DNA from: Achromobacter sp. Root83 | GTDB taxonomy: Bacteria > Pseudomonadota > Gammaproteobacteria > Burkholderiales > Burkholderiaceae_B | NCBI RefSeq assembly: GCF_001428845.1 | Contig: NZ_LMIU01000001.1 | Span: 558,984-622,983, forward strand | Direction: 5' to 3' | Length of the DNA: 64,000 nucleotides | Part shown: positions 1 through 64,000 of the stretch, one piece after another | Position numbering within the stretch: position 1 is the first letter of the stretch | How the letters are laid out: every line of letters starts with the position of its first letter | The notes under the pieces: model-generated | Told to the model about the DNA's origin: nothing | Seen by the model: the letters and a program-made list of their open reading frames with translations, nothing else | Database searches by the model: none | Translations under genes and position numbers: made by a program

Positions 1-106
1 GCTGCTGGAGCGCGTGCTGGGCCTGAACACCACGGTCAGCGTGGTGATTGAATTCGTGGGCGGCGTAATGTTCCTCGTCCTGATCCTGCGCAAGGGGCGC
101 CGATGA
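1..106 (+). CDS. Iron-siderophore ABC transporter permease, C-terminal end only (partial)
   Basis: Only the last 34 codons are present; the frame starts at base 2 and ends with TGA at 104-106. The peptide has a hydrophobic stretch (VIEFVGGVMFLVLIL) followed by a basic tail KGRR, as at the end of FecCD/FepD-family permeases, where the last membrane helix precedes a short cytoplasmic tail. Its stop codon overlaps the start of the next gene in ATGA (103-106), so permease and ATPase are translationally coupled. The subfamily is inferred mainly from the neighbouring ATPase. Little else can be said from this fragment. Confidence 0.8.
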   Translation, partial: LLERVLGLNTTVSVVIEFVGGVMFLVLILRKGRR

Positions 107-861
107 TAGAAATCCAGAACGTCAGCAAGCAATACGGCGATGCCGTGGTGATCGACGACGTCAGCCTGCATCTGCCGGCGGGCGGAGTCACAGCCATCAT
201 CGGACCGAACGGGGCGGGCAAGTCCACCTTGCTGTCCATGGTGAGCCGGTTGCTGCCCATGAGCGCGGGGCGCGTGCTGGTGGAAGGCCTGGACGTGACG
301 CGCGCCGACAGCCGCGAACTGGCGCGCCGCCTGTCGATCCTGCGGCAGGACAACCACCTGCCGCTGCGGCTGACGGTGAAGGACCTGGTGGCCTTTGGCC
401 GCTATCCGCACACGGGCGGCCGCCTGACATTGGACGACAAGGGCCATATCGACCAGGCCATCGCGTATCTGAACCTGGAGCCGCTGGCCGGCCGCTATCT
501 GGACGAGATGTCCGGCGGACAGCGCCAGCGCGCGTTCGTGGCGATGGTGCTGTGCCAGGACACGCGCTACGTGCTGCTGGACGAGCCGCTGAACAGCCTG
601 GACATGAAGCATGCCGTCGCCATGATGGGCACCTTGCGCCGGGCGGCGGACGAACTGGGGAAGACGGTTGTGCTGGTGCTGCACGACATCAATTTTGCCT
701 CCAGCTACGCGGACCGCATCGTGGCGATGCGGCAAGGGCGCATCGCCCGCCACGGCACGCCGGCCGAATTGATCCGGCCGGACGTGCTGAGCGAACTCTA
801 CGAACTGCCGATCGACGTGCACGAGATCGGCGGCAAGCGCATTTGCGTGTATTACCGCTAG
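103..861 (+). CDS. Iron-siderophore ABC transporter ATP-binding protein
   Basis: This 252-residue ATPase powers import of a ferric chelate through the inner-membrane permease encoded upstream. Visible motifs are Walker A GPNGAGKST (34-42), Q-loop Gln82, the signature MSGGQ (136-140), Walker B YVLLDE (156-161) and the H-loop His194. The protein is a single ABC domain of usual length for the FecE/VctC/CeuD group; the N-terminus MIEIQNVSKQYG is typical. The start overlaps the permease stop by 4 bp (ATGA). The assignment to siderophore rather than vitamin B12 import rests on overall resemblance and is an inference. No Fur box can be judged because the operon promoter lies outside the window. Confidence 0.9.
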   Translation: MIEIQNVSKQYGDAVVIDDVSLHLPAGGVTAIIGPNGAGKSTLLSMVSRLLPMSAGRVLVEGLDVTRADSRELARRLSILRQDNHLPLRLTVKDLVAFGRYPHTGGRLTLDDKGHIDQAIAYLNLEPLAGRYLDEMSGGQRQRAFVAMVLCQDTRYVLLDEPLNSLDMKHAVAMMGTLRRAADELGKTVVLVLHDINFASSYADRIVAMRQGRIARHGTPAELIRPDVLSELYELPIDVHEIGGKRICVYYR

Positions 862-881
862 GCGCGGAACCCCAAGGCAGA

Positions 882-900
882 GCGCCCCATTGCAGGGCGC
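882..900. terminator. Hairpin between convergent genes
   Basis: Perfect 6-bp arms GCGCCC (882-887) and GGGCGC (895-900) with a 7-base loop, in the 60-bp gap between the convergent ABC ATPase and cpdB stops. No T-tract follows on either strand, so it may be a weak bidirectional terminator or simply an mRNA 3'-end stabiliser. Confidence 0.5.
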
Positions 901-921
901 CCGCCTGCCCAGCCTGCCGCG

Positions 922-3039
922 CTACAGGCTGAGATCGATCGCGTAGCGCGACAACTGCGTGACCGGGTCCGGCGTGGCGTCGTACACCGAGACATTGGTC
1001 ACGCCATGCGCCGTGGCCATCGCCAGGGTGCCCGGCACCGACGAGAACACCACCGGCCCCGCCAGGACGCCCAGTTGCTTGAAGCGCCAGCTTCGGTCCA
1101 GGCCGTAGGTCGACAGGTCCAGCGTCGGGTTCTTCTTGATGTAGCTGATCAGCACGTCGCGGCTGGCATCAGGGGCCTGCAACACGATGTCGCCCTTGCC
1201 GCCCGCCAGGCCGGGGAAGTCGCCGCCGCCGCTGGCGCGATAGTTGTTGGTCACGACCAGGAACTCCGCGGCCAGATCCAGCGGCGCGCCCTGATACATC
1301 AATCCCGTGATCCGCGAGCCCTTGGGCTGGGTCACGTCGATCTCGTACTGCAAGGTGTTGCCGGCGGCGTAAAGCACGTCGAAGTTGAACGTCGGAAAGC
1401 TCGTGTCGATCAGGTCCTGCGGCGCGACCTGAGCCGGGTCGATCTGCTTGAACTGTTCAGCGGTCTTCTCCAGCCATTGGCGCACGATGTCGCCGCTGAC
1501 CCGCACCACCTGCAGCGTGTTGGGATACAGGTAGAGATCCGCGGCGTTGTTGATGGCGATGTTGCCTTGCTGCACATAGGTGAAGTCGCCCGGGCCATTG
1601 CGGCCGCCCTTGAACGGCGCGGCGGCCGACAGGATGGGCAGGCCTGCGTATGACGGATTGTTCTTCGCGATGTAATCGGTCAGATAGTCGATCTGCGCCA
1701 TGTTCACGACCTGCAGCGCGGAGACGTCGCCCGTCAGCGCGTAGTACGTGGCCATGTCGAACTGGCTCTCCCCGATCGGCGTCTTGACGTAGTCGATGGT
1801 TGCCGCGTGCTCGGCCTGCACGAGCTGCTGCACGGCGGCGTCCGGCTCCACGTAGGTGGCGGGCGTGGCGCCGCTCTGCGCGGTCAGGCGCGTGGAGATG
1901 CGCTGCACCTGGGTCGCGTCCTTGCGCACCTGCCAACCCTGGTCGTACGTTAGCGTCAGCGTGATCTGGCCCAGATTGTTGCCCCACTGGCCCGCCTGCA
2001 CCGTCGGCACGCCATTGATCAGGCCCTTCTCCAGTTCGACGCCCGGCTGTCCGGCGAACGGCGATTTGGCGTTCGTGTCGGGAAACAGCAGATGCTGGTG
2101 GCCCGTGATCAGCGCGTCGATGCCGGGCACCTGGCTCAGGTAGCCCGCGCCGTTCTCCATGCCCGGGCTATAGGCGGTCGTCAGGTCGATCCCGCCGTGC
2201 GCCAGCGCCACGATCAGGTCCGCACCCGCCGCCTTCATTTCCGGCACGTAGCGCGCCGCCGTCTCCTTCCAGCCCGTGACCTCCACGTGGCCTTCCAGGT
2301 TGGCCTTGTCCCATTGCATGATGGGCGGAGGCGCAAAGCCGATCACGCCGACCTTGAGCGGCACATCGATGCGCTTGCCGCTCGCGTCCGTGGCCTGGAA
2401 CGTCTTGTTCAACAGCACCCAGGGCTTGAAGATGGGCTGCTTGGAAGCCGCGGACACCACGTTGGCCGACACGAACGGGAATTCCGGCGCCGCGCAGTCC
2501 TTCGCGCCGGCCGGATTGGTCAGCGCCGTGCCCTTGCCGATGCCGGCCAGCCCGAAGTCCACATTGGTGATCTGCGACAGGAAGGGCAGGCCATAGTTGA
2601 ATTCGTGGTTGCCCATGGTGGCCGCGTCATAGGACAGCAGCTTCATCTGCTTGTAGACGGCGATCATGCCCGAGCATTGCACCGGCGACACCAGCGCCTG
2701 GTAGTCCGACAGCGCGGTGCCCTGGATCGTGTCGCCATTGTCCAACAGCAGCGTGTTCGGGTGCTGCTTGCGCGCGTTCGCGATCAGCGTGGCGGTGCGG
2801 TCCACGCCATAGCTCTTGTCTTCGGCAAGTTTGTAATAGTCATAGCCCAGCACATTGGCGTGCAGGTCGGTCGTGCCCAGAATGGCGACATCCAACGTCG
2901 CTCCCTGGGGCACGCTGGCTTGAGGCGGCGTGCCGGGCGCGGCGTTGTCGTCATCGTCATCGCCGCCGCAGGCGGACAGGCTGGCTATCAGCGCAAAGCT
3001 GGCGGATACCGCGAAGATCTTGCGTACGTGTGGCTGCAC
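922..3039 (-). CDS. cpdB: 2',3'-cyclic-nucleotide 2'-phosphodiesterase/3'-nucleotidase, lipoprotein form
   Basis: A 705-residue calcineurin-like nucleotidase that removes phosphate from extracytoplasmic nucleotides, allowing salvage of nucleosides and phosphate. The N-terminal metallophosphatase domain shows TDLHANVLGYDYY (Asp58, His60), DNGDTIQGT, GNHEFNYG, ALAHGG and GHQHLLFP, the metal-ligand blocks of the UshA/CpdB family. The C-terminal half (about 400-705) is the substrate-binding 5'-nucleotidase domain with the NNYRASGGG block. The signal peptide ends in a lipobox LSAC (Cys24) followed by GG and five Asp residues, so it should be an acylated lipoprotein rather than the free periplasmic form known from E. 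coli. With Gly at +2 there is no inner-membrane retention Asp, which suggests the outer membrane. Length is slightly above the usual 650 because of the linker. Confidence 0.88.
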   Translation of the reverse strand: MQPHVRKIFAVSASFALIASLSACGGDDDDDNAAPGTPPQASVPQGATLDVAILGTTDLHANVLGYDYYKLAEDKSYGVDRTATLIANARKQHPNTLLLDNGDTIQGTALSDYQALVSPVQCSGMIAVYKQMKLLSYDAATMGNHEFNYGLPFLSQITNVDFGLAGIGKGTALTNPAGAKDCAAPEFPFVSANVVSAASKQPIFKPWVLLNKTFQATDASGKRIDVPLKVGVIGFAPPPIMQWDKANLEGHVEVTGWKETAARYVPEMKAAGADLIVALAHGGIDLTTAYSPGMENGAGYLSQVPGIDALITGHQHLLFPDTNAKSPFAGQPGVELEKGLINGVPTVQAGQWGNNLGQITLTLTYDQGWQVRKDATQVQRISTRLTAQSGATPATYVEPDAAVQQLVQAEHAATIDYVKTPIGESQFDMATYYALTGDVSALQVVNMAQIDYLTDYIAKNNPSYAGLPILSAAAPFKGGRNGPGDFTYVQQGNIAINNAADLYLYPNTLQVVRVSGDIVRQWLEKTAEQFKQIDPAQVAPQDLIDTSFPTFNFDVLYAAGNTLQYEIDVTQPKGSRITGLMYQGAPLDLAAEFLVVTNNYRASGGGDFPGLAGGKGDIVLQAPDASRDVLISYIKKNPTLDLSTYGLDRSWRFKQLGVLAGPVVFSSVPGTLAMATAHGVTNVSVYDATPDPVTQLSRYAIDLSL

Positions 3040-3113
3040 CGTCTTTCCTCCGTGTTGAAGGAAGGAATTCTGGGGACGGTGTGTGACCTACCCGTGACAC
3101 GGCCGGGGCAATA

Positions 3114-3956
3114 TCAACGCAGCGGCGATTCCCGGTTCAGGCAGTCAGGCTCCAGCGCGGCCAGCGCGTCCAGGAACCGCCAGGCGAAAGATCCCGGCCC
3201 TTCCGCCTGCACGGCTGCCCGCTGGCCGGCGATGCCAAAGCAGGAGAGGGCGGCGACGGCCGCGGTGTACGGGTCGTCTTTGGACACGGCGGCGAAGGCG
3301 CCGACGACGGCGCTGAGCGCGCAGCCGGTTGCGGTCACGCGGGGCATCAAAGGGGAACCGCCTGCAATGCGTACCGAGCGCCTTCCGTCAGTGACGAAGT
3401 CCACTTCGCCAGTCACTGCCACGACTGTCTGGCGGCGTTTTGCGATGTCCAGGGCGGATTGCTCCGCTTGGGCGACGGCGTCGCGCGCATCCACGCCCTT
3501 GCCCGCGCTCTGGCCACCGGCCAGCGCAATGATCTCCGACGCATTGCCGCGGACGATGGTGGGCCCGAGATCCATCAGGCGCTGAATGGCGTCGCGGCGA
3601 AAGGCGGTAGCGTGATGCGCGACCGGGTCCAGCACCCAAGGCGTACTCGTCTGGCGGGCGGCCTCGGCGGTCAGCAGCATGCTGTCGAGCCACGGGGCGG
3701 ACAGGGTGCCGATGTTGATCACCACCGCGCCGGCCATGCGCGCGAACTCTGGCGCCTCCTGTTCCGCATGCACCATGGCGGGCGACGCGCCGATGGCCAG
3801 CACGGCGTTGGCGGCGTAGTTCATGGACACGAAGTTGGTCAGGCACTGCACCAGGGGCGCGTCGCGGCGGACGGCAGCGAGGAGGTTCTGGGAAGTGTGG
3901 GCGAGGGAGTGCGGGTCGGAATCGGTCATGCCTGGCGGTGCTGGTATCGGGGACAT
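3114..3956 (-). CDS. thiM: Hydroxyethylthiazole kinase
   Basis: Phosphorylates 4-methyl-5-(2-hydroxyethyl)thiazole for thiamine salvage. The sequence carries the family blocks PLVQCLTNFVSMNYAANAVL, GASPAMVHAEQE, INIGTLS, VLDPVAHHAT, IVRGNASEI and GGSPLMPRVTATGCALSAVV; the last includes the catalytic Cys in TGCALS. The length (about 270-280) is normal. Two starts are possible: ATG at 3956 (MSPIPAPPG) or ATG at 3929 (MTDSDPHSL); neither has a strong ribosome-binding site. It stands alone, with no thiD or thiE beside it. No complete TPP riboswitch is visible upstream. Confidence 0.93.
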   Translation of the reverse strand: MSPIPAPPGMTDSDPHSLAHTSQNLLAAVRRDAPLVQCLTNFVSMNYAANAVLAIGASPAMVHAEQEAPEFARMAGAVVINIGTLSAPWLDSMLLTAEAARQTSTPWVLDPVAHHATAFRRDAIQRLMDLGPTIVRGNASEIIALAGGQSAGKGVDARDAVAQAEQSALDIAKRRQTVVAVTGEVDFVTDGRRSVRIAGGSPLMPRVTATGCALSAVVGAFAAVSKDDPYTAAVAALSCFGIAGQRAAVQAEGPGSFAWRFLDALAALEPDCLNRESPLR

Positions 3957-4107
3957 GTAGTTTATATATTCTTGCAGGAATCCCTGACCCGGCAGGACGG
4001 CATGAAGAAGGCGACCTCAAAAACCAGGTTCTGAACATACCCAGAATGAGGTATGAAATGTCCGCGAGACTTGGCTCAAAATCAGCGCGACACGAAGGGG
4101 AACAATC

Positions 4108-4743
4108 ATGCTGAGTCCCGAGCAGCTGCAGCGAGTCTTTCCGAATTGCCAAGGTCCGGCAGCCTGGGTCGATGCGCTGATCCCGGCATTTCAAAAATAT
4201 GAAATAGAAACGCCGGACCGAATGGCGAGTTTTCTTGCACAGACGGGCTACGAATCGGGCCAATACAACCGGCTGGAAGAGAACCTCAACTTCACGACGG
4301 CCGCGCGGCTGACCAAAGTGTGGCCAAAGCGGTTTCCCGATGAGGCGTCAGCCCTGCCATATGTGAACAACCCCCAGAAGCTCGCCAACAGGGTGTATGC
4401 GAGCCGGATGGGCAATGGCGATGCGCAGAGCAACGACGGCTACCGGTTTCGCGGAAGGGGAATCATCCAGTTGACCGGCCGCAGCAACTACGACTCGGCA
4501 GGCGACGCCATGGGCGTGGACCTGATCGATGCGCCGGAATTGCTGTCGGAACGGAAATGGGCCGCGCTGAGCGCAGGATGGTTCTGGCAGTCGCGTGGGC
4601 TCAATGAGCTTGCGGATGACCGGACCCACGATGAAGATCTGGAAGACTTCGCGCGGATCACGCGTCGCATCAATGGGGGAGTGGTTGGCTTGAAGGAACG
4701 CTTCGCGTTATTCCAGCGGGTCTATGCCGAACTGGTGCGATAA
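4108..4743 (+). CDS. GH19-family chitinase/lysozyme-like hydrolase (endolysin type)
   Basis: A 211-residue glycoside hydrolase family 19 protein without signal peptide, as in phage endolysins that cleave peptidoglycan or chitin. FLAQTGYESGQY matches the FFAQTSHET block of GH19, making Glu49 the probable catalytic acid; Glu57/Glu58 in RLEENLNF is a likely second acid. FRGRGIIQLTGRSNY is the GH19 substrate-cleft signature. A good ribosome-binding site (GGGGAA) precedes the ATG. The flanking 150 bp and the gene use more A/T than their neighbours, and no holin, spanin or phage structural gene is near. It may be a stray phage-derived cargo gene, a bacteriocin-like lysin or a domesticated cell-wall hydrolase. 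The stop lies 13 bp from the stop of the convergent Bug gene. Confidence 0.82.
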   Translation: MLSPEQLQRVFPNCQGPAAWVDALIPAFQKYEIETPDRMASFLAQTGYESGQYNRLEENLNFTTAARLTKVWPKRFPDEASALPYVNNPQKLANRVYASRMGNGDAQSNDGYRFRGRGIIQLTGRSNYDSAGDAMGVDLIDAPELLSERKWAALSAGWFWQSRGLNELADDRTHDEDLEDFARITRRINGGVVGLKERFALFQRVYAELVR

Positions 4744-4756
4744 GCGCTCCGGCTTT

Positions 4757-5713
4757 TTAATTCACTGTAATGTTCGCCGACTTGATCACCTGCGACCAAT
4801 GCGCCGTATCCTGCGCCACGGTCTTGCCCAACTGCTCGGGGTTCTGATAATTCACCCGCACGCCCGCCTCGGTGGCGGTCTTGATGAGCTCCGGCTTTTG
4901 CAGCCCGGCCTCGAGCGCGGCGCTGATCTTCTGCACCACGGCGTCCGGCGTGCCGGCCGGCGCGAACAGCGCTACCCAGGCGTCCAGCTCGAAGCCCGGA
5001 TACCCCTGTTCCGCGGCGGTGGGAACATCCGGAATCATCGGGTGGCGCGCGGCGCCGGCAACGGCGATGGCGCGCAGCTTGCCCATCTGCACATGGCCGA
5101 TCACCGATGGCGGCGTGGTCACGAAGAGCTGGACGCGGCCGGACAGGACGTCCTGGATGGCCGGACCCGAGCCCTTGTAGGGCACATGCACCATGTCCGT
5201 GCCGGTCATCTGCTTGAGCAGTTCGGTGCCGACGTGCGGCACGGAACCGCTGCCTTGCGAGGCATAGTTGATTTCACCGGGGTGCGCCTTGGCATAGGCG
5301 ACCAGCTCTTTCAGGTTATGCACGGGCAGCGAGGGGTGCACCGTCACGACGTGCGGCGCCACCGCCACCATGCCCACCGGCTTGAACGACTCGGTGTTCC
5401 AGCGCAAGCCGTTGAACATCGACGGATTGCCGGCGTGATACATCGAGTACGACGCCAGCAACGTATACCCGTCGGGTTGCGCGGCCGCCACCAGGTTATA
5501 GGCGATGTTGCCGCTGGCGCCGGTCCGGTTGTCGATGACGGTCGGTTGGCCCAGTGCGGTCGCCAGCGGTTCGCTCGCCAGGCGCGCGGCCAGGTCCACG
5601 ATGCCGCCGGGGGGCACCGGCACCACGATCGTGATCGGGTGCGTCGGGAAGTCCTGGGCGGCCGCCAGCGGCGCCAGAAACGAGAAAGAGAGGGCGATCA
5701 GTTTGCGCAACAT
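4757..5713 (-). CDS. Bug-family tripartite tricarboxylate transporter substrate-binding protein
   Basis: A 318-residue periplasmic binding protein of the Bug (TctC) family, which binds carboxylated solutes and delivers them to TctAB-type permeases encoded elsewhere. A signal peptide (MLRKLIALSFSFLAPLAAAQ) precedes FPTHPITIVVPVPPGGIVD, the standard Bug N-terminus with the loop that contacts the ligand carboxylate. Further family blocks are GQPTVIDNRTGASGNIA, VPYKGSGPAIQDVLSG and PDVPTAAEQGYPGF. No permease gene is adjacent, which is usual for expanded Bug sets in Alcaligenaceae. It lies 43 bp downstream of the MetE-core gene on the same strand, so the two are probably co-transcribed. Confidence 0.92.
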   Translation of the reverse strand: MLRKLIALSFSFLAPLAAAQDFPTHPITIVVPVPPGGIVDLAARLASEPLATALGQPTVIDNRTGASGNIAYNLVAAAQPDGYTLLASYSMYHAGNPSMFNGLRWNTESFKPVGMVAVAPHVVTVHPSLPVHNLKELVAYAKAHPGEINYASQGSGSVPHVGTELLKQMTGTDMVHVPYKGSGPAIQDVLSGRVQLFVTTPPSVIGHVQMGKLRAIAVAGAARHPMIPDVPTAAEQGYPGFELDAWVALFAPAGTPDAVVQKISAALEAGLQKPELIKTATEAGVRVNYQNPEQLGKTVAQDTAHWSQVIKSANITVN

Positions 5714-5756
5714 GGATGGACACCTAGGCCGGCAGCGGGCGGTTGAGGGTTGGCGC

Positions 5757-6794
5757 TCAGGCGCGCTGGGCCAGTTCGGCGCGCACGATCCGGGCGCCGT
5801 CGACCATGGCCTTCATCTTGCCGAAGGCCACGTCGCGCGGCAGGTACTTCAGGCCGCAGTCGGGCGCGATGATCAGGCGTTCGGGCGCTACGTGCGGCAA
5901 CGCGCGGCGTATGCGCGCGGCGACCACTTCGGGCTGCTCGATCTCGTTGGTCGACAGGTCCAGCACCCCCAGCATGATTTCCTTGTTGGGCAGGGTGTCC
6001 AGCACCGCGCAGTCCAGGTTCGATTGGGCGGTCTCGATCGAGATCTGGTGCGCCGAGCAGCCGCACAGCTCGGGCAGGAACGAGTAGCCGTTCGGACGCG
6101 CGTGGATGACGGCGGCGTAGCCGAAGCAGATGTGCACGGCCGTGCGGCCCGTCACGCCTTCGAGGGCGCGGTTCAGCACTTCCACGCCGTATTCGCGGGC
6201 CTTCTCGGGGCGCGCCTGCATGTAGGGTTCGTCGATCTGCACCACGTCGGCGCCGGCCGCGAACAGGTCGTGGATTTCTTCATTCACGGCCTGGGCGTAG
6301 TCGTAGGCCATCTCGGTTTCCGAGCCGTAGAAATCGTTCTGCGCCTGCTGCGCCATGGTGAACGGACCTGGAACCGTGATCTTGATCTGGCGGTCGGTGT
6401 GCGCGCGCAGGAATTGCACGTCGCGCACCTGCACGGCGTGCTTGCGGCGGATCTTGCCCATCACGCGCGGCACGGGGTTGGGATGGCCGCTGCGGTCCAG
6501 GGCCGAGCCCGGGTTGTCCAGGTCCACGCCTTCCAGCGCGGTGGCGAAGCGGTTGGAGTAGCTTTCGCGGCGGACTTCGCCGTCGGTGATGATATCTATG
6601 CCGGCGGTTTCCTGGTCACGGATCGCCAGCAGGGTGGCGTCGTCCTGGGCCTGTTCCAGCCATTCCGGCGCGACGCGCCAGAGTTCCTGGGCGCGCACGC
6701 GCGGCGGGAACCGGTCGCCGAGACGCTTGCGATCGATCAGCCAATCGGGCTGGGAATACGAACCGACGAGCGTGGTGGGCAACAGCAATGACAT
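5757..6794 (-). CDS. MetE C-terminal-domain (core) methyltransferase-family protein
   Basis: 345 residues matching only the catalytic C-terminal barrel of cobalamin-independent methionine synthase; full MetE is about 750 residues. Zinc-ligand positions are visible as HIC in VHICFGYAAVIH and Cys313 in APDCGLKYL, and DEPYMQ resembles the conserved Asp-Glu-Pro block. Family members transfer methyl groups to homocysteine, cleave homocysteine conjugates, or act as alkyl-thiol transferases. Substrate therefore cannot be fixed. The LVGSYSQPDWLIDR start is typical of stand-alone core proteins. It shares a strand with, and lies just upstream of, the Bug gene, suggesting uptake plus metabolism of one compound. 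No riboswitch is recognised in the 240-bp upstream region. Confidence 0.82.
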   Translation of the reverse strand: MSLLLPTTLVGSYSQPDWLIDRKRLGDRFPPRVRAQELWRVAPEWLEQAQDDATLLAIRDQETAGIDIITDGEVRRESYSNRFATALEGVDLDNPGSALDRSGHPNPVPRVMGKIRRKHAVQVRDVQFLRAHTDRQIKITVPGPFTMAQQAQNDFYGSETEMAYDYAQAVNEEIHDLFAAGADVVQIDEPYMQARPEKAREYGVEVLNRALEGVTGRTAVHICFGYAAVIHARPNGYSFLPELCGCSAHQISIETAQSNLDCAVLDTLPNKEIMLGVLDLSTNEIEQPEVVAARIRRALPHVAPERLIIAPDCGLKYLPRDVAFGKMKAMVDGARIVRAELAQRA

Positions 6795-7036
6795 GGGAAC
6801 TCCGAACTGGGAAAGGCGATGGAAAAGCGAACCCGGCTTTATAGGCGATATAGCGTGAATTGGGTTTGCGGGCAGATTGAGAAAAATTCACGCAATACCC
6901 GGCAGGGTGTTTTGCTTCGGCTTTCGGTTCGCGGTGAGGCGCCGCCGTGGAAGGTGAGGCGGCTTCAGGCCAGGGAGTGCCATTGCAGCACCGTTCCCCC
7001 GGCGGCGATCAGCGCGCCGGGGGAACGTCAGGCACG
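6795..7036. other. Intergenic region with strong hairpin (6992-7027)
   Basis: A 242-bp gap between the PA2169-family gene and the MetE-core gene, both on the minus strand, so it should contain the promoter of the latter. No gene is seen. The main structure is a 13-bp perfect inverted repeat at 6992-7027, listed separately. Confidence 0.6.
6992..7027 (-). terminator. Strong hairpin 3' of the PA2169-family gene
   Basis: Perfect 13-bp arms CGTTCCCCCGGCG (6992-7004) and CGCCGGGGGAACG (7015-7027) with a 10-base loop, starting 10 bp after the stop of the minus-strand gene. No U-tract follows on the minus strand, so it may end transcription with help or protect the 3' end. Confidence 0.65.
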
Positions 7037-7486
7037 TTAGGTCGTGGCCCGGTAGCGGTTACGCAGGTCGCGTATCTGGTCGTGATTGCGCAGCACGCCC
7101 TGGTATTGGCGTTCGACGATCGCTCGAACATTTTCCGGCAGGATATCTTTCAGGGCTTTGGCGTAGGCCGCCTTCGCCACGTCCTCGCCGCGTTCGCACT
7201 CTTCGAGCAGGACGAGATCCGTGCGGCTTGCAACGGCGGCCTTCAGGTTGGTCCAGCCCCGGTGCATAGCGCCGGACACCGTCCCGCTGTCTTCCGGCTT
7301 GCCGCCCATTTGGCTCACCAAGGCCTGCAACTCCGACGCGCCGGCGGCGCAATCGCGCGCGCGGTTCCTGAAGAGTTCCTGCAGTTCAGCGGTCTTGGTG
7401 TCGTCGGCCGCGGCGGTAAAGCCCTTTTCGCCATCCTTCGAGGTTTCGATGAGATCGTTCAATACCTTGATTACATGGTCCGCCAT
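7037..7486 (-). CDS. PA2169-family four-helix-bundle protein
   Basis: 149 residues, entirely helical by composition, matching the PA2169/DUF2383 family of ferritin-like small bundles. The start MADHVIKVLNDLIETSKDGEKGF and the block FRNRARDCAAGASELQALV are characteristic. The biochemical role is unknown; such genes are often stress-associated. The ATG at 7486 has a clear ribosome-binding site (AAGGAGA on the minus strand). No signal peptide or membrane segment is seen, so it should be cytoplasmic. It is flanked by hairpins on both sides (7512-7531 and 6992-7027), which suggests a monocistronic unit. Confidence 0.85.
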   Translation of the reverse strand: MADHVIKVLNDLIETSKDGEKGFTAAADDTKTAELQELFRNRARDCAAGASELQALVSQMGGKPEDSGTVSGAMHRGWTNLKAAVASRTDLVLLEECERGEDVAKAAYAKALKDILPENVRAIVERQYQGVLRNHDQIRDLRNRYRATT

Positions 7487-7511
7487 ATCGGTCTCCTTGG
7501 ATTCAAATCAC

Positions 7512-7531
7512 CAGGCGGCGTCCGCCGCCTG
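7512..7531 (-). terminator. Hairpin upstream of the PA2169-family gene
   Basis: 8-bp perfect arms CAGGCGGC/GCCGCCTG with a GTCC loop. On the minus strand it lies downstream of the M28 peptidase gene and about 25 bp before the next start, followed by a short T-rich run. It could terminate M28 transcription or be part of the leader. The remaining 180 bp up to 7707 hold no gene that I can support. Confidence 0.45.
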
Positions 7532-7707
7532 TCGAATTGGAGACTCAGCATGTAGCGTGCCTGGCTGGACGGGGCGGGCCTCCCCGGGGGGGAGGGACGC
7601 ATGACAGGCCGGTCTTTTCAGTGTTGTGTCCGTTGCCGGCTCGGGAGCGGGTGCAAATTCTGCACATCTTGCCCCCGGGGGCGGTTCATCGGGAACCTGC
7701 GGGTGTC

Positions 7708-8994
7708 TCAGACGCCGGGGCAGGTGGAGCCTGATTTCAATGCGTCCAGTTCCTGGTCGGTCATACCCAGGGCCAGCGACGCCATCGCGCACGTCACCGC
7801 CAATGCATTGCGCATTTCGCTTTCCAGAATGATGTCCGGCACGTCGCCACGCGACAGGATGTGGCGCACGCGCGATTGGGGCTTGTCAAAGCCCGCCACC
7901 AGGCGAAGGGCGGGGATGCCGTGCCTGGCGAAATTGGCGTGGTCCGAGTTGGGCATGAAGGGCAGCCAGTGCGACACGGGCACGCCAGCCCGCTCGGCGG
8001 TGCTTTCCACCACGCGCGCCAACGCGGGATAGTCGCTGATCAGCGCGCACAGGGTGTCGTCGCCAGCCACGGTGTCCAGATTGATGTTGATCTTCAGGGC
8101 ATGGCGTTCGGCGGCCGCCATGTCCGCCAGATAGCGCGCCGAACCCGTCAACGCCCACTCTTCGGCCGTGAAGAAGCACACACGCAGCCCCGGCGTGCCG
8201 GGTCCCAGGTGTCCCGCTAAGATGCGCGCCGCCGCCAGCGCCACGGCGACGCCCGTGGCGTTGTCCAGGGCGCTGCTGCCGAGGTTATGGCCATCCATGT
8301 GCGCGCTGATGACGATCCGGCTGTCGCGTCCGCCGGGCAGGTCCAGGACGCCGGCGCAGGCCATCGAATCCCGCAATTCTTCCCCCTGGATATGCAGCTG
8401 CACGCGGGCGCCGGGCTGCGCGCTCAATGCCAGGGCACCTTCATGGTCGATATAGGCGGCCGGAATGCCGGCGCCATCGCGGGGCCGCCCTGACGATCCG
8501 GACAAGGGACCGGCGCCAGGCAAGGGGTTGGCGATCAGGAACGCGGCGGCGCCCTGGGCTACCGCCATGTCGTACTTGCGGCGGCGGTGTACATGCCCCG
8601 GAGAGAACGGATATTCGTGGCGCACCAGCACGATCTTGCCGCGCACGGCATCGCCCGCGCGCTCAAAGTCCTCGGGGCGGCCGGTCCCAAGGTCCAGTAC
8701 GGCGCCTTCCAGCCCCTCGGCGTCTGTCGATGCCGAACGCAGCAGGGGCACGCAATCCAGGTTCAAGGGCTTGTCGCCCAGCAAGGTCAAACTGCTGGAG
8801 ATACAGCGCCAGCCGTCGTAGGGCACCGACACCCGACGTACGTCGGGTCCGATCTCCCGCAGGCGCTTCAGCGCCCATTCCATGGCTGCCTCGTCCTGCC
8901 CGGTGCCGGACAGGCGTCCGCCAAAACTGCAAATGGTTTGAAAATCGTTCATCAGGGCCGCGTCGCCGGCGGCCGCCTGTTGCCAGGATGTCAT
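7708..8994 (-). CDS. M28-family zinc aminopeptidase/carboxypeptidase-like peptidase
   Basis: A 428-residue peptidase with a PA-type insert (about 110-230) followed by the M28 catalytic domain. Metal-site blocks are SAHMDGHNLGSSALDNATGVA (His and bridging Asp), FTAEEWALTGSARYL (catalytic and ligand Glu), NINLDTVAGDD (Asp) and a late His in NSDHANFARHGIPALRL. No signal peptide is visible, so it is probably cytoplasmic. I chose ATG 8994 (MTSWQQAAAG), because the longer frame to 9075 would overlap the upstream Bug gene. It follows that gene by 49 bp on the same strand. The pair may import and hydrolyse a small amide or peptide-like compound. Confidence 0.85.
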   Translation of the reverse strand: MTSWQQAAAGDAALMNDFQTICSFGGRLSGTGQDEAAMEWALKRLREIGPDVRRVSVPYDGWRCISSSLTLLGDKPLNLDCVPLLRSASTDAEGLEGAVLDLGTGRPEDFERAGDAVRGKIVLVRHEYPFSPGHVHRRRKYDMAVAQGAAAFLIANPLPGAGPLSGSSGRPRDGAGIPAAYIDHEGALALSAQPGARVQLHIQGEELRDSMACAGVLDLPGGRDSRIVISAHMDGHNLGSSALDNATGVAVALAAARILAGHLGPGTPGLRVCFFTAEEWALTGSARYLADMAAAERHALKININLDTVAGDDTLCALISDYPALARVVESTAERAGVPVSHWLPFMPNSDHANFARHGIPALRLVAGFDKPQSRVRHILSRGDVPDIILESEMRNALAVTCAMASLALGMTDQELDALKSGSTCPGV

Positions 8995-9043
8995 CGATGT
9001 CTCCGGCGCCGCGCGGCAATGCGCGCGACGCATACAACGTGTG

Positions 9044-10021
9044 TTATTCGAAAGTGATCTTGGCGCGCTGGACAAGGTCGGCCCAGCGCGTGAAGTCCTG
9101 CGCCAACAGCGCTTGCAGCGCGGCGGCGCTGGTGTCCGGCGGCAGGTTCATGCCGACGCTGGTCAAGCGTTGCTTGACGGGCTCGGACTGCATGACTTTG
9201 GCCATGGCGTCCGACAGCTTTTTCTGCACGGGCTCTGGGGTGCCCGCCGCCGCCACCAGCCCCCACCAGCTTTGCACGGTCAGGCCCTGGTAGCCCAGTT
9301 CCTGGAAGGTCGGGACGTCAGGCGTGTCCGCCTGGCGCGAGGGCGAGGAAACGCCGATGGGTTTGATTTTTCCGCCCTGATAGAGCGCCACCGCCGACGC
9401 CATGGTGGTGAAGCTGGCGTCGATCTGGCCGCCGGCCAGATCATTGACCGACGCGGACGCGCCCTTGTAGGGGATATGCGCGAACTTGGTCTTGGTGGTC
9501 AGCATGAACAGCTCGGCCATCAGATGGGTCAAGGACCCATTGCCGCCCGACCCCATGGAAATGGTTCCCGGCTTGGCGGCGGCTGCCTTGACCAGGGCGT
9601 TGACGTCCTGGGCCTCGAACTTGGGATTGACGAAAAGATACATGGGCGACAGGCCCAGCAGCGTGATCGGGGCGAAGTCCTTCTTCGCGTCGTACTTCAC
9701 GCGGTCCTTGTACAGCGCCGGAACGATGGTGAACGGCACATCGGCCAGCAGCAGGGTATAGCCGTCGGGCGCTTCGGTGGAGACATAGGCGGTGCCCAGC
9801 ATCGAACCCGCGCCAGCGCGGTTTTCGACGATGACGGACTGGCCAAGCTGGGCGCTCAATTGATCGCTGATGGCGCGGGCAACCACGTCGGAGCTGCCAC
9901 CGGCCGAATAGGGCACGACGATCTTGATCGGTTTATCGGGATAGGCCGCGGATGCCGCTTGCGCGCTGACCAGAAGGGCGGGGACGGCCAAAGCGGCCAG
10001 GGTTTTTTTCCACTTGAACAT
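9044..10021 (-). CDS. Bug-family substrate-binding protein
   Basis: A 325-residue TctC/Bug periplasmic binding protein. The signal peptide MFKWKKTLAALAVPALLVSAQAA (signal shown in part) precedes AYPDKPIKIVVPYSAGGSSD; later blocks are GQSVIVENRAGAGSMLG, HIPYKGASASVNDLAGG and PDVPTFQELGYQG, all standard for the family. It likely binds a carboxylate in the periplasm. It is followed on the same strand by the M28 peptidase and preceded by a LysR gene whose product probably controls it; a T-N11-A LysR-type box lies about 85-100 bp before the ATG. No TctAB permease is adjacent. Confidence 0.92.
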   Translation of the reverse strand: MFKWKKTLAALAVPALLVSAQAASAAYPDKPIKIVVPYSAGGSSDVVARAISDQLSAQLGQSVIVENRAGAGSMLGTAYVSTEAPDGYTLLLADVPFTIVPALYKDRVKYDAKKDFAPITLLGLSPMYLFVNPKFEAQDVNALVKAAAAKPGTISMGSGGNGSLTHLMAELFMLTTKTKFAHIPYKGASASVNDLAGGQIDASFTTMASAVALYQGGKIKPIGVSSPSRQADTPDVPTFQELGYQGLTVQSWWGLVAAAGTPEPVQKKLSDAMAKVMQSEPVKQRLTSVGMNLPPDTSAAALQALLAQDFTRWADLVQRAKITFE

Positions 10022-10104
10022 GATTTTCTTGGTGATCCATGAATGGTTTCACGTCATTGTGGTGGCTGCTCCCGCGGCGGGCAAAGGAAGTATGCGCATG
10101 GGAT

Positions 10105-10119
10105 ATTCCAATCTGGAAT
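10105..10119. promoter_or_regulatory. LysR-type box upstream of the Bug/M28 pair
   Basis: ATTCCAATCTGGAAT is a 15-bp perfect dyad (6-bp arms, 3-bp spacer) containing a T-N11-A core. It lies in the 125-bp gap between the LysR gene and the Bug gene, the expected place for the activator to act on the operon downstream of its own gene. Confidence 0.5.
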
Positions 10120-10146
10120 GCCGTCTGTGCGCAGCCCGGCCTGCCC

Positions 10147-11070
10147 TCAAGCCAGTCCTGCGTGGTGCCGGGTCTGCGCGTTCAAAAGCTGCCCCTGTGC
10201 GATGACCCAATCGCAGAATGCCTGGCAGTACGGACCGCCCACATTGGGGCGCGGCTGCATCAGGTGATAACCGTAGCGGCCTTCGACTGTCTCTCCGAAA
10301 GGGCGGACCAGTTGGCCGGATTCCAGATGGTCCAGCACCATGCACAGCGGCATGATCCCCGCGCCCAAGCCGTTCATCACGGCCGGCAGCAAGATCGAAA
10401 AACCCTCGTATTCGGGTGCCGTGGCGGCGGGTCCGGACCACAATGGCGCCACGTCGGCTTTCCATTCGTCCCAACCATAGCCGCGCTGGGCCCGCTTCAA
10501 TAACGGCAGGCGGGTCACGTCTTCCACGGATTTGACGGGATGACGCTTCAATAGCGATGCCGCGGCGACCAGCGTCATTTCGCGTCCGCAAAGATACTGC
10601 GCGCTCATGCCGGAGACGTAGCCGGTATGGAGTTGGATTTCGGCATCGAACCGTTCCGAACGGTCGCGCCCATGCAGCAGCCGAGGACGGATGTTGACGC
10701 GGATCTCGGGGTGCGAATCAAAGAACTCGGACAGCCTGGGCAGCAGGAAGAACTGTGCGAACGATGGCGACACCGCCACGTTCAGGGCGACGCGCGACGT
10801 GGGATTCGCCACCAGCGCGTCCGCCTCGTCGATCAGGCGTACCGCCGCGCTGACGCGTTCCAGGTACAGGGCGCCGGCATAGGTCAGGCGCAGCCCCGCC
10901 GGCATACGCTTGAACAGGGCCGTCCCCAGGCGTTCCTCAAGAGCGGCTACGTGTTTGCTGACTGCGCTTTGGGTCAGGCTTAGGGCTTCCGCCGCCCGGC
11001 TGAAATTCAGGGTCTCGGCGGCGGTAAGGAAAATGCGCAGCGAGGACAGGGAGTTGCGGGTGCCTTTCAT
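10147..11070 (-). CDS. LysR-family transcriptional regulator
   Basis: 307 residues from ATG 11070 (MKGTRNSLSSLRIFLTAAET). The N-terminal winged HTH is the typical FSRAAEALSLTQSAVSKHVAALEERLG block (around residues 20-50, quoted in part: AEALSLTQSAVSKHVAALEE), followed by a LysR substrate-binding domain of the GcvA/AmpR type. The frame is open further upstream to 11187, but that extension has no LysR similarity. It is transcribed toward the Bug and M28 genes and is the obvious candidate regulator for them; the effector is unknown. Confidence 0.9.
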   Translation of the reverse strand: MKGTRNSLSSLRIFLTAAETLNFSRAAEALSLTQSAVSKHVAALEERLGTALFKRMPAGLRLTYAGALYLERVSAAVRLIDEADALVANPTSRVALNVAVSPSFAQFFLLPRLSEFFDSHPEIRVNIRPRLLHGRDRSERFDAEIQLHTGYVSGMSAQYLCGREMTLVAAASLLKRHPVKSVEDVTRLPLLKRAQRGYGWDEWKADVAPLWSGPAATAPEYEGFSILLPAVMNGLGAGIMPLCMVLDHLESGQLVRPFGETVEGRYGYHLMQPRPNVGGPYCQAFCDWVIAQGQLLNAQTRHHAGLA

Positions 11071-11245
11071 CGGAATCGGGAGAAGGGATGTGATTGCTGA
11101 GTAATGTACTTCGTGTTCCCGCCCGCAGGCGGTAGACCGGCGTGGATAAATCCATTCACCCGAAGGCCCGCTCAAACCCGCTGCCACCTACGCTTTCCCA
11201 TTTCGGGAGAGCGACATCACGGGCCGATTATTCTGCCTATCGTTC

Positions 11246-13648
11246 GTGGCGGGTGCGGGGCTGGTGCAGGTCTTGCCGGCCTTGCCCGGCCCGTCGGTGC
11301 TGTGGCTGGTGGCTTGGGCGGGCAGTGTTGCCTGTGCGGGGTGGGCGCGCGCGGACCGTCATGTGATGCGCGTGCTGGCGGCATTGGCGCTGGGCTTTGC
11401 CTTCGGCTTCATCAACGCCGCCCTGCAAGCACAGCACCGCCTGGACGACGCGCTCGCAGACTTGCACCAGGACGAAGTCTCCCGCCTGGTGCTGCGTGTC
11501 ATCGCGTTGCCGGACGGCGATGCCCAGCGCCAGCGCTTCCTGGCGGAACTCGATCAGCCCGCCCGTCCCGGAATCCCCGCCCGCATCCAGGTCACCTGGC
11601 AGGGGGCGGCCGGGGTGAATCAAAACCTGCCGCAGGTGCTGCCCGGACAGGTCTGGCGCATGGCGCTGGTGCTGCGGCGGCCGCACGGTTTGCTCAATCC
11701 CGCCGGGCCCGATACGGAAGGGCGCATGTTCGCGGATGGCGTGCGCGCGACGGGCACCGTGCGCGGGCAGCCGGATCTGCTGGCTGACCGGCCGTGGGCG
11801 ATGCCAGGCATCGCGATAGAGCGGGCGCGGCATCATGTGCGCGAGGGCATGCGGGCGGCGTTGGGCGCGCATCGCTACGCGCCGGTGATGATCGCGCTGG
11901 CGATCGGGGATCAGGCGGGCGTTGCGCGCGACGACTGGCGGACCTTCAACCGCAGCGGCATCACGCACCTGGTGTCGATCAGCGGCATGCATGTCACGTC
12001 CATTGCCGGCATCGCGGGATTGCTGGCCTCGGCGGTCTGGCGGCGCTTGCGATGGCGGGGCGTGGGCCTGGCGGAGCGTGCGCCGGCGCGGATTGCGGGC
12101 GGCGCCGTTGCGGCTGCGGTGGCGCTGCTGTACTGCCTGCTGGCGGGTTGGGGCGTGCCGGCGCGCCGCACGTTCTTCATGCTGCTGGTGGTGTTGATGG
12201 CGGCCCTGTCGCGCTTGCCGCTGTCGGCGGGCAGGGTGCTGGCCTGCGCGGGGGCCTTGGTGGTGGCGCTGGACCCTTGGGCGCCCATGTCACCCGGATT
12301 CTGGCTGTCGTTCGGGGCCGTGGCGGTGCTGCTGCGCATTGCCAGTGCGCCGTTCGATGCGGACGCGGGCTGGCGCGCGCGCTGCATGACCGGGCTTGGG
12401 CAGGCGGTGCGCCTGCAGCTCATGGTGACCGTGGGCCTGATGCCGCTGCTGGCATTCCTGGTGCATCAGGTGTCGCTGGGCTCGCCGCTGGCCAATGCGG
12501 TGGCCATCCCGGCGGTGACATTCATCGTGACGCCGCTGGCATTGTTGTGCGCGGCCTTGTCCCGCGTGCCGGGCGCGCAGGATCTTGCGGCGATGGCGGG
12601 ACAAGCCGGGCTGGCGGCCTTCGACCTGACCATGGCGCCCGTGGCATGGGTGGGCAATGCCGCTTGGGCCAGCGTGCCGGTCGCGGCGGCGGGCTGGCCC
12701 TGGCTGCTGCTGGCGGTGGCGGGCATGCTCTGGGCGCTGCAGGCGCGGGGCTGGCCCGGACGGCATCTGGGATGGGCCTGCATGCTGCCTTTGCTGTTCT
12801 GGCGGCCCGACCGGCCGGAGCCCGGCCATTGGCGCATGAGCGCGATGGATGTGGGGCAGGGCAGCGCCATCCTCGTGGAAACCGCGGGCCAGTCGCTGCT
12901 GTTCGATGCGGGGCCGCGCAGCTACGGCGGCAGCGATGCGGGCGAGCGCGTCGTGGCTCCGTTCCTGCAGGCGCGCGGCATCGGGCGGCTGGATGTGCTG
13001 GTCCTGTCGCATGCGGACATGGACCACGTGGGCGGCACGCGCGCCGTGCTGGCCGCCGTGCCGGTGGCGCGCGGCTTTGCTTCGTTCGACCTGCCGGCCT
13101 TTCTGCGGCGCGATGCAAAGGTATGGCCGGACGCGGGCAACGCGCAGCCGGCATTGCCGCAGGCGATGGCGCGTTGCGAACGAGGAGTGAGCTGGGAGGC
13201 CGACGGTGTGGTGTTCACGTTTCTGCACCCGGCGTCAATCAAAAATACGCGGGCGGAAGACCGCAATGCCGACAGTTGCGTGCTGCGGGTGCAGGGCCTG
13301 CGCCATTCACTATTGCTGACCGGGGATGTGGGCGTGGCGCAGGAGCAGGAGCTGGCCGCGCAGGGGCTTGCACCTACCGACATCGTGCTGGCCCCGCATC
13401 ATGGCTCCGCGTCGTCTTCCGGCCGGGAGCTGGTGAAGGCGGCAGGCGCGGATCACGCGATCGCGCAAGCGGGGCATCTGAACCGGTTCCGCCATCCCGC
13501 CCGGGCGGTGGAACTGCGCTGGACGCGCGCCGGGGCCAGGTTCTGGCGCAGCGACCGGGACGGCGCGGTCATGGCGGAATCAAGCCCTGGGGGGCTGGAG
13601 GTGTGGGGGCAGCGGGAGCGGGGCGGGCGGTACTGGCATGAACGCTAG
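11246..13648 (+). CDS. comEC: ComEC/Rec2 DNA-uptake membrane channel
   Basis: About 800 residues, normal for ComEC/Rec2, the inner-membrane channel for single-stranded DNA entry in natural transformation. The order is N-terminal membrane helices and OB-like region, the Competence domain with many helices (about 200-480; SISGMHVTSIAGIAG is characteristic), then a C-terminal metallo-beta-lactamase domain (HADMDH near 589-594, TGDVG, APHHGSASSSG near 717). The coordinate given is the first conventional start, GTG 11246, but it has no ribosome-binding site and would cut into the first helix. An in-frame ATC at 11216, preceded by GGGAGA at ideal spacing, would give ITGRLFCLSFVAGAG, the usual family N-terminus. 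The gene ends inside a 31-bp tandem repeat. Confidence 0.93.
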   Translation: MAGAGLVQVLPALPGPSVLWLVAWAGSVACAGWARADRHVMRVLAALALGFAFGFINAALQAQHRLDDALADLHQDEVSRLVLRVIALPDGDAQRQRFLAELDQPARPGIPARIQVTWQGAAGVNQNLPQVLPGQVWRMALVLRRPHGLLNPAGPDTEGRMFADGVRATGTVRGQPDLLADRPWAMPGIAIERARHHVREGMRAALGAHRYAPVMIALAIGDQAGVARDDWRTFNRSGITHLVSISGMHVTSIAGIAGLLASAVWRRLRWRGVGLAERAPARIAGGAVAAAVALLYCLLAGWGVPARRTFFMLLVVLMAALSRLPLSAGRVLACAGALVVALDPWAPMSPGFWLSFGAVAVLLRIASAPFDADAGWRARCMTGLGQAVRLQLMVTVGLMPLLAFLVHQVSLGSPLANAVAIPAVTFIVTPLALLCAALSRVPGAQDLAAMAGQAGLAAFDLTMAPVAWVGNAAWASVPVAAAGWPWLLLAVAGMLWALQARGWPGRHLGWACMLPLLFWRPDRPEPGHWRMSAMDVGQGSAILVETAGQSLLFDAGPRSYGGSDAGERVVAPFLQARGIGRLDVLVLSHADMDHVGGTRAVLAAVPVARGFASFDLPAFLRRDAKVWPDAGNAQPALPQAMARCERGVSWEADGVVFTFLHPASIKNTRAEDRNADSCVLRVQGLRHSLLLTGDVGVAQEQELAAQGLAPTDIVLAPHHGSASSSGRELVKAAGADHAIAQAGHLNRFRHPARAVELRWTRAGARFWRSDRDGAVMAESSPGGLEVWGQRERGGRYWHER

Positions 13649-13727
13649 CCTTGCTCGCCGAACCCGGCATGAACGCTAGCCTTGCTCGCCGAACCCGGCA
13701 TGGACGCTAGCCCTGCTTGCCGAAGCC
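13635..13727. repeat. 31-bp tandem repeat, three copies, across a convergent gene junction
   Basis: Units start at 13635, 13666 and 13697. The first two are identical over the unit; the third carries several substitutions. Copy 1 contains the ComEC stop (WHER then TAG) and copy 3 contains the stop of the minus-strand gene (GFGKQG then TAG). Every copy has the same CTAG, which serves as a stop in either direction. Confidence 0.95.
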
Positions 13728-14207
13728 GCCCGCGGCCCACTCCGAGGCGCGTTGCACATTCAACTTGTACGTCGGCGCCACATGCACCTCGGCCAGTTGT
13801 TCACCGGAAGCGTCATAGGCGCTGAGCACGGCGTATGGTTCGTCTTCGTCGGGAACGATGTCCAGCTTGACGGTCAGGCGGCCATCGGCGGCATCGATGG
13901 TGACGCTCTTGTGCAGCGTGGCATGCAATTGCTGTTCGTGCCGGCGCAGGACTTCGTTGGCGGTCTTGACCAACGTGATGAAGGCGGGGGAATCGAGCGG
14001 CTTGGGGTTCTTTTTGTCACGGCCCATGGTCCAGGGGCCGACCAGGGCAGGTTCGGCTTCGCCGTCCTTGGTCATCTCGACGGCCCAGCCGTCGTCGTCC
14101 TCGTTCTTGATGACCCGGGCGGTCCAGCCATCGTCGCACCAAAGCCTGGGCTCCTGCGTCTTGATGTCTTCGGGGGCATCGGTGTACGGGGTTGGGGTGT
14201 CATTCAC
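13707..14207 (-). CDS. Conserved hypothetical acidic protein
   Basis: 166 residues from GTG 14207, chosen because AGGAGA lies 9 bases upstream; an ATG at 14261 would add 18 residues without an obvious site. The protein is soluble, acidic and without signal peptide. Visible features are TQEPRLWCDDGWTARVIKNEDDDGW, quoted here only as WCDDGWTARVIKNE, then VGPWTMGRDKKNPKPL, a helical stretch EVLRRHEQQLHATLHK and a C-terminal beta-rich part. I do not recognise a characterised family. It converges on comEC, and the last residues GFGKQG fall in the third copy of the 31-bp repeat; the other two copies encode GFGEQG on this strand but lie beyond the stop. Confidence 0.75.
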   Translation of the reverse strand: MNDTPTPYTDAPEDIKTQEPRLWCDDGWTARVIKNEDDDGWAVEMTKDGEAEPALVGPWTMGRDKKNPKPLDSPAFITLVKTANEVLRRHEQQLHATLHKSVTIDAADGRLTVKLDIVPDEDEPYAVLSAYDASGEQLAEVHVAPTYKLNVQRASEWAAGGFGKQG

Positions 14208-14403
14208 TGCTGTGTTTCTCCTGGATTCGTGTCCCGGCAGGCCGCCTTGCATCATGCGCAAGCGATTCTTGCGCAGTGGACTGATGACGTCCGCGCGGAC
14301 GAGGCGGGATTTTGCCGCGGGGCAGGGCAGTCATCATAGCCCGCGGGCACGGGGTCCAGGTTGAGGCCCTGGGCGGCGGGCGCGACGACCGGAAAAGGAA
14401 GCC
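14208..14403. other. Intergenic region, no gene seen
   Basis: 196 bp between the hypothetical gene and the DUF1537 kinase gene, both on the minus strand. It must hold the promoter of the former and the end of the RuBisCO-like operon. No clear terminator hairpin with a T-tract was found. Confidence 0.5.
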
Positions 14404-15759
14404 TCAGGCCTGTTGGCCGGCCGCCAGTTCGTCGAACAGGAAGTCGCCGCCCATCTGGCCGCCCTTGAGCATCAGTTCGATGCCGTCGGTGGCCGGATCG
14501 TCGCTGCGCGTCAGGCTGACGGTCACGCCGGGCGCCAGCACGCAGCGGAACGCCAGGCCCCACAGGCCGAGCGCCAGCGTGGCCTGGCTGGAGGTGTCGC
14601 CGCCGGCGATGCCGATGCGCGACAGGCGTTTGCCGCCCTGCGCGGTGGCTCGCACGATGTCGGCCACCATCCGGCCGGTGGCGCGGGCGGTGGCCGCGGT
14701 GTCCTGCGCGGTGACGGCCTGGGCCGGTTTGTCGGTATGCACCAGGACGTTGCGCCCACGGGCCAGCGTGGCGGCGGCCATCTGGACCTGCCGCGCCGCA
14801 TAGTCGGCATCGGCAAGCAGACGTTCCACGTGCAGCGGCTGGCGCGCGTAGTGCTGGCAAGCGGCGATCTGCCGGGCGGTGACCGGAGACAGGCTGCCAG
14901 CCACGACCAGCACGGGGCCCGTGGCCGGGGCCAGTGGCGCCGCGTCAAAGCCGTGCGCGCGCCCGGCGGGCGCGGCGCGGGCCAGGGCCTGCTGCACGCT
15001 GCTGGGGCCGACGGCCAGCAGTGGCGCGCGGGACGCCGCGCGCCAGATCAGGCCGCCGATGACGGCAAGTTGTTCGTCGTCGATCAGGTCCAGCAGCACG
15101 GGGCCGTCCGTGGTCTCGATGACGTGGTCGATCCAGTTGTTCAGCACGGTGGTGTCTGTTGCCTGCCGCAGACGCGGATAGGCGGTGTGCGGCACGGAGA
15201 GAATGCCGGACAGCCCCTGGGCCTGCAGGTGCAGGCGCAGATCGGCTTCGTGCATGGGCGTGACGGGGTGCGCGCTCATGACGGGGTGGCGGTCGATCCG
15301 GTGGATCTCCGGCGCCGATCCGGCGCGGGCAAAGAGCTGGGCAAAGCTGCAGTAGCGGCCGATGCTGGGCTGGCCGCCGACGATGGGCACCATCGGGTTG
15401 GGCATGTGGGTGCGCAGTTCGCGGATGGCCGCGCCGATGCTGCCGACGTGCGGCGCGCTGTCGAAGGTGGAACAGCACTTGTAGTGCAGCACGCGGGCGC
15501 CGGTGCCCGCCATGAACCGGCCCACGGCGCGCAGCTCGATCTCCATGTCGGCGGGGGCCATGCCGCGCGCGGCGCCGGCGATGCCGATGGCGTCCAGCGC
15601 GCCTGCGCGGTGCAACTGCTGCGGCGTGGGCACGCCCAGGAACAGCAGGCTGCGCAGGCCCGCGCGGGCGACCTCGGCCAGCGTGTCGGTGGCGCCGGTG
15701 AAGTCGTCGCCGTACCAGCACACCTGCGGGGCGGGGGCGCTGCGCTCGCCGTCAATCAT
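14404..15759 (-). CDS. Four-carbon acid sugar kinase family protein (DUF1537), OiaK/OtnK-like
   Basis: 451 residues of the DUF1537 kinase family, which phosphorylates 3-oxo-tetronate, threonate/erythronate or 3-oxo-isoapionate. The N-terminal signature YGDDFTGATD is at 16-25 (Asp18/Asp19, Asp25), and the nucleotide-binding C-terminal domain carries IAGGDTSSQAT. Family knowledge: beside a RuBisCO-like protein, the characterised partner is OiaK, which makes 3-oxo-isoapionate 4-phosphate for OiaX. Here its ATG overlaps the stop of the RuBisCO-like gene by 4 bp, which argues for consecutive steps. The exact substrate is inferred, not shown. It is the last gene of a minus-strand operon that begins with the TRAP genes. 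Confidence 0.88.
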   Translation of the reverse strand: MIDGERSAPAPQVCWYGDDFTGATDTLAEVARAGLRSLLFLGVPTPQQLHRAGALDAIGIAGAARGMAPADMEIELRAVGRFMAGTGARVLHYKCCSTFDSAPHVGSIGAAIRELRTHMPNPMVPIVGGQPSIGRYCSFAQLFARAGSAPEIHRIDRHPVMSAHPVTPMHEADLRLHLQAQGLSGILSVPHTAYPRLRQATDTTVLNNWIDHVIETTDGPVLLDLIDDEQLAVIGGLIWRAASRAPLLAVGPSSVQQALARAAPAGRAHGFDAAPLAPATGPVLVVAGSLSPVTARQIAACQHYARQPLHVERLLADADYAARQVQMAAATLARGRNVLVHTDKPAQAVTAQDTAATARATGRMVADIVRATAQGGKRLSRIGIAGGDTSSQATLALGLWGLAFRCVLAPGVTVSLTRSDDPATDGIELMLKGGQMGGDFLFDELAAGQQA

Positions 15760-17033
15760 GCGCGGCTTCCGAAGAAGGCCAGCGCGCGCTGCAGCTCGGG
15801 CGCGTTGCGGGCGTAGTCTTCAAGGCTTTGGTTGTCGCGCACCGCGTGCCAGGCCTGGCGGATGCTCTGCACGCCGGCGGCGGGGCCGTCCGGGTGCGCG
15901 AGGATGCCGCCGCCCGACATGAACAGCAGGTCGTCGCTATGCACTGCGGCCCAGGTGGCGGGCACGGTGCCGGCCCATTGGCCGGAAGAAAACGCGGGCA
16001 TGACGGCGTCGTCGATGCCGGGCGTCAGGGACGCCAGGCAGTCGCGCGCGGAGTCGACGACCTCGCTGTCTTCCTGCGCGAATTTTCCTTGCAGGCCATG
16101 CACGTGCATGTGGTCAACGCCCGCCAGCCGCCAGAGCGTCTGATAGGCCTGGAACCCCATGCCCAGCAAGGGGTGGCGGGACAACGCGCCGTAGCCGTTG
16201 CGGTGGCCGTGCAGCGCCAGCGGGGTGCTGCGGCGCAGGGTCTGGATGGCGGAGTAGCCGCACCAGTTCAGGCTGGCCATCACGCACGACCCTTGCTCGC
16301 GTTCGATCAGGTCCGCGTGGCGGCGCATGGCGTCGGTTTCGTCGCTGATGTTGAACGCCACCATGACGTTGCGGCCGGTGCGGTCGCGGTGCGCGCGCAC
16401 CACCGCCATCACCGCGGCCACGCGCTGGGCCAGAGGGGCATGGGCGGGATTGGCGCAGACTTCATCGTCCTTGATGAAGTCCACGCCCGCCGCGCAAAGC
16501 TGAGCGACCAGGTGCGCGGTTTGTTCCGGGGACAAGCCCACGTTGGGCTTGATGATGGTGCCGACAAGCGGGCCCGTGTCCACGCCGGTGCGCGCCCGCG
16601 TACCGGCGATGCCCACTTGCGGCAGGTCGAACTGGGCGCGGTAGTTGGCGGGCAGTTCCATGCTTTCCAGCCGCAGGCCGGTCACTTCGCCCAGGTCATA
16701 CAGATTGCCGCCGACCGTGGCTGCCAGCGTGGGCAGATTGGCGCCGACGTTGGCGACGGGGAAGGCGATGCGCACCCGCGCGCGCTGGTATTTGCCCGGC
16801 ATGCCGCCGGGTTGGCGCGCCAGCCAGGCGTTGGGCAGGCTGGGCGTGCCGACGGATTCCAGGGTCTCGATGGACTCGATGCGCGCCCGCGCCCGGGCGC
16901 GCAATTCGTCCGTTTCGCCCTGCACCCGCGTGAAGGTGCCGCAGGACTGCTCGCCGGCCATGACCTCCGCGACCCGGGCGGGGTCCATGGGGGTTTCGAT
17001 CAGGTAGGTGGCGGTAAACGATTGGGAATTCAT
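15756..17033 (-). CDS. RuBisCO-like protein, OiaX-type candidate
   Basis: 425 residues of the RuBisCO large-chain fold. Residues equivalent to the RuBisCO active site are visible: Lys162 in IIKPNVGL, the carbamate lysine and metal ligands Lys188-Asp190-Glu191 (FIKDDE), His277-Arg278 (HGHRNG), His310, loop-6 Lys317 (LQGKF), Ser349, and the phosphate-binding glycines 374-376 (SGGG). The lysine two residues after Lys162 in true RuBisCO (KPK) is Asn164 here, so carbon fixation is not expected. Known relatives act as isomerases, enolases or, with a DUF1537 kinase, as 3-oxo-isoapionate-4-phosphate transcarboxylase/hydrolase giving 3-phosphoglycerate and glycolate. Its stop overlaps the kinase start (ATGA), and a VOC gene lies 34 bp upstream. 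Confidence 0.92.
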   Translation of the reverse strand: MNSQSFTATYLIETPMDPARVAEVMAGEQSCGTFTRVQGETDELRARARARIESIETLESVGTPSLPNAWLARQPGGMPGKYQRARVRIAFPVANVGANLPTLAATVGGNLYDLGEVTGLRLESMELPANYRAQFDLPQVGIAGTRARTGVDTGPLVGTIIKPNVGLSPEQTAHLVAQLCAAGVDFIKDDEVCANPAHAPLAQRVAAVMAVVRAHRDRTGRNVMVAFNISDETDAMRRHADLIEREQGSCVMASLNWCGYSAIQTLRRSTPLALHGHRNGYGALSRHPLLGMGFQAYQTLWRLAGVDHMHVHGLQGKFAQEDSEVVDSARDCLASLTPGIDDAVMPAFSSGQWAGTVPATWAAVHSDDLLFMSGGGILAHPDGPAAGVQSIRQAWHAVRDNQSLEDYARNAPELQRALAFFGSRA

Positions 17034-17067
17034 GTTGACGGTGTGCGGCGTGGCCGGGTGGGGCGTG

Positions 17068-17607
17068 TCAGAGACGGGTCAGGTCGGGGAAGGCGCGGAC
17101 CGGATCCTTGCCGTCCCAGTCCATCGAGCTTTCGCGGATCAGGTCGAACAGGCGGCCCTTGGGACCGGCCACTTCGGAAAGCTCGATCACGGTGCCCGGG
17201 TGGTACTCGGTGTCGAAATAGATGAAGCGGCCTTTTTCTCCGACCTCGCCGCTCATCTTGGGCTTGAAGCCTTGCGCCAGCAGGCGCTCCAGATCGGCGT
17301 CGTAGCTTTCGGTCCAGTAGGCGACGTGCTGCAGGCCGGTGCGGCCGGCTTGCAGGAAGTCGCGGTACATGGAGGGCACGTCGTTGCGGGTCTGGATCAG
17401 CTCGACCTGCACAAATCCCGAGTTGGCCAGGGCCACCGAGTTGTGGGGTTCGTAGCCGACGCCGTCGTACTGGTAGTTCACGATCGGCACGCGCGGGTTG
17501 TAGTACCACGGGCCCACGCCCAGCGTGGTGCTCCAGTAGTCCATGGCGGCTTCGATGTCATGCACCACATAACCGAGTTGGCGGATTTCGCCCAGAAAAC
17601 GACTCAT
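17068..17607 (-). CDS. VOC/glyoxalase-superfamily protein
   Basis: 179 residues with two beta-alpha-beta-beta-beta modules, as in glyoxalase I and methylmalonyl-CoA epimerase. IRQLGYVVHDIEAAMDYWST opens module one, which contains the Glu of VQVELIQ; module two carries LQHVAYW (His) and GTVIELSEV (Glu), the metal-ligand positions of the superfamily. The reaction is unknown: epimerisation, isomerisation or C-C cleavage of an oxo-sugar acid would all suit the context. It lies between the TRAP permease (72 bp) and the RuBisCO-like gene (34 bp) in one operon. It is not part of the OiaK/OiaX pair as I know it. Confidence 0.85.
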   Translation of the reverse strand: MSRFLGEIRQLGYVVHDIEAAMDYWSTTLGVGPWYYNPRVPIVNYQYDGVGYEPHNSVALANSGFVQVELIQTRNDVPSMYRDFLQAGRTGLQHVAYWTESYDADLERLLAQGFKPKMSGEVGEKGRFIYFDTEYHPGTVIELSEVAGPKGRLFDLIRESSMDWDGKDPVRAFPDLTRL

Positions 17608-17679
17608 GATGGATCTTTGTAAAAGAGGTGGCTAAGAGGCGCGAAGGGCGCGGCCGGGTTCAGACCCCGCCGCGTCGCG

Positions 17680-19560
17680 TCACAGGAAACCGATAGAAAA
17701 CCAGGGGAAGGCCGCGACGATGAGCAGGCCCACCAGTAGCGCGGCGATGTAGCCCCAGATCGGGCCGATGCCTTCGTTGGGATCGACGCGGCTGATGGCG
17801 CAGGCGCCGTAATAGCCCACGCCGAAGGGCGGCGCGAACAGGCCGATGCCCATGGCGAAGATCACGACCATCGCGTAATGGACTTCGTGCACGCCTGCCT
17901 GCACCGCGATCGGGAACAGCAGCGGGCCGAACAGCACGATGGCGGGGATGCCTTCCAGCACGCTGCCCAGGATGATGAAGGCCACGATGGACACCGCCAG
18001 GAAGCCGTAGCTGCCGCCGGGCATGCTGGCCATTAGGCGGGCCAGGTCGCCCGAGAATCCCGATTGCGTCAGCGCCCAGGCCATGGCGGTGGCGCACCCG
18101 ACGATCAGCATGATGGCGCCCGAGAGCGAGGCGGTTTCGATCAGCATGGGCTTTAACCGCGCCCAGTCGAAGCGGCGGTAGATCAGGATGCCGACCACGG
18201 CGGAATACACGATGCCGATGGTGGATACCTCGGTGGCGGTCGCCACGCCTTCGACCACGGCCGCGCGTATGACGAAGGGCAGGGCCACGGCGGGCAGCGC
18301 GATCATGAAGAAGCGCCCGATCTCCTTGAAGCTGAAGCGCTGCACCAGGCTCAGGTCTTCCTTGCGGTACCGCCACCACACCACCGAGCACAGCGCCAGT
18401 CCCAGCACCACGGCGGGCAGCAGTCCGCCGGTGAACAGCGCGGCGATCGACACGCCCGTCACCGAACCGATGGTGATGAGCACGATGGACGGCGGGATGG
18501 TTTCGGTCTGCGCGCCGGTGGCCGACAGCAGGGCCACCAGGTCGCCGGGCTTGGCGCCGCGCTTCTGCATTTCGGGGAAGAGCACGGGCGCGATGGCCGC
18601 CATGTCGGCGATCTTCGAGCCCGAGATGCCCGACACCAGATACATGGCGCCGATCAGCACGTAGGACAGGCCGCCGCGCACGTGGCCCAGCAGGCTGGCC
18701 AGGAACTGGATCATGGCGCGCGCCATGCCCGTCATCTCGATCAGCGAGCCCAGGAAGATGAACAGCGGCACGGCCAGCAGCATCAGGTGGGACATGCCTT
18801 CGTCCAGCCGGCCCACCATCACCACCATGGGCGTGTTGGTGCTCAGCGCCAGGTACGAGAAGGTGGCCAGCGCGAACGAGAAAGCGATCGGCACGCCGGA
18901 AAACACGGTGGCGGCGACGATGCCCACGAAGAAGATCACCAGATTCAGCTTGCCCAGGCCTGCGAACAGCGGCTGCGCCAGCCAGAACAGGGCGGCCACG
19001 GCCGCCACGCCCGCCAGCGCCATCAGCACCTGCGGCAGCGGCTGCGTGCGCAGCAGGCGGAGCAGAGCGATGACCGCCATCAGCGCCATGCCCACCGGGA
19101 TCGCCGCGGCGCGCCAGGCGTTGCTGAGTTCCAGCGCGGGCGTGATGATGAAGTGTTCTTCGTGCGCGTATTCGATGGCGGGCGCCAGGATCAGCACCAG
19201 GAAGGCCAGCGACGCGGCCAGGGCCGCGGTTTCAAGCTGCGCGCGCCGTGCCGGGCTGACGTTGTTGACCAGCGCCGTCATCCGCATGTGCTCGCCGCGC
19301 CGCAGCGCGACGACCGCGCCCAGCATGGACAGCCACAGGAACAGGATGGACGCGAGCTCGTCGGACCAGACCAGCGGACTGTGGAACGCATACCGCGCCA
19401 CCACGCCGGCGAACAGCACGAAAATCTCGATCAGCACGATGGCCGCGGCGGCGTGTTCGACCACGGTGCCCAGCACGCTGTCGAGCGCGCCGGCCGCCCG
19501 GCGCAGGGGATTGGCCGGCAGCACCGGGGCCGCGGCGTGGGGAGCGGACAGGGAGGACAT
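17680..19560 (-). CDS. TRAP transporter fused permease (DctQ-DctM)
   Basis: 626 residues. An N-terminal DctQ-like four-helix part (about 1-180; VFAGVVARYAFHSPLVWSDE, then LRRGEHMRM) is fused to a 12-helix DctM part (about 200-626; FFVGIVAATVFSGVPIAFS, LFIFLGSLIEMTGMA, SGISGSKIADMAA, LEGIPAIVLFGPLL). DctM-type proteins carry out sodium-driven symport of solute delivered by the binding protein. Fusion of the two subunits is a known variant. It lies 31 bp downstream of the DctP gene and starts the metabolic half of the operon, so its cargo is presumably the sugar acid handled by the RuBisCO-like and kinase enzymes. Confidence 0.93.
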   Translation of the reverse strand: MSSLSAPHAAAPVLPANPLRRAAGALDSVLGTVVEHAAAAIVLIEIFVLFAGVVARYAFHSPLVWSDELASILFLWLSMLGAVVALRRGEHMRMTALVNNVSPARRAQLETAALAASLAFLVLILAPAIEYAHEEHFIITPALELSNAWRAAAIPVGMALMAVIALLRLLRTQPLPQVLMALAGVAAVAALFWLAQPLFAGLGKLNLVIFFVGIVAATVFSGVPIAFSFALATFSYLALSTNTPMVVMVGRLDEGMSHLMLLAVPLFIFLGSLIEMTGMARAMIQFLASLLGHVRGGLSYVLIGAMYLVSGISGSKIADMAAIAPVLFPEMQKRGAKPGDLVALLSATGAQTETIPPSIVLITIGSVTGVSIAALFTGGLLPAVVLGLALCSVVWWRYRKEDLSLVQRFSFKEIGRFFMIALPAVALPFVIRAAVVEGVATATEVSTIGIVYSAVVGILIYRRFDWARLKPMLIETASLSGAIMLIVGCATAMAWALTQSGFSGDLARLMASMPGGSYGFLAVSIVAFIILGSVLEGIPAIVLFGPLLFPIAVQAGVHEVHYAMVVIFAMGIGLFAPPFGVGYYGACAISRVDPNEGIGPIWGYIAALLVGLLIVAAFPWFSIGFL

Positions 19561-19569
19561 GGCGCGACC

Positions 19570-20592
19570 TCAGGCCAGCTTGCCGACGGACTGCTCCAGC
19601 AAGCCCCAGGCCTCGTCGCCGAAACGGCCCTTCCACTCCTTGTAGAAACCGGCGGTGCGCAGCTGTTCCCGGAAGCTGTCGGCGGACGGCTGGTTGAACT
19701 GCAAGCCCTTGGCTTCCAGGTCCGACTGCACCGACGCGTTGAGCTTCTTGATGTCTTCGCGCTGGGCCAGGCCGGCTTCGTTGATGCCGCGCGCGACGAT
19801 GGTCTTCAGGTCCGCGGGCAGGCCTTCCCACATGCGGCCGTTGGCGATGAACCAGTAGCCGTCCCAGATGTGGTTGGTCAGGGAGCAATACTTCTGCACT
19901 TCATACAGCTTGGCGACCTGGATGATGGGCAGCGGGTTTTCCTGCGCGTCCACCACCTTGGTCTGCAAGGACGAATAGACCTCGCTGAACTGCAGGCTGG
20001 CCGGCGCGGCGCCCAATCCCTTGAACATGGAGATGGGCAGCGAGCTGACCGGCACACGGATCTTCAGGCCGTCCATGTCGGCGGCGGTGTTGACCGGCGC
20101 CTTGCTGCTGGTGGTCTGGCGAAATCCGTTGTCCCACATCTTTTCGAAGGCGTAGAGGCGCCGTTGCGCGATGGCGGCCCGCACGTGCGCGCCCAGCGCG
20201 CCGTCCATGGCGCCCCAGACCTGGCTGTAATCCTTGAACGCAAACCCGACGGCATTGATCGCGGCCACCGGCACGAGCGTGGCGATCACCAGGGCGGACG
20301 GGGTGAAGAAGTCGATGCCGCCCGAGCGCACCTGGGCCAGCATGTCGGTATCCCCGCCCAACTGATTGTTCGGGAAGATCTTGATGTCCACCCGGCCGTT
20401 ACTTTCCTTCAGGATGCGGTCGGCGGCCTCTTGGGCCCGGATGTTCAGCGGATGCGTCACCGGCAGGTTGTTGCCGTACTTGAGCGTGTAGTCCGCCGCG
20501 CGGGCAATCAGGGGAAAGCCGCCGCCCACCAGGGCAAGGGCGGGAACCGCAGCGAGGCGGCGCAGGGCACTGCGGCGTGTAAGCAGCTTCAT
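19570..20592 (-). CDS. TRAP transporter substrate-binding protein (DctP family)
   Basis: 340 residues from ATG 20592, chosen for the GGAGA site 5 bases before it rather than ATG 20604. The N-terminus LLTRRSALRRLAAVPALAL resembles a twin-arginine signal; the mature protein begins near ADYTLKYGNN. DctP blocks include VDIKIFPNNQLGGD, the conserved-arginine segment KIRVPVSS, ENPLPIIQ and EVQKYCSLTNH. The conserved Arg binds the ligand carboxylate, supporting an acid substrate. It is the first gene of the operon; its promoter lies in the 112-bp gap to the divergent LacI gene, which is rich in palindromes. Confidence 0.93.
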   Translation of the reverse strand: MKLLTRRSALRRLAAVPALALVGGGFPLIARAADYTLKYGNNLPVTHPLNIRAQEAADRILKESNGRVDIKIFPNNQLGGDTDMLAQVRSGGIDFFTPSALVIATLVPVAAINAVGFAFKDYSQVWGAMDGALGAHVRAAIAQRRLYAFEKMWDNGFRQTTSSKAPVNTAADMDGLKIRVPVSSLPISMFKGLGAAPASLQFSEVYSSLQTKVVDAQENPLPIIQVAKLYEVQKYCSLTNHIWDGYWFIANGRMWEGLPADLKTIVARGINEAGLAQREDIKKLNASVQSDLEAKGLQFNQPSADSFREQLRTAGFYKEWKGRFGDEAWGLLEQSVGKLA

Positions 20593-20601
20593 GGTTGTCT
20601 C

Positions 20602-20617
20602 CATAATCGTAGTTATG
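20602..20617. promoter_or_regulatory. Palindrome next to the DctP ribosome-binding site
   Basis: CATAATCGTAGTTATG has 5-bp inverted arms (CATAA/TTATG) around 6 bases. It sits directly before the DctP translation signals and could be one operator for the divergent LacI regulator. Confidence 0.4.
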
Positions 20618-20722
20618 ATGTTTTTTGATGTGCCACAAATACGCCAAAGCCATGCGGCAGAGTGGACGATAGTGAATAGGCGCTATCATCGTCAAACCTT
20701 ATTCATGATGGTTTTTGATGTG
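20613..20722. repeat. Two direct repeats of 20 bp, 90 bp apart, in the divergent promoter
   Basis: TTATGATGTTTTTTGATGTG (20613-20632) and a copy at 20703-20722 match at 18 of 20 positions. The 90-bp period is a multiple of three, so both copies are in the same frame; the second forms the start of the LacI-family gene (MMVFDV). Confidence 0.8.
20668..20687. promoter_or_regulatory. Candidate LacI-family operator
   Basis: GATAGTGAATAGGCGCTATC is a 20-bp imperfect dyad (6 of 7 arm positions match, 6-bp spacer) in the middle of the divergent DctP/LacI promoter region. The size and symmetry suit a LacI-family dimer. Confidence 0.55.
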
Positions 20723-21766
20723 AATAGAGAATCCTCCGAACGCAAGCTTGCCCGGCTCGCCGATGTTGCCGCGCGTGCCGGCGTGTCCACCGCCACGGCC
20801 GACCGGGTGCTGAACCGGCGCCCCGGCGTGCGCGCCGCCACCGCGCAGAAGGTGTTCAAGGCGGCCATCGAACTGGACTACCTGCCCGAGCAGGAGGTCT
20901 ACGCCACGGCCGTGCCCGACCCGATGCGGCTGGTGTTCCTGCTGCCGCGCGGCAGCAACCGCTATCTACGCATGCTGGGCGATACCGTCAGCTACGCGCA
21001 CGAGCACTTCGCGCCGCTGAACGCGAAGTGCCAGGTCGAATACGTGGAAAGCTTCAATCCCGATGCGCTGGCGCAGGCGCTGGCCAAGCATGGCAAGCGG
21101 GCCGACGGGATCGCGTTCATGGCGCTGGAGCACCCGGTGGTGCGCGAGGCCGTCAACGCCCTGGCGCAGCAGGGCGTGCCGACAGTGACGCTGATTTCGG
21201 ATATCGCCAACAGCGCGCGCACGGCGTACGTGGGCCTGGACAACCGCGCCGCGGGCCGTACCGCGGGCTACCTGATCGCGCGTTTCATCGGTTCGCGCGC
21301 GGCGCACGTGGCGCTGATCGCCGGGTCCAGGCATTACCGCGCGCACGAAGAGCGCGAAAGCGGCTTCCTGCAGCTCTACGCCGAGCAGTTCCAGGCCATG
21401 CAGGTGGTGGACCTGCGGGAAGGCTACGACGACGCGCAGCGCAACTACGAGCAGACGCGCCAGTTGCTGGAGCAATATCCGCAGCTTGCCGGCATCTACA
21501 ACATCGGCGGCGCCTCGGACGGGGTGGCGCGGGCGCTGAAAGAGGCGGGGCTGCAGCACCGGGTCGTTTTCATCGGCCATGGACTGACGCCGGATACCCG
21601 GGCATTGCTGATCGACGGCACGATGGACGCGGTCATCACGCAAAGCCCGATGGAGGCGCTGATGAGCTGCGTGCGGATCTTCAGCAACCTGCGCGACAAG
21701 CGCAGCGCGATGAACGGGGTGGAACTGGCGCGCAGCCAGGTGATCTTCCGCGAGAACCTGCCGTAG
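20705..21766 (+). CDS. LacI-family transcriptional regulator
   Basis: 353-354 residues from ATG 20705 or 20708. The N-terminal HTH (about 15-40; RLADVAARAGVSTATADRVL, then NRRPGV hinge region) is followed by a periplasmic-binding-protein-like effector domain (about 65-350, including VGLDNRAAGRTAGYL and NIGGASDGVARAL). It is divergent from the TRAP/RuBisCO-like operon and is its likely repressor, with a sugar acid or intermediate as inducer. The frame is open to 20591, but that extension has no family similarity. There is no strong ribosome-binding site, and the start lies in a 20-bp sequence that also occurs 90 bp upstream. Confidence 0.9.
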   Translation: MMVFDVNRESSERKLARLADVAARAGVSTATADRVLNRRPGVRAATAQKVFKAAIELDYLPEQEVYATAVPDPMRLVFLLPRGSNRYLRMLGDTVSYAHEHFAPLNAKCQVEYVESFNPDALAQALAKHGKRADGIAFMALEHPVVREAVNALAQQGVPTVTLISDIANSARTAYVGLDNRAAGRTAGYLIARFIGSRAAHVALIAGSRHYRAHEERESGFLQLYAEQFQAMQVVDLREGYDDAQRNYEQTRQLLEQYPQLAGIYNIGGASDGVARALKEAGLQHRVVFIGHGLTPDTRALLIDGTMDAVITQSPMEALMSCVRIFSNLRDKRSAMNGVELARSQVIFRENLP

Positions 21767-22023
21767 GCCGCGGGCCGGCTCCCCCAAAAGCACCCATGGC
21801 AGCGCCACGGGCGTATTATTTCGGCTATGGGCTCGCTCCCAGTGCGGCAGTGGGCCGGCACGCCACTGCCAACCCCGCATAAGGTTGCTCAACCAAGGTT
21901 GCTCAACATCGGCCGCCCGGGCCAGCCGGCGGACGGCCGTGAAGGCGCTGCGCCATGGATCACTTCCTGTCTGCCGTCCGCCTGGATGGCCCGGACGCCC
22001 GCAGGGCTGGGATCACGGCCCGG
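21767..22023. other. Convergent intergenic region with hairpin and short repeat
   Basis: 257 bp between the convergent LacI and methyltransferase genes. It holds a hairpin with 8-bp perfect arms GGCAGTGG/CCACTGCC at 21846-21870, suitable as a terminator though without a T-tract. A 14-bp near-duplicate AAGGTTGCTCAAC(C/A) follows at 21881-21908. No gene is supported. Confidence 0.6.
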
Positions 22024-22872
22024 TCACCGCCGGGTGATCACGATCTCCAGATACTCGCTGGGCACCACCACCGCGGAGTCGCCGGATCGATTGAACCGCT
22101 CGATCTGTGCCGTGATATCGCTGGTCAGCGCTGCCTGCGCCGCGGGTTCCAGCGCGGCAAACGCCTTCAGCAGCGGGCCGTAGTAGGTCTTGAAGACCTG
22201 CAGCCAATGCTCGGGCGAACGATAGCGGAACACGAAATGGCGGGGCTCGGCCTTGATCGAGGACGCTTGGGCCCCGAACATTTCCTCGATGCGCGCCTTG
22301 GTGCCCCACAGCGCGGGCGACTTGACGCCGGCGGGCGGAGGCAGGTGCTTGCCGATGGTCTTGAAGATCTGGCCGATGAAGCCGTCCGGCGTCCAGTTGG
22401 CCATGCCGATCTTGCCGCCGTGCTTGCACACGCGGATCAGCTCGGACGCGGCCTTGTCCTGGTCGGCCGTGAACATCACCCCGAAGGTCGACATGACGAC
22501 GTCGAACCCGGCGTCGGGGAAGGGCAGCGCTTCGGCGTCGGCTTCCTGGAATTCGATCTTCAGGCGTTCGGCGGCGGCGCGCTCGCGGGCCCGTCCCAGC
22601 AGCGCCGGAACGTAGTCGGTCGAGACCACGTCGCACCAGCGGCGCGCGGCGGCCATCGAGGCATTGCCGTTGCCGGCGGCCACATCAAGCACCTTTTGAC
22701 CGGCGCGGACATCAAGGGATTCGCACAGCTGTTCTCCTACGATCTGCAGCGTGGTGCCGACGACGGCATAGTCCCCGGAGGACCAGGTGCCCTGCTGGCG
22801 GGTCTTCAAGGCGGCCAGGTCGGGCTGTGCGGTGTCACGCACATCACTGGTGGCAAGGGAGGTCATGGACAT
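22024..22872 (-). CDS. Class I SAM-dependent methyltransferase
   Basis: 282 residues from ATG 22872, with GGAGA 6 bases upstream; the longer frame to 22956 is not supported. The Rossmann SAM-binding motif VLDVAAGNGNASMAAA, the acidic segment VSTDYVP, FQEADAEALPFPDAGFDVV and the post-motif region are of the UbiE/COQ5-like Methyltransf_11 type. The acceptor substrate is unknown. It is divergent from the SARP-type regulator gene across 125 bp, so the regulator may control it. Confidence 0.88.
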   Translation of the reverse strand: MSMTSLATSDVRDTAQPDLAALKTRQQGTWSSGDYAVVGTTLQIVGEQLCESLDVRAGQKVLDVAAGNGNASMAAARRWCDVVSTDYVPALLGRARERAAAERLKIEFQEADAEALPFPDAGFDVVMSTFGVMFTADQDKAASELIRVCKHGGKIGMANWTPDGFIGQIFKTIGKHLPPPAGVKSPALWGTKARIEEMFGAQASSIKAEPRHFVFRYRSPEHWLQVFKTYYGPLLKAFAALEPAAQAALTSDITAQIERFNRSGDSAVVVPSEYLEIVITRR

Positions 22873-22997
22873 GGTCTGTCTCCAATAGAGCGGTGGGTGC
22901 GCGGCGGCATTCACGACCATCGCGCCGGGGCATTGCAACCAGCACCGCGAAGGCATTCGCGCGCCGTGCTCCCCGATGCCTACGATAGAAACCGTCC

Positions 22998-25031
22998 GTG
23001 GAGGCGAGCGTGGTAGCGGGCGTGGAATCCACGGTGGAATTTGGTCCCGCGCCCATCCACGTGCGCATGCTGGGACCCATGACGGTCAGCCGGGCGGGCG
23101 CCGCCCTGGCGCTGCCGCCATCGCGCAAGCTGCGCGCGCTTATTGCCTACCTGGCGCTGGCCCCGCACGCCGTCAACCGGGCGCATCTTTGCGAGCTGCT
23201 GTGGGACATCCCGAACGACCCGCGCGGCGAATTGCGCTGGTGCCTCAGCAAGGCCAGGTCGCTGCTGGACGAGCCCGGGCGCCGCAGGATCGAGACGGCG
23301 CAGGACACGGTACGGCTGGATCTGGCCGATTGCCGGGTGGACGTCATCGACATCGGCCTGGCGATGCAGCAGGGCATCGACAAGGCGGACCCGGCGCGCC
23401 TGCGCGCGCTTGCGGCGCTGTTCGTGGGCGACTTCCTGGAAGGGCTGGAGATCGGCCGCAGCCCGTTCTTCAATAGCTGGCTCACGGCGCAGCGCCGGCG
23501 CCTGCGGGCCTGCCACACCGCCGTGCTGGAGCACCTGGCCGCAAGCCTGCCGTCCGGCTCCGAAGAGAGCTTCGCCTGCCTGGACAAATGGCTGCACCTT
23601 GCCCCCTTCGACCGCCACGCGCACGAACTGCTGCTGGATTCGCTGGGCTTTCGCGGCCAGTGGCGCGAAGGCGAAGCGCATCTGGCGGCGGCGGTGCGCA
23701 CCTTCGAGGCCGAGGGGCTGGACTGGCGGCCGTTGCGCGAGGCGTGGCGGGAGGTCCGGTCCCGGCGGGCGAGTCCCGCGCAGATCCCGGTTGATGCCGA
23801 CGCGGCGCCACCGCGGGGCCCCGCCGACAATGCGGTGGAACGGGCGGGCCGCGCGTCGATCGCGGTCATGCCGTTCGTGGACCGGTCGGCGCAGGCGGGC
23901 GTGCGCGGGGGGCTGGCGGACGGCCTGGCCTTTGACATCATCACCCGGCTGGCGAAGCTGCGCAGCCTGTTCGTCATCGCGCAGGGCACCGTCTTCGCCC
24001 TGGACCAGCGCAGCGTGGGGCCGGAGGAGGCGGGCCGCACGCTCAATGTGGACTACGTCGTCAGCGGATCGCTGCGGCGCCAGGACCAGCGCGTCGCCGT
24101 GGACGTTCAACTGGTCGACTCCAGGACGGCCCGCATCGTGTGGACGGACGTCTTCGATCACAAACTGGACGACGCGTTCCTGACGCTGGACGAGATCGGC
24201 AACCGGATCGTGGCGTCGATCGAGATCGAGATCGAGGCCGCCGAGCGCAACCGCGCCATCCTGACGCCGCCGACTTCGCTGGACGCGTGGCAGGCGCACC
24301 ACCGGGGCCTGTGGCACATGTACCGGTTCAACCATGCGGACAATGAGCAGGCGCGGCACTTCTTCGAGATGGCGGTACGGCTGGATCCGACGTTCTCCCG
24401 CGCCTACGCGGGCCTGTCCTTTACCCACTGGCAGACGGCGTTCCAACGCTGGGGCGAGCAAGGGCCGGCCATCGACCTGGCGTTCGAGACGGCCGGGCAG
24501 GGCCTGATCGCCGATGACCGTGATCCGGCCGCGCATTGGGCCATGGGCCGGGCGCTGTGGCTGCGCGGCAACCAGGACCAGTCGCTGACCGAATTGCGCA
24601 GCGCGGTGGACCTGAGCCCCAATTTCGCGCTGGGGCACTACACGCTGGGCTTCGTGGACTGCCAGTCGGGGGACGCCGAAGCGGCGATCGGCGCGTCCGA
24701 TTATTCCCGCCATCTGAGCCCCTTCGACCCGCTGCTGTTCGGCATGCTGGCCGTGCGCGCGCTGGCGCTGGTCCGCCTGGGCCGGCTCGACGAAGCCGCC
24801 GGCTGGGCAGTCAAGGCAGCCGCGCGTCCCAACGCGCATGTGCACATCCTGGCGATCGCCGCCTGCTGCCTGGCGATGGCCGGCCGGATCGACGAGGCGC
24901 TCGGCTTCCTGCCGCTGCTGCGCAAGGCGGCGCCGTCGTATCGCGTTGATGATCTGCTGACGGCGTTCCGCCTGACGCCGGACGCGCAGGCGCTGTTTCG
25001 CGAGGCGGCCAGGCGCATCGGAATCGGCTGA
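22998..25031 (+). CDS. SARP-type regulator with TolB-like and TPR domains
   Basis: 677 residues starting at GTG 22998. Domains in order: an OmpR/SARP-like winged helix (about 20-95, IHVRMLGPMTVSRAGAALAL to the ELLWD/ELRWCLSKAR block), a bacterial transcriptional activation domain (about 100-250, FLEGLEIGRSPFFNSWL), a TolB-N/FlgO-like beta domain (about 285-410, SIAVMPFVDRSAQ to DYVVSGSLRR) and TPR-like helices to the C-terminus (HFFEMAVRLDPTFSRAYAGL). No membrane segment is visible. The layout resembles signal-sensing one-component regulators; target and ligand are unknown. It is divergent from a methyltransferase gene and has no operon partner downstream before the autotransporter. Confidence 0.85.
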   Translation: MEASVVAGVESTVEFGPAPIHVRMLGPMTVSRAGAALALPPSRKLRALIAYLALAPHAVNRAHLCELLWDIPNDPRGELRWCLSKARSLLDEPGRRRIETAQDTVRLDLADCRVDVIDIGLAMQQGIDKADPARLRALAALFVGDFLEGLEIGRSPFFNSWLTAQRRRLRACHTAVLEHLAASLPSGSEESFACLDKWLHLAPFDRHAHELLLDSLGFRGQWREGEAHLAAAVRTFEAEGLDWRPLREAWREVRSRRASPAQIPVDADAAPPRGPADNAVERAGRASIAVMPFVDRSAQAGVRGGLADGLAFDIITRLAKLRSLFVIAQGTVFALDQRSVGPEEAGRTLNVDYVVSGSLRRQDQRVAVDVQLVDSRTARIVWTDVFDHKLDDAFLTLDEIGNRIVASIEIEIEAAERNRAILTPPTSLDAWQAHHRGLWHMYRFNHADNEQARHFFEMAVRLDPTFSRAYAGLSFTHWQTAFQRWGEQGPAIDLAFETAGQGLIADDRDPAAHWAMGRALWLRGNQDQSLTELRSAVDLSPNFALGHYTLGFVDCQSGDAEAAIGASDYSRHLSPFDPLLFGMLAVRALALVRLGRLDEAAGWAVKAAARPNAHVHILAIAACCLAMAGRIDEALGFLPLLRKAAPSYRVDDLLTAFRLTPDAQALFREAARRIGIG

Positions 25032-25083
25032 CGCGGCGCCGTGGGCGCCCACCTTCCCCCATCCGCGCGGGTCTTCGGGACTA

Positions 25084-25108
25084 CGACTAAAGTCGGATGT
25101 ACTAGTAC
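25084..25108. promoter_or_regulatory. Two adjacent palindromes upstream of the autotransporter
   Basis: CGACTAAAGTCG (25084-25095; 5-bp arms, 2-bp centre) and the perfect dyad GTACTAGTAC (25099-25108) lie next to each other, about 105-130 bp before the autotransporter start and 50 bp after the preceding stop. They are likely binding sites for a dimeric regulator; which one cannot be told. Confidence 0.5.
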
Positions 25109-25211
25109 TTTCGAACTGCTACTCTCGGCCAGGCTCTGGGCACCCCCGCCCGGGCGGACTCTTGGCTGTGCGTATTTGTTGCGTGTCGGTCAGCTCACTC
25201 ATGGCGCGACA

Positions 25212-28200
25212 ATGCAGAACAGATCGAAATCGACAAAGACCGCACACCGTCAGGCCCGCAAGAACACACCCAGTACCGCCACGCAGCCCAGGCTGAACTA
25301 CGCAAGCCGGCTGTTCCTGGCCGCGTGGTGTTCGGCGTTTCCCCTCGCCGGCGCCGTGGCGCAGCAATCGCTGGTTTGCACGGGCTACAACCCGATGAGT
25401 TGCAACAACGACAGCGGGACGTTGACCGCGCCGGTGACCCTGACCGACAGCGATCAGAATTTCAACGTCACCAACAATGCCACGCTCGTCCTGAGTGACG
25501 GCGCCAACCCCGTGGGCGTGGAGATATTCAGCCAAGGGATACAGGGCACGCAAGGCAGCCAGACCGACCGCAACGGCGGCCAAGGCTATGACCTGACGCT
25601 GACCAACAACGGCAGCGTGTCGATGAATATCAATGGAATCGCCACGGAGATGGCCATCGGCGTGCGGGGCAGCAGCCGCGGGGGACTCGGCCTGCCGCAA
25701 AAGCCCAGCAGCGACAACGAGGGGGGCAACGGCGGCGCGGGCGGCACGGTCACGCTCACGAATAACAACGCCGTGACACTCGGGTCAGGTACCAATGCCA
25801 GCTATTCAAGCGGCGCGATGGGTGTCTATGCGGAAAGCGCGGGCGGCAATGGCGGCCCGCCGGAATCCCATGCCATCGACCACTACGGCGGCAACGGCGG
25901 CAACGCCGGCACGGTCACGCTGACCAACAATGCCTCCGTTTCCCTGGGAACCGCGGGTACGCCCTTGCTGGGCAGCGTCCGGGCCTGGGCGGTAGCGGCC
26001 GAGAGTTTCGGCGGCAGCACCGGCAATTACGCAAAAGGACAGATCACGGATGGCTCACCCGCCGGCCAGGCGGGCTCCGCGGGTGACGTGACCCTGACCA
26101 ATCTGGGCAATGTTTCCGTCTATTGGACGACCATACCCGGGACCACGACGTCCGACGGCGTGGTGGGCATCATGGCCCGCAGCTTCGGCGGCACGGGCGG
26201 CTTCAGCGACTACTCCGACGATTCCGGCGGCAACGGCGGCAATACGGGGCAGGTGAAGGTCAATGTCGGCTCGGCGGCGGGCGGCGCGAAAACCCTGGTG
26301 GTCGCGAGTGGCGGACCCGGCCTGAGCGGCAACAGCGCAGGCGTGCTGGGCCTGTCCAGAGGCGGGGTCGGCGGCAATCAGGAGTCCCATGGCGCCAGCG
26401 GCGGGGCGGGCGGCAATGCGGGCGGCGTCACCATCCAGCTCAACAACACGCAGGTCAGCACGGCCGGGGATGGCGTGGCCGGCGTGGTGGGGTTTTCACG
26501 CGGCGGCAACGGCGGCCAGGGCAACGCCACCGACCATAGTACGGATGGCGGTAACGGCGGGAACGCCGGCAATGTCAGCGTCTCGCTGGATTACTCGGGC
26601 AGCACGCCCGCCCAGGCCTCGTCGGTGTCGACCAACGGCCTCGCGGCCTATGGCCTCCTGGCGCAGAGCGTCGGCGGATTTGGCGGCACGGGCACCTCGC
26701 AGGGCGGCATCGGCCAGAATGCCGGGACCGCGTTCGCGACCACCCTGAACTACTCGTCCGTCACCACCATCGGCGACTTTGCCGCCGGTATCGTGACGCA
26801 ATCGATCGGCGGGGGCGGAGGCACGGGCACCGACTTCACCGATGGCCTGGCCGGGGCGGGTGGCAACGGCGGCAATGGCGGATCGGGCACGGACTCCACG
26901 ATCTCCACCTCGGGGGCCATCAGCACCACGGGACAGCATGCCTATGGCCTGCTGGCGCAGTCGATCGGCGGCAGCGGCGGCACTGGCGGCGTCGGTGCGG
27001 GGCTGCTCCTGGCGCTTGGGGGAGACGGCGGCGCCGGCGGCGGCGGCGGCACGGTGTCGGTCACCAACGCGGGCAGCGTCAGGACCAACGGCTATGGGTC
27101 CACCGGCATGACCGGCCAATCCATCGGCGGCGGCGGCGGCGCGGCGGGCGCCGCTGGCGGCTTGATCGCCATTGGCGGATCGGTGTCCGCCTCGCAGAAC
27201 AACAGCGGCGGCGGGGTCACCGTGACCAATACGGGTCTGGTCAGTACCCAGGGCGACGCGGCCATCGGCCTGCTCGGCCAATCGATCGGCGGCGGCGGCG
27301 GCAGCGCCGCGACGACGGCGGGCCTGTTGTCCATCGGGGGCACCGGCGGTTCCGGCGGCAACGGCGACTCGGTGACGGTACACGCGGACGGCACGCAACA
27401 GACGTCGGGCCGGTATGCCTACGGCGCGGTCGCGCAATCGATCGGGGGCGGGGGCGGCAATGGCGGTGATGCATTTGGCGTCACCACCGCGGCGCCGATT
27501 CCGACCTTGGGCGGCAGCGCGGGGGCGGGAGGCTCGGGTGGCGTGGTCTTCATGACCGTCAACAACAACGGCGTGTTGGGTACCGTGGGCGATGGATCGA
27601 CGGGGCTGCTCGCCCAGTCGATCGGCGGCGGCGGAGGCAGCGGCGGCTCGGCGTCGCAGCTGGGTGTGCTGGATACCGTGTCCCTGGCGATTGGCGGGGC
27701 CGGCGGCAGCGGCGGATGGGCCAATACGGTGACCGTCCAGACCTCGGGGGCGACCCTGACGACCAACGGCGCCAGCGCGGCGGGCATCGTCGCCCAGTCG
27801 ATCGGCGGCGGCGGCGGCAGCGGCGGCACCGCCCAGTCGCTGGATGTGAACCTGGGATTCAGCCTGGGGGTCACGGTAGGCGGCAGCGCCGGCTTGGGAG
27901 GCAGTGCGAACAAGGTCAGCGTGACGCTGGACAACACCAGCGTCAGCACAGCCGGCCTGACCCACGGCCGGCCGCCGGCCGCGCCCGGCTCCAAGGCGGT
28001 CGACCAGACGGATTCCTACGGCATTCTTGCGCAGTCGATCGGCGGCGGCGGCGGCAACGGAGGCAGCGTGGCATCGCAGAGCATCGCGCTGGAAGCGCCG
28101 ATTCCCGACGGCACCTCTTTCGCGATTGGAACGGCGGTGGCCGTAGGCGCTTCGGGCGGCTCGGGCGGCGACGGCAGCGAAGTGGATGTGACGCTGTCCG

Positions 28201-31200
28201 GCACCAGCGCGGTCCAGACCGACGGCCAAGGCTCGCACGGCGTGATGGCGCAGTCCATTGGCGGCGGCGGCGGCAACGGCGGAGACTCCAAGGCCATGAG
28301 CCGCACCGTCACGATCGAAGACACCGCCGTGGCGGTCAATGTCGATACCGCCGTCGGCGGCCAAGGCGGTGTGACGGGCGACGCGGCGCTGGTCAACCTG
28401 CAGCTCCATGACACCGCCCGGATCACGACCTACGGCGATTATTCCAATGCGCTGATGGGGCAATCCATTGGCGGCGGCGGCGGGAATGCGGGCATCGGCA
28501 GCAGTGGATCCGGCGGCATTGCCAGCGGCAAGTCCTACACGGTGAATGTCGGCGTGGGCGGCAAGGGCGGCGCCGGCGGCGAAGGCGGACCGCTCCAGGC
28601 GACGCTGGACCCGGGCGCCCGCATCGCCACCTTCGGCTCGGGTTCGCGCGGCGTTCTGCTTCAATCGATCGGCGGCGGCGGCGGCGCGTCGCAGGGCGCC
28701 ACCGTGGACCTGGGACTGCCATTTTCCAGCGGCGGCGGCGACACGGCTGCCTCCGCCACCACCAGTTTCAGCGCATCGGTGAATGTTTCTGTCGGTGAAA
28801 AAGGGGCCGGAGGCGGCAGCGGCGACACGATAACGCTGACCGACAACGGCACCATCATCACCTGGGGCAACGATGCGGACGGCCTATTGCTGCAGTCCAT
28901 TGGCGGCAGCGGCGGCCTGGGCGGATCCGCGGGCTCGGATGCCTCGGCGGGGCCTTCGTCGTATCCCTCGGGCGGGAACAATCCCGACGCTCCTCCGCCT
29001 CCTCCTTCGAACGACACGAATCTAGGCTCGTACTCGCTGTCGGTCGCGGTGGGCGGCAAGGGCGGCGGCGGCGGCAATGGCGGCGCGGTTACCGTGAACT
29101 ACGCCGGCCTCACCGCGACGCAAGGCGAGCTTGCCGACGCCATGGTGGTGCAGTCCATTGGCGGCGGCGGCGGCGTGGGCGGGTCGGCCACCGCCAAGGG
29201 CGCCAAGGGCGACGCGGCCGTGCAGATCGCCGTGGGCGGCACGGGCGGCGCGGCCGGCGACGGCGGCCTGATCACGCTGAACATGCAGGGCAAGGCAAAC
29301 GGCAAGTACAGCGTGCTGGACGCCGGCCAGTTTGCCACCCTGGGCAACGTGGCCTACGGACTGCTGGCGCAGTCGATCGGCGGCGGCGGCGGCCAAGGCG
29401 CCGATGGTTCTTCCGACGTCACCTACAAGACCGCCACGACGCCGTCGTTGCTGCTTGGCGTCAATGGAACCGGCGGCAATGGCGGCCGCGGCGGCGCCAT
29501 CAACATGAATGCGCCGGGCAGCCTGGTCGGGGCGTTGACGCATGGAACCGGATCTCACGCCGTGGTGCTGCAATCCATTGGCGGGGGCGGTGGCACCGCC
29601 AGCATGGGGAGCAGCGTGTCCGTCAAGGGCTCCAGCCTGATCCTGCAGTTCGGCGGCGGCGGCACTGGTAGCGCCAGCGGCGGCGGCGACGTCACCGTGA
29701 ATTCCTCGCTGCTGTCGGCGACGACCGGCCATGGCGCCTATGGCTTCGTCGGCCAGTCCATCGGCGGCGGGGGCGGCATCGCCTACGCGGGCCAGGCGGC
29801 CAACATCAGTTCGGCGACGATCGACAACACGGGCCAAAGCAACGCGAACGATGCGTCGGGCGGCGCCGTCAATGTCACCCTGAACGCCGTTTCGGGAACG
29901 TCCCAGATGGACGACTATCTAGATATGCGGACTCTCGGCTCCGCGGCGCATGGCATCGTGCTGCAGTCGATCGGGGGCGGCGGCGGAATCGCGGGCGATC
30001 CCGCGGCGTCTTCGCTGCAAATGGGGTGGCAGGGCGGCGGGCAGGCCAGATCGGGGGCCACCAGCGCCAACGGCGGAGACATCACGCTGAATCTGAATTC
30101 CATGCGGATCAAGGCCACCGGCGACAACAGCTACGGCGTCATCATGCAGTCGATCGCGGATGGGGGCGGCCTGGGAGGCACCACGCAGGGGAGCTTCGCG
30201 GGGTCGGTGTACAACCACGCCAATGGCGGGGGTTCTAAGGCGGGCAGCATCACGTTTACGCAGACGGGTGGCCAACTGTTGGTTTACGGAAGCAACCCGG
30301 TCGGCGTTTTTGCCCAGAGCGACGGCAATATTTCCCAGGCGTCGCCTATTTCCCTGACCATCAACGGCACGCTTCAGACCATGACGGGAGACCCGAACGG
30401 CGTCGGCGTATGGCTGGACGGCGGCTCGGTCGGCAACACCGTCACTGTCGGCGGCTGGATCGACTCCACCGTCGCCGTGCAGCAGACGCGCAACGGCGTC
30501 ACCACCGTCACCAACACGGGGACCATCTCCGGTTCGCAAATCCTCACCGCCGACAACAGCGACGCGGTCGGCGTCGTCAACAATACCGGCACCTTGCTCA
30601 ACGCCGCCATCATCAAGGGCACGGTCTTCAACGACGGGGCCGTGCTGATCGGCTCGCGCTCGCAGCTAGGCCAGATGCGCGTGACCAACGACTTCAACCA
30701 GGGCGCGGCCGGCGCGCTGCATGTGAACACCGACTTTTCCAACATGCAGGTCGATACGATCTCGGTCGACGGCGCGGCGCGGCTGGGTGGGCGCGTGCAG
30801 ATCGATGCGTTGACGCTGATGCCCAACCGGGAACTGACCTTCATGCAAGCTGGAACCCTGACGCCGAATGCGGCCGTGGGCGGCGCGTCGGACCTGTTCG
30901 ACTTCAATGCCCGCTACACGCCCCGGACGGCGTCGGTGTCGGTGGGCAATGCCAATTTCAATGCGCTGTCGAGCAAGTACGGCGTGGGATCCAATCTGCG
31001 TGAAATGGGCAACCATCTGCAGAATATCTGGGACCGCGGCAGCAACGAGGAGCTTGGCGCGCTGTACGCCCAGCTCGACTATGCGGCCGCCGGCGGCGCA
31101 TCCGGCTATTCGTCCGCGCTGAGCGACCTGTCGCCGGGCGCATCCGCCGCGCCCGCCGCGCTGGCAACTGGCGCCATGAAGGGCTTCGGCGATTCGCTGT

Positions 31201-32072
31201 TCAGTTGCCCGTGGTTTTCCGGCAAGGACGCGCAGACCTCCGAAGGCGACTGCACGTGGGGCCGCATCACCGACAAGACGACCCGGCTGGATGCGGGACG
31301 CGGAACATCGTCGACCAGGTCCGAGTCCATGTCCTATCAGCTTGGCGCCCAGAAGCGCATTGCGCCTAGCTGGATCCTGGGATTTTCGGGGGCCTACGAG
31401 AACAGCACCATCCGTACCGACGACAGCCGCATCCGCAGCAAGGGCGACACGGGCTACCTGGGCGCCGTGCTCAAGTACGAAACCGGTCCCTGGACCTTCT
31501 CGGGCGCCACCTACGGCAGCTACGGCGCGTACGACAACCAGCGCACCGTCGGACTGACGAGCGCGCAGGCCAAGAGCGATTCCAAGGTCTGGTCGATCGG
31601 CCAGCAGTTGCGCGCGTCGTACACCTACGCGACGGACAAGGCCTACATCAAGCCCTACGCCAATCTGGACCTGATCTACACGAGCATGCCGGGGTACAGC
31701 GAACGGGGCGCGGGGACGTCCAACCTGAACATCAAGAGCGCCGACAACCTGACGGCACTGCTCAGTCCGGGGATCGAAGTGGGCGGCCGGATCGACTTCA
31801 AGAACGGCTACACGGCGCGTCCGTTTGTGAATGTGGGCGTATCGCTGGCCAGCACGGACAAATGGGATTCCCGCGCCCAGCTCGCCGCGGCGCCCGCCGG
31901 CAGCCCGGATTTCAAGACCACGCTGGATACGGGCCGCGTCTTCGGGCAGGCATCGGTCGGTGTGCAACTGAGCAGCCGCGGTGGCTTCGACGTGCGGCTG
32001 CAATATGACGCCGTGGCCTCGGATCGGGTGCGCAGTTCGGGTGGGTCCGTCAAGGCGACGTGGAGGTATTGA
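25212..32072 (+). CDS. Giant type V autotransporter with SIGGGGG repeats
   Basis: 2286 residues from ATG 25212 (MQNRSKSTKTAHRQARKNTP), the best start because it gives a long basic region before the hydrophobic signal core LFLAAWCSAFPLAGAVAQ, as in extended autotransporter signals. The passenger (about 55-1990) contains 19 recognisable AQSIGGGGGxGG-type motifs spaced mostly 60-90 residues, each opening a Gly/Ser/Thr/Asn-rich beta-helix rung set. The C-terminal about 280 residues form the beta-barrel (CTWGRITDKTTRLDAG to VKATWRY, ending in aromatic Tyr). Such proteins are secreted to the cell surface and often act in adhesion or biofilm; no catalytic motif was seen. It is monocistronic, and its DNA repeats make it prone to recombination. 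Confidence 0.92.
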   Translation: MQNRSKSTKTAHRQARKNTPSTATQPRLNYASRLFLAAWCSAFPLAGAVAQQSLVCTGYNPMSCNNDSGTLTAPVTLTDSDQNFNVTNNATLVLSDGANPVGVEIFSQGIQGTQGSQTDRNGGQGYDLTLTNNGSVSMNINGIATEMAIGVRGSSRGGLGLPQKPSSDNEGGNGGAGGTVTLTNNNAVTLGSGTNASYSSGAMGVYAESAGGNGGPPESHAIDHYGGNGGNAGTVTLTNNASVSLGTAGTPLLGSVRAWAVAAESFGGSTGNYAKGQITDGSPAGQAGSAGDVTLTNLGNVSVYWTTIPGTTTSDGVVGIMARSFGGTGGFSDYSDDSGGNGGNTGQVKVNVGSAAGGAKTLVVASGGPGLSGNSAGVLGLSRGGVGGNQESHGASGGAGGNAGGVTIQLNNTQVSTAGDGVAGVVGFSRGGNGGQGNATDHSTDGGNGGNAGNVSVSLDYSGSTPAQASSVSTNGLAAYGLLAQSVGGFGGTGTSQGGIGQNAGTAFATTLNYSSVTTIGDFAAGIVTQSIGGGGGTGTDFTDGLAGAGGNGGNGGSGTDSTISTSGAISTTGQHAYGLLAQSIGGSGGTGGVGAGLLLALGGDGGAGGGGGTVSVTNAGSVRTNGYGSTGMTGQSIGGGGGAAGAAGGLIAIGGSVSASQNNSGGGVTVTNTGLVSTQGDAAIGLLGQSIGGGGGSAATTAGLLSIGGTGGSGGNGDSVTVHADGTQQTSGRYAYGAVAQSIGGGGGNGGDAFGVTTAAPIPTLGGSAGAGGSGGVVFMTVNNNGVLGTVGDGSTGLLAQSIGGGGGSGGSASQLGVLDTVSLAIGGAGGSGGWANTVTVQTSGATLTTNGASAAGIVAQSIGGGGGSGGTAQSLDVNLGFSLGVTVGGSAGLGGSANKVSVTLDNTSVSTAGLTHGRPPAAPGSKAVDQTDSYGILAQSIGGGGGNGGSVASQSIALEAPIPDGTSFAIGTAVAVGASGGSGGDGSEVDVTLSGTSAVQTDGQGSHGVMAQSIGGGGGNGGDSKAMSRTVTIEDTAVAVNVDTAVGGQGGVTGDAALVNLQLHDTARITTYGDYSNALMGQSIGGGGGNAGIGSSGSGGIASGKSYTVNVGVGGKGGAGGEGGPLQATLDPGARIATFGSGSRGVLLQSIGGGGGASQGATVDLGLPFSSGGGDTAASATTSFSASVNVSVGEKGAGGGSGDTITLTDNGTIITWGNDADGLLLQSIGGSGGLGGSAGSDASAGPSSYPSGGNNPDAPPPPPSNDTNLGSYSLSVAVGGKGGGGGNGGAVTVNYAGLTATQGELADAMVVQSIGGGGGVGGSATAKGAKGDAAVQIAVGGTGGAAGDGGLITLNMQGKANGKYSVLDAGQFATLGNVAYGLLAQSIGGGGGQGADGSSDVTYKTATTPSLLLGVNGTGGNGGRGGAINMNAPGSLVGALTHGTGSHAVVLQSIGGGGGTASMGSSVSVKGSSLILQFGGGGTGSASGGGDVTVNSSLLSATTGHGAYGFVGQSIGGGGGIAYAGQAANISSATIDNTGQSNANDASGGAVNVTLNAVSGTSQMDDYLDMRTLGSAAHGIVLQSIGGGGGIAGDPAASSLQMGWQGGGQARSGATSANGGDITLNLNSMRIKATGDNSYGVIMQSIADGGGLGGTTQGSFAGSVYNHANGGGSKAGSITFTQTGGQLLVYGSNPVGVFAQSDGNISQASPISLTINGTLQTMTGDPNGVGVWLDGGSVGNTVTVGGWIDSTVAVQQTRNGVTTVTNTGTISGSQILTADNSDAVGVVNNTGTLLNAAIIKGTVFNDGAVLIGSRSQLGQMRVTNDFNQGAAGALHVNTDFSNMQVDTISVDGAARLGGRVQIDALTLMPNRELTFMQAGTLTPNAAVGGASDLFDFNARYTPRTASVSVGNANFNALSSKYGVGSNLREMGNHLQNIWDRGSNEELGALYAQLDYAAAGGASGYSSALSDLSPGASAAPAALATGAMKGFGDSLFSCPWFSGKDAQTSEGDCTWGRITDKTTRLDAGRGTSSTRSESMSYQLGAQKRIAPSWILGFSGAYENSTIRTDDSRIRSKGDTGYLGAVLKYETGPWTFSGATYGSYGAYDNQRTVGLTSAQAKSDSKVWSIGQQLRASYTYATDKAYIKPYANLDLIYTSMPGYSERGAGTSNLNIKSADNLTALLSPGIEVGGRIDFKNGYTARPFVNVGVSLASTDKWDSRAQLAAAPAGSPDFKTTLDTGRVFGQASVGVQLSSRGGFDVRLQYDAVASDRVRSSGGSVKATWRY

Positions 32073-32193
32073 GCGCAGTGGGCGGCGTGCGGTCCGGGCG
32101 GCAGCGCCCGCCGTACGTCGCCGGTTGGATATAGAGACGTTGCCGGACCGCCGTTTGCGATTTATTCCCAGCCAGCGCTTGTAATGCTGTATT
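32073..32193. other. Region after the autotransporter, small hairpin
   Basis: A GC-rich hairpin (GGGCG/CGCCC arms, GCAG loop, 32096-32109, extendable by a few pairs) lies about 25 bp after the autotransporter stop; no T-tract follows. The rest becomes AT-rich toward the IclR-type site. No gene is seen. Confidence 0.45.
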
Positions 32194-32230
32194 GTTTCGT
32201 TGAATAAAATTAATTCCATTCAATGAAACG
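32194..32230. promoter_or_regulatory. Candidate IclR operator, copy 1
   Basis: A 37-bp element just before the MmgE/PrpD start. Its arms GTTTCGTTGAAT and ATTCAATGAAAC pair at 11 of 12 positions around a 12-bp AT-rich spacer. The same 37 bp recur at 34477-34513 with 31 matches, beside the iclR gene. Confidence 0.8.
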
Positions 32231-32236
32231 ATAATT

Positions 32237-33613
32237 ATGTCCACTTTCCCTGAGACCACGCTGGTTGCGCATCTGTCCGCCCTGCAACGGCGTCCGATAT
32301 CTCCGGCCACGCGCCAGCGTTTGGCGCAGGCCTTGCTGGACTGGTTCACCGCCGGCTGGTCCGCTGCGCGCACACACGCCGCCGCAAGCTACCGCCGCCT
32401 GGGCCACGACTGCCATCCCGGGCCGGGAGACGTTCCGGTCTTCGGCGGCGCGGCGATGACCGTGAACGGCGCGGCGTTCGCCAACGCCGCGGTTGCGCAC
32501 ATCCGTGAAATCGACGACGCGCACCGCGCCGCCATGTTGCACCCGGGCGTCGTGTCGGTCACGCCCGCGCTGGCGCTGGCGGGAGGCGCAGGCATGACCC
32601 AGCGGCAGGTGGCCGACGCGGTCATTGCGGGCTATGAGGTGTCGTTGCGGCTGGGCGAGGCGCTGGGCACGGGCCACGCGGCGGGTTTTCACGCCACGGC
32701 GACGGCCGGCGCCGTAGGGGCGGCGGCATCGGCTGCGGTGGCGTTGGGGCTGGAGGGCCAGTCCCTGCACGATGCGCTGGGCATCGGCGCGACACAGTCC
32801 GCGGGCTTATGGCAATTGGTGGACGACGGCGCGCATGAGGCCAAGTCCCTGCATCCGGCGTTCGCCGTGCGCAACGGACTCGCCGCGGCGTACGCGGCGC
32901 GCGCGGGGCTGCCCGGCGCGCGGCGTTTCGCCACCGGTTCGCGCGGGCTATACCGCCTGCTGGCGGGGGACGGCCCGCTGGATGCGCTGGACGGCGGGCT
33001 GGATGCCCCCGAACGCCTGAACACCGCCACCATCAAGGCCTGGCCGTGCTGCGCACAGCTTTTCACGCCGCTGGACGCTGCCCGCGAGTTGCTGGACTTG
33101 CATGCACCGGCGCCCGAGGACATCGAATCCGTCGACGTGGAAATCTTCACCCATGCGTTGAAGATCGCCGGGGTCGATTGGCCCGTCAAGCCCGCGGAAA
33201 CCTGCTTCAGCCTTCGGTACGTGGTGGCGCGCCTGCTGCTGACGGGCAAGCTGGGCATCGACGACATGGAATCCCCGGACCTGGACGCGCCAGACCTGCT
33301 GGCGCTGGCGCGGCGCATCACCGTACGCACCAGCGATCTGTTCCAGCAGGAATTCCCGCGCCTGCGGCCTTGCCGGGTGACGCTGGCGCTCAAGGACGGA
33401 CGCCGGTTGAGCGCACTGAGAAAGCTGCGCCGCGGAGACCCCGAAGATCCCTACACCTGGCCCGCGCTGCAGGCGCGCATGCGCGCCTTCGCGCCCGCGA
33501 TGGACGATGCAACGGCCGCCGCGATCGTGGCGTGGTGCGAGCGGTTTACCGACCCCGCCTACGACGACGCCGTCTGCGTGCCGGGCGCGGCGCTGTTCGG
33601 GGCCCGCGCCTAG
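32237..33613 (+). CDS. MmgE/PrpD-family protein
   Basis: 458 residues of the MmgE/PrpD family, which includes 2-methylcitrate dehydratase, cis-aconitate decarboxylase and iminodisuccinate epimerase. Typical blocks are NGAAFANAAVAHIREIDDAH, LHPGVVSVTPALALA, GYEVSLRLGEALG, FHATATAGAVGAAASAAVAL, KSLHPAFAVRNGLAAAYAA and KAWPCCAQLF. The substrate is unknown; a di- or tricarboxylate is expected. It stands alone on the plus strand, but its start is only 6 bp from an IclR-type operator shared with the FAD dehydrogenase promoter, so it belongs functionally to the cluster that follows. Its 3' end faces iclR across a 37-bp tandem repeat. Confidence 0.9.
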   Translation: MSTFPETTLVAHLSALQRRPISPATRQRLAQALLDWFTAGWSAARTHAAASYRRLGHDCHPGPGDVPVFGGAAMTVNGAAFANAAVAHIREIDDAHRAAMLHPGVVSVTPALALAGGAGMTQRQVADAVIAGYEVSLRLGEALGTGHAAGFHATATAGAVGAAASAAVALGLEGQSLHDALGIGATQSAGLWQLVDDGAHEAKSLHPAFAVRNGLAAAYAARAGLPGARRFATGSRGLYRLLAGDGPLDALDGGLDAPERLNTATIKAWPCCAQLFTPLDAARELLDLHAPAPEDIESVDVEIFTHALKIAGVDWPVKPAETCFSLRYVVARLLLTGKLGIDDMESPDLDAPDLLALARRITVRTSDLFQQEFPRLRPCRVTLALKDGRRLSALRKLRRGDPEDPYTWPALQARMRAFAPAMDDATAAAIVAWCERFTDPAYDDAVCVPGAALFGARA

Positions 33614-33630
33614 GGCCGGGATGCGAGGTT

Positions 33631-33741
33631 TGGCGGGGCCGCCCGACGGCTGGTCAGGCGCCGCTCTGGGGCGGGTCTGCCTGAAGCCGGGCAGGAGCCG
33701 GTCTCGGGCGGGTCTACCCGAAGCCGCTCAGGCGCCGGTCT
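33631..33741. repeat. About 37-bp tandem repeat, three degenerate copies, at a convergent junction
   Basis: Copies lie at 33631-33668 (most degenerate, one indel), 33669-33705 and 33706-33741; the last two match at 31 of 36 positions. The last copy contains the end of the IclR coding sequence (KTGA then TGA on the minus strand, at 33728). Confidence 0.85.
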
Positions 33742-34465
33742 TCGGCGTCCACCCCGCCGGCGCACAGGTGCGAAAGCCCTGCTGCCCCAATTCATGGCGC
33801 ACGATCTCCACCGCCTTGAGCTGCGCCGCCTCGTTGTGGCGCGAGGCCAGGCCCAGCACCACCAATGCGCCCACGAACGTGTCGTCGGCATCGAACACCG
33901 GAACGGCCACCGACGCCATTTCCGCCACGCGTTCGGACCGGGTCATGGCGTAGCCCTTTTCGTGGATGTCGCGTTCCAGCGGCGTGTCGCCGCCGGTGAA
34001 GGCGCGCAACACATGCGCCGACGATCCGCCGTCCTTCAGGCCGAGCCGCTTGCCCACTTCGACGTGGTGGCGCACTTCCTTGGACGTGTTCTCGCGGTAC
34101 AGGCAGATGCGGTCATCGCCGCTGCGCACATACAGCGCCACGGTCTCGCCGGTCTGTTCCATGACGGCGCGCAGCACCGGCTGCAGCCGCGAACCCAGGT
34201 CGAACGTGTCGCGGTACAGCATGCCCATGTGCAGCAGCGCCGGTCCCAGCGCATAGGTGCTGCTGTCGTAGCGATGGATCATGCGCGCCTTGATGAACAC
34301 GGCCAACAGGCGGAGCAGGGTGGCTTTGTCCAGCCCCGTGCGCTCCGCCAGGTCGCGCAGCGACAGGCGCGGGCTGTCCTCGTTGAAACATTCCAGGATG
34401 GAGATGCCGCGTTCGAGCACGCCGGCGGGCGGCTTAGGGGAATTCTGGCTTGACACGGTTTCCAA
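33728..34465 (-). CDS. IclR-family transcriptional regulator
   Basis: 245 residues: N-terminal winged HTH (about 15-75; VLERGISILECFNEDSPRLS, LRDLAERTGLDKATLLRLLA) and a C-terminal effector-binding GAF-like domain (about 85-240) with the usual RHHVEVGKRLGLKDGGSSAH region. It is divergent from the FAD dehydrogenase operon; a 37-bp dyad-containing element lies 12 bp before its ATG and recurs upstream of the MmgE/PrpD gene. IclR proteins typically act in catabolism of carboxylates and aromatics, here probably as regulator of both flanking transcripts and of itself. Confidence 0.92.
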   Translation of the reverse strand: METVSSQNSPKPPAGVLERGISILECFNEDSPRLSLRDLAERTGLDKATLLRLLAVFIKARMIHRYDSSTYALGPALLHMGMLYRDTFDLGSRLQPVLRAVMEQTGETVALYVRSGDDRICLYRENTSKEVRHHVEVGKRLGLKDGGSSAHVLRAFTGGDTPLERDIHEKGYAMTRSERVAEMASVAVPVFDADDTFVGALVVLGLASRHNEAAQLKAVEIVRHELGQQGFRTCAPAGWTPKTGA

Positions 34466-34476
34466 TGCTTCCTATA

Positions 34477-34513
34477 GTTTTGTTCAATAAAACTAATTTT
34501 AATCAATGAAACG
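34477..34513. promoter_or_regulatory. Candidate IclR operator, copy 2
   Basis: A 37-bp element between the divergent iclR and FAD dehydrogenase genes that matches the element at 32194-32230 at 31 of 37 positions, with identical ends CAATGAAACG. Symmetry is weaker than in copy 1. Confidence 0.8.
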
Positions 34514-34569
34514 CAAGTTGGCTACCCGAGCAAGGAACCGCCAGCTTGATGTTCGACCAGGAGACACGC

Positions 34570-36063
34570 GTGACGCAATGCCGGGAGATCGCATCCGGCC
34601 CTGCGAACCGAAGCATTATGCCCAATCACATCGATGCCTTCGCGGCGGCGCTGGCCACCATAGTCGGACCCGCCCACGTTTTGACCGTGCCGGGCGATAC
34701 CGCCCGCTACACCTCGGACTGGCGCCGCAATTTTCCGGGATCCGCGCGCGCCGTGGTGCGTCCAGCCAGCACGCAGGAGGTGGCGCGGGTGGTGACGCTG
34801 TGCGCCGCCGCGGGCGTGGCGGTGGTGCCGCAGGGCGGCAACACCGGCCTGGTGGGCGGGTCCACCCCCGACGTCTCGGGCCAGGAAGTGGTGTTGAGCC
34901 TGGACCGCATGACGGCGGTGCGCAGCGTGGATCCCCTGGACAACAGCATCACGCTGGAGGCGGGCTGCACGGTGCTGGCTGCCCAGCAGGCCGCCGCCGC
35001 CGCCGGCCGGCTGTTCGCCCTGTCGCTGGCGTCCGAGGGCAGCGCCACCGTGGGCGGCGTGGTGTCGACCAACGCGGGGGGCGAACAGGTGCTGCGCTAC
35101 GGCAACACCCGCGACCTGACGCTGGGCCTGGAAGTGGTACTGGCGGACGGCAGCGTGCTGGCGCAATTGGGCACCTTGCGCAAGGACAACACCGGGTATG
35201 ACCTGAAGCAGCTTTTCATCGGCGGCGAGGGCACGCTGGGCGTGGTGACCGCCGCTTCCTTCAAGCTCTATGCGCAGCCGCGCAAGGTCGTGACCGTCTG
35301 GGCGGCGGTGCCCACGCCGCTGGCGGCCGTGGACCTGCTGGCGCGGCTGACCGACGCGGTGGGTGAACGCGTCACCGCGTTCGAGCTCATCGGCCGCCAG
35401 ACGCTGGTCCAGGTGCTGGCGCATCCGCTGGACGGCATGCGCGAGCCGCTGGACGGGCAAGGCCCGTGGGCCGTGCTGTTCGACGTGTCCGAGACGTCCG
35501 CGCTGATGGATCCCGAACCCGCCGTCCACGGCGTGCTCGAAGCCGCCATGGAAGAGGGCGGTGTCAGCGACGCGGTCATCGCGGCGTCCGGCCGCCAGGC
35601 GCACGAGCTGTGGGCGCTGCGGGAGCACGTCCCGGAAGCGCAGCGGCTGGACGGCCCGTCGATCAAGCACGATATCTCGGTGGCGGTATCCCGCATTCCC
35701 GATTTCATCGCGCTGGCGGGCGCGCGGCTGGAGGCCTTGATGCCGGGTATCCGCATTGTCTGCTTCGGCCACGTTGGCGACGGCAATCTCCACTACAACC
35801 AAAGCAAACCGGCGGGCATGGACGACGCCGCCTTCCTGGCGCGGGCCGATGCGGTCCACGACGTGGTGCACGGCGCGGCCGCCAGCCTGGGCGGATCCAT
35901 CTCCGCCGAGCATGGCATCGGCCGGCTCAAGCAGGATGCCTTTCTGCAATTCAAACCCGCAGTATCCGTCGCCGTCATGCAGCGCATCAAGCAGGCGCTT
36001 GACCCGCGCGGGACCTTCAATCCGGGCCGTCTGTTGCCGCGTCCCGTCCGTGAGCCTTCTTGA
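34570..36063 (+). CDS. FAD-linked D-2-hydroxyacid dehydrogenase (GlcD/D2HGDH type)
   Basis: 497 residues from GTG 34570, preferred because AGGAGA stands 5 bases upstream; ATG 34618 (MPNHIDAFAA) is the alternative. The N-terminal PCMH-type FAD domain shows VVRPASTQEVARVV, VVPQGGNTGLVGGSTP and FIGGEGTLGVVT. The C-terminal FAD_oxidase_C domain has CFGHVGDGNLHYN (catalytic/metal His block) and AEHGIGRLKQDAF. Family members oxidise D-lactate, D-2-hydroxyglutarate, D-malate or glycolate at the membrane or with an electron-transfer flavoprotein. First gene of the plus-strand IclR-linked cluster. Confidence 0.9.
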   Translation: MTQCREIASGPANRSIMPNHIDAFAAALATIVGPAHVLTVPGDTARYTSDWRRNFPGSARAVVRPASTQEVARVVTLCAAAGVAVVPQGGNTGLVGGSTPDVSGQEVVLSLDRMTAVRSVDPLDNSITLEAGCTVLAAQQAAAAAGRLFALSLASEGSATVGGVVSTNAGGEQVLRYGNTRDLTLGLEVVLADGSVLAQLGTLRKDNTGYDLKQLFIGGEGTLGVVTAASFKLYAQPRKVVTVWAAVPTPLAAVDLLARLTDAVGERVTAFELIGRQTLVQVLAHPLDGMREPLDGQGPWAVLFDVSETSALMDPEPAVHGVLEAAMEEGGVSDAVIAASGRQAHELWALREHVPEAQRLDGPSIKHDISVAVSRIPDFIALAGARLEALMPGIRIVCFGHVGDGNLHYNQSKPAGMDDAAFLARADAVHDVVHGAAASLGGSISAEHGIGRLKQDAFLQFKPAVSVAVMQRIKQALDPRGTFNPGRLLPRPVREPS

Positions 36064-36066
36064 CTC

Positions 36067-36130
36067 AGCGCTCTCCAACCCAGCCCTCTCTAACCCAGTC
36101 CTCTCAATAACCAGCCCTTTCATTCAACCC
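36067..36130. repeat. Degenerate 15-18-bp tandem repeat, four copies
   Basis: Units AGCGCTCTCCAACCC (36067), AGCCCTCTCTAACCC (36082), AGTCCTCTCAATAACC (36097) and AGCCCTTTCATTCAACCC (36113) follow directly after the FAD dehydrogenase stop and run up to the ribosome-binding site of the lyase gene. Confidence 0.75.
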
Positions 36131-36143
36131 AGGAATCCGCGTC

Positions 36144-37508
36144 ATGTCCGTATCCGTTTTTGATATGCAATCGCTCCAGCACCTATGGAGCACCGAAGAG
36201 TTGCGTGCCATCTTTTCCGAAGAGAACCGCATCCAGAAATGGCTGGACTTCGAAGCGGCGCTGGCCGACGCGCAGGCCGAGCTGGGCATCGTCCCGGCGG
36301 CGGCGGCCAAGGAAATCCGCGCCCAGGCCAAGGTGGCCAATATCGACATCGGCGAGATGTCGGCGGAGATCCGGCGCATCAAGCATTCGCTGGTGCCGGC
36401 GCTCAAGCAGTTGCAGGCACGCTGCGGCGCGGACCACGGGGAATGGGTGCACTACGGCGCCACGACGCAGGACGTGGTCGACACCGGCGTGGCGCTGCAG
36501 CTCAAGGAAGTGCACGCCGTGATCCTGCGCGACACCGTGGCGGTGGGCCAGGAACTGGCGCGGCTGGCCCAGACCCACCGCGACACGCCCATGGCCGGGC
36601 GCACGCATGGCGTGCAGGCGCTGCCCATCACCTTCGGCCACAAGTGCGCCGTCTGGCTGGACGAGTTGTCGCGTCACCATGACCGGTTAAAGGAATGCGA
36701 GGCGCGCGTGCTGGTGGGCATGGTGGCGGGCGCCGTGGGCAGCCAGGCGTCGCTGGGTGAGCAGGCCGAGGAGGTCGAACGCCGCACGCTGACCAAGCTG
36801 GGGCTGGGCACGCCGCCCGTCAGTTGGGCGCCGGCGCGCGACCGCTACACGGAATACGCGCTGGTGCTGGCGATGCTGGGCGCCACCTTGTCGAAGATCG
36901 GCAACGAGCTATTCAACATGCAGCGCAACGAGTTCGGCGAGGTGGAAGAGGCATTCTCGTCGGGCAAGCTGGGGTCGTCCACGATGCCGCACAAGCGCAA
37001 TCCGACCTCCGCCGAGAACCTGGCGGGCCTGTGCCGGCCGCTGCGCGCCAGCGCGGCGCTGATGCTGGAGGGCATGGTGCAGGAAGGCGAGCGCGACGGC
37101 GTGGCCTGGAAGATCGAATGGAAGGCGCTGCCCGAATGCTGCCTGATCGCGGGCGCCATGCTGTTCCAGGCCAAGAACCTGCTGGCCGGGCTGCGGGTGG
37201 ACTCGGACGCCATGGCGCAGAACCTGGACCGCATGCGCGGCTACCTGCTGTCGGAACACGTCATGCTGGAACTGTCGGATCGCGTGGGCAAGCAGACCGC
37301 GCATGAATGGATCTACGAAGCGTCCATGCACGGCATCACGCACAAGCTGGATTTTGGAGAGGCGCTGAGTCAGCATCAAAAGCTGGCCGACCTGCTGGGG
37401 CCGGATGAAATCCGCAGGCTGACCGATCCGGCGGGCTATCTGGGGCAATGCGCCGCCTCGGTGGACCGGGTCGTAGGCCGGCAACAGGCGGGATGGCTCG
37501 CCGCCTGA
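36144..37508 (+). CDS. Fumarase/aspartase-superfamily lyase (PcaB/adenylosuccinate lyase-like)
   Basis: 454 residues with the three conserved regions of the superfamily: HYGATTQDVVDTGV, TPMAGRTHGVQALPITFG (general-acid His) and the signature GSSTMPHKRNPTSAENLAGL with the flexible-loop catalytic Ser. Members cleave C-N or C-O bonds to release fumarate, or cycloisomerise carboxymuconate (PcaB). True adenylosuccinate lyase and PcaB would normally sit in purine or protocatechuate operons, which are absent, so a catabolic C-N lyase is a good alternative. It lies between the FAD dehydrogenase and a Bug gene on one strand. Confidence 0.87.
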   Translation: MSVSVFDMQSLQHLWSTEELRAIFSEENRIQKWLDFEAALADAQAELGIVPAAAAKEIRAQAKVANIDIGEMSAEIRRIKHSLVPALKQLQARCGADHGEWVHYGATTQDVVDTGVALQLKEVHAVILRDTVAVGQELARLAQTHRDTPMAGRTHGVQALPITFGHKCAVWLDELSRHHDRLKECEARVLVGMVAGAVGSQASLGEQAEEVERRTLTKLGLGTPPVSWAPARDRYTEYALVLAMLGATLSKIGNELFNMQRNEFGEVEEAFSSGKLGSSTMPHKRNPTSAENLAGLCRPLRASAALMLEGMVQEGERDGVAWKIEWKALPECCLIAGAMLFQAKNLLAGLRVDSDAMAQNLDRMRGYLLSEHVMLELSDRVGKQTAHEWIYEASMHGITHKLDFGEALSQHQKLADLLGPDEIRRLTDPAGYLGQCAASVDRVVGRQQAGWLAA

Positions 37509-37544
37509 CCGCAGCCTGATAAAAACATACAGGAGACAAACACC

Positions 37545-38546
37545 ATGCGCATTCCCTTCATGAACCTGATCGTTCGGCGGCCCCTGCGCGCCGCGGCCGC
37601 CGTGACGCTGGGCCTTGTCGCCCTGGCGGGCGGCGCGGCGCACGCCGCGTATCCCGCCAGGCCCATCACGCTGGTGGTGGGCTTTCCGCCGGGCGGCGGG
37701 GGCGACCTGTACGGCCGTCTCATCGCCACGGCCATGGGCAAGACGATCGGCCAGACCGTCATCGTCGAGAACCGGCCGGGCGCAGGCGGCAACATCGCCG
37801 CCGGCCTGGTGGCCAAGGCCGCGCCGGATGGCTACACCATCCTGCTGGCCATGAGCGGCAACCTGGCGGTGTCGCCCGCGCTCAAGCCGCAGAGCCTGCC
37901 GTACAAGGTGCCCGACGATTTCGCGCCGGTCGGCCTGATCCTGGAGGCGCCGCATGGCCTGTTCGTGGCTACGCAATCGCGCTTCAAGACGGCCCAGGAA
38001 GTCATCGGTTCGGCGAAGGGCAAGGAGATGACTTTCGCCTCCACGGGGACCGGCGGGGCGGCCCACATCGGCATGGAGACGATCAAGGAACTGGGCCATC
38101 TGAAGCTGCTGCACGTGCCGTACAAGGGATCGGGCCCCGCCATCACCGACATGATGGGCGGGCAGATCGACATGTTCTTCGCGACCGCGTCGCCGCTGGT
38201 GCCGCAGGTGCAGCAGGGCCAGTTGCGCGTGCTTGCCCTGACCGGCAGCCAGCGCAGTCCGGTGTTGCCGGACGTGCCCACCTTCAAGGAACTGGGCATC
38301 GATATGACCATGACGCAGTGGTATGGCCTGGCCGCCCCGGCCGGCACGCCGCCCGATGTGCTGAAGGTGCTGTCCGACAATCTCTCGCGCGCGCTGAAGG
38401 ACCCGTCGGTGCAGAACGCGATCCGCAAGGACGCCGCCATGGAGCGCGACCTGCCGCTGGATCAGTTCAAGCAGTACATCGTGCAGGACATCGCCAACTA
38501 CCGCAAGGCCGCCACCCCAAGCCTGCTCAAGCAGATCGGGCAATAG
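37545..38546 (+). CDS. Bug-family substrate-binding protein
   Basis: 333 residues, third Bug/TctC protein of the window. A signal peptide with an Ala-rich core (LRAAAAVTLGLVALAGGAA) precedes AYPARPITLVVGFPPGGGGD; family blocks GQTVIVENRPGAGGNIA, HVPYKGSGPAITDMMGG and PDVPTFKELGIDM follow. It should capture the carboxylated substrate of this cluster for a permease encoded elsewhere. It lies 36 bp after the lyase gene with an AGGAGA site and 37 bp before the rhodanese gene. Confidence 0.92.
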   Translation: MRIPFMNLIVRRPLRAAAAVTLGLVALAGGAAHAAYPARPITLVVGFPPGGGGDLYGRLIATAMGKTIGQTVIVENRPGAGGNIAAGLVAKAAPDGYTILLAMSGNLAVSPALKPQSLPYKVPDDFAPVGLILEAPHGLFVATQSRFKTAQEVIGSAKGKEMTFASTGTGGAAHIGMETIKELGHLKLLHVPYKGSGPAITDMMGGQIDMFFATASPLVPQVQQGQLRVLALTGSQRSPVLPDVPTFKELGIDMTMTQWYGLAAPAGTPPDVLKVLSDNLSRALKDPSVQNAIRKDAAMERDLPLDQFKQYIVQDIANYRKAATPSLLKQIGQ

Positions 38547-38583
38547 GCGCGATATTCCCCACCTTAATCACGGAGACTTTTTC

Positions 38584-39486
38584 ATGTTGCAGAACAGGAC
38601 CGATACGCGCGCGGGATCACGCATGCACACCACCCTGATCAGCGCGGATGAACTGGCCCGGGCCCTGGCCGGCCCGCAGGCGGACCAGGTCCGGGTCCTG
38701 GACTGCGGCTTCGAGCTGACGGACCCCGCGGCGGGCCAGCGCCAGTTCGATGCCGGCCACATTCCGGGGGCGGCCTATGTGCATCTGGAAGACACGCTCA
38801 GCGGCCCGAAGACGGGCACCAACGGGCGACATCCCTTGCCGGACCCCGGCGCGCTGGCCCGGGCGCTGGCGGCGCTGGGCGTCGGCGACGGCACCCAGGT
38901 CGTGGCCTATGACAATGCCGGCGGCATGTACGCCGCGCGCCTGTGGTGGCTGCTGCGCTGGATCGGCCATCAGTCGGTGGCGGTGCTGGATGGCGGCGTG
39001 GGCGCCTGGCGGGAAGCGGGCCATCCGCTGACCACCGATGCGCCGATGGCGCGCGCGCCCGGCAACCTGCGGGCCCGCGACGGCGGTTTGGCCACGTTGC
39101 GCTACGCGCAGTTGCTGGAAACGCGCGGCGCGGACGGCCCGCTGGTGCTGGATGCGCGCGCGCCCGACCGCTACCGCGGCGAAAACGAAACCCTGGACGC
39201 GGTCGGCGGCCACATCCCGGGGGCGCGCAACCGCTTCTTCCGGGACAACCTGGCCGCCGACGGCCGCTTCCTGCCGGCGGACCGCCTGCGCCAGGACTTC
39301 CAGGCGCGCATTGGCGACCGTTCCCCCGCCGATGTGGTCCACCAGTGCGGCTCTGGCGTGACGGCATGCCACAATCTGCTTGCCATGGAAATCGCCGGCC
39401 TCTCCGGCGCGGCCCTCTATCCCGGCTCGTGGAGCGAATGGAGCGCGCAAGCCGGCGCCCCGGTCGCCACCGGCCCAGAAGCCTGA
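38584..39486 (+). CDS. Two-domain rhodanese sulfurtransferase (SseA/thiosulfate or mercaptopyruvate type)
   Basis: 300 residues with two rhodanese domains. The N-terminal inactive domain has VLDCGFELTDP and HIPGAAYVHLEDTLSG; the C-terminal domain has the active loop HQCGSGVTACHN with catalytic Cys in CGSGVT, the mercaptopyruvate-sulfurtransferase form. Start ATG 38584 has GGAGA upstream; ATG 38623 is possible. It precedes the molybdoenzyme gene by only 6 bp, so the two are translationally linked. It may supply sulfur for cofactor maturation or handle a sulfur-containing substrate; both are inferences. Confidence 0.9.
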   Translation: MLQNRTDTRAGSRMHTTLISADELARALAGPQADQVRVLDCGFELTDPAAGQRQFDAGHIPGAAYVHLEDTLSGPKTGTNGRHPLPDPGALARALAALGVGDGTQVVAYDNAGGMYAARLWWLLRWIGHQSVAVLDGGVGAWREAGHPLTTDAPMARAPGNLRARDGGLATLRYAQLLETRGADGPLVLDARAPDRYRGENETLDAVGGHIPGARNRFFRDNLAADGRFLPADRLRQDFQARIGDRSPADVVHQCGSGVTACHNLLAMEIAGLSGAALYPGSWSEWSAQAGAPVATGPEA

Positions 39487-39492
39487 GCCCTT

Positions 39493-41811
39493 ATGGATCA
39501 CGCCACCTCCCGCCCGATCCGCCCGGACACCGGCCGTAAACCCCACAGCGCCCATTGGGGGGTGTTCTCGGCCGCCTGGAAGAACGGCGCGCTGGACGTT
39601 CAGCCGCATCCGGGCGACCCGGACCCCAATCCCTTGATCGACAATTTCATCAACGCGCTGGACCATCCGGTGCGCGTGACCGCGCCGATGGTGCGGCGCG
39701 GCTGGCTGGAAAATGGCCCGGGTCCGGACGCGCGCCGCGGCCGCGATGGCTATGTGCAGGTCGGCTGGGACGAGGTCCTGGACCTGCTGGCCGGCGAGCT
39801 CCGGCGCGTCAAGGAACGGCACGGCCCGGAAGCGGTCTTCGGCGGTTCCTACGGCTGGTCCAGCGCGGGCCGCTTCCACCATGCCCAAAGCCAGGTGCAC
39901 CGATTCCTGAACACCGCGCTGGGCGGTTACGTGCGGTCGGTCAACAGCTACAGCGCCGGCGCCTCGGCCGTGATCCTGCCGCATATTCTGGGCAGCATGG
40001 ACGATGTGGCGCGGCGCAACGTCACGTGGGAGCAGATCGTCGAACACACCGACGTGGTGCTCGCGTTCGGGGGCATGGCCCTGAAGAATTCGCGCGTGGC
40101 CAGCGGCGGCATCAGCCGGCACATCGAACGGGAGTCCATGCGGCAGGCCGCGGCGCGCGGTTGCCGCTTCATCAATATCAGCCCGCTGGCGTCGGACTTT
40201 CCGGACGACGCGAAGGCGGACTGGGTGCAGGGCGTGCCCGGCACCGATGTGGCGTTGATGCTGGCGCTTACGCATGAACTGGTCGCCAACCGCCAGCACG
40301 ACGAGGCCTTTCTGGCGCGGTACTGCGAAGGGTGGGATGGCTTCCTGGCGTATCTGCAGGGGCATCAGGACGGCCAGCCCAAGAACGCGGCCTGGGCCGC
40401 GCCGATCTGCGGCGTGCCGGAAGACCGGATCATCGACATCGCGCGCCTCTTGCCCGGCAAGCGGGTGCTGGTCACGGTGGCCCATTCGCTGCAGCGCGCG
40501 GAGCACGGCGAACAGCCGGTCTGGATGGCCGCGGTGCTGGCGGCGGCGCTGGGCCAACTGGGCCTTCCCGGCGGCGGCTATGCCTACGCGCTGGGCACGC
40601 TGGCCCACTACGGCAAGCGCAGCAACGCGGTGCCTGTGGCGTCCTTGCCGCAGGGCGTGAATGGCGTGAAGGCCTTCATCCCCGTTGCGCGCATTTCGGA
40701 CATGCTGCTGCATCCCGGCGCGCCCTTCGATTACAACGGCAAGCGCATGCCGTATCCCCACATCCGGCTGGCCTATTGGGCGGGCGGCAATCCCTTTCAT
40801 CACCATCAGGATCTCAAGCGGCTGACCCGGGCCTTCGCCACGCTGGACACCTTCATCGTCCATGAGATCGGCTGGACCGCAACCGCGCGCCATGCCGACA
40901 TCGTGCTGCCGTGCACGATGACGCTGGAACGCGAGGACATCGGCGGCGCGCCGACCGACCCGCTGCTGGTGGCCATGCACCGCATCGCGGCGCCCAACGG
41001 CCAGGCGCGCGACGACTACGACATCTTCGCGGACCTGTCCGAACGCCTGGGCACGCGGCAGGCCTTCACGGAAGGGCGCAGCAGCGGCCAATGGCTGCGC
41101 CACCTTTACGAGAAGACGCGCGCCGCGTTGCAGGAAAAGGGACTTTACGCGCCGGACTTCGACCAATTCTGGGAACAGGGCGAGCTGGCCCTGCCGCAGC
41201 AGGACGATGACGGCGGCATCTTGCGCGCGTTCCGCCAGGATCCCGCCGGCAAGCCCTTGCCCACGCCCAGCGGCAAAGTGCAGATCAGCTCGCCTGCCAT
41301 CGCCGGCTTCGGCTACGCGGATTGCCCGGGACACCCCGCGTGGCTGGCGCCGCAAGATGCGCCAACGCCGGCCTATCCGCTGTTCCTGGTCGCCAACCAG
41401 CCCGCCACGCGGCTGCACAGCCAGCTTGATTTCGGCGCGCACAGCGTGGCCCAGAAGCGGCAGGGCAGGGAAGTCTGCACCCTGCACCCGCGGGACGCCG
41501 AGGCGCGGGGCATCGCCGAGGGCGACATCGTGCGGCTGTTCAATGCGCGTGGCGCCTGCCTGGCCAGCGCCACGCTCAGCGCAACGGTCATGCAGGGCGT
41601 GGCGCAATTGCCCACCGGCGCCTGGTACGACCCGGTGGACGACGCCGACGGCAATGTGGCGCTGTGCGGCCACGGCAATCCCAACATCCTGACCCGCGAT
41701 GTGGGCACCTCGTCATTGGCGCAGGGCTGCAGCGGCCAGCTCACGGCGGTGCAAGTGGAGCGTTTCGACGGCGCCTTGCCGCCCATACGCGCCTTCGACG
41801 GCCCCCGGTAA
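39493..41811 (+). CDS. Molybdopterin-dependent oxidoreductase, BisC/TorA-like
   Basis: 772 residues of the DMSO-reductase family. The N-terminal Fe-S cysteine motif of nitrate reductases is absent. GGSYGWSSAGRFHHAQSQ contains the Ser expected to ligate molybdenum, and HYGKRSN, WAGGNPFHHHQDL, TMTLEREDIGG and PLFLVANQPATRLHSQLD match the biotin-sulfoxide/TMAO reductase group. No Tat or Sec signal is present, so it should be cytoplasmic like BisC. It is therefore more likely an S-oxide or N-oxide reductase than a nitrate reductase. It ends the plus-strand run that starts at the FAD dehydrogenase. Confidence 0.9.
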   Translation: MDHATSRPIRPDTGRKPHSAHWGVFSAAWKNGALDVQPHPGDPDPNPLIDNFINALDHPVRVTAPMVRRGWLENGPGPDARRGRDGYVQVGWDEVLDLLAGELRRVKERHGPEAVFGGSYGWSSAGRFHHAQSQVHRFLNTALGGYVRSVNSYSAGASAVILPHILGSMDDVARRNVTWEQIVEHTDVVLAFGGMALKNSRVASGGISRHIERESMRQAAARGCRFINISPLASDFPDDAKADWVQGVPGTDVALMLALTHELVANRQHDEAFLARYCEGWDGFLAYLQGHQDGQPKNAAWAAPICGVPEDRIIDIARLLPGKRVLVTVAHSLQRAEHGEQPVWMAAVLAAALGQLGLPGGGYAYALGTLAHYGKRSNAVPVASLPQGVNGVKAFIPVARISDMLLHPGAPFDYNGKRMPYPHIRLAYWAGGNPFHHHQDLKRLTRAFATLDTFIVHEIGWTATARHADIVLPCTMTLEREDIGGAPTDPLLVAMHRIAAPNGQARDDYDIFADLSERLGTRQAFTEGRSSGQWLRHLYEKTRAALQEKGLYAPDFDQFWEQGELALPQQDDDGGILRAFRQDPAGKPLPTPSGKVQISSPAIAGFGYADCPGHPAWLAPQDAPTPAYPLFLVANQPATRLHSQLDFGAHSVAQKRQGREVCTLHPRDAEARGIAEGDIVRLFNARGACLASATLSATVMQGVAQLPTGAWYDPVDDADGNVALCGHGNPNILTRDVGTSSLAQGCSGQLTAVQVERFDGALPPIRAFDGPR

Positions 41812-41830
41812 GCGAAGGGGGCTTGCCATG

Positions 41831-41848
41831 TAGCTGCCTAGGCAGCTA
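41831..41848. promoter_or_regulatory. MarR operator inside the marR promoter
   Basis: TAGCTGCCTAGGCAGCTA is a perfect 18-bp palindrome. It fills the spacer between a -35-like TTGCCA (41823-41828) and a -10-like TAATAT (41847-41852), an arrangement suited to autorepression of the marR gene starting at 41890. Confidence 0.8.
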
Positions 41849-41889
41849 ATATGCGGGCTTGTCCTCCAACGCCTCGCGCCAGGTCCACC

Positions 41890-42345
41890 ATGAGCAACGC
41901 TGCCCCCTCCGTGCTGGACGAGTTTTGCACCGGCGAGCTCGGCTTCCTGGTGACCTCCGTGCGCAACGGCATCCACGAGGCGCTGGAGCGCGAACTGGCG
42001 CCTTTGCAGATCACCGTTCAGCAATACGTGGTGCTGAACTGCATCGTCAAGGGATGGGGCCGCACGCTCAGCGATTTCTGCCGCGTGCTGGCCTACGATT
42101 CCGGCGCCATGACGCGGCTGCTGGACCGCATCGAGGCCAAGGGATTCATCCGCCGCGTCGAAAACGCAACGGACCGCCGCAGCTCGCTGATCGAACTGAC
42201 CGAGCAGGCCCAGGCCGCCTTCCCGCAGGCGCGTCAGGCGACCGAAGTGGCGATCCGCCGGCTGCTCGACGGGTTCTCGGAAGCCGATGCCGAAACGCTG
42301 CATAAGCTGTTATCACGCATCCTGATCAATGCCAGGGCGGACTGA
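41890..42345 (+). CDS. MarR-family transcriptional regulator
   Basis: 151 residues from ATG 41890 (MSNAAPSVLDEFCTGELGF). The winged HTH (about 30-110) shows ITVQQYVVLNCIVKG, LSDFCRVLAYDSGAMTRLLD (recognition helix) and the wing RIEAKGFIRRVENATDRRSS. It lies 144 bp upstream of the MFS gene on the same strand. Palindromes sharing TGCCTAGGCA occur in both promoters, which points to repression of itself and the efflux gene, relieved by a small-molecule ligand. Confidence 0.92.
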   Translation: MSNAAPSVLDEFCTGELGFLVTSVRNGIHEALERELAPLQITVQQYVVLNCIVKGWGRTLSDFCRVLAYDSGAMTRLLDRIEAKGFIRRVENATDRRSSLIELTEQAQAAFPQARQATEVAIRRLLDGFSEADAETLHKLLSRILINARAD

Positions 42346-42377
42346 TTCTTCGGTCTGCTTTTTTTTAATTATTTATC

Positions 42378-42387
42378 TGCCTAGGCA
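42378..42387. promoter_or_regulatory. Second MarR operator, MFS promoter
   Basis: TGCCTAGGCA, identical to the core of the 18-bp palindrome at 41831-41848. It again lies just before a -10-like TATACA (42388-42393) and about 100 bp before the MFS start. Confidence 0.7.
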
Positions 42388-42489
42388 TATACAGCCTGGG
42401 CATAGAACCCACCGCCACCATGCACATCCCGTTCCCCTCCGCCATTACCGTGTCTCGATGCGCGGCTTCGGCCTGACGCCAGATCGCTC

Positions 42490-44016
42490 ATGTCCCACCC
42501 CAAACCCCCCATCGCGTTGCTGCTGGTCATCGGCGCGCTGACCTTCATCGACTTCCTGCAGAACGGCATGGCGACGTTCGCCGCCGCGCCCATCATGGGC
42601 GAGATCGGCGCCAGCCCGGAGGAATACACGACCATCGCCGTGATCTATGCCTGCGTGGCGGTCGTGTTGATTGCGTTGCAGGGCTGGCTGGTGCATCACC
42701 TGGGGTTGCGGCGCTACCTGCTGGCGTCGCTTGCGGCAGCGGCGGCGGGCGCGGCCGTCTGCGCGCTGTCCCGCGGCCAGGCCGGGTTCCTGCTGGGCCG
42801 CGTGCTGATGGCCGTGGGCTGCGCGGCGATGCTGACGTCGTCGCGGCTGACGGTGAATCTGATTCCACCCGGCCCGGCGCGCTTTCACGGCATCAAGGCG
42901 CTGGCCACGGGACTGTGCACAGGCACGGCGCTGGCGCCATGGCTCGCATCCGTGGCGGTGGAACACCACGGATGGCCGCTGATGTTCTGGCTGGTCGCCG
43001 CCTTGGCTATCCTGGCGATGATTCCCGTGGCGATCGCCATGCCGGGCAGGGAGGGCACGGCCACGGTGGCGGGGCAGGCGCGTTTCGTGCCGGTCGCGGC
43101 GCTGGGATTGGGCAGCTTTCTGCTGCTGCATGCCTTGCAGCGGTCCTATTACGATTTCTTCAGTGACCGCTGGCTGTTGCTGCTGTACGCGGCGGCGGGG
43201 CTGGCGGCGCTGGCCTATTTCGTGCGCGCCGAAACGCGTAACGGCGCGCCGCTCTTGAAGCTGGGCGGCCTGAAAGAGGCGCGGTTCCTCAGCGGCCTGG
43301 CGCTCTTCATGCTCTGCTACCTGATGCTGGGCGCCAACGGTTATCTGGTGCCCCAGATGATCCAGCGCGCGCTGGGTCATCCCTGGTCCACCGCGGGCCA
43401 ATTCCTTGCGCTGGGATTGGGCGCCGGGGTGCTGACGTTCGCGGCGATGTCGCAGCTGCTGCCGCGCTGGCCGTCGCCGCGCAAGTTCTTCGTCGCGGGG
43501 TTCCTGGCGTTGGCCGCATTCGGGGCGCTCATGTCGCGGCTGACGCCCACGGCCAATCTGTGGACCGACGTGTTCCCGGCATTGGCGTGCTATGGCGTGT
43601 TCATCATGATCGTCATGCCGACGACCGCCATGCAGACGTTCACGGGCCTCACGCGGGATCCGGCGGTTTTCGCGCATGCGCAGCAGGTGAAGAACATGCT
43701 GGCGCAGATCGGCCAGGCGCTGGGCATCATGGTGGCCACGGTAGGGCAGCAGTGGTTTGCGTCCCGGCACGACGACGCGCTGCGGCGCGGCCTGGTGGCG
43801 GGCAATGTGCGCCTGGAGGCGGCGCTGGCGCAGTTGACGCAATATTTTTCGGCCGTGGCCGATCCGGCGCAGGCACGCGACATGGCGGCGGCCCAGATCG
43901 GGCAGATGGTCAGCCAGCAGGCGGCGCTGCTGGCCAATCTGGATCACTTCAGGATATTGGCCGCGGTGGCGCTGGGCGGGGTGATGGTCAGCCTGATCCA
44001 GCGGGTGTTCCGCTAG
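42490..44016 (+). CDS. MFS transporter, probable 14-helix drug exporter
   Basis: 508 residues, strongly hydrophobic, with about 12-14 membrane helices. The N-terminal segment ALLLVIGALTFIDFLQNGMA and the LLGRVLMAVGCAAMLTSSRL region are of the DHA/EmrB type; 508 residues is usual for the DHA2 (14-helix) group. Likely proton-driven export of a toxic or signalling compound. Control by the upstream MarR protein is supported by a shared operator core. It converges on nasR with only 13 bp between the stops. Confidence 0.88.
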   Translation: MSHPKPPIALLLVIGALTFIDFLQNGMATFAAAPIMGEIGASPEEYTTIAVIYACVAVVLIALQGWLVHHLGLRRYLLASLAAAAAGAAVCALSRGQAGFLLGRVLMAVGCAAMLTSSRLTVNLIPPGPARFHGIKALATGLCTGTALAPWLASVAVEHHGWPLMFWLVAALAILAMIPVAIAMPGREGTATVAGQARFVPVAALGLGSFLLLHALQRSYYDFFSDRWLLLLYAAAGLAALAYFVRAETRNGAPLLKLGGLKEARFLSGLALFMLCYLMLGANGYLVPQMIQRALGHPWSTAGQFLALGLGAGVLTFAAMSQLLPRWPSPRKFFVAGFLALAAFGALMSRLTPTANLWTDVFPALACYGVFIMIVMPTTAMQTFTGLTRDPAVFAHAQQVKNMLAQIGQALGIMVATVGQQWFASRHDDALRRGLVAGNVRLEAALAQLTQYFSAVADPAQARDMAAAQIGQMVSQQAALLANLDHFRILAAVALGGVMVSLIQRVFR

Positions 44017-44029
44017 GGTGGAAGGACGC

Positions 44030-45307
44030 TCAGTTGCCGGCCAATTGGCCGATGACCTGCCGCGCCACGTCCGACACGGACACGCCGCCGTCCATGGCGG
44101 CGCGCTGCAGGCGTTCGTGCGCGGCCTGCTCGGTCAAACCGTACTGGCTGATCAGCAGCAGCTTGGCGCGGTCGATGCGCTTTTTTTCTTCCAGGGCGCC
44201 GCGCACGGCGCTGAGCGCATCGTCCGTGCGTTGCATGCGTAGCGTCTGCTCGCGCATCATGTCCAGTATCGACCGTTCCAGTTCGCTGCCCACGCCGTCC
44301 CGGGGCGCGGTGTCCACCAGCCGGCTTTGCATGCTGAACACCATGCTGGGCGCGCGGCCGCTGGCGTGGTCGGCATAGCGGCTCAGGAGCAGCCGGCGGT
44401 CGTCCAGCTCCTGGCGGGTTTCGGCGATGCGGTGTTCGCACTGGCGCGCCAGCGCCTGGGCAAGCAGGCGTTCGACGTCCCGCATCGCGTCGATGCGCGC
44501 GGTGCACAGGTCGAACCACAGCTCGGCCAGCGCGCCGTCCACGGGCTGGGCGTCGACGGTCTGCTGCGCCATTTCACGCAGGCGCTGCACCGGCTGGCCC
44601 TGTTGCTGGATGGCTTGCCAGCGCTGCAGGGCGTCGCCGTCCGCGTACTGCGCGTAGATGTCGAAGCTGCGCCCCTGATTGGCGGCCAGGCCCAGCATGC
44701 GGGCCTTCTGGGCGTCCGTGAAAAAACCCGCCCTGAACCCGGTCACGCCGCAGGCGCGTTCCTGGCCGCTAAGCTCCTTGCCCTGCATGAAGTTCAGCAA
44801 GGCCACCAGGATGCGGGTGACGCCGGGATCCAGCGCCGAGTCGGCGGCTTCGAACACCACCGCCAGCAGGCTGCCGATCACTTGGGTGAAGCGCGCGTCC
44901 GCGTCTTCCGCGGGTATCGACTGGTCGCGGACCTGGCGGCGCAAGCCGGGCAGTTCGTCCAGGCGGAACAGCGCGAACGCGATGGCATTGAGCAGGCGGG
45001 CCTTGCCACGGCCATGCCCCGTGTCGGCCGCAAGGCCGTCGAGAAAGCCGCGCGCATCCGATTCGACAGTGGTGGCCTCCGCGCTCAGGCCGGCAAGTGT
45101 CTGTAGCAGGCGGTGCTGTGGCAGGCTTTCCGCCGGGCCGCAGAGCGTCAGGCTGGAGTAGCCGCGCTCCTTTTGCAGCGCATGCACCAGGGCGCTTATG
45201 TGCACCACCAGTTCGCAGGTTCCCGCCAGCGCTTCCAGGCCCTGGAGTTCGCTGCGCCGGGCGGCTAGCAGAAAACGCAGCGGTGGCGGCATGTGGCGTT
45301 CGGCCAT
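44030..45307 (-). CDS. nasR: Nitrate/nitrite-sensing antiterminator (NIT-ANTAR protein)
   Basis: 425 residues: an N-terminal NIT sensor domain (about 35-320; VVHISALVHALQKERGYSSL and the later helical repeats) binding nitrate or nitrite, and a C-terminal ANTAR RNA-binding domain (about 365-420; KRIDRAKLLLISQYGLTEQA, then AHERLQRAAM). In Klebsiella NasR binds leader RNA of the nitrate operon and prevents termination. Here it is the last gene of the operon whose first gene, nirB, has a leader with a terminator-like hairpin, which suggests autogenous positive control. Gap to cobA is 13 bp. Confidence 0.9.
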   Translation of the reverse strand: MAERHMPPPLRFLLAARRSELQGLEALAGTCELVVHISALVHALQKERGYSSLTLCGPAESLPQHRLLQTLAGLSAEATTVESDARGFLDGLAADTGHGRGKARLLNAIAFALFRLDELPGLRRQVRDQSIPAEDADARFTQVIGSLLAVVFEAADSALDPGVTRILVALLNFMQGKELSGQERACGVTGFRAGFFTDAQKARMLGLAANQGRSFDIYAQYADGDALQRWQAIQQQGQPVQRLREMAQQTVDAQPVDGALAELWFDLCTARIDAMRDVERLLAQALARQCEHRIAETRQELDDRRLLLSRYADHASGRAPSMVFSMQSRLVDTAPRDGVGSELERSILDMMREQTLRMQRTDDALSAVRGALEEKKRIDRAKLLLISQYGLTEQAAHERLQRAAMDGGVSVSDVARQVIGQLAGN

Positions 45308-45320
45308 GAAGGTTCCGGAT

Positions 45321-46100
45321 TCAGGCGCTGCGGCGCAGCGAGGGTTCGAACGGGGACAGCGCCGGCAGCGGCGCGTCGGCGGCGCCCAGGACCTGGCAGG
45401 CGGCGACCTCGCCGATGATCAGCACGGCCGGGCTGCGCAGGCCGAAGGCGTCGGCGTCGCGCTCCATGGCGGCCAGCGTCGAACGGCATTCGCGCTGATC
45501 GGACAGCGAGGCGCGTTCGATCATGGCGACGGGGGTGTCGGCGGCCATGCCGGCCGCGCGCAATTGGCTGCTCATGTCTTGCAGTTTAGCGACTCCCATG
45601 TAGACAACCAGCGTGGTGCCACTGCGTGCCAGGCCGGTCCAGTCTGGCGTCGTGCCATCCCGTGAATGAGCGGTAATCAGTGTAACGCCCTGCGCCATGC
45701 CGCGTTGCGTCAAGGGAATGCCGCAGGACGTGGCGGCGGCAAGTCCGGCGGTGATGCCATTGACGATTTCGCAGGCCACGCCGTGGTCGCTGAGCCATTG
45801 GGCCTCTTCGCCGCCGCGGCCGAAGATGCAGGGATCGCCGCCCTTCAGGCGCGCCACGCGCAAACCCTGCCGGGCATAGCGCAGCATCAGGCGCTGGATG
45901 AATTCCTGCGGCGTCGATCGACAGCCGCCGCGCTTGCCCACGTACACCAGGCGCGCCTGCGGACAGTAGTCCAGGACCTGCGGATTGACCAGGTCATCGA
46001 CCAGGACGACATCGGCGCGGCCCAGCGCCTTCACCGCTTTGAGCGTCAATAGTTCGGGATCGCCGGGGCCGGCGCCGATCAGCCATACATTAGGATTCAT
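45321..46100 (-). CDS. cobA: Uroporphyrinogen-III C-methyltransferase
   Basis: 259 residues from ATG 46100 (MNPNVWLIGAGPGDPELLTL). SUMT catalyses two SAM-dependent methylations of uroporphyrinogen III to precorrin-2, the branch point to siroheme. Family motifs are VGAGPGD-like GAGPGDPELLTLKAV, VGKRGG, RLKGGDPCIFGRGGEEAQWL, GITAGLAAATSCGIPLT and VVYMGV. As in Pseudomonas nitrate operons, it supplies siroheme for NirB. The open frame upstream of the ATG runs antisense through the kinase gene and is not part of the protein. Confidence 0.94.
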   Translation of the reverse strand: MNPNVWLIGAGPGDPELLTLKAVKALGRADVVLVDDLVNPQVLDYCPQARLVYVGKRGGCRSTPQEFIQRLMLRYARQGLRVARLKGGDPCIFGRGGEEAQWLSDHGVACEIVNGITAGLAAATSCGIPLTQRGMAQGVTLITAHSRDGTTPDWTGLARSGTTLVVYMGVAKLQDMSSQLRAAGMAADTPVAMIERASLSDQRECRSTLAAMERDADAFGLRSPAVLIIGEVAACQVLGAADAPLPALSPFEPSLRRSA

Positions 46101-46117
46101 GGCATGCACACCTGTAC

Positions 46118-47866
46118 TCAAGATTTGAACAATAGGACGGCGACCGTGATGGCCAGGACCAGGCACAGTCCCTTCCAGAAGGCCACGGGATTGCGTTCCA
46201 GCAAGGGCAGGCGTTCGCCCCGGCCGGCGGCGTCGGCCGGATGGCGCAGCGCATAGGTGAATTCGGACAGCTCGGGGGTTCGGGCCTGCGGATCCGGATG
46301 CAGGGCGCGGCTGAGCACGCTGTCGATCCAGACGGGAATCTCGCGGTCGCGGTCCAGCACGGAAACGTAGTTCAGCCGCATTTGCGCCGCGCGGCTGCGG
46401 GCGCGTGCCGCTTCGGCGCCATAGGGCAGCCGGCCCGACAGCATCTGGTAGAGCATGGCGGCCAGCGAATAGATGTCTGACCGGGAGGTGCCTTCCTCGC
46501 CCAGGAAGTACTCGGGCGCGGCGTACTGCGCGGTGCCCAGGACGGGCATGGGCTCGCCGTCGGCCTGCGCCTGCTCCTGTATGCCGGCGGCGCGGGTCGA
46601 GCCCAGGTCGATGATCTTTGCCGTGCCGTCCGGCGTGATGATGATGTTGTCCGGCCGCAGATCCTGATGCACGATCTCCAGCCGGTGAAAGGCCTGCAGG
46701 CCGCGCGCGATCTGTTCGATGATCTCGATGGCCGGTTCCAGGTCCGGCCGCGGGTTGGCGGCCATCCATTGCGTCAGCGTGCGGCCTTCGATGTACTCGC
46801 TGACCGTGTAGAGCGTTCGGCGCTGACGGGTGCGCGGCCAGGCGCGCACGACGTGGCGGCTGTCGATGCGGCGCGCGATCCATTCCTCGGTCAGCAGGCG
46901 TTCCAGGTAGGCCGGGTCATGGCGCAGGTCCAGCGACGGGATCTTGATGACGACCGTGTCGCCGCTGGCGATGTCACGCGCCAGATAGACGTGGCTGCGG
47001 CTGCTGGCGCGCAATTCGCCGGTGATGCGAAAGCCCTCGAATTCCTGGCCCACATCCAGCAAAGGCGGGCAGGGCAGGCTGCCGGAATACTGCGCGAGTT
47101 CGCTGGCCTGGCGCGCGGGCAGGGCGTCGATGCGCACAATCTGCATCGTCAGGTTGTCGTCGCTGCCGCGTTCCAGCGCCAGCCGCACCAGCGCGCGCGC
47201 GGCATCGTCCAGCGTGTCGGGATGCGCGGCGACGGTGTCCCGGTAGTCCTGTTCGGTCAGGTGCTCGTACACGCCGTCGGTCGCCAGCAGGAACACGTCG
47301 CCCAGCTCCACGGGCTGGGTGTGATAGTCGATTTCCAGGTGCGGCGACAGGCCCAGCGCGCGGCCCAGATAGCTTTTGTCGTGCGCCACCCAGACGCGGT
47401 GATCCTCGGTAAGCTGTTCCAGCGCGCCGTCGCGCAGGCGGTAGATGCGGGCGTCGCCGATGTGCAGGATATGCGCCGTGGTCGCCTTGAGCACCATCAC
47501 GGTCAGGGTGCACACGTAGCCCCGGTCCTGGTCCTGGCCGTGGCGCTGCCGGCTTTGCGAATGCAGCCAGGCATTGGCGGCGCTCAGCACCTTCTGCGCC
47601 GATTTCTTCACCGACCAGGTTTCGGGGGTGCAGTAATAGTCTTCCAGGAAGCTTGCCACGGCGGTTTCGCTGGCGATGTGGCTGACGTTGCTGCTGCTGA
47701 TACCGTCGGCCAGCGCGATCGCGATGCCCTTGGCGCCCAGCAGCGGCTCGCCCGGCACGCACAGCCCGTGGAAGTCCTGGTTGACGGGCTTGACGCCCGG
47801 CTCCGTGTGCTGGCCCACCGCCACCTTCAAGGAGGCGGCGAGGGCGCCGGGCGCGTAGCTGTCCAT
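46118..47866 (-). CDS. PP2C phosphatase-Ser/Thr kinase fusion protein, membrane-anchored
   Basis: 582 residues. N-terminal PP2C domain (about 10-240): VKPVNQDFHG, ALADGIS, HIGDARIYRL and LLATDGVYEHL hold the metal-binding Asp residues. C-terminal kinase domain (about 270-540): VVIKIP (ATP Lys), VHQDLRPDNIII (catalytic loop with HQD in place of HRD and Arg in place of the usual Lys), DLG in place of DFG, and PEYFLGEE. A single membrane helix ends the chain (GLCLVLAITVAVLLFKS). Similar genes occur in Pseudomonas nitrate-assimilation clusters; the phosphorylated target is unknown. It lies between the nitrite channel and cobA genes with 13-17 bp gaps. Confidence 0.9.
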   Translation of the reverse strand: MDSYAPGALAASLKVAVGQHTEPGVKPVNQDFHGLCVPGEPLLGAKGIAIALADGISSSNVSHIASETAVASFLEDYYCTPETWSVKKSAQKVLSAANAWLHSQSRQRHGQDQDRGYVCTLTVMVLKATTAHILHIGDARIYRLRDGALEQLTEDHRVWVAHDKSYLGRALGLSPHLEIDYHTQPVELGDVFLLATDGVYEHLTEQDYRDTVAAHPDTLDDAARALVRLALERGSDDNLTMQIVRIDALPARQASELAQYSGSLPCPPLLDVGQEFEGFRITGELRASSRSHVYLARDIASGDTVVIKIPSLDLRHDPAYLERLLTEEWIARRIDSRHVVRAWPRTRQRRTLYTVSEYIEGRTLTQWMAANPRPDLEPAIEIIEQIARGLQAFHRLEIVHQDLRPDNIIITPDGTAKIIDLGSTRAAGIQEQAQADGEPMPVLGTAQYAAPEYFLGEEGTSRSDIYSLAAMLYQMLSGRLPYGAEAARARSRAAQMRLNYVSVLDRDREIPVWIDSVLSRALHPDPQARTPELSEFTYALRHPADAAGRGERLPLLERNPVAFWKGLCLVLAITVAVLLFKS

Positions 47867-47879
47867 GAAAAGCGCGCGT

Positions 47880-48692
47880 TCAGTTGAAGCGGCGTTTGGG
47901 CGCGGTCTTCATGTGCGTGGTGTAAAGCGTCAGACCGGTCAGCGAGATGCCGCCGATCAGGTTGCCCAGCACCACGGGGATCTCGTTCCAGATCATGTAG
48001 TCCATGATCGAGAAATTGCCGCCCAGGATCATCGCCGACGGGAACAGGAACATGTTGACGATGGAGTGCTCGAAGCCCATCGCGAAAAACAGCATGACCG
48101 GCATCCACATGGCAATGACCTTGCCGCTGACGGACGTGGAGATCATCGCGCCCACCACGCCCAGCGACACCATCCAGTTGCACAGCACGCCGCGGATGAA
48201 GATGGTCAGCATGCCGCCGGCGCCGTATTCCTTGTAGCCCAGCGTGCGGTTTTCGCCGATGTGCGAGATGACCTCGCCGACCTTGTTGGGCGGCACCGAA
48301 AAGCCATAGGTGAAGACGATGGACATCAGGACGGCGACGGTCAGCGCGCCCAGGAAATTGCCCACGAACACCAGGCCCCAATGCTTCAGGATGCCGTTCA
48401 CGGTGACGCCCGGGCGCTTGTCGAACAGCGCCAGCGGCGTCAGGACGAACACGCCCGTCAGCAGGTCGAAGCCCATCAGATACAGAATGCAGAAGCCCAC
48501 GGGAAAGAGCGCCGCGCCCAGGATGGGCGAACCGGTCTGCACGGTGACGGTGACGGCGAACACCGCGGCGATCGCCAGGATGGCGCCCGCCATGAAGGCG
48601 CGGATCAGGACGTCGCGGGTCGCCATGTAAAGCTTCGATTCGCCCGCATCCACCATCTTGGCGACGAACTCGGAAGGAACTAGATAGGACAT
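47880..48692 (-). CDS. nirC: Formate/nitrite transporter family channel (NirC-like)
   Basis: 270 residues from ATG 48692 (MSYLVPSEFVAKMVDAGESK). Six membrane helices of the FNT family; GFEHSIVNMF carries the pore His of FocA/NirC, and LYLMGFDLLTGVF and GNFLGALTVAVL are family blocks. Position right after nirBD supports nitrite as the substrate; formate is an alternative. Expected to be a pentamer in the inner membrane. The frame extends upstream, but only from this ATG does family similarity begin. Confidence 0.88.
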   Translation of the reverse strand: MSYLVPSEFVAKMVDAGESKLYMATRDVLIRAFMAGAILAIAAVFAVTVTVQTGSPILGAALFPVGFCILYLMGFDLLTGVFVLTPLALFDKRPGVTVNGILKHWGLVFVGNFLGALTVAVLMSIVFTYGFSVPPNKVGEVISHIGENRTLGYKEYGAGGMLTIFIRGVLCNWMVSLGVVGAMISTSVSGKVIAMWMPVMLFFAMGFEHSIVNMFLFPSAMILGGNFSIMDYMIWNEIPVVLGNLIGGISLTGLTLYTTHMKTAPKRRFN

Positions 48693-48741
48693 GATGTTTC
48701 CTGTTGCTTTGCTGATATTGAATGGAGTCCGGCGGCACCCG

Positions 48742-49092
48742 TCAGGCGATTTCCACCGCGTCGCCGTTGAAGCGCGCCTGCCAGGTCCGCAGCCGCTGTT
48801 CGGGGTATTGCACGCAGCTTCCATCCGCCAGGCGGAAGTGCTGCTTGTAGAGCGGAGAAGCCACCACCAGGTCGCCGCCCAGATGGCCGACGATGCCGCG
48901 GCCGATCACGTTGACGCCCGACTTCGGGTCGCGGTTCGATACGGCATACAGGCCTGGTCCGCCTGCGTCCGGCAGATAGAACAGGGCCACCTGCTCGCCG
49001 TCCACCAGTGCGACCACGCCGGAGTTCGGCACCAGGTCGCGGCGGTGGCAGGCGTGCTGCCAGACGTGTTGTTCGCAAGCGTGGGCGTTCAT
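48742..49092 (-). CDS. nirD: Nitrite reductase (NADH) small subunit
   Basis: 116 residues with the Rieske-like fold of NirD, the small subunit of cytosolic assimilatory NADH-nitrite reductase. Blocks: VWQHACHRRDLVPNSGVVAL, VALFYLP, YAVSNRDPKSGVNVIGRGIV and VASPLYKQHFRLADG. Like other NirD proteins it lacks the Cys/His cluster ligands of true Rieske proteins. The ATG overlaps the nirB stop by one base (TGATG), giving translational coupling. Confidence 0.93.
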   Translation of the reverse strand: MNAHACEQHVWQHACHRRDLVPNSGVVALVDGEQVALFYLPDAGGPGLYAVSNRDPKSGVNVIGRGIVGHLGGDLVVASPLYKQHFRLADGSCVQYPEQRLRTWQARFNGDAVEIA

Positions 49093-51653
49093 CAGACGAC
49101 CTCCTCGGCGATGGGGATGACGCGCTGCGCCGCGCGCGCCGGGGCGGGCTTGGGCTGGCCGCGTTCCTGCACGAACTGGATGTCGGGGTCGCCCCGGCTG
49201 TCGTTGACGAAGGTGCGGAAGCGCTTGAGTTTTTCGGGATCGTCGATGGCGTTGGCCCACTCGCATTCGTAGCGGTCCACCACCAGTTGCATCTGCGCCT
49301 CCAGCTCCGCGCCCAGGCCCAGGCTGTCGTCGATGACCACTTGCTTCAAATAGTCCAGCCCGCCTTCCAGGGACTCGCGCCACACGGAAGTGCGTTGCAG
49401 CTTGTCGGCCGTGCGGATGTAGAACATCAGCACGCGGTCGATGTAGCGGATGAGGGTTTCGTCGTCCAGATCGGTGGCGAACAGTTCGGCGTGGCGCGGA
49501 CGCATGCCGCCGTTGCCGCACACATACAGGTTCCAGCCGTTCTCGGTGGCGATCACGCCGATGTCCTTGCTTTGCGCCTCGGCGCATTCGCGGGTGCAGC
49601 CGGACACGGCAAACTTCAGCTTGTGCGGCGCGCGCAAGCCCTTGTAGCGGTGCTCGATGTCCAGCGCCATCTTCACGCTGTCCTGCACGCCGTAGCGGCA
49701 CCAGGTGCTGCCGACGCAGGACTTCACCGTGCGAGTGGACTTGCCGTAGGCGTGACCCGTTTCGAACCCGGCATCGATCAGCTCCGACCAGATGCCCGGC
49801 AGTTCATGCAATTGCGCGCCGAACAGGTCGATGCGCTGGCCGCCGGTGATCTTGACGTACAGCTTGTACTTTTTGGCGACGGCGCCGATGGCGATCAGGC
49901 CTTCGGGCGTGACCTCGCCGGCCGGAATGCGGGGCACCACGGAATAGGTGCCGTTCTTCTGCATGTTGGCCATGAAGGTATCGTTGGTGTCCTGCAGCGG
50001 CACCAGGTGCGGGTCCTGGATGGGGCGGCTCCAGCACGAGGCCAGGATCGATCCCACGGCGGGCTTGCAGATTTCGCAGCCCACATGGCCGCGCCCGTGG
50101 CTGGCCAGCAGTTCCTCGAACGACTCGACGCCGCTGACGCGCACGATCGAATACAGCTCCTGGCGGGTGTAGGCGAAGTGTTCGCACAGGCTCTTGTCGA
50201 CCGCGACGCCGCGGCTGGCCAGCTCGTGTTCCACCACCTGCTTGAGCAGGCCCGCGCAGCCGCCGCAACCCGAGGCGGCCTTGGTGCAACCCTTGACGCT
50301 GGCCAGGTCCGTACAGCCGCCGTCGATGGCGTCGCAGATGGCGCCCTTGTTTACGTTGTGGCAGGAACAGATCGTGGCGGTGGCGGGCAGCGCGTCCACG
50401 CCCAGCAGCGGCGCGGCCTGGCCTTGGGGCAGAATCAGGCTGGACGGGTCTGCCGGCGGCGCGATGCCGTTCTGCGCGTACTGCAGCAGGGTGTCGTAGT
50501 AGCTGTTGTCGCCCACCAGCACGGCGCCCAGCACGCGTTTGCCGTCCGCGGACACCACCAGGCGGCGGTAACTGGAGCCGGCTTCGTCGATGTAGCGGTA
50601 GCTGCGCGAGCCCGGCGTCGCGCCGTGCGCGTCGCCGATGGAGCCGACATCCACGCCCAGCAGCTTGAGCTTGGTGGACATGTCGGCGCCCGTGAACGCC
50701 GTTTCGGGGGCGCCGCAAAGCTCGGCCGCGACGATGCGCGCCATCTGGTAGCCGGGCGCCACCAGGCCGAACACGGTGCCGCTCCAGGACGCGCATTCGC
50801 CGATGGCGTAGATGCGTTCGTCGCTGCTGCGGCAATGGCCGTCGATGGCGACGCCGCCGCGCTCGGCCAGCGCCAGTCCGGCCTTGCGCGCCAGATACAC
50901 CTGCGGCCGGATGCCGGCCGAGAACACGATCAGGTCGGTTTCCAGCGGCGCGCCTTCGGCAAAGCGCATGCGGTAGCGGTACTGGGTGCCGGGCTTGATG
51001 TCCTGCGTGGCGCGCGACAGATGCACGCCCACGCCCAGCGATTCGATGCGGGCCTTGAGCGCCGCGCCGCCGGCTTCGTCGAGCTGCACCGGCATCAGGC
51101 GCGGCGCAAACTCCACCACGTGCGCTTCCAGGTTCAGCGACTTGAGGGCGTTGGCGGCCTCCAGCCCCAGCAGGCCGCCGCCCACGACCACGCCGCGCCG
51201 CGCGCCGCTGGCGGCCTCGCGGATCAGGTCCAGGTCGTCGATGCTGCGATACACCAGGCGCGACGCGCCTTCGGCCCCGGCGATGGGCGGCACGAAGGGA
51301 TAGGAGCCGGTGGCCAGCACCAGTTTGTCGTAGGCGGTGCGGCCGCTGGCGGTGACCACCTCTTGCTGGTGGCGGTCGATCTCCAGCACCGGCTCGCCCA
51401 GGTGCAGGGTCAGGCCCTCCTGTTCGTACAGCGAGGCCTCGCCCAACGCCATCGACTCGGCATCGCGCCCGTTCAGGTATTCGGACAGGTGGACGCGGTC
51501 ATAGGCGCGGCGGGTCTCCTCGCCGAAGACGTGGATGCGATAGCGCGCGAGCGCGCCGCGGGCGACCAGTTGCTCGACGCAATGGTGGCCCACCATGCCG
51601 TTGCCGATGACAACCAGCGTCTGCAAGGAATCGGAAGTGGCCGCTACATTCAT
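49092..51653 (-). CDS. nirB: Nitrite reductase (NADH) large subunit
   Basis: 853 residues from ATG 51653 (MNVAATSDSLQTLVVIGNGM). Reduces nitrite to ammonium with NADH. In order: FAD/NAD domain (LVVIGNGMVGHHCVEQLVAR, then VVVGGGLLGLEAANAL), BFD-like 2Fe-2S domain (CSCHNVNKGAICDAI, later CGGC), and the siroheme/4Fe-4S half with SCVGSTWCRYG and SGCTRECAEAQSKD, the Cys-x5-Cys and Cys-x3-Cys ligands. Length is normal. First gene of a six-gene operon. The frame extends further upstream into the leader, which instead forms RNA hairpins and a sigma-54 promoter. Confidence 0.95.
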   Translation of the reverse strand: MNVAATSDSLQTLVVIGNGMVGHHCVEQLVARGALARYRIHVFGEETRRAYDRVHLSEYLNGRDAESMALGEASLYEQEGLTLHLGEPVLEIDRHQQEVVTASGRTAYDKLVLATGSYPFVPPIAGAEGASRLVYRSIDDLDLIREAASGARRGVVVGGGLLGLEAANALKSLNLEAHVVEFAPRLMPVQLDEAGGAALKARIESLGVGVHLSRATQDIKPGTQYRYRMRFAEGAPLETDLIVFSAGIRPQVYLARKAGLALAERGGVAIDGHCRSSDERIYAIGECASWSGTVFGLVAPGYQMARIVAAELCGAPETAFTGADMSTKLKLLGVDVGSIGDAHGATPGSRSYRYIDEAGSSYRRLVVSADGKRVLGAVLVGDNSYYDTLLQYAQNGIAPPADPSSLILPQGQAAPLLGVDALPATATICSCHNVNKGAICDAIDGGCTDLASVKGCTKAASGCGGCAGLLKQVVEHELASRGVAVDKSLCEHFAYTRQELYSIVRVSGVESFEELLASHGRGHVGCEICKPAVGSILASCWSRPIQDPHLVPLQDTNDTFMANMQKNGTYSVVPRIPAGEVTPEGLIAIGAVAKKYKLYVKITGGQRIDLFGAQLHELPGIWSELIDAGFETGHAYGKSTRTVKSCVGSTWCRYGVQDSVKMALDIEHRYKGLRAPHKLKFAVSGCTRECAEAQSKDIGVIATENGWNLYVCGNGGMRPRHAELFATDLDDETLIRYIDRVLMFYIRTADKLQRTSVWRESLEGGLDYLKQVVIDDSLGLGAELEAQMQLVVDRYECEWANAIDDPEKLKRFRTFVNDSRGDPDIQFVQERGQPKPAPARAAQRVIPIAEEVV

Positions 51654-51697
51654 GGGATATCCCCAGGCTTGGATATTCGGGTTTCTGAAAGACAAAC

Positions 51698-51726
51698 GGC
51701 GCCCTGGACCTTTCGGTCTGGGCGCC
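51698..51726 (-). terminator. Terminator-like hairpin in the nirB leader
   Basis: 7-bp arms GGCGCCC/GGGCGCC extended by GACC/GGTC around a GAAA tetraloop, followed on the minus strand by GTTTGTCTTTC. It lies about 45-75 nt before the nirB ATG, in the place of the attenuator known from NasR-controlled operons. Confidence 0.75.
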
Positions 51727-51751
51727 ATTGCCGGTACTGCTCGAATTGTCT

Positions 51752-51769
51752 GGGCGGGTTTGCGCCCGC
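51752..51769 (-). promoter_or_regulatory. 5'-end leader hairpin, candidate NasR (ANTAR) target
   Basis: On the minus strand GCGGG-CGCAAA-CCCGC forms a 5-bp stem with a six-base loop beginning a few bases after the predicted transcript start. ANTAR proteins bind hexaloop hairpins at such positions, though this loop lacks the usual A at position 1 and G at position 4; an alternative register gives loop CAAACC. Confidence 0.5.
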
Positions 51770-51783
51770 ACATGACCTATCAA

Positions 51784-51798
51784 GCAAAGTCCGTGCCA
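51784..51798 (-). promoter_or_regulatory. Sigma-54 promoter of the nirB operon
   Basis: The minus strand reads TGGCACGGACTTTGC, an exact match to the -24/-12 consensus TGGCAC-N5-TTGC. It predicts a transcript start near 51772 and a leader of about 120 nt. Confidence 0.85.
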
Positions 51799-51910
51799 GG
51801 AATTTGGTAGGGGCGTGAAATAGGGAGATTTCCCCTAAGGTTCATAGGAGGAAAGGGACGCCGGGCGGCGCGCCCGATGCGTTCGGCCTCGCGGTACGCG
51901 CAGCGGCCGA

Positions 51911-51959
51911 TGCCTCGAATCGGTGCATAGCCCTGTGCGCCTTGCACCCGTATGGCGCA
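51911..51959. promoter_or_regulatory. Two candidate NtrC-binding sites
   Basis: TGCCTC-GAATC-GGTGCA (51911-51927) and TGCACC-CGTAT-GGCGCA (51943-51959) fit TGCACC-N5-GGTGCA with two and one mismatches. Their centres are 32 bp apart, three helical turns, and lie about 146 and 178 bp upstream of the predicted sigma-54 transcript start, a usual enhancer distance. Confidence 0.7.
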
Positions 51960-52014
51960 GCGCAGCATGCCTGCCGAGCGCCGTCGCCGGGCAGCCGAAT
52001 GCGGCGGCGCCGCC

Positions 52015-52902
52015 TTAGCCGAACGCGGCCTGCACGGCGGCGAACGCGGCGGCCACCAGCGGGTCCTCGCGGCGCGACGCCTGAGTAATGAAGGACAGCT
52101 CCGCCTGGATGGACAGCCCCTTCACCAGCAAGAGGCCATTGGCCTGGGACTCGCGCAGCGCGATGGAGTCGCGGGCCAGGGACAGGCCCACGCCCGAGCG
52201 CACCAGATCCAGCATGGACGCTTCCTGGTCCACCTCCGCCACCGCGTGGGGCGCGATGCCCAGCGCGTCGAACTTGGCGGATAGTAGCCGGTGGTGCACG
52301 GAATCCGGCGGCGTCCAGATCCACGGCAGCGCCCCGATCTCGGCCCAGCCCCGGCCCGCCACCTGCGCGCTCCAGCCCTTGGGCGCCACCACGTAGTACG
52401 CGAACGAGGCCAGCGGCCGCGCTTCGAGGCCGGGCGGATGGCCGGTCTTCTCTTGCGGCCCCAGGAAGAAGCCCACGTCCAGCTCGCCCGAGCGCACTTG
52501 CCGGCCGACCGACCCGGACATGCCGTGGCGCAGGGTGGGGCGGATCTTGGGGTAGTGCTCCACCAGGTATTGCAGCGTGGCGCCCAGCCGCAGGAATTCC
52601 GGATCCAGGATGGTGCCCATGCGCAGTTCGCCCTGGACCGTGTCGCGCAGGGCGCCGATGGCACGCTGGAAGTCTTCCAGCGCGTCCAGTATCCGTTGGG
52701 CCGAAGGCAGCAGCGCCCGCCCGTCCGCGTTGGGCGCCAGGCCCTGGGCGGTGCGCGCGAACAAGGTCAGGTCCAGCGACTCCTGAAAGTTCTTGAGCTG
52801 CAGGCTCAGCGCGGGCTGGGTCAGGTGCAGGTGCTCGGCCGCGCGGGTCAGGTTGCCTTCCTGCGCGACGGCGGCAAAGGTGCGGATGTGCTTCAGGTCC
52901 AT
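52015..52902 (-). CDS. LysR-family transcriptional regulator
   Basis: 295 residues from ATG 52902 (MDLKHIRTFAAVAQEGNLTR). The N-terminal winged HTH includes AAEHLHLTQPALSLQLKNFQ (about 20-45); the effector domain (about 90-290) is of the LysR substrate-binding type. It is divergent from the GMC oxidoreductase gene across 228 bp and is its probable activator. It could also be read as lying upstream of nirB, but the nirB promoter is of the sigma-54 type and does not need LysR. Confidence 0.9.
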   Translation of the reverse strand: MDLKHIRTFAAVAQEGNLTRAAEHLHLTQPALSLQLKNFQESLDLTLFARTAQGLAPNADGRALLPSAQRILDALEDFQRAIGALRDTVQGELRMGTILDPEFLRLGATLQYLVEHYPKIRPTLRHGMSGSVGRQVRSGELDVGFFLGPQEKTGHPPGLEARPLASFAYYVVAPKGWSAQVAGRGWAEIGALPWIWTPPDSVHHRLLSAKFDALGIAPHAVAEVDQEASMLDLVRSGVGLSLARDSIALRESQANGLLLVKGLSIQAELSFITQASRREDPLVAAAFAAVQAAFG

Positions 52903-52963
52903 GGCGTCGTCCGAAAAGAAGGGTTGCCGCTGCCGGGAGCGGCCAACCCGGGCAAAGCCGCTG

Positions 52964-52987
52964 AGCATTATTAGAGATGCTTATAAG
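52964..52987. promoter_or_regulatory. Dyad elements in the LysR/GMC promoter region
   Basis: AGCAT-N8-ATGCT (52964-52981) overlaps the palindrome CTTATAAG (52980-52987). Either could be a regulator site; the spacing is not the classical T-N11-A. The rest of the 228-bp gap shows nothing specific. Confidence 0.35.
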
Positions 52988-53130
52988 GCGTTTTTCAACA
53001 ATTCATTGGACAGCAACGTGCCGCTGCGCCAGAGTCATGCCAGATGCCCGGCGCGCGTTCACGCGCCGCAGCCGGGTCGGCTCACCCTCGCAGGCGTCCG
53101 TCTGGACCCGCGACCTGATAAGAAGAGCTT

Positions 53131-54762
53131 ATGGAGACATACGACTACATCATCGTGGGCGCGGGTTCGGCCGGCTGCGTGCTGGCCAACCGCCTGAGCC
53201 GCGATCCCGCCGTGCAGGTCCTGCTGCTGGAGGCCGGCGGGCGCGACAACTATCACTGGATCCACATCCCGGTAGGCTACCTGCACTGCATCGGCAATCC
53301 CCGCACGGACTGGATGTACCGCACCGCCGAAGAGCCCGGCCTGGGCGGACGGTCACTGATTTATCCGCGCGGCCGCGTGCTGGGCGGGTGCTCGTCGATC
53401 AACGGCATGATTTATATGCGCGGCCAGCGGGAAGACTACGAGGACTGGGCCGCGCTGTCGGGCGACCCCGCCTGGAGCTGGGACCAGGTGCTGCCGGTCT
53501 TCAAGCGCAGCGAGGACTATCACCGGGGCGCGGACGAGCACCACGGCGCGGGCGGCGAATGGCGCGTGGAGTCGCAGCGCCTGCGCTGGGACATTCTTGA
53601 GGCCTTTGCCAGCGCGGCCGAACAGGAAGGGATTCCGCGCGTGCCGGATTTCAACCGGGGCGACAACTTCGGCAGCGGCTACTTCGAGGTCAACCAGCGG
53701 CGCGGCTGGCGCTGGAACACCGCGAAGGCGTTCCTGCGGCCGGTGCAAAAGCGCCAGAACCTGCATGTGATGACCGGGGCCGTGGCCGAGCAACTGGAAT
53801 TCGACGGCAAGCGCTGCGTCGGGGTGCGCGTGAACCGCGAAGGGCGCGCAACGACATTGCGGGCGCGCCGCGAGGTCATCCTGTCGGCCGGCGCGGTCAA
53901 CACCCCGCACCTGCTGGAGGTCTCGGGCATCGGAGAACCCGCGCGCCTGCGCGAAAGCGGCATTGCGCTGCGCCACGCCTTGCCAGGCGTCGGCGAAAAC
54001 CTGCAGGATCATCTGCAACTGCGGGTCATCATCAAGGTGAACGGCGTGAAGACGCTGAACCGCATGGCGTCGACCTGGCTGGGCAAGGCCGGCATCGGCC
54101 TGGAATATCTGGTCAATCGCAGCGGCCCCATGAGCATGGCGCCGTCGCAACTGGGCGCGTTCGCCAAGTCGGATCCCGGCCAGGCGCGCGCCAATGTGGA
54201 ATTCCATGTGCAGCCGCTGTCGCTGGGCGCCTTCGGCGAACCTTTGCACGGGTTTGACGCCTTCACCGCCAGCGTCTGCAACCTGCGGCCCACCTCTCGC
54301 GGCAGTGTCCATGCCCAAGGCCCGGTTGGGCGCAAGGGGGCGGAGGCGCCCGTCATCCGCCCCAACTATTTGAGCACCGACGAAGACCTGCAGGTGGCGG
54401 CCGATTCGATCCGCCTGGTGCGCCGCATCGCCGCGGCGCCCGCGCTGCAGCGCTACAAGCCGGAAGAGTGGCTACCCGGCCCGGCCTTCCAGACCGAGGC
54501 CGAACTGCGGCAGGCGGCGGGCAAGATCGGCACCACCATCTTTCACCCCGTGGGCACCTGCGCGATGGGCCGGGACGCGGACAGCGGCGCGGTGGTGGAC
54601 GCGCGGCTGCGGGTGCACGGGCTGGAAGGCCTGCGCATTGCCGATGCGTCCATCATGCCGCTGATCACGTCCGGCAACACCAACTCGCCCACGATCATGA
54701 TCGCGGAACGCGCCGCCGACATGATCCTGGAAGGGCCCGCGGTTCAGCGCAGCGAACGATAG
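53131..54762 (+). CDS. GMC-family FAD oxidoreductase (choline/alcohol dehydrogenase-like)
   Basis: 543 residues. N-terminal FAD-binding [23 protein letters not shown] signature 1 [20 protein letters not shown], signature 2 [15 protein letters not shown], and the C-terminal active site [13 protein letters not shown] (catalytic His) with [19 protein letters not shown]. Such enzymes oxidise primary alcohols or choline to aldehydes. No betaine genes or aldehyde dehydrogenase lie beside it, so choline is not favoured. It ends with 19 bp of overlap into the convergent cfa gene. Confidence 0.92.
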
Positions 54763-55934
54763 GTCTGCTGGCGTTGCGGATGCGTCAGCATCACTTGCCA
54801 GAGCTGCCCCTCGCGGGACCGGAAGAACCCGGCGCAGCACATCAGGTAGTACTTCCACATCCGGTAGAAGCGGGTGCCGTAGCGGGGTTCGAGCGCGGGC
54901 CAGGCGCGTTCGAACCTGTCCCACCAGGCCATCAGCGTCCGGTCATAGTCGGCGCCGAAATTGTGCCAGTCTTCGATGATGAAGCGGCCTTCCACGGCCG
55001 TCGCGATCTCGCGCGCGGACGGCAGCTTGCCGTTGGGGAACACATAACGGTCGATCCAGGGATCGGTGCTTTGGCTGGTGGCGGCGATGCCGATCGTGTG
55101 CAGCAGGAACGCGCCCTCCGGCGCCATCAGGCGCTGCACGTTCGAGAAGTAGGTGTCGTAGTTTTTCGGACCCACGTGTTCGAACATGCCGACCGAGACC
55201 ACCTTGTCGAAGCGGCCTTCCAGGTCGCGGTAGTCCTGCAGCAGCAGTTCCACGGGCAGGCCCTTCACGCGTTCCTGCGCCAGGGCGAGCTGCTCTTTGG
55301 ATACGGTCACGCCGGTGACCTTGACGCCGTAGCGCTCGGCCGCGAACTTGGCCAGGCCGCCCCAGCCGCAGCCGATGTCCAGCAGCGTCTCGCCTTCTTT
55401 CAGTTGCAGCTTGCGGCAGATCATGTCCAGCTTGGCCAGTTGCGCCTCTTCCAGCGTCTGGGCGTGTTCCCAGTAGGCGCAGGAGTAGATCATGCGGCTG
55501 TCCAGCATGGCTTCGAACACGTCGTTGCCCGCGTCGTAGTGCTGTTCGCCAACCTCGAATGCCCGGTTCCGGGATTGCAGGTTGAACAGCTTGTGGCGCA
55601 GGTGCTCGGCGATCAGCTTGATGCGCGCCACGCCCAGCGCCGCCGATCCCATGTCCGCGCGCAGAAGGCGCGTGAAAAGCTCGTCAAGCTGGTCGCAGTC
55701 CCACTCGCCGTCCATATAGGATTCGCCCAGGCCCAGCGACCAGCTCGCGAAGACCCGCTCGTACATGTGCTTGTCATGGACCTGGATATCCCACGGGCGC
55801 GTGCCGTTGATCTGGACGTCCGCGCGCGAAAGCACGTCCTGGAGGACTTTGGGCGGCTGGGGAGGAGGGGGGCTGACGGAGGAATGATCGGCGGAATGAT
55901 CGGTCAGCGGAGGAACGGGACTGCTTTGCTGCAT
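54744..55934 (-). CDS. cfa: Cyclopropane-fatty-acyl-phospholipid synthase
   Basis: 396 residues. Transfers a methylene from SAM to unsaturated phospholipid acyl chains at the membrane. The N-terminal part PWDIQVHDKHMYERVFASWS, then SLGLGESYMDGEWDCDQLDE, and the SAM site LLDIGCGWGGLAKFAAERYG, IYSCAYW and FEHVGPKNYDTYF are family blocks. The first 30 residues are Ser/Pro-rich and add nothing recognisable. Often stationary-phase or acid induced in other bacteria; no promoter element could be assigned here. Its stop overlaps the GMC gene's end. Confidence 0.93.
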   Translation of the reverse strand: MQQSSPVPPLTDHSADHSSVSPPPPQPPKVLQDVLSRADVQINGTRPWDIQVHDKHMYERVFASWSLGLGESYMDGEWDCDQLDELFTRLLRADMGSAALGVARIKLIAEHLRHKLFNLQSRNRAFEVGEQHYDAGNDVFEAMLDSRMIYSCAYWEHAQTLEEAQLAKLDMICRKLQLKEGETLLDIGCGWGGLAKFAAERYGVKVTGVTVSKEQLALAQERVKGLPVELLLQDYRDLEGRFDKVVSVGMFEHVGPKNYDTYFSNVQRLMAPEGAFLLHTIGIAATSQSTDPWIDRYVFPNGKLPSAREIATAVEGRFIIEDWHNFGADYDRTLMAWWDRFERAWPALEPRYGTRFYRMWKYYLMCCAGFFRSREGQLWQVMLTHPQRQQTYRSLR

Positions 55935-56211
55935 ACGGACTCCATATCAATTTTGGGATGACTGATCTGGCAATGCCTGAAGCTTTTTACTGTGCGCCTG
56001 GGCGGGTGCGCAACTCCAATTTAATGATTGGATCGCGCCGATAGGCAACGCCAATTGCCGCGGCGCCTGGCGCCCTTGCGGGCCGATCCGGTTGGGATGA
56101 TCGTAGCGATGACCGGCCGGATAGTCCAGAGCAAGGCGGCCCGGTCCTATAAGATAGCGGCCAAAGTGCGCTGCCGCCTCGGCCCGCGCCGATCCGTGGA
56201 GTGTATCGATC
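55935..56211. other. Divergent intergenic region cfa / hydrolase
   Basis: 277 bp holding the cfa promoter (minus) and the hydrolase promoter (plus). The first 100 bp are AT-richer. No gene, terminator or clear operator was recognised. Confidence 0.5.
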
Positions 56212-57141
56212 GTGGACAGTCTGGAACCCCGTTTGGATTTCGTCACCTGCGCCAGCCCGGCGGGCCTGCACCGCATGGCCTACTGGGAATGGGGCGATCC
56301 GGCCAACGATCAGGTGCTGCTCTGCGTCCATGGACTGACCCGCAGCGGCCGCGACTTCGATGCGCTGGCCCGCCGGCTGGCGGGCCGCTACCGCGTCGTC
56401 TGCCCGGACGTGGTCGGGCGCGGCCGTTCGGACTGGCTGGTCAATCCGGCCTTCTACACGGTGCCGCAATATGTGTCGGATATGGTGACCTTGATCGCGC
56501 GCCTGCGGCCGGCCGGACTGTCCTGGGTGGGCACGTCGATGGGCGGGCTGATCGGCATGGCGCTGTCGGGCGCGGCGGTCTTCGCGAAGGCCATGCTGGC
56601 CATGCGCCCGCACGCGGGCATGCTGCCGCCCGGGCAGGGCATCCGCTTCGACAAGCTGGTGCTCAACGACGTGGGGCCGCATCTGGAAAACGGCGCCCTG
56701 GCCCGCATCGGCCAGTATGTGGGCCAGCCCGGCGAGTTTGCGTCCTTCGAAGAGGCGGTTGCCACGATGCGCGCCAACTCCGAAACCTTCGGGCCGCATA
56801 CCGACGCGCAGTGGGCGGAACTGGCCAAGTACCTGTATCCCGAGCAGGGCGGAAAGTGGGTCAAGCACTATGACCTGGCGATCACCCAGGCGCTGACCGC
56901 GCAGACACCCGACGAACTGGCCGCGGGCGAACAGATTTTGTGGCGCTCCTATGACGCCGTCGACTGCCCCGTGCTGATCGTGCGAGGAGAATTGTCCGAT
57001 CTGCTGACGCGCGCGACCGTCCACGAAATGCTTGAACGCAACCCGCGCGCACAGGCGCACGAGGTGCCCGGCGTGGGCCACGCGCCCACGCTGATCGCCG
57101 CCGACCAGGTGGATCCGGTGGCGGATTTTTTGCTGGCCTGA
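56212..57141 (+). CDS. Alpha/beta hydrolase
   Basis: 309 residues from GTG 56212. Alpha/beta-hydrolase core: VLLCVHGLTRSGRDFDALAR (oxyanion region), VVCPDVVGRGRSDW, nucleophile elbow GTSMGG (Ser), acid in IVRGELSDLL and a final His in VPGVGHAPTLI. The substrate is unknown; esterase or carbon-carbon hydrolase roles are possible. No signal peptide. It precedes the PHP gene by 68 bp and may share its transcript. Confidence 0.88.
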   Translation: MDSLEPRLDFVTCASPAGLHRMAYWEWGDPANDQVLLCVHGLTRSGRDFDALARRLAGRYRVVCPDVVGRGRSDWLVNPAFYTVPQYVSDMVTLIARLRPAGLSWVGTSMGGLIGMALSGAAVFAKAMLAMRPHAGMLPPGQGIRFDKLVLNDVGPHLENGALARIGQYVGQPGEFASFEEAVATMRANSETFGPHTDAQWAELAKYLYPEQGGKWVKHYDLAITQALTAQTPDELAAGEQILWRSYDAVDCPVLIVRGELSDLLTRATVHEMLERNPRAQAHEVPGVGHAPTLIAADQVDPVADFLLA

Positions 57142-57209
57142 CCCGGGGACGGTAATACGGGGACGGCGTGGCGCTATGCCTGGTGCCGGGCCTTCTCTAC
57201 AATAGCCCC

Positions 57210-58055
57210 ATGAAAGCGCCCACCCTGAACATCGATCTGCATTGCCATTCCACCGTGTCCGACGGCGCGCTCGCGCCCCGGGACGTGGCGCAGCGGGCGC
57301 ACGCCAACGGCGTGGATGTCTGGGCCCTGACCGATCACGACGAGGTGGGCGGCCTGGCCGAAGCCGCGGACGCGGCCCGGGATCTGGGCATGCGCTTCGC
57401 CACCGGCGTCGAAATCTCCGTGACGTGGGCAGGGCTGACGGTGCATATCGTCGGCCTGCGGTTCGATCCCACGAATGCCGTCCTGACCGAGGGCCTGCGC
57501 AAGACCCGTTCCGGCCGCGCCGAACGCGCCAAGCGCATCGGCGAACGCCTGGCGGACATGGGCATGCCCGGCGCCTACGAAGGCGCGCTGCCGTTCGCCG
57601 GCAACCCCGAACTGATCAGCCGCACGCACTTCGCGCGCTACCTGGTTGAAGCCGGCTACTGCCCGGACGTCCAGGCCGTGTTCACCCGGCATCTGGGCGA
57701 CGACCGGCCCGGCCATGTGCCGATGCAATGGGCCACGCTGGCCGAGGCGGTGGGCTGGATCCGCGGCGCGGGCGGCCAGGCCGTCATCGCGCATCCGGGC
57801 CGCTACAAATACACGCCCACGCAGTTTGCCGCGCTGTTCGACGAATTCCTGCAATTGGGCGGCGTGGGCATCGAGGTCAACACGGGCAGCCACACCTCCG
57901 AAGAAGCCCGCCAGTACGCCGACGTGGCGCGCCGCTATGGTTTCCTGGCGTCGCGCGGGTCGGACTTTCATAGTCCCAAGGAAAGCCGGATGGACCTGGG
58001 CCGCCTGCCCAACCTGCCCTCCGACCTGAAGCCGGTCTGGCACGACTGGTTCTGA
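57210..58055 (+). CDS. PHP-domain phosphoesterase (RNase AM/YciV-like)
   Basis: 281 residues from ATG 57210 (MKAPTLNIDLHCHSTVSDGA). PHP metal motifs: DLHCHSTVSDG, LTDHDEVGG, GVEISVTW, VIAHPGRY and RGSDFHSPKE. Relatives hydrolyse 3',5'-nucleoside bisphosphates and trim RNA 5' ends. Length is normal. Located 68 bp before greB on the same strand, probably one transcription unit. Confidence 0.9.
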   Translation: MKAPTLNIDLHCHSTVSDGALAPRDVAQRAHANGVDVWALTDHDEVGGLAEAADAARDLGMRFATGVEISVTWAGLTVHIVGLRFDPTNAVLTEGLRKTRSGRAERAKRIGERLADMGMPGAYEGALPFAGNPELISRTHFARYLVEAGYCPDVQAVFTRHLGDDRPGHVPMQWATLAEAVGWIRGAGGQAVIAHPGRYKYTPTQFAALFDEFLQLGGVGIEVNTGSHTSEEARQYADVARRYGFLASRGSDFHSPKESRMDLGRLPNLPSDLKPVWHDWF

Positions 58056-58123
58056 CGCGGGCGGCATCGGCCGCCCATTCCGCAAGCCATCATCAGTGAC
58101 CCCGCCATCGCGGCGCAACCGCC

Positions 58124-58675
58124 ATGAATAAAGCCTTTGTCAAAGAGTCCGACCACGAGGACGACGACGATCTGCCGCAGGCCCAGGCCTTGCCGGCAGG
58201 CACCAAGAACTACATCACGCCCGAAGGGTACGAGCGCCTGCGCGCCGAACTGACGCACCTGATGAACGTAGAGCGTCCTTCGGTCGTGCAGGTGGTGTCG
58301 TGGGCCGCGTCCAACGGCGACCGCTCGGAAAACGGCGACTATCTCTACGGCAAGAAGCGCCTGCGCGAGATCGACCGCCGCATGCGCTTTCTGACCAAGC
58401 GGCTGGACATCGCCGAAGTCGTGGACCCCAAGGCCCAGCCCAATCGCGACCAGGCATTTTTTGGCGCAACGATCTCCTACGTGGACAAGGCGGGCGAGGA
58501 ACACACCGTCACCATCGTCGGCGTCGACGAAGCCGAGCCCCTGGCCGGCAAGATAAGCTGGATCTCCCCCGTGGCGCGGGCCCTGATCAAGGCCCGCGAA
58601 GGCGACACGGTCGTGCTGCGCACGCCCGGCGGGATCGATGAGCTGGATATCCTGGAAGTCAGTTACCCGGACTAG
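58124..58675 (+). CDS. greB: Transcription elongation factor GreB
   Basis: 183 residues, within the usual GreB length after allowing for a short acidic N-terminal tail (KESDHEDDDDLPQ). The coiled-coil finger (about 25-100) shows ITPEGYERLRAELTHLMNVE and SNGDRSENGDYLYGKKRLRE with the acidic tip; the C-terminal FKBP-like domain ends LEVSYPD. Stimulates transcript cleavage in backtracked RNA polymerase. GreB is told from GreA by the DYLYGKKRLREID block. Confidence 0.95.
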   Translation: MNKAFVKESDHEDDDDLPQAQALPAGTKNYITPEGYERLRAELTHLMNVERPSVVQVVSWAASNGDRSENGDYLYGKKRLREIDRRMRFLTKRLDIAEVVDPKAQPNRDQAFFGATISYVDKAGEEHTVTIVGVDEAEPLAGKISWISPVARALIKAREGDTVVLRTPGGIDELDILEVSYPD

Positions 58676-58713
58676 AAAAAAATAACGGGCGCCAGCTTGT
58701 GGCCGGCGCCCGT
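58676..58713 (-). terminator. Rho-independent terminator of the TRAP operon
   Basis: 9-bp perfect arms ACGGGCGCC (58685-58693) and GGCGCCCGT (58705-58713). On the minus strand it is followed by TATTTTTTT, so it is oriented for the leftward TRAP operon (last stop at 58800). The same stem may help end greB transcription from the other side. Confidence 0.85.
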
Positions 58714-58799
58714 CTGGTGGGCGGGATCTGACGTCCCTGCCTCGGTTGGCGGCTTGCGCCGCCGGTTCCCCTGGGGCTTGCTGCGAATCTGTCGCGGGT

Positions 58800-59828
58800 T
58801 TACTTCTTGCGTTCGGCGATGGACTTTTCGGCCATGTTGACGAGGTCTTCGCCGATCTGCTTCTTCCACTTTTCGTAGACGGGCTTGGTGACCTTCACGA
58901 AGGCATCGTGGTCCGCCTGGGTCAGCGTGGTCACGGTGACGCCGTGGCCGGCGATTTCCTTCAGCAGCGACGGGTCCTCGGGCGTGACGCCCTTGCGCGC
59001 GATGACGATCTGCTGCTTGCCGGCGTCCAGCGCGGCCTGGCGCACGATGTCGCGGTCCTTTTCAGACCAGGAATTCCAGACTTCGCGGTTGACCACGAAG
59101 ATCAGCGGATCGGCCACGTAGTTCCACAGCGTCAGGTACTTCTGGCCCACGGTGTAGAGCTTGGAGCCGGTGTAGATGGACAGCGGGTTCTCCTGGCCGT
59201 CGACCGCGCCGCTGGCCAGCGCCGGCTGCGCATCCGCCCAGCTCATCTGCGTGGGATTGGCGCCCAGCGCGGTGAACGTGTCGATGTACAGCGGCGAACC
59301 CACCACGCGCAGCTTCATGCCCTTCATGTCGGCGGGCTGCTTGATTTCGCGCTTGGAGTTGCTGATCTGGCGGTAGCCGTTTTCGCCCCAGGCCAGCGGC
59401 ACCACGCCGGCCTTCTCGATGAGCTTGAACATCTCTTTGCCGACGTTGCCTTGCACCAGCGCGTCGATGGCCGCGTAATCGGGCATCAGGAAGGGCAGGG
59501 AGAACAGGTTGAGCTGCTTGACCTGCGGCGACCAATTGATGGTGGACCCCACGGCCATGTCGATCACGCCCTGGCGGATGGCCGTGAATTCGCGGGTCTG
59601 GTCGCCCTGGACCAGCGAGGTGCCCGGATAGACCTTGATGTTGATGCGGCCCTGCGTGCGCTCGCGCACCAGGTCCGACCAGATGACGGCGCCTTGACCC
59701 CACGGGAACGTGGGGCCGACCACGATGGAGAGCTTGTACTCGGGCTTGTAGGTTTGCGCATGCGCGGGCGCCATGCCCACCACGGCTGCGGCGCACAGCG
59801 CGGCTCCGATCAGGTTGCGGAATTTCAT
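58800..59828 (-). CDS. TRAP transporter substrate-binding protein (DctP family)
   Basis: 342 residues. Sec signal MKFRNLIGAALCAAAVVGMA, mature protein from about QTYKPEYKLSIVVG. DctP blocks: GRINIKVYPGTSLVQGD, MKLRVVGSPLYIDTF (ligand Arg), QENPLSIYTGSKLY and ARKGVTPEDPSL. Third gene of a dctQ-dctM-dctP minus-strand operon. No enzyme or regulator gene is attached, so the ligand is not suggested by context; a carboxylate is expected. Confidence 0.93.
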   Translation of the reverse strand: MKFRNLIGAALCAAAVVGMAPAHAQTYKPEYKLSIVVGPTFPWGQGAVIWSDLVRERTQGRINIKVYPGTSLVQGDQTREFTAIRQGVIDMAVGSTINWSPQVKQLNLFSLPFLMPDYAAIDALVQGNVGKEMFKLIEKAGVVPLAWGENGYRQISNSKREIKQPADMKGMKLRVVGSPLYIDTFTALGANPTQMSWADAQPALASGAVDGQENPLSIYTGSKLYTVGQKYLTLWNYVADPLIFVVNREVWNSWSEKDRDIVRQAALDAGKQQIVIARKGVTPEDPSLLKEIAGHGVTVTTLTQADHDAFVKVTKPVYEKWKKQIGEDLVNMAEKSIAERKK

Positions 59829-59910
59829 GTTGCGTCTCCTCTCTTTGCGAGTCTGTCTGTTGTTGTAGTCAAAATGCGTGCGGCTTTCGGAGCCGCCCCG
59901 TCCAGCCGTT

Positions 59911-61209
59911 TCAATAGCCCAGCTTGCGCGGCAGCCACAGCGCCAGTTCGGGGAACACCAGCACCGCGACCAGCACCAGGAACATCGCGCCCAGCAGCCA
60001 CACCACCCAGCGCACCGTGGACTCCATGGGAACGCGCGCGATGCGGCACGACACCATCAGGTTCACGGCCAGTGGCGGCGTGAACTGACCCAGCGCCACC
60101 TTCAAGGTCAGGATCACGCCGAACCACACCGGATCCCAGCCATAGGCGTTGGCAATCGGCATCAGCAGCGGCACGAAGATCAGGAAAATCGAGATGCCAT
60201 CCAGGAACATGCCGACGGTCATCAGCAGCAGGATCAGCAGCGCCAGCACGCCCCATTCGCCCAGGCCGGAATTGACGATGGCGTGGGTGATCGGGTCGAT
60301 CACGCTGAGCGTGGACAGCGCCCAGGCGAAGATGCCCGCCAGGGTCACGACCAGCATGATCACGGCGGACAACTCCGCGGCTTCGCGCAGGATGGTGTAC
60401 AGGTCGCGGAATTTGATCGTGCGGTGAATGAAGCCGCCCACGAACAGGCCGTAGAACACCGCCACCACGGCGGCCTCGGTGGGGGTGAACCAGCCCATGC
60501 GCATGCCGCCCAGTATCAGCACGGGCGCGGCCAGGCCCCAGGAGGCGTCGCGCAGGCTCTTCCAGAAAGGCGGGCGCGGCAGGTGCGATTCCAGCGCGCC
60601 CATCTTGTATTTGCGCGACAGCCAGACGGCCGGCACGATCAGGGCGAAGCCGGCCAGGATGCCGGGGATCATGCCGGCGGCGAACAGCGCCGGCACGGAG
60701 GCGCCGGGAACCAGCACCGAGTAGATGATGAAGGCCACGGACGGCGGAATCAGGATGTCGGTGGCGGCGCCGGCCGCAACCACCGACGCCGAAAACGAAC
60801 CGGGATAGCCGGCGCGCGACATGGCGGTGATCATGACGGCCCCCACGGCCGCGGCGCAGGCCGGGCCCGAACCCGAGATGCCGCCCAGGAACATGGCCAC
60901 CGCGATCGACACCAGCGGCAGCATGCCGGGGCCGCGGCCCACGATGGCGATGGCGAAATCCACCAGGCGCTTGGCCACGCCGGAGCGGTCGAAGATGGAC
61001 CCCACCAGCACGAACATGGGAATGGCGAGCAGCGGATACTTGGCAAGGCCGGCGTAGAAGTTCTGGGGCACCGTCAACAGGCCATACCAGGGCGTGTCCA
61101 GGTTGGACAGCACGATGGCGACCGTGCCGCCGATGCCCAGCGCCACGCCGACCGGCACGCCGATCAGCATCAGGACGATGAAGACCGTGAAGAGGATGGC
61201 GGCGATCAT
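59911..61209 (-). CDS. dctM: TRAP transporter large permease (DctM)
   Basis: 432 residues from ATG 61209 (MIAAILFTVFIVLMLIGVPV), which overlaps the dctQ stop in ATGA. About 12 membrane helices with the DctM blocks LLAIPMFVLVGSIFDRSGVA, LGGISGSGPACAAAVGA, LIPPSVAFIIYSV and MFLDGISIFLIFVPLL. The longer frame to 61881 runs through dctQ in another phase and is discarded. Confidence 0.94.
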   Translation of the reverse strand: MIAAILFTVFIVLMLIGVPVGVALGIGGTVAIVLSNLDTPWYGLLTVPQNFYAGLAKYPLLAIPMFVLVGSIFDRSGVAKRLVDFAIAIVGRGPGMLPLVSIAVAMFLGGISGSGPACAAAVGAVMITAMSRAGYPGSFSASVVAAGAATDILIPPSVAFIIYSVLVPGASVPALFAAGMIPGILAGFALIVPAVWLSRKYKMGALESHLPRPPFWKSLRDASWGLAAPVLILGGMRMGWFTPTEAAVVAVFYGLFVGGFIHRTIKFRDLYTILREAAELSAVIMLVVTLAGIFAWALSTLSVIDPITHAIVNSGLGEWGVLALLILLLMTVGMFLDGISIFLIFVPLLMPIANAYGWDPVWFGVILTLKVALGQFTPPLAVNLMVSCRIARVPMESTVRWVVWLLGAMFLVLVAVLVFPELALWLPRKLGY

Positions 61210-61748
61210 TGCTGCGCGTCTCCCTGCGTGCCGCGCGCGATGCGGCGCAGGGTGCCCAGCGTGCGCAGTGAGATCGCCGCGGCCATGACCGGCAGCCAGA
61301 TCGAATACCACCAGGTGGGCACGCCGATGGCCGGCGAGGTTTCCTCGTACATGTATTCGTCCAGGACCAGCTTCACGGACAGCACGGTCAGCAGCAGGAA
61401 GAACGCCAGCACGCATCCGCTGGAAATCAGCGCCATGATGCGCTGGCGGCGCGGCGATCCCGAGTCGGCCAGGATTTCGATGCGGATGTGATGGTTGCGG
61501 ACAAAGGCCACGCTGCCGCCCGCCATCGTCAGCACGATCAGCAGGAACACCGAGATTTCCTCGGTCCAGGCGAAGGACTGGTCGGTGAAATAGCGCACCA
61601 GCACGTTCAGGAAGGTAATGATGGCCAAGGTGGCCAGCAGGATCACGGCCAGCCAGTCTTCGATGGCCAGCGGCACCTTCACGGCGGGATCTGCTTGTGC
61701 GGGGAGGATCGGTTCGACGGGTTCGGCGGGGGCTTCTTGGCGGGACAT
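61206..61748 (-). CDS. dctQ: TRAP transporter small permease (DctQ)
   Basis: 180 residues from ATG 61748 (MSRQEAPAEPVEPILPAQAD). Four membrane helices; VLVRYFTDQSFAWTEEISVF and AFVRNHHIRIEILAD are typical DctQ blocks. First gene of the TRAP operon; its promoter lies in the 353-bp divergent gap to purL. A TTG further upstream (61757) is a less likely start. Confidence 0.92.
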   Translation of the reverse strand: MSRQEAPAEPVEPILPAQADPAVKVPLAIEDWLAVILLATLAIITFLNVLVRYFTDQSFAWTEEISVFLLIVLTMAGGSVAFVRNHHIRIEILADSGSPRRQRIMALISSGCVLAFFLLLTVLSVKLVLDEYMYEETSPAIGVPTWWYSIWLPVMAAAISLRTLGTLRRIARGTQGDAQQ

Positions 61749-62101
61749 GTGAGGCAACGGCCAACGCGCGGGTACGCGCTCTTATAGGTTGGGGTCGCTG
61801 CATCCTACCGTCGAGCCGCAAGGGCGGGTGTTCGTGTTTTCCCGCGGTGCGGGGATACCGCAACATGGTGCACCGCATCAAGCGCGCCGGGAAGGATGCT
61901 TTCCGCTATGAATATTCCGGTATGGGGGCAACGCTTTTGCCGGATGCTGCCATGCACCATACGAGTGCGGGGCGCTTGGAATTCTTTTGTAACACTGGCC
62001 AAAATCGGACGGGTAGCCCCTTGTTGAACAAGCGCTCCGGGAAAACCCCTTAAACGGGTAAAATCCCATCTTTGCACCTCTCTCTATACGGCGCCCGCAT
62101 C
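61749..62101. other. Divergent intergenic region dctQ / purL (353 bp)
   Basis: Holds promoters of the TRAP operon and purL. Seen in it: a small hairpin GCGCG-GGTA-CGCGC (61766-61779) and the odd palindrome TTGTTGAACAA (62021-62031). No reading frame resembles a protein and no riboswitch was recognised. Confidence 0.55.
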
Positions 62102-64000
62102 GTGTCCCTAGTTCAGCATCTGCCTGGTTCCTCCGTCCTGTCCTCCTTTCGACGTGATCGCCTTCTGGCGCAATTGAAGGACGCCGGCCTGCCGGTGGCC
62201 GACATATCCGCCCGCTACGAGCACTTCGTCAGCACCGACGCCGCCCTGACGGCCGAACAGCAGCAACACCTGACCCAACTGCTGGACTACGGCACGCCCA
62301 GCACGGCGGACGCCCCGGCCAAGAGCCTGTCGCTGCTGGTGATCCCGCGCCTGGGCACGATTTCCCCGTGGGCCAGCAAGGCCACCGATATCGCCCACAA
62401 CTGCGGCCTGTCGTCGGTGCACCGCATCGAACGCGGCGTGCGCTACACCATCACGCCCGAGCGCGGCCTGTTGGGCACCAAGTCCTTCGACGACGCCATG
62501 CTGGCCCGCGCGGCGGATTGCCTGCATGACCGCATGACGGAAACCGTGGTGGACGCCGGCTTCGACGGCCAGGCGCTGTTCCAGCCGCTGGCCGGCAAGC
62601 CCATGCGTACCGTCGGCGTGCAGGCGCGCGGGGTGGATGCCCTGGCCGAAGCCAACGTCTCGCTGGGCCTGGCCCTGTCCGAAGACGAAATCGAATACCT
62701 GGCCAAGTCCTTCACCGACCTGGGGCGCGACCCCACCGACGTCGAATTGATGATGTTCGCGCAGGCCAACAGCGAACACTGCCGCCACAAGATCTTCAAC
62801 GCCGAATGGGTGATCGACGGCCAGGAACAGCCCAACACGCTGTTCGGCATGATCCGCGCCACGCACAAGGCGCAGCCCGAAGGCACCGTGGTCGCCTACT
62901 CGGACAACGCCGCCATCATGGCAGGCGGCCCCGCGCAGCGCTTCCAGGCCGGCGTGCCGGGCGTCACCGGCGAGGGCGCGGAAGGCGCCAGGTACATCCG
63001 CCGCGACACCACCGTGCACACCCTCATGAAGGTGGAAACGCACAACCATCCGACCGCGATTGCTCCGTTCCCCGGCGCATCCACCGGCAACGGCGGTGAA
63101 ATCCGCGACGAAGGCGCCACCGGCCGCGGCTCCAAGCCCAAGGCTGGCCTGACGGGCTTCACCGTGTCGCACCTGCGTTTCGACGACGCGCTGCAGCCCT
63201 GGGAAGCCGATCACCACGGCCTGCCGGACCGCATCGCCACCCCGCTGTCCATCATGATCGACGGCCCCATCGGCGGCGCGGCGTTCAACAATGAATTCGG
63301 CCGGCCCAACCTGCTGGGCTATTTCCGTTCGTTCGAACAGACCGCCGGCGGCACGCGCTGGGGCTATCACAAGCCCATCATGATCGCGGGCGGCCTGGGC
63401 AGCATCGACGCGGGCCTCACGCACAAAGACGTGATTCCGCCCGGCGCATTGCTGATCCAGTTGGGCGGCCCGGGTTTCCGCATCGGCATGGGCGGCGGCG
63501 CGGCCTCCAGCATCAGCATGGGCAGCAACTCGGCCGAACTGGACTTTGATTCCGTCCAGCGCGGCAACCCCGAAATCGAACGCCGCGCCCAGGAAGTCAT
63601 CGACCGCTGCTGGCAGCAGGCCGAAAACAACCCCATCATCGCGATCCACGACGTGGGCGCGGGCGGTTTGTCCAACGCCTTCCCGGAACTGGTCAACGAC
63701 GCCGGCCGCGGCGCCATCTTCGACCTGAAGCGCGTGCCGCTCGAAGAATCGGGCCTGTCGCCCGCCGAAATTTGGAGCAATGAATCGCAGGAGCGCTATG
63801 TCCTGTCGATCCTCCCCAAGGACCTGGAACGCTTCGACGCCATCGCCCGGCGCGAACGCTGCCCCTACGCGGTGGTCGGCGTGGCCACCGAAGAGCGCCA
63901 GCTGCGCGTGGTGGACGGCGAAGGCCTGCCCGGCCTGGACACGATCCGCCCGCAGGGCGACGCCGAAGTGCGCCCCGTGGACGTGCCGATCGACGTGATC
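62102..64000 (+). CDS. purL: Phosphoribosylformylglycinamidine synthase (partial, runs off the window)
   Basis: 633 codons from GTG 62102 (first residue Met, then [20 protein letters not shown]) without stop at the window end; the full enzyme is about 1300 residues, so this is roughly the N-terminal half. PurL converts FGAR and glutamine to FGAM in purine synthesis. The N-terminal linker domain is followed by the synthetase half: [68 protein letters not shown]. The glutaminase domain lies outside. No strong ribosome-binding site precedes the GTG. A long antisense frame across it is a shadow. Confidence 0.96.

Follow-up and report, generated by a model that had tools for sequence, protein, structure and literature searches.

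A conserved VOC, RuBisCO-like protein and DUF1537 kinase module with a predicted role in the non-oxidative breakdown of an imported sugar-acid-like compound

Introduction

How are a RuBisCO-like protein (RLP) and its partner kinase supplied with substrate when ApnO, the oxidoisomerase that opens the apionate pathway, is missing and a VOC gene stands in its place? The question is raised by a locus in a 64-kb stretch of Achromobacter DNA, which we call the window. OiaK is a 3-oxo-isoapionate kinase and OiaX a 3-oxo-isoapionate-4-phosphate decarboxylase; OiaT is a transcarboxylase/hydrolase, its products being 3-phosphoglycerate and glycolate. The OiaK/OiaT branch of D-apionate catabolism was reportedly described by Carter and colleagues in 2018. 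The RLPs of Carter et al. 2018 are discussed in PMC6302742.

Results

The locus is made up as follows.

14404..15759, minus strand: DUF1537-type kinase (four-carbon acid sugar kinase family), last gene of the operon; PF07005 and PF17042 (SBD_N and NBD_C)
15756..17033, minus strand: RLP, 425 aa; PF00016 (219.9 bits), RuBisCO_large(+N)
17068..17607, minus strand: VOC metalloenzyme-like protein, 179 aa, predicted first enzyme; Pfam Glyoxalase_4
17680..19560, minus strand: fused TRAP permease (DctQ and DctM); PF04290 and PF06808
19570..20604, minus strand: TRAP solute-binding protein DctP; Pfam DctP
20591..21766, plus strand: divergent LacI-family regulator (ORF); PF00356 and PF13407 (LacI and Peripla_BP_4)
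20616..20630, strand not applicable: operator-like motif copy 1, TGATGTTTTTTGATG, from the motif search of upstream regions and genome
20706..20720, strand not applicable: operator-like motif copy 2, TGATGGTTTTTGATG, overlapping the likely LacI start

All six genes, the divergent LacI gene among them, lie where the first-pass annotation had placed them, Pfam agrees with every assignment, and the 4-bp overlap of kinase and RLP (15756-15759) and the position of the VOC gene between transporter and enzymes are both borne out by the gene coordinates. DctP, DctQ and DctM all score above their Pfam cut-offs, and the VOC protein belongs to its superfamily (Glyoxalase_4, 86 bits; gathering cut-off 27). 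The LacI ORF reaches further upstream than the gene itself probably does, and an ATG at 20705 or 20708 is a more plausible start. The oxidoisomerase is indeed missing: a single ApnO query had no tblastn match (E<=1e-5) in the 64-kb window. At the same threshold the window gave no homologue of PdxA, DeoC-type aldolase, TIM-type or RpiB-type isomerase (one query each), nor of SDRs (three queries).

The operon is a conserved module. We compared 84 module loci, made up of four plasmid records (chosen from 18 at at least 59% identity) and the best 80 of 545 confirmed matches; the set was selected by RLP, leans towards near relatives and excludes L026 and L027, whose RLPs belong to a different clade. 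Locus counts are based on tblastn layouts, because many of the ORFs initially chosen at the loci are antisense or overlong frames. Across these 84 loci (four plasmid, best 80 of 545) the VOC gene lies immediately 5' of the RLP gene in 81 and the kinase gene immediately 3' in every one, and the arrangement is therefore far beyond chance; a divergent LacI gene is found in 78. Two of the three loci lacking an upstream VOC gene (L046 and L087) are cut by contig ends. The third, L093, is a real absence, which counts against the explanation preferred below. Conservation of the VOC is as tight as that of the RLP. Within the same set the transporter is swapped among three types (window-type TRAP in 55, another TRAP in 17, ABC in 9, other or cut in 3), and five loci carry an SDR as an added first gene ahead of DctP, as if oxidation could supply the VOC substrate there.

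We also started from the VOC. At E<=1e-55 the VOC occurs in seven of 399 Burkholderiales genomes, the window's own included, and is beside an RLP in all seven; of 19 plasmid records whose VOC is at least 63.7% identical across 99% or more of its length, 18 place the RLP next to it by coordinates. In the order of genome G276, 21 VOCs reach 60% identity and 12 of them have an RLP as neighbour; the 21 exclude five VOCs at 50-55% (L174-L178) with neither RLP nor PdxA within their 3.5-kb stretches. Among the matches listed, the module is patchy but broad, spanning Achromobacter, Variovorax, Acidovorax, Azospirillum, Paraburkholderia and various alphaproteobacteria. Our literature search, subscription papers being mostly beyond its reach, found no publication about a module of the RLP-VOC or RLP-TRAP-kinase kind.

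The feeding step might have been encoded elsewhere, as the first-pass annotation had allowed. An ApnO elsewhere in the genome was rejected: it was found in none of 43 Achromobacter genomes, the window's own included (E<=1e-5), and in eight of ten control genomes picked by an OiaX-family match. No shared palindromic LacI operator was found, and the direct-repeat motif TGATGGTTTTTGATG was derived from shared 8-mers. With up to two substitutions it occurs in 68 of 80 upstream regions. At 0-1 mismatches the genome has two sites, both of them the local copies; seven further sites appear at 2 mismatches (two for a reversed control), and a feeding gene under the same motif was rejected on the ground that all other sites are at 2 mismatches. 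Both results disfavour a feeding step elsewhere, but neither search would catch an unrelated enzyme that is controlled in another way.

Neither enzyme scores as a member of the known apionate families. The RLP, the sole match to the NCBIfam OiaX model in its genome, reaches 429.5 bits and the kinase, whose best NCBIfam match is OiaK, 290.3 bits, each against an equivalog cut-off of 700; as controls, four of 249 genomes hold one OiaX match at 772-786 bits, and P. sprentiae OiaK scores 822 bits with its own model. The kinase scores 154.5 bits against OtnK (3-oxo-tetronate kinase; cut-off 350) and 57 bits against the D-threonate kinase model. Quick trees covered 60 RLP rows (59 plus outgroup) of 136 extracted and a 60-row subset of kinases. 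In a more careful tree of 37 RLP rows the window RLP falls in a separate clade (support 100/100), outside the clade called OiaT, a name given by ApnO linkage and JGI names rather than by a characterised sequence. The solved structure in the RLP clade, PDB 3nwr (72% identical), is named only 'A rubisco-like protein'.

Catalytic residues were compared in 82 of the 84 loci, L046 and L087 being left out as their RLPs lie at contig ends. The window RLP keeps E28, N110, K162, K188, D190, E191, H277, H310, K317 and S349, the equivalents of RuBisCO E60, N123, K175, K201, D203, E204, H294, H327, K334 and S379. This is the RuBisCO-type residue set looked for in OiaT; SDR-linked RLPs carry it too, and it is not specific. 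All 82 sequences of the window clade and all six of the ApnO-linked, OiaT-like group keep the equivalents of E60, N123, H327 and S379; the four OiaX sequences, which are 40-43% identical to the module RLP, have lost them. Nine SDR-linked and other RLPs also keep them, and the evidence therefore speaks more against OiaX than for OiaT. A point against OiaT is the K177 position, which is Asn in the window clade (Asn164 in the window RLP) and Ser in the OiaT-like group. TIM- and RpiB-type isomerase homologues accompany all four OiaX loci (Pfam checked for one pair), with ApnO in the stretch read at three and about 8 kb away at the fourth; neither isomerase was found within the fetched flanks of any of the 84 module loci (four plasmid, best 80 of 545). 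On residues and gene context a plain OiaX identity was rejected, and OiaX, the comparator first proposed, was the wrong one: by its active-site residues and the absent downstream isomerases the RLP resembles OiaT, though it lies outside the OiaT clade. Form III RuBisCO (226 bits, cut-off 497; K177 replaced by Asn164) was rejected, and the MtnW (DK-MTP-1-P enolase) alternative fails at family level (125.8 bits, cut-off 513.6).

The chemistry of the VOC superfamily is broad. The nearest solved relatives of the VOC protein, at 18-28% identity and including 3gm5, are putative and proven methylmalonyl-CoA epimerases; the VOC protein itself scores 20.1 bits against the NCBIfam epimerase model (cut-off 114.95), and its operon holds no CoA pathway. 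Relatives at 38-45% identity, located near ring-hydroxylating oxygenases or CoA-pathway genes, lack several residues common to module VOCs.

Feeding enzymes (ApnO, SDR, VOC) and exits (two RLP clades and PdxA) are exchanged around the module. In one genome (L148), LacI (60%), DctP (75%), TRAP (75%) and VOC (79%) resemble those of the window, but the RLP and kinase are OiaT/OiaK-like. Placing this RLP in the window clade was rejected (p-AU 0.00016); in the tree of 37 RLP rows it (as L131) falls in a broad ApnO-linked group (99/94) and an inner group (81/86). Its kinase, at 548 bits, is below the OiaK cut-off of 700, and its VOC is identical to the window's at 23 inspected positions. Near relatives of the L148 RLP lie beside ApnO (L150, L206) or an SDR (L118), and the feeding enzyme is therefore the variable part. 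Nine further genomes have the TRAP system and a same-family VOC with PdxA and without RLP; an OiaK-like kinase stands beside PdxA in eight, and a DeoC/LacD-type aldolase homologue was found in five of seven such loci read over 14-16 kb. Three of the PdxA-linked VOCs differ from the window VOC only at variable position 54, and six (60-61% identity) at several inspected positions. Two other loci (L181 and L164, VOC 74%) have no RLP, PdxA or kinase within 16 kb.

The nearest solved relative of DctP is 4oan, whose ligand we take to be 2-acetolactate. In the part of PMC5812351 consulted, 2-acetolactate is listed among TRAP ligands and 4oan is not named. At the locus of 4oan itself (100% match, G1045) the TRAP genes have an AMP-binding acyl-CoA-synthetase-type enzyme as neighbour, with neither RLP nor VOC, so the ligand is not transferable to the window DctP; DctP proteins matching 4oan at E<=1e-110 occur in 202 of 391 genomes of the family of G1045, and this clue was dropped as direct substrate evidence.

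Discussion

We predict that the module degrades an imported compound akin to a sugar acid and needs no oxidation step to do so. It matches no named pathway, in line with the undescribed sugar-acid route first suggested; the oxidoisomerase is missing and the VOC gene is the odd part. The VOC likely acts ahead of the kinase, making the compound that the kinase takes, because same-family VOCs pair both with the OiaT/OiaK-like RLP and kinase of L148 and with PdxA. Its conservation and its pairing with three different exits favour an isomerase-type step.

The reading we prefer, at a little less than an even chance, is a non-oxidative branch of a 3-oxo-isoapionate-type pathway, in which a VOC isomerase replaces ApnO and the exit is of OiaT type. 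A C2-branched oxo- or aldehydo-sugar acid would enter through the TRAP system, and the VOC would isomerise it without cofactor oxidation, by a proton or carbon-branch shift, to a 3-oxo acid resembling 3-oxo-isoapionate. This acid would be phosphorylated at C4 by the DUF1537 kinase, and the RLP would likely act like OiaT, splitting the phosphorylated acid into 3-phosphoglycerate plus a 2-hydroxy acid, for instance glycolate; catalytic residues and the lack of downstream isomerases point to such an exit. The proton-shifting VOC relatives count against a branched substrate, because a quaternary C2 carries no proton. PdxA normally oxidises a 3-hydroxy acid, and for that reason the PdxA loci count against a 3-oxo VOC product, unless PdxA there only decarboxylates.

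Those same proton-shifting relatives agree with a linear-acid route, which we consider rather unlikely. A C4 2-oxo- or 3-oxo-tetronate would be imported, the VOC would be a tautomerase or C2 epimerase analogous to OtnI, the kinase would form 3-oxo-tetronate 4-phosphate and the RLP would decarboxylate it to DHAP, no further enzyme being required. PdxA is the exit enzyme of the linear D-threonate and D-erythronate routes, and its replacement of RLP in nine VOC-TRAP loci fits. However, the kinase is nearer OiaK (290 bits) than OtnK (154) or D-threonate kinase (57), L148 holds an OiaT/OiaK-like pair in place of RLP and kinase, and the aldolase homologue in five of seven PdxA-type loci would be needless if the product were DHAP. 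The OtnI/OtnK/OtnC and PdxA2 tetronate routes share an isomerase, kinase and decarboxylase logic with the module and PdxA with some VOC loci, but the operon lacks OtnC and OtnI and its kinase is far from OtnK by scores and tree.

It is improbable that the operon encodes the plain D-apionate pathway with non-orthologous parts, in which a functional OiaK and OiaT would be fed by an unlinked, unrelated dehydrogenase and the VOC would be accessory. The best NCBIfam matches are OiaK and OiaX, and in NCBI an A. kerstersii homologue (92%) carries the name 3-oxo-isoapionate-4-phosphate transcarboxylase/hydrolase; yet both proteins fall below the equivalog cut-offs, the VOC is conserved as tightly as the RLP, the genome has no further operator-like site at 0-1 mismatches, and Paraburkholderia graminis C4D1M carries both this module and a locus with ApnO and a kinase over the OiaK cut-off. 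Import of the 3-oxo acid itself, with kinase and RLP sufficing and the VOC an epimerase or detoxifier of an off-path isomer, seems to us just as improbable. The relation of the VOC fold to epimerases and the lack of an L025-type SDR in 79 of the 84 operons (four plasmid, best 80 of 545) are consistent with it, but a VOC is present in all but one module locus not cut at a contig end and stays with TRAP where RLP is absent, unusual for a helper enzyme. Least probable is that the VOC frees the kinase substrate from a conjugate by opening or cleaving it (ester, epoxide or oxidative cleavage), which the breadth of VOC chemistry and the genomic surroundings of the 38-45% relatives would allow but the residues missing from those relatives and the lack of an operon gene for a second product speak against.

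Among known systems, the OiaK/OiaT branch is like the module in its adjacent DUF1537 kinase-RLP pair, its RuBisCO-type catalytic residues and its lack of TIM/RpiB isomerase homologues. The module differs in having a VOC in place of ApnO, in uptake by TRAP or amino-acid-type ABC systems, in scores below the OiaK and OiaX cut-offs and in an RLP and kinase 47% and 38% identical to the P. sprentiae apionate-locus proteins. With the OiaK/OiaX branch it shares the two protein families, but not the residue losses or isomerases described above. The RLP-kinase pair also recurs with an SDR in C. pinatubonensis, B. elkanii, Rhizobium, Caballeronia and Chimaeribacter, with TRAP in L026, L027, L118 and L120; unlike the window, these modules have an SDR and no VOC, RLPs of other clades and, in five annotated ones, a LysR gene near the RLP. 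We know of no described function for them.

Some database names call such RLPs RuBisCO or OiaX/OiaT, a usage that the module warns against. Few functions have been assigned to RuBisCO-like proteins, and one set of assays on VOC, kinase and RLP could provide many genomes with a substrate assignment. A bolder, unlikely idea is that the VOC would be the split-off isomerase half of the apionate oxidoisomerase, which, with the help of a metal, would isomerise a branched sugar acid of plant cell walls (such as an apiuronate- or aceric-acid-like compound) by an alpha-ketol carbon shift or an aldose-ketose shift, and so open a redox-neutral route through kinase and RLP to 3-phosphoglycerate and glycolate or lactate. 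If true, the VOC fold would gain a new chemistry and RuBisCO-like enzymes a third means of supply.

Organization of the module and comparison with OiaX and OiaK

All six genes that the first-pass annotation had described were found at their positions, and Pfam assignments agree with the families it had named: DctP, a fused TRAP permease, a VOC protein, a RuBisCO-like protein (RLP) and a DUF1537 kinase, with LacI divergent to them. The 4 bp overlap between kinase and RLP genes is also present, and the minus-strand gaps measure 9 bp (DctP-TRAP permease), 72 bp (TRAP permease-VOC) and 34 bp (VOC-RLP). The window covers 558984-622983 of contig C1. Its nearest named relatives place it in Achromobacter, the RLP sharing 95% identity with one from A. 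mucicolens. Two adjoining ORFs were also observed at window 22998-32072:

22998-25031, plus strand, 677-aa ORF
25041-32072, plus strand, 2343-aa ORF directly 3' of the first

Tight clustering with OiaK and OiaX, together with growth on apionate, had been proposed as the mark of a known pathway. The window RLP scored 429.5 bits against the model of OiaX (the decarboxylating RLP) and the kinase 290.3 bits against that of OiaK (3-oxo-isoapionate kinase), both below the cut-off of 700, and a carefully built tree with 37 rows unites the 19 VOC-module RLPs in a single clade of their own (100/100 support). OiaX/OiaK identity of the window pair was rejected on these scores and the separate clade. Both systems occur in Paraburkholderia graminis C4D1M: one contig (C46) carries an OiaK of 857 bits with an RLP and an ApnO-like protein adjoining, and another (C65) carries the VOC module, with a kinase of 290.7 bits and an RLP of 426 bits. 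This coexistence in one genome argues that the window module is distinct from OiaX/OiaK.

Conservation and distribution

We examined 84 loci from one RLP clade, comprising the best 80 of 545 RLP matches in named genomes and four plasmid records. In this set the kinase lies directly 3' of the RLP in 84/84 loci, the VOC gene directly 5' in 81/84, and LacI is divergent in 78/84. Two of the three VOC-less loci end at a contig edge; the third, L093, is a genuine exception. The uptake system varies across the same set: 55 loci have the window-type TRAP and 17 another TRAP type, nine use an ABC system of the polar-amino-acid type (an SBP_bac_3 domain was found in one of these), and in three the system is different or cut. 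In five loci (L025, L040, L041, L082 and L084) an SDR gene comes first, placed between LacI and DctP, the SDRs of the other four being 76-78% identical to that of L025, as if the substrate range had been widened by one oxidation.

Within Achromobacter, a VOC at 88-100% identity was found in 38/43 genomes and the RLP in 33/37. Across Burkholderiales at large the module is patchy, with a VOC at E<=1e-55 in 7/399 genomes and an RLP adjoining it in all seven. RLPs 45-49% identical to that of the window were also seen on haloarchaeal and Rufibacter (Bacteroidota) plasmids (matches H35, H36, H38, H43, H45, H47, H54 and H55).

RLP active site and likely exit

Aligned with form III RuBisCO, the window RLP retains the equivalents of E60, N123, K175, K201, D203, E204, H294, R295, H327, K334 and S379, as do 82 clade sequences (from the best 80 of 545 plus four plasmids) and an ApnO-linked group of six. 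Four OiaX sequences over the cut-off carry D, G, Q and G/C at the E60, N123, H327 and S379 equivalents. Since nine SDR-linked and other RLPs also retain these four, the pattern argues against an OiaX-type site more than for OiaT (the transcarboxylase/hydrolase RLP) specifically. According to PMC6302742, RLPs from Agrobacterium K84 and Xanthobacter decarboxylate and transcarboxylate/hydrolyse 3-oxo-isoapionate-4-phosphate. The JGI name 3-oxoisoapionate-4-phosphate transcarboxylase/hydrolase is given to several relatives that share 79-80% identity with the ApnO-linked member L129 and, taken with those activities, this suggests that the ApnO-linked group is likely the OiaT clade.

TIM-type and RpiB-type isomerase homologues accompany all four OiaX loci examined (L201-L204; Pfam seen for the L201 pair), and neither was found within the fetched flanks of the 84 module loci (best 80 of 545 plus four plasmids). 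The OiaT product set provides a 3-phosphoglycerate exit, and the lack of downstream isomerases fits a module that would lead directly into 3-phosphoglycerate.

RLP, DUF1537 kinase and SDR also occur together in six other modules (L026, L027, L116, L118, L120 and L121; TRAP in four). None of the six matches a named pathway; acids of the hamamelonate (2-carboxyarabinitol) type would be candidates for the substrate.

The VOC protein and the feeding step

The oxidoisomerase had been reported missing from the locus. Homologues of ApnO, the oxidoisomerase of the D-apionate route, were found in 0/43 Achromobacter genomes, the same query matching in 8/10 genomes picked for an OiaX-family match. An operator-like motif, TGATGKTTTTTGATG, recurs with up to 2 substitutions in 68/80 regions upstream of LacI. 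LacI-family operators are mostly palindromic, and a direct repeat is unusual for such regulators. The window copies of the motif lie between LacI and DctP:

20616-20630, operator-like direct repeat, TGATG-N5-TGATG
20706-20720, operator-like direct repeat, TGATG-N5-TGATG

At 0-1 mismatches the motif occurs nowhere else in the 6.2 Mb genome; hence no feeding gene outside the locus has a close copy of it.

The AlphaFold model of the VOC protein is confident (pLDDT 94.1), and among solved folds it comes closest to 3gm5 and to methylmalonyl-CoA epimerases. Q10, E69, H94 and E142 are invariant in 39/39 aligned VOCs; the first three align with H7, Q60 and a histidine in a methylmalonyl-CoA epimerase, the fourth with a Glu of 3gm5, positions that we take to be metal ligands. 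On this basis the VOC protein is likely to bind a metal and polarise a carbonyl; it may then move either a proton or a branch of the carbon skeleton. On contig C6 of the same genome (L152:5052-8784), a second VOC with 47% identity has a pair of SDR genes and one LacI-family gene (Pfam) as neighbours; VOCs of this 44-49% kind occur in 8/43 Achromobacter genomes.

Exchange of the exit enzymes

The front of one locus, L148 in genome G276, resembles the window (LacI 60%, DctP 75%, TRAP 75%, VOC 79% identity). Its RLP shares 64% identity with the apionate RLP of P. sprentiae but 52% with the window RLP, and forcing it into the window clade was rejected (p-AU 0.00016). Kin of this RLP adjoin ApnO (L150, L206) or an SDR (L118). 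The L148 kinase shares 48% identity with OiaK, and a quick tree likewise places it with OiaK. Within the order to which G276 belongs, 25/297 genomes contain a VOC at E<=1e-55. Among 21 VOCs there of at least 60% identity, an RLP adjoins 12, PdxA adjoins six and lies about 7 kb off in two; the remaining one (L164/L181) has neither within 16 kb.

With Azospirillum thermophilum (L142), nine PdxA-type loci combine VOC and TRAP genes without an RLP (L142, L166-L173 with L179, L180, L182-L185). An OiaK-like kinase adjoins PdxA in 8/9, none being found across 16 kb in L179, and a DeoC/LacD-type aldolase homologue occurs in 5/7 read over 14-16 kb (L180, L182-L185; Pfam for one). These loci resemble a sister pathway whose exit would be oxidative or decarboxylating. 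At 23 inspected positions the L148 VOC (L153) equals that of the window throughout. Three PdxA-type VOCs (L142, L166 and L167) depart from it at position 54 alone, a position that is variable among RLP-linked VOCs too; the six PdxA-type VOCs with 60-61% identity differ at several. Given the swaps behind a shared front and the matching VOC positions, the most economical reading would have the VOC protein act on the compound taken up and would make its product common to several exits.

The following points count against this reading: a PdxA exit is awkward with a 3-oxo product, epimerase-type chemistry is unsuited to a quaternary C2, and L093 has no VOC. The ligand of 4oan, the nearest solved relative of DctP, was dropped as a substrate clue: its gene (100% match, genome G1045) and the accompanying TRAP genes adjoin an AMP-binding enzyme, in a locus with neither RLP nor VOC. 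In this G1045 locus (L207/L223) and in L224, the 4oan-type TRAP system precedes an enzyme of the AMP-binding acyl-CoA-synthetase type (Pfam), and 202/391 genomes of that family have a DctP matching 4oan at E<=1e-110.

A non-oxidative, VOC-fed RLP/DUF1537 route is a tentative proposal, to which we give slightly less than an even chance overall. As far as the accessible literature shows, no description of an RLP/DUF1537 variant with a VOC was found. The module itself is real, and widespread though patchily distributed. It represents a variant of RLP/DUF1537 acid-sugar catabolism where the redox feeding step is likely taken over by a VOC enzyme.
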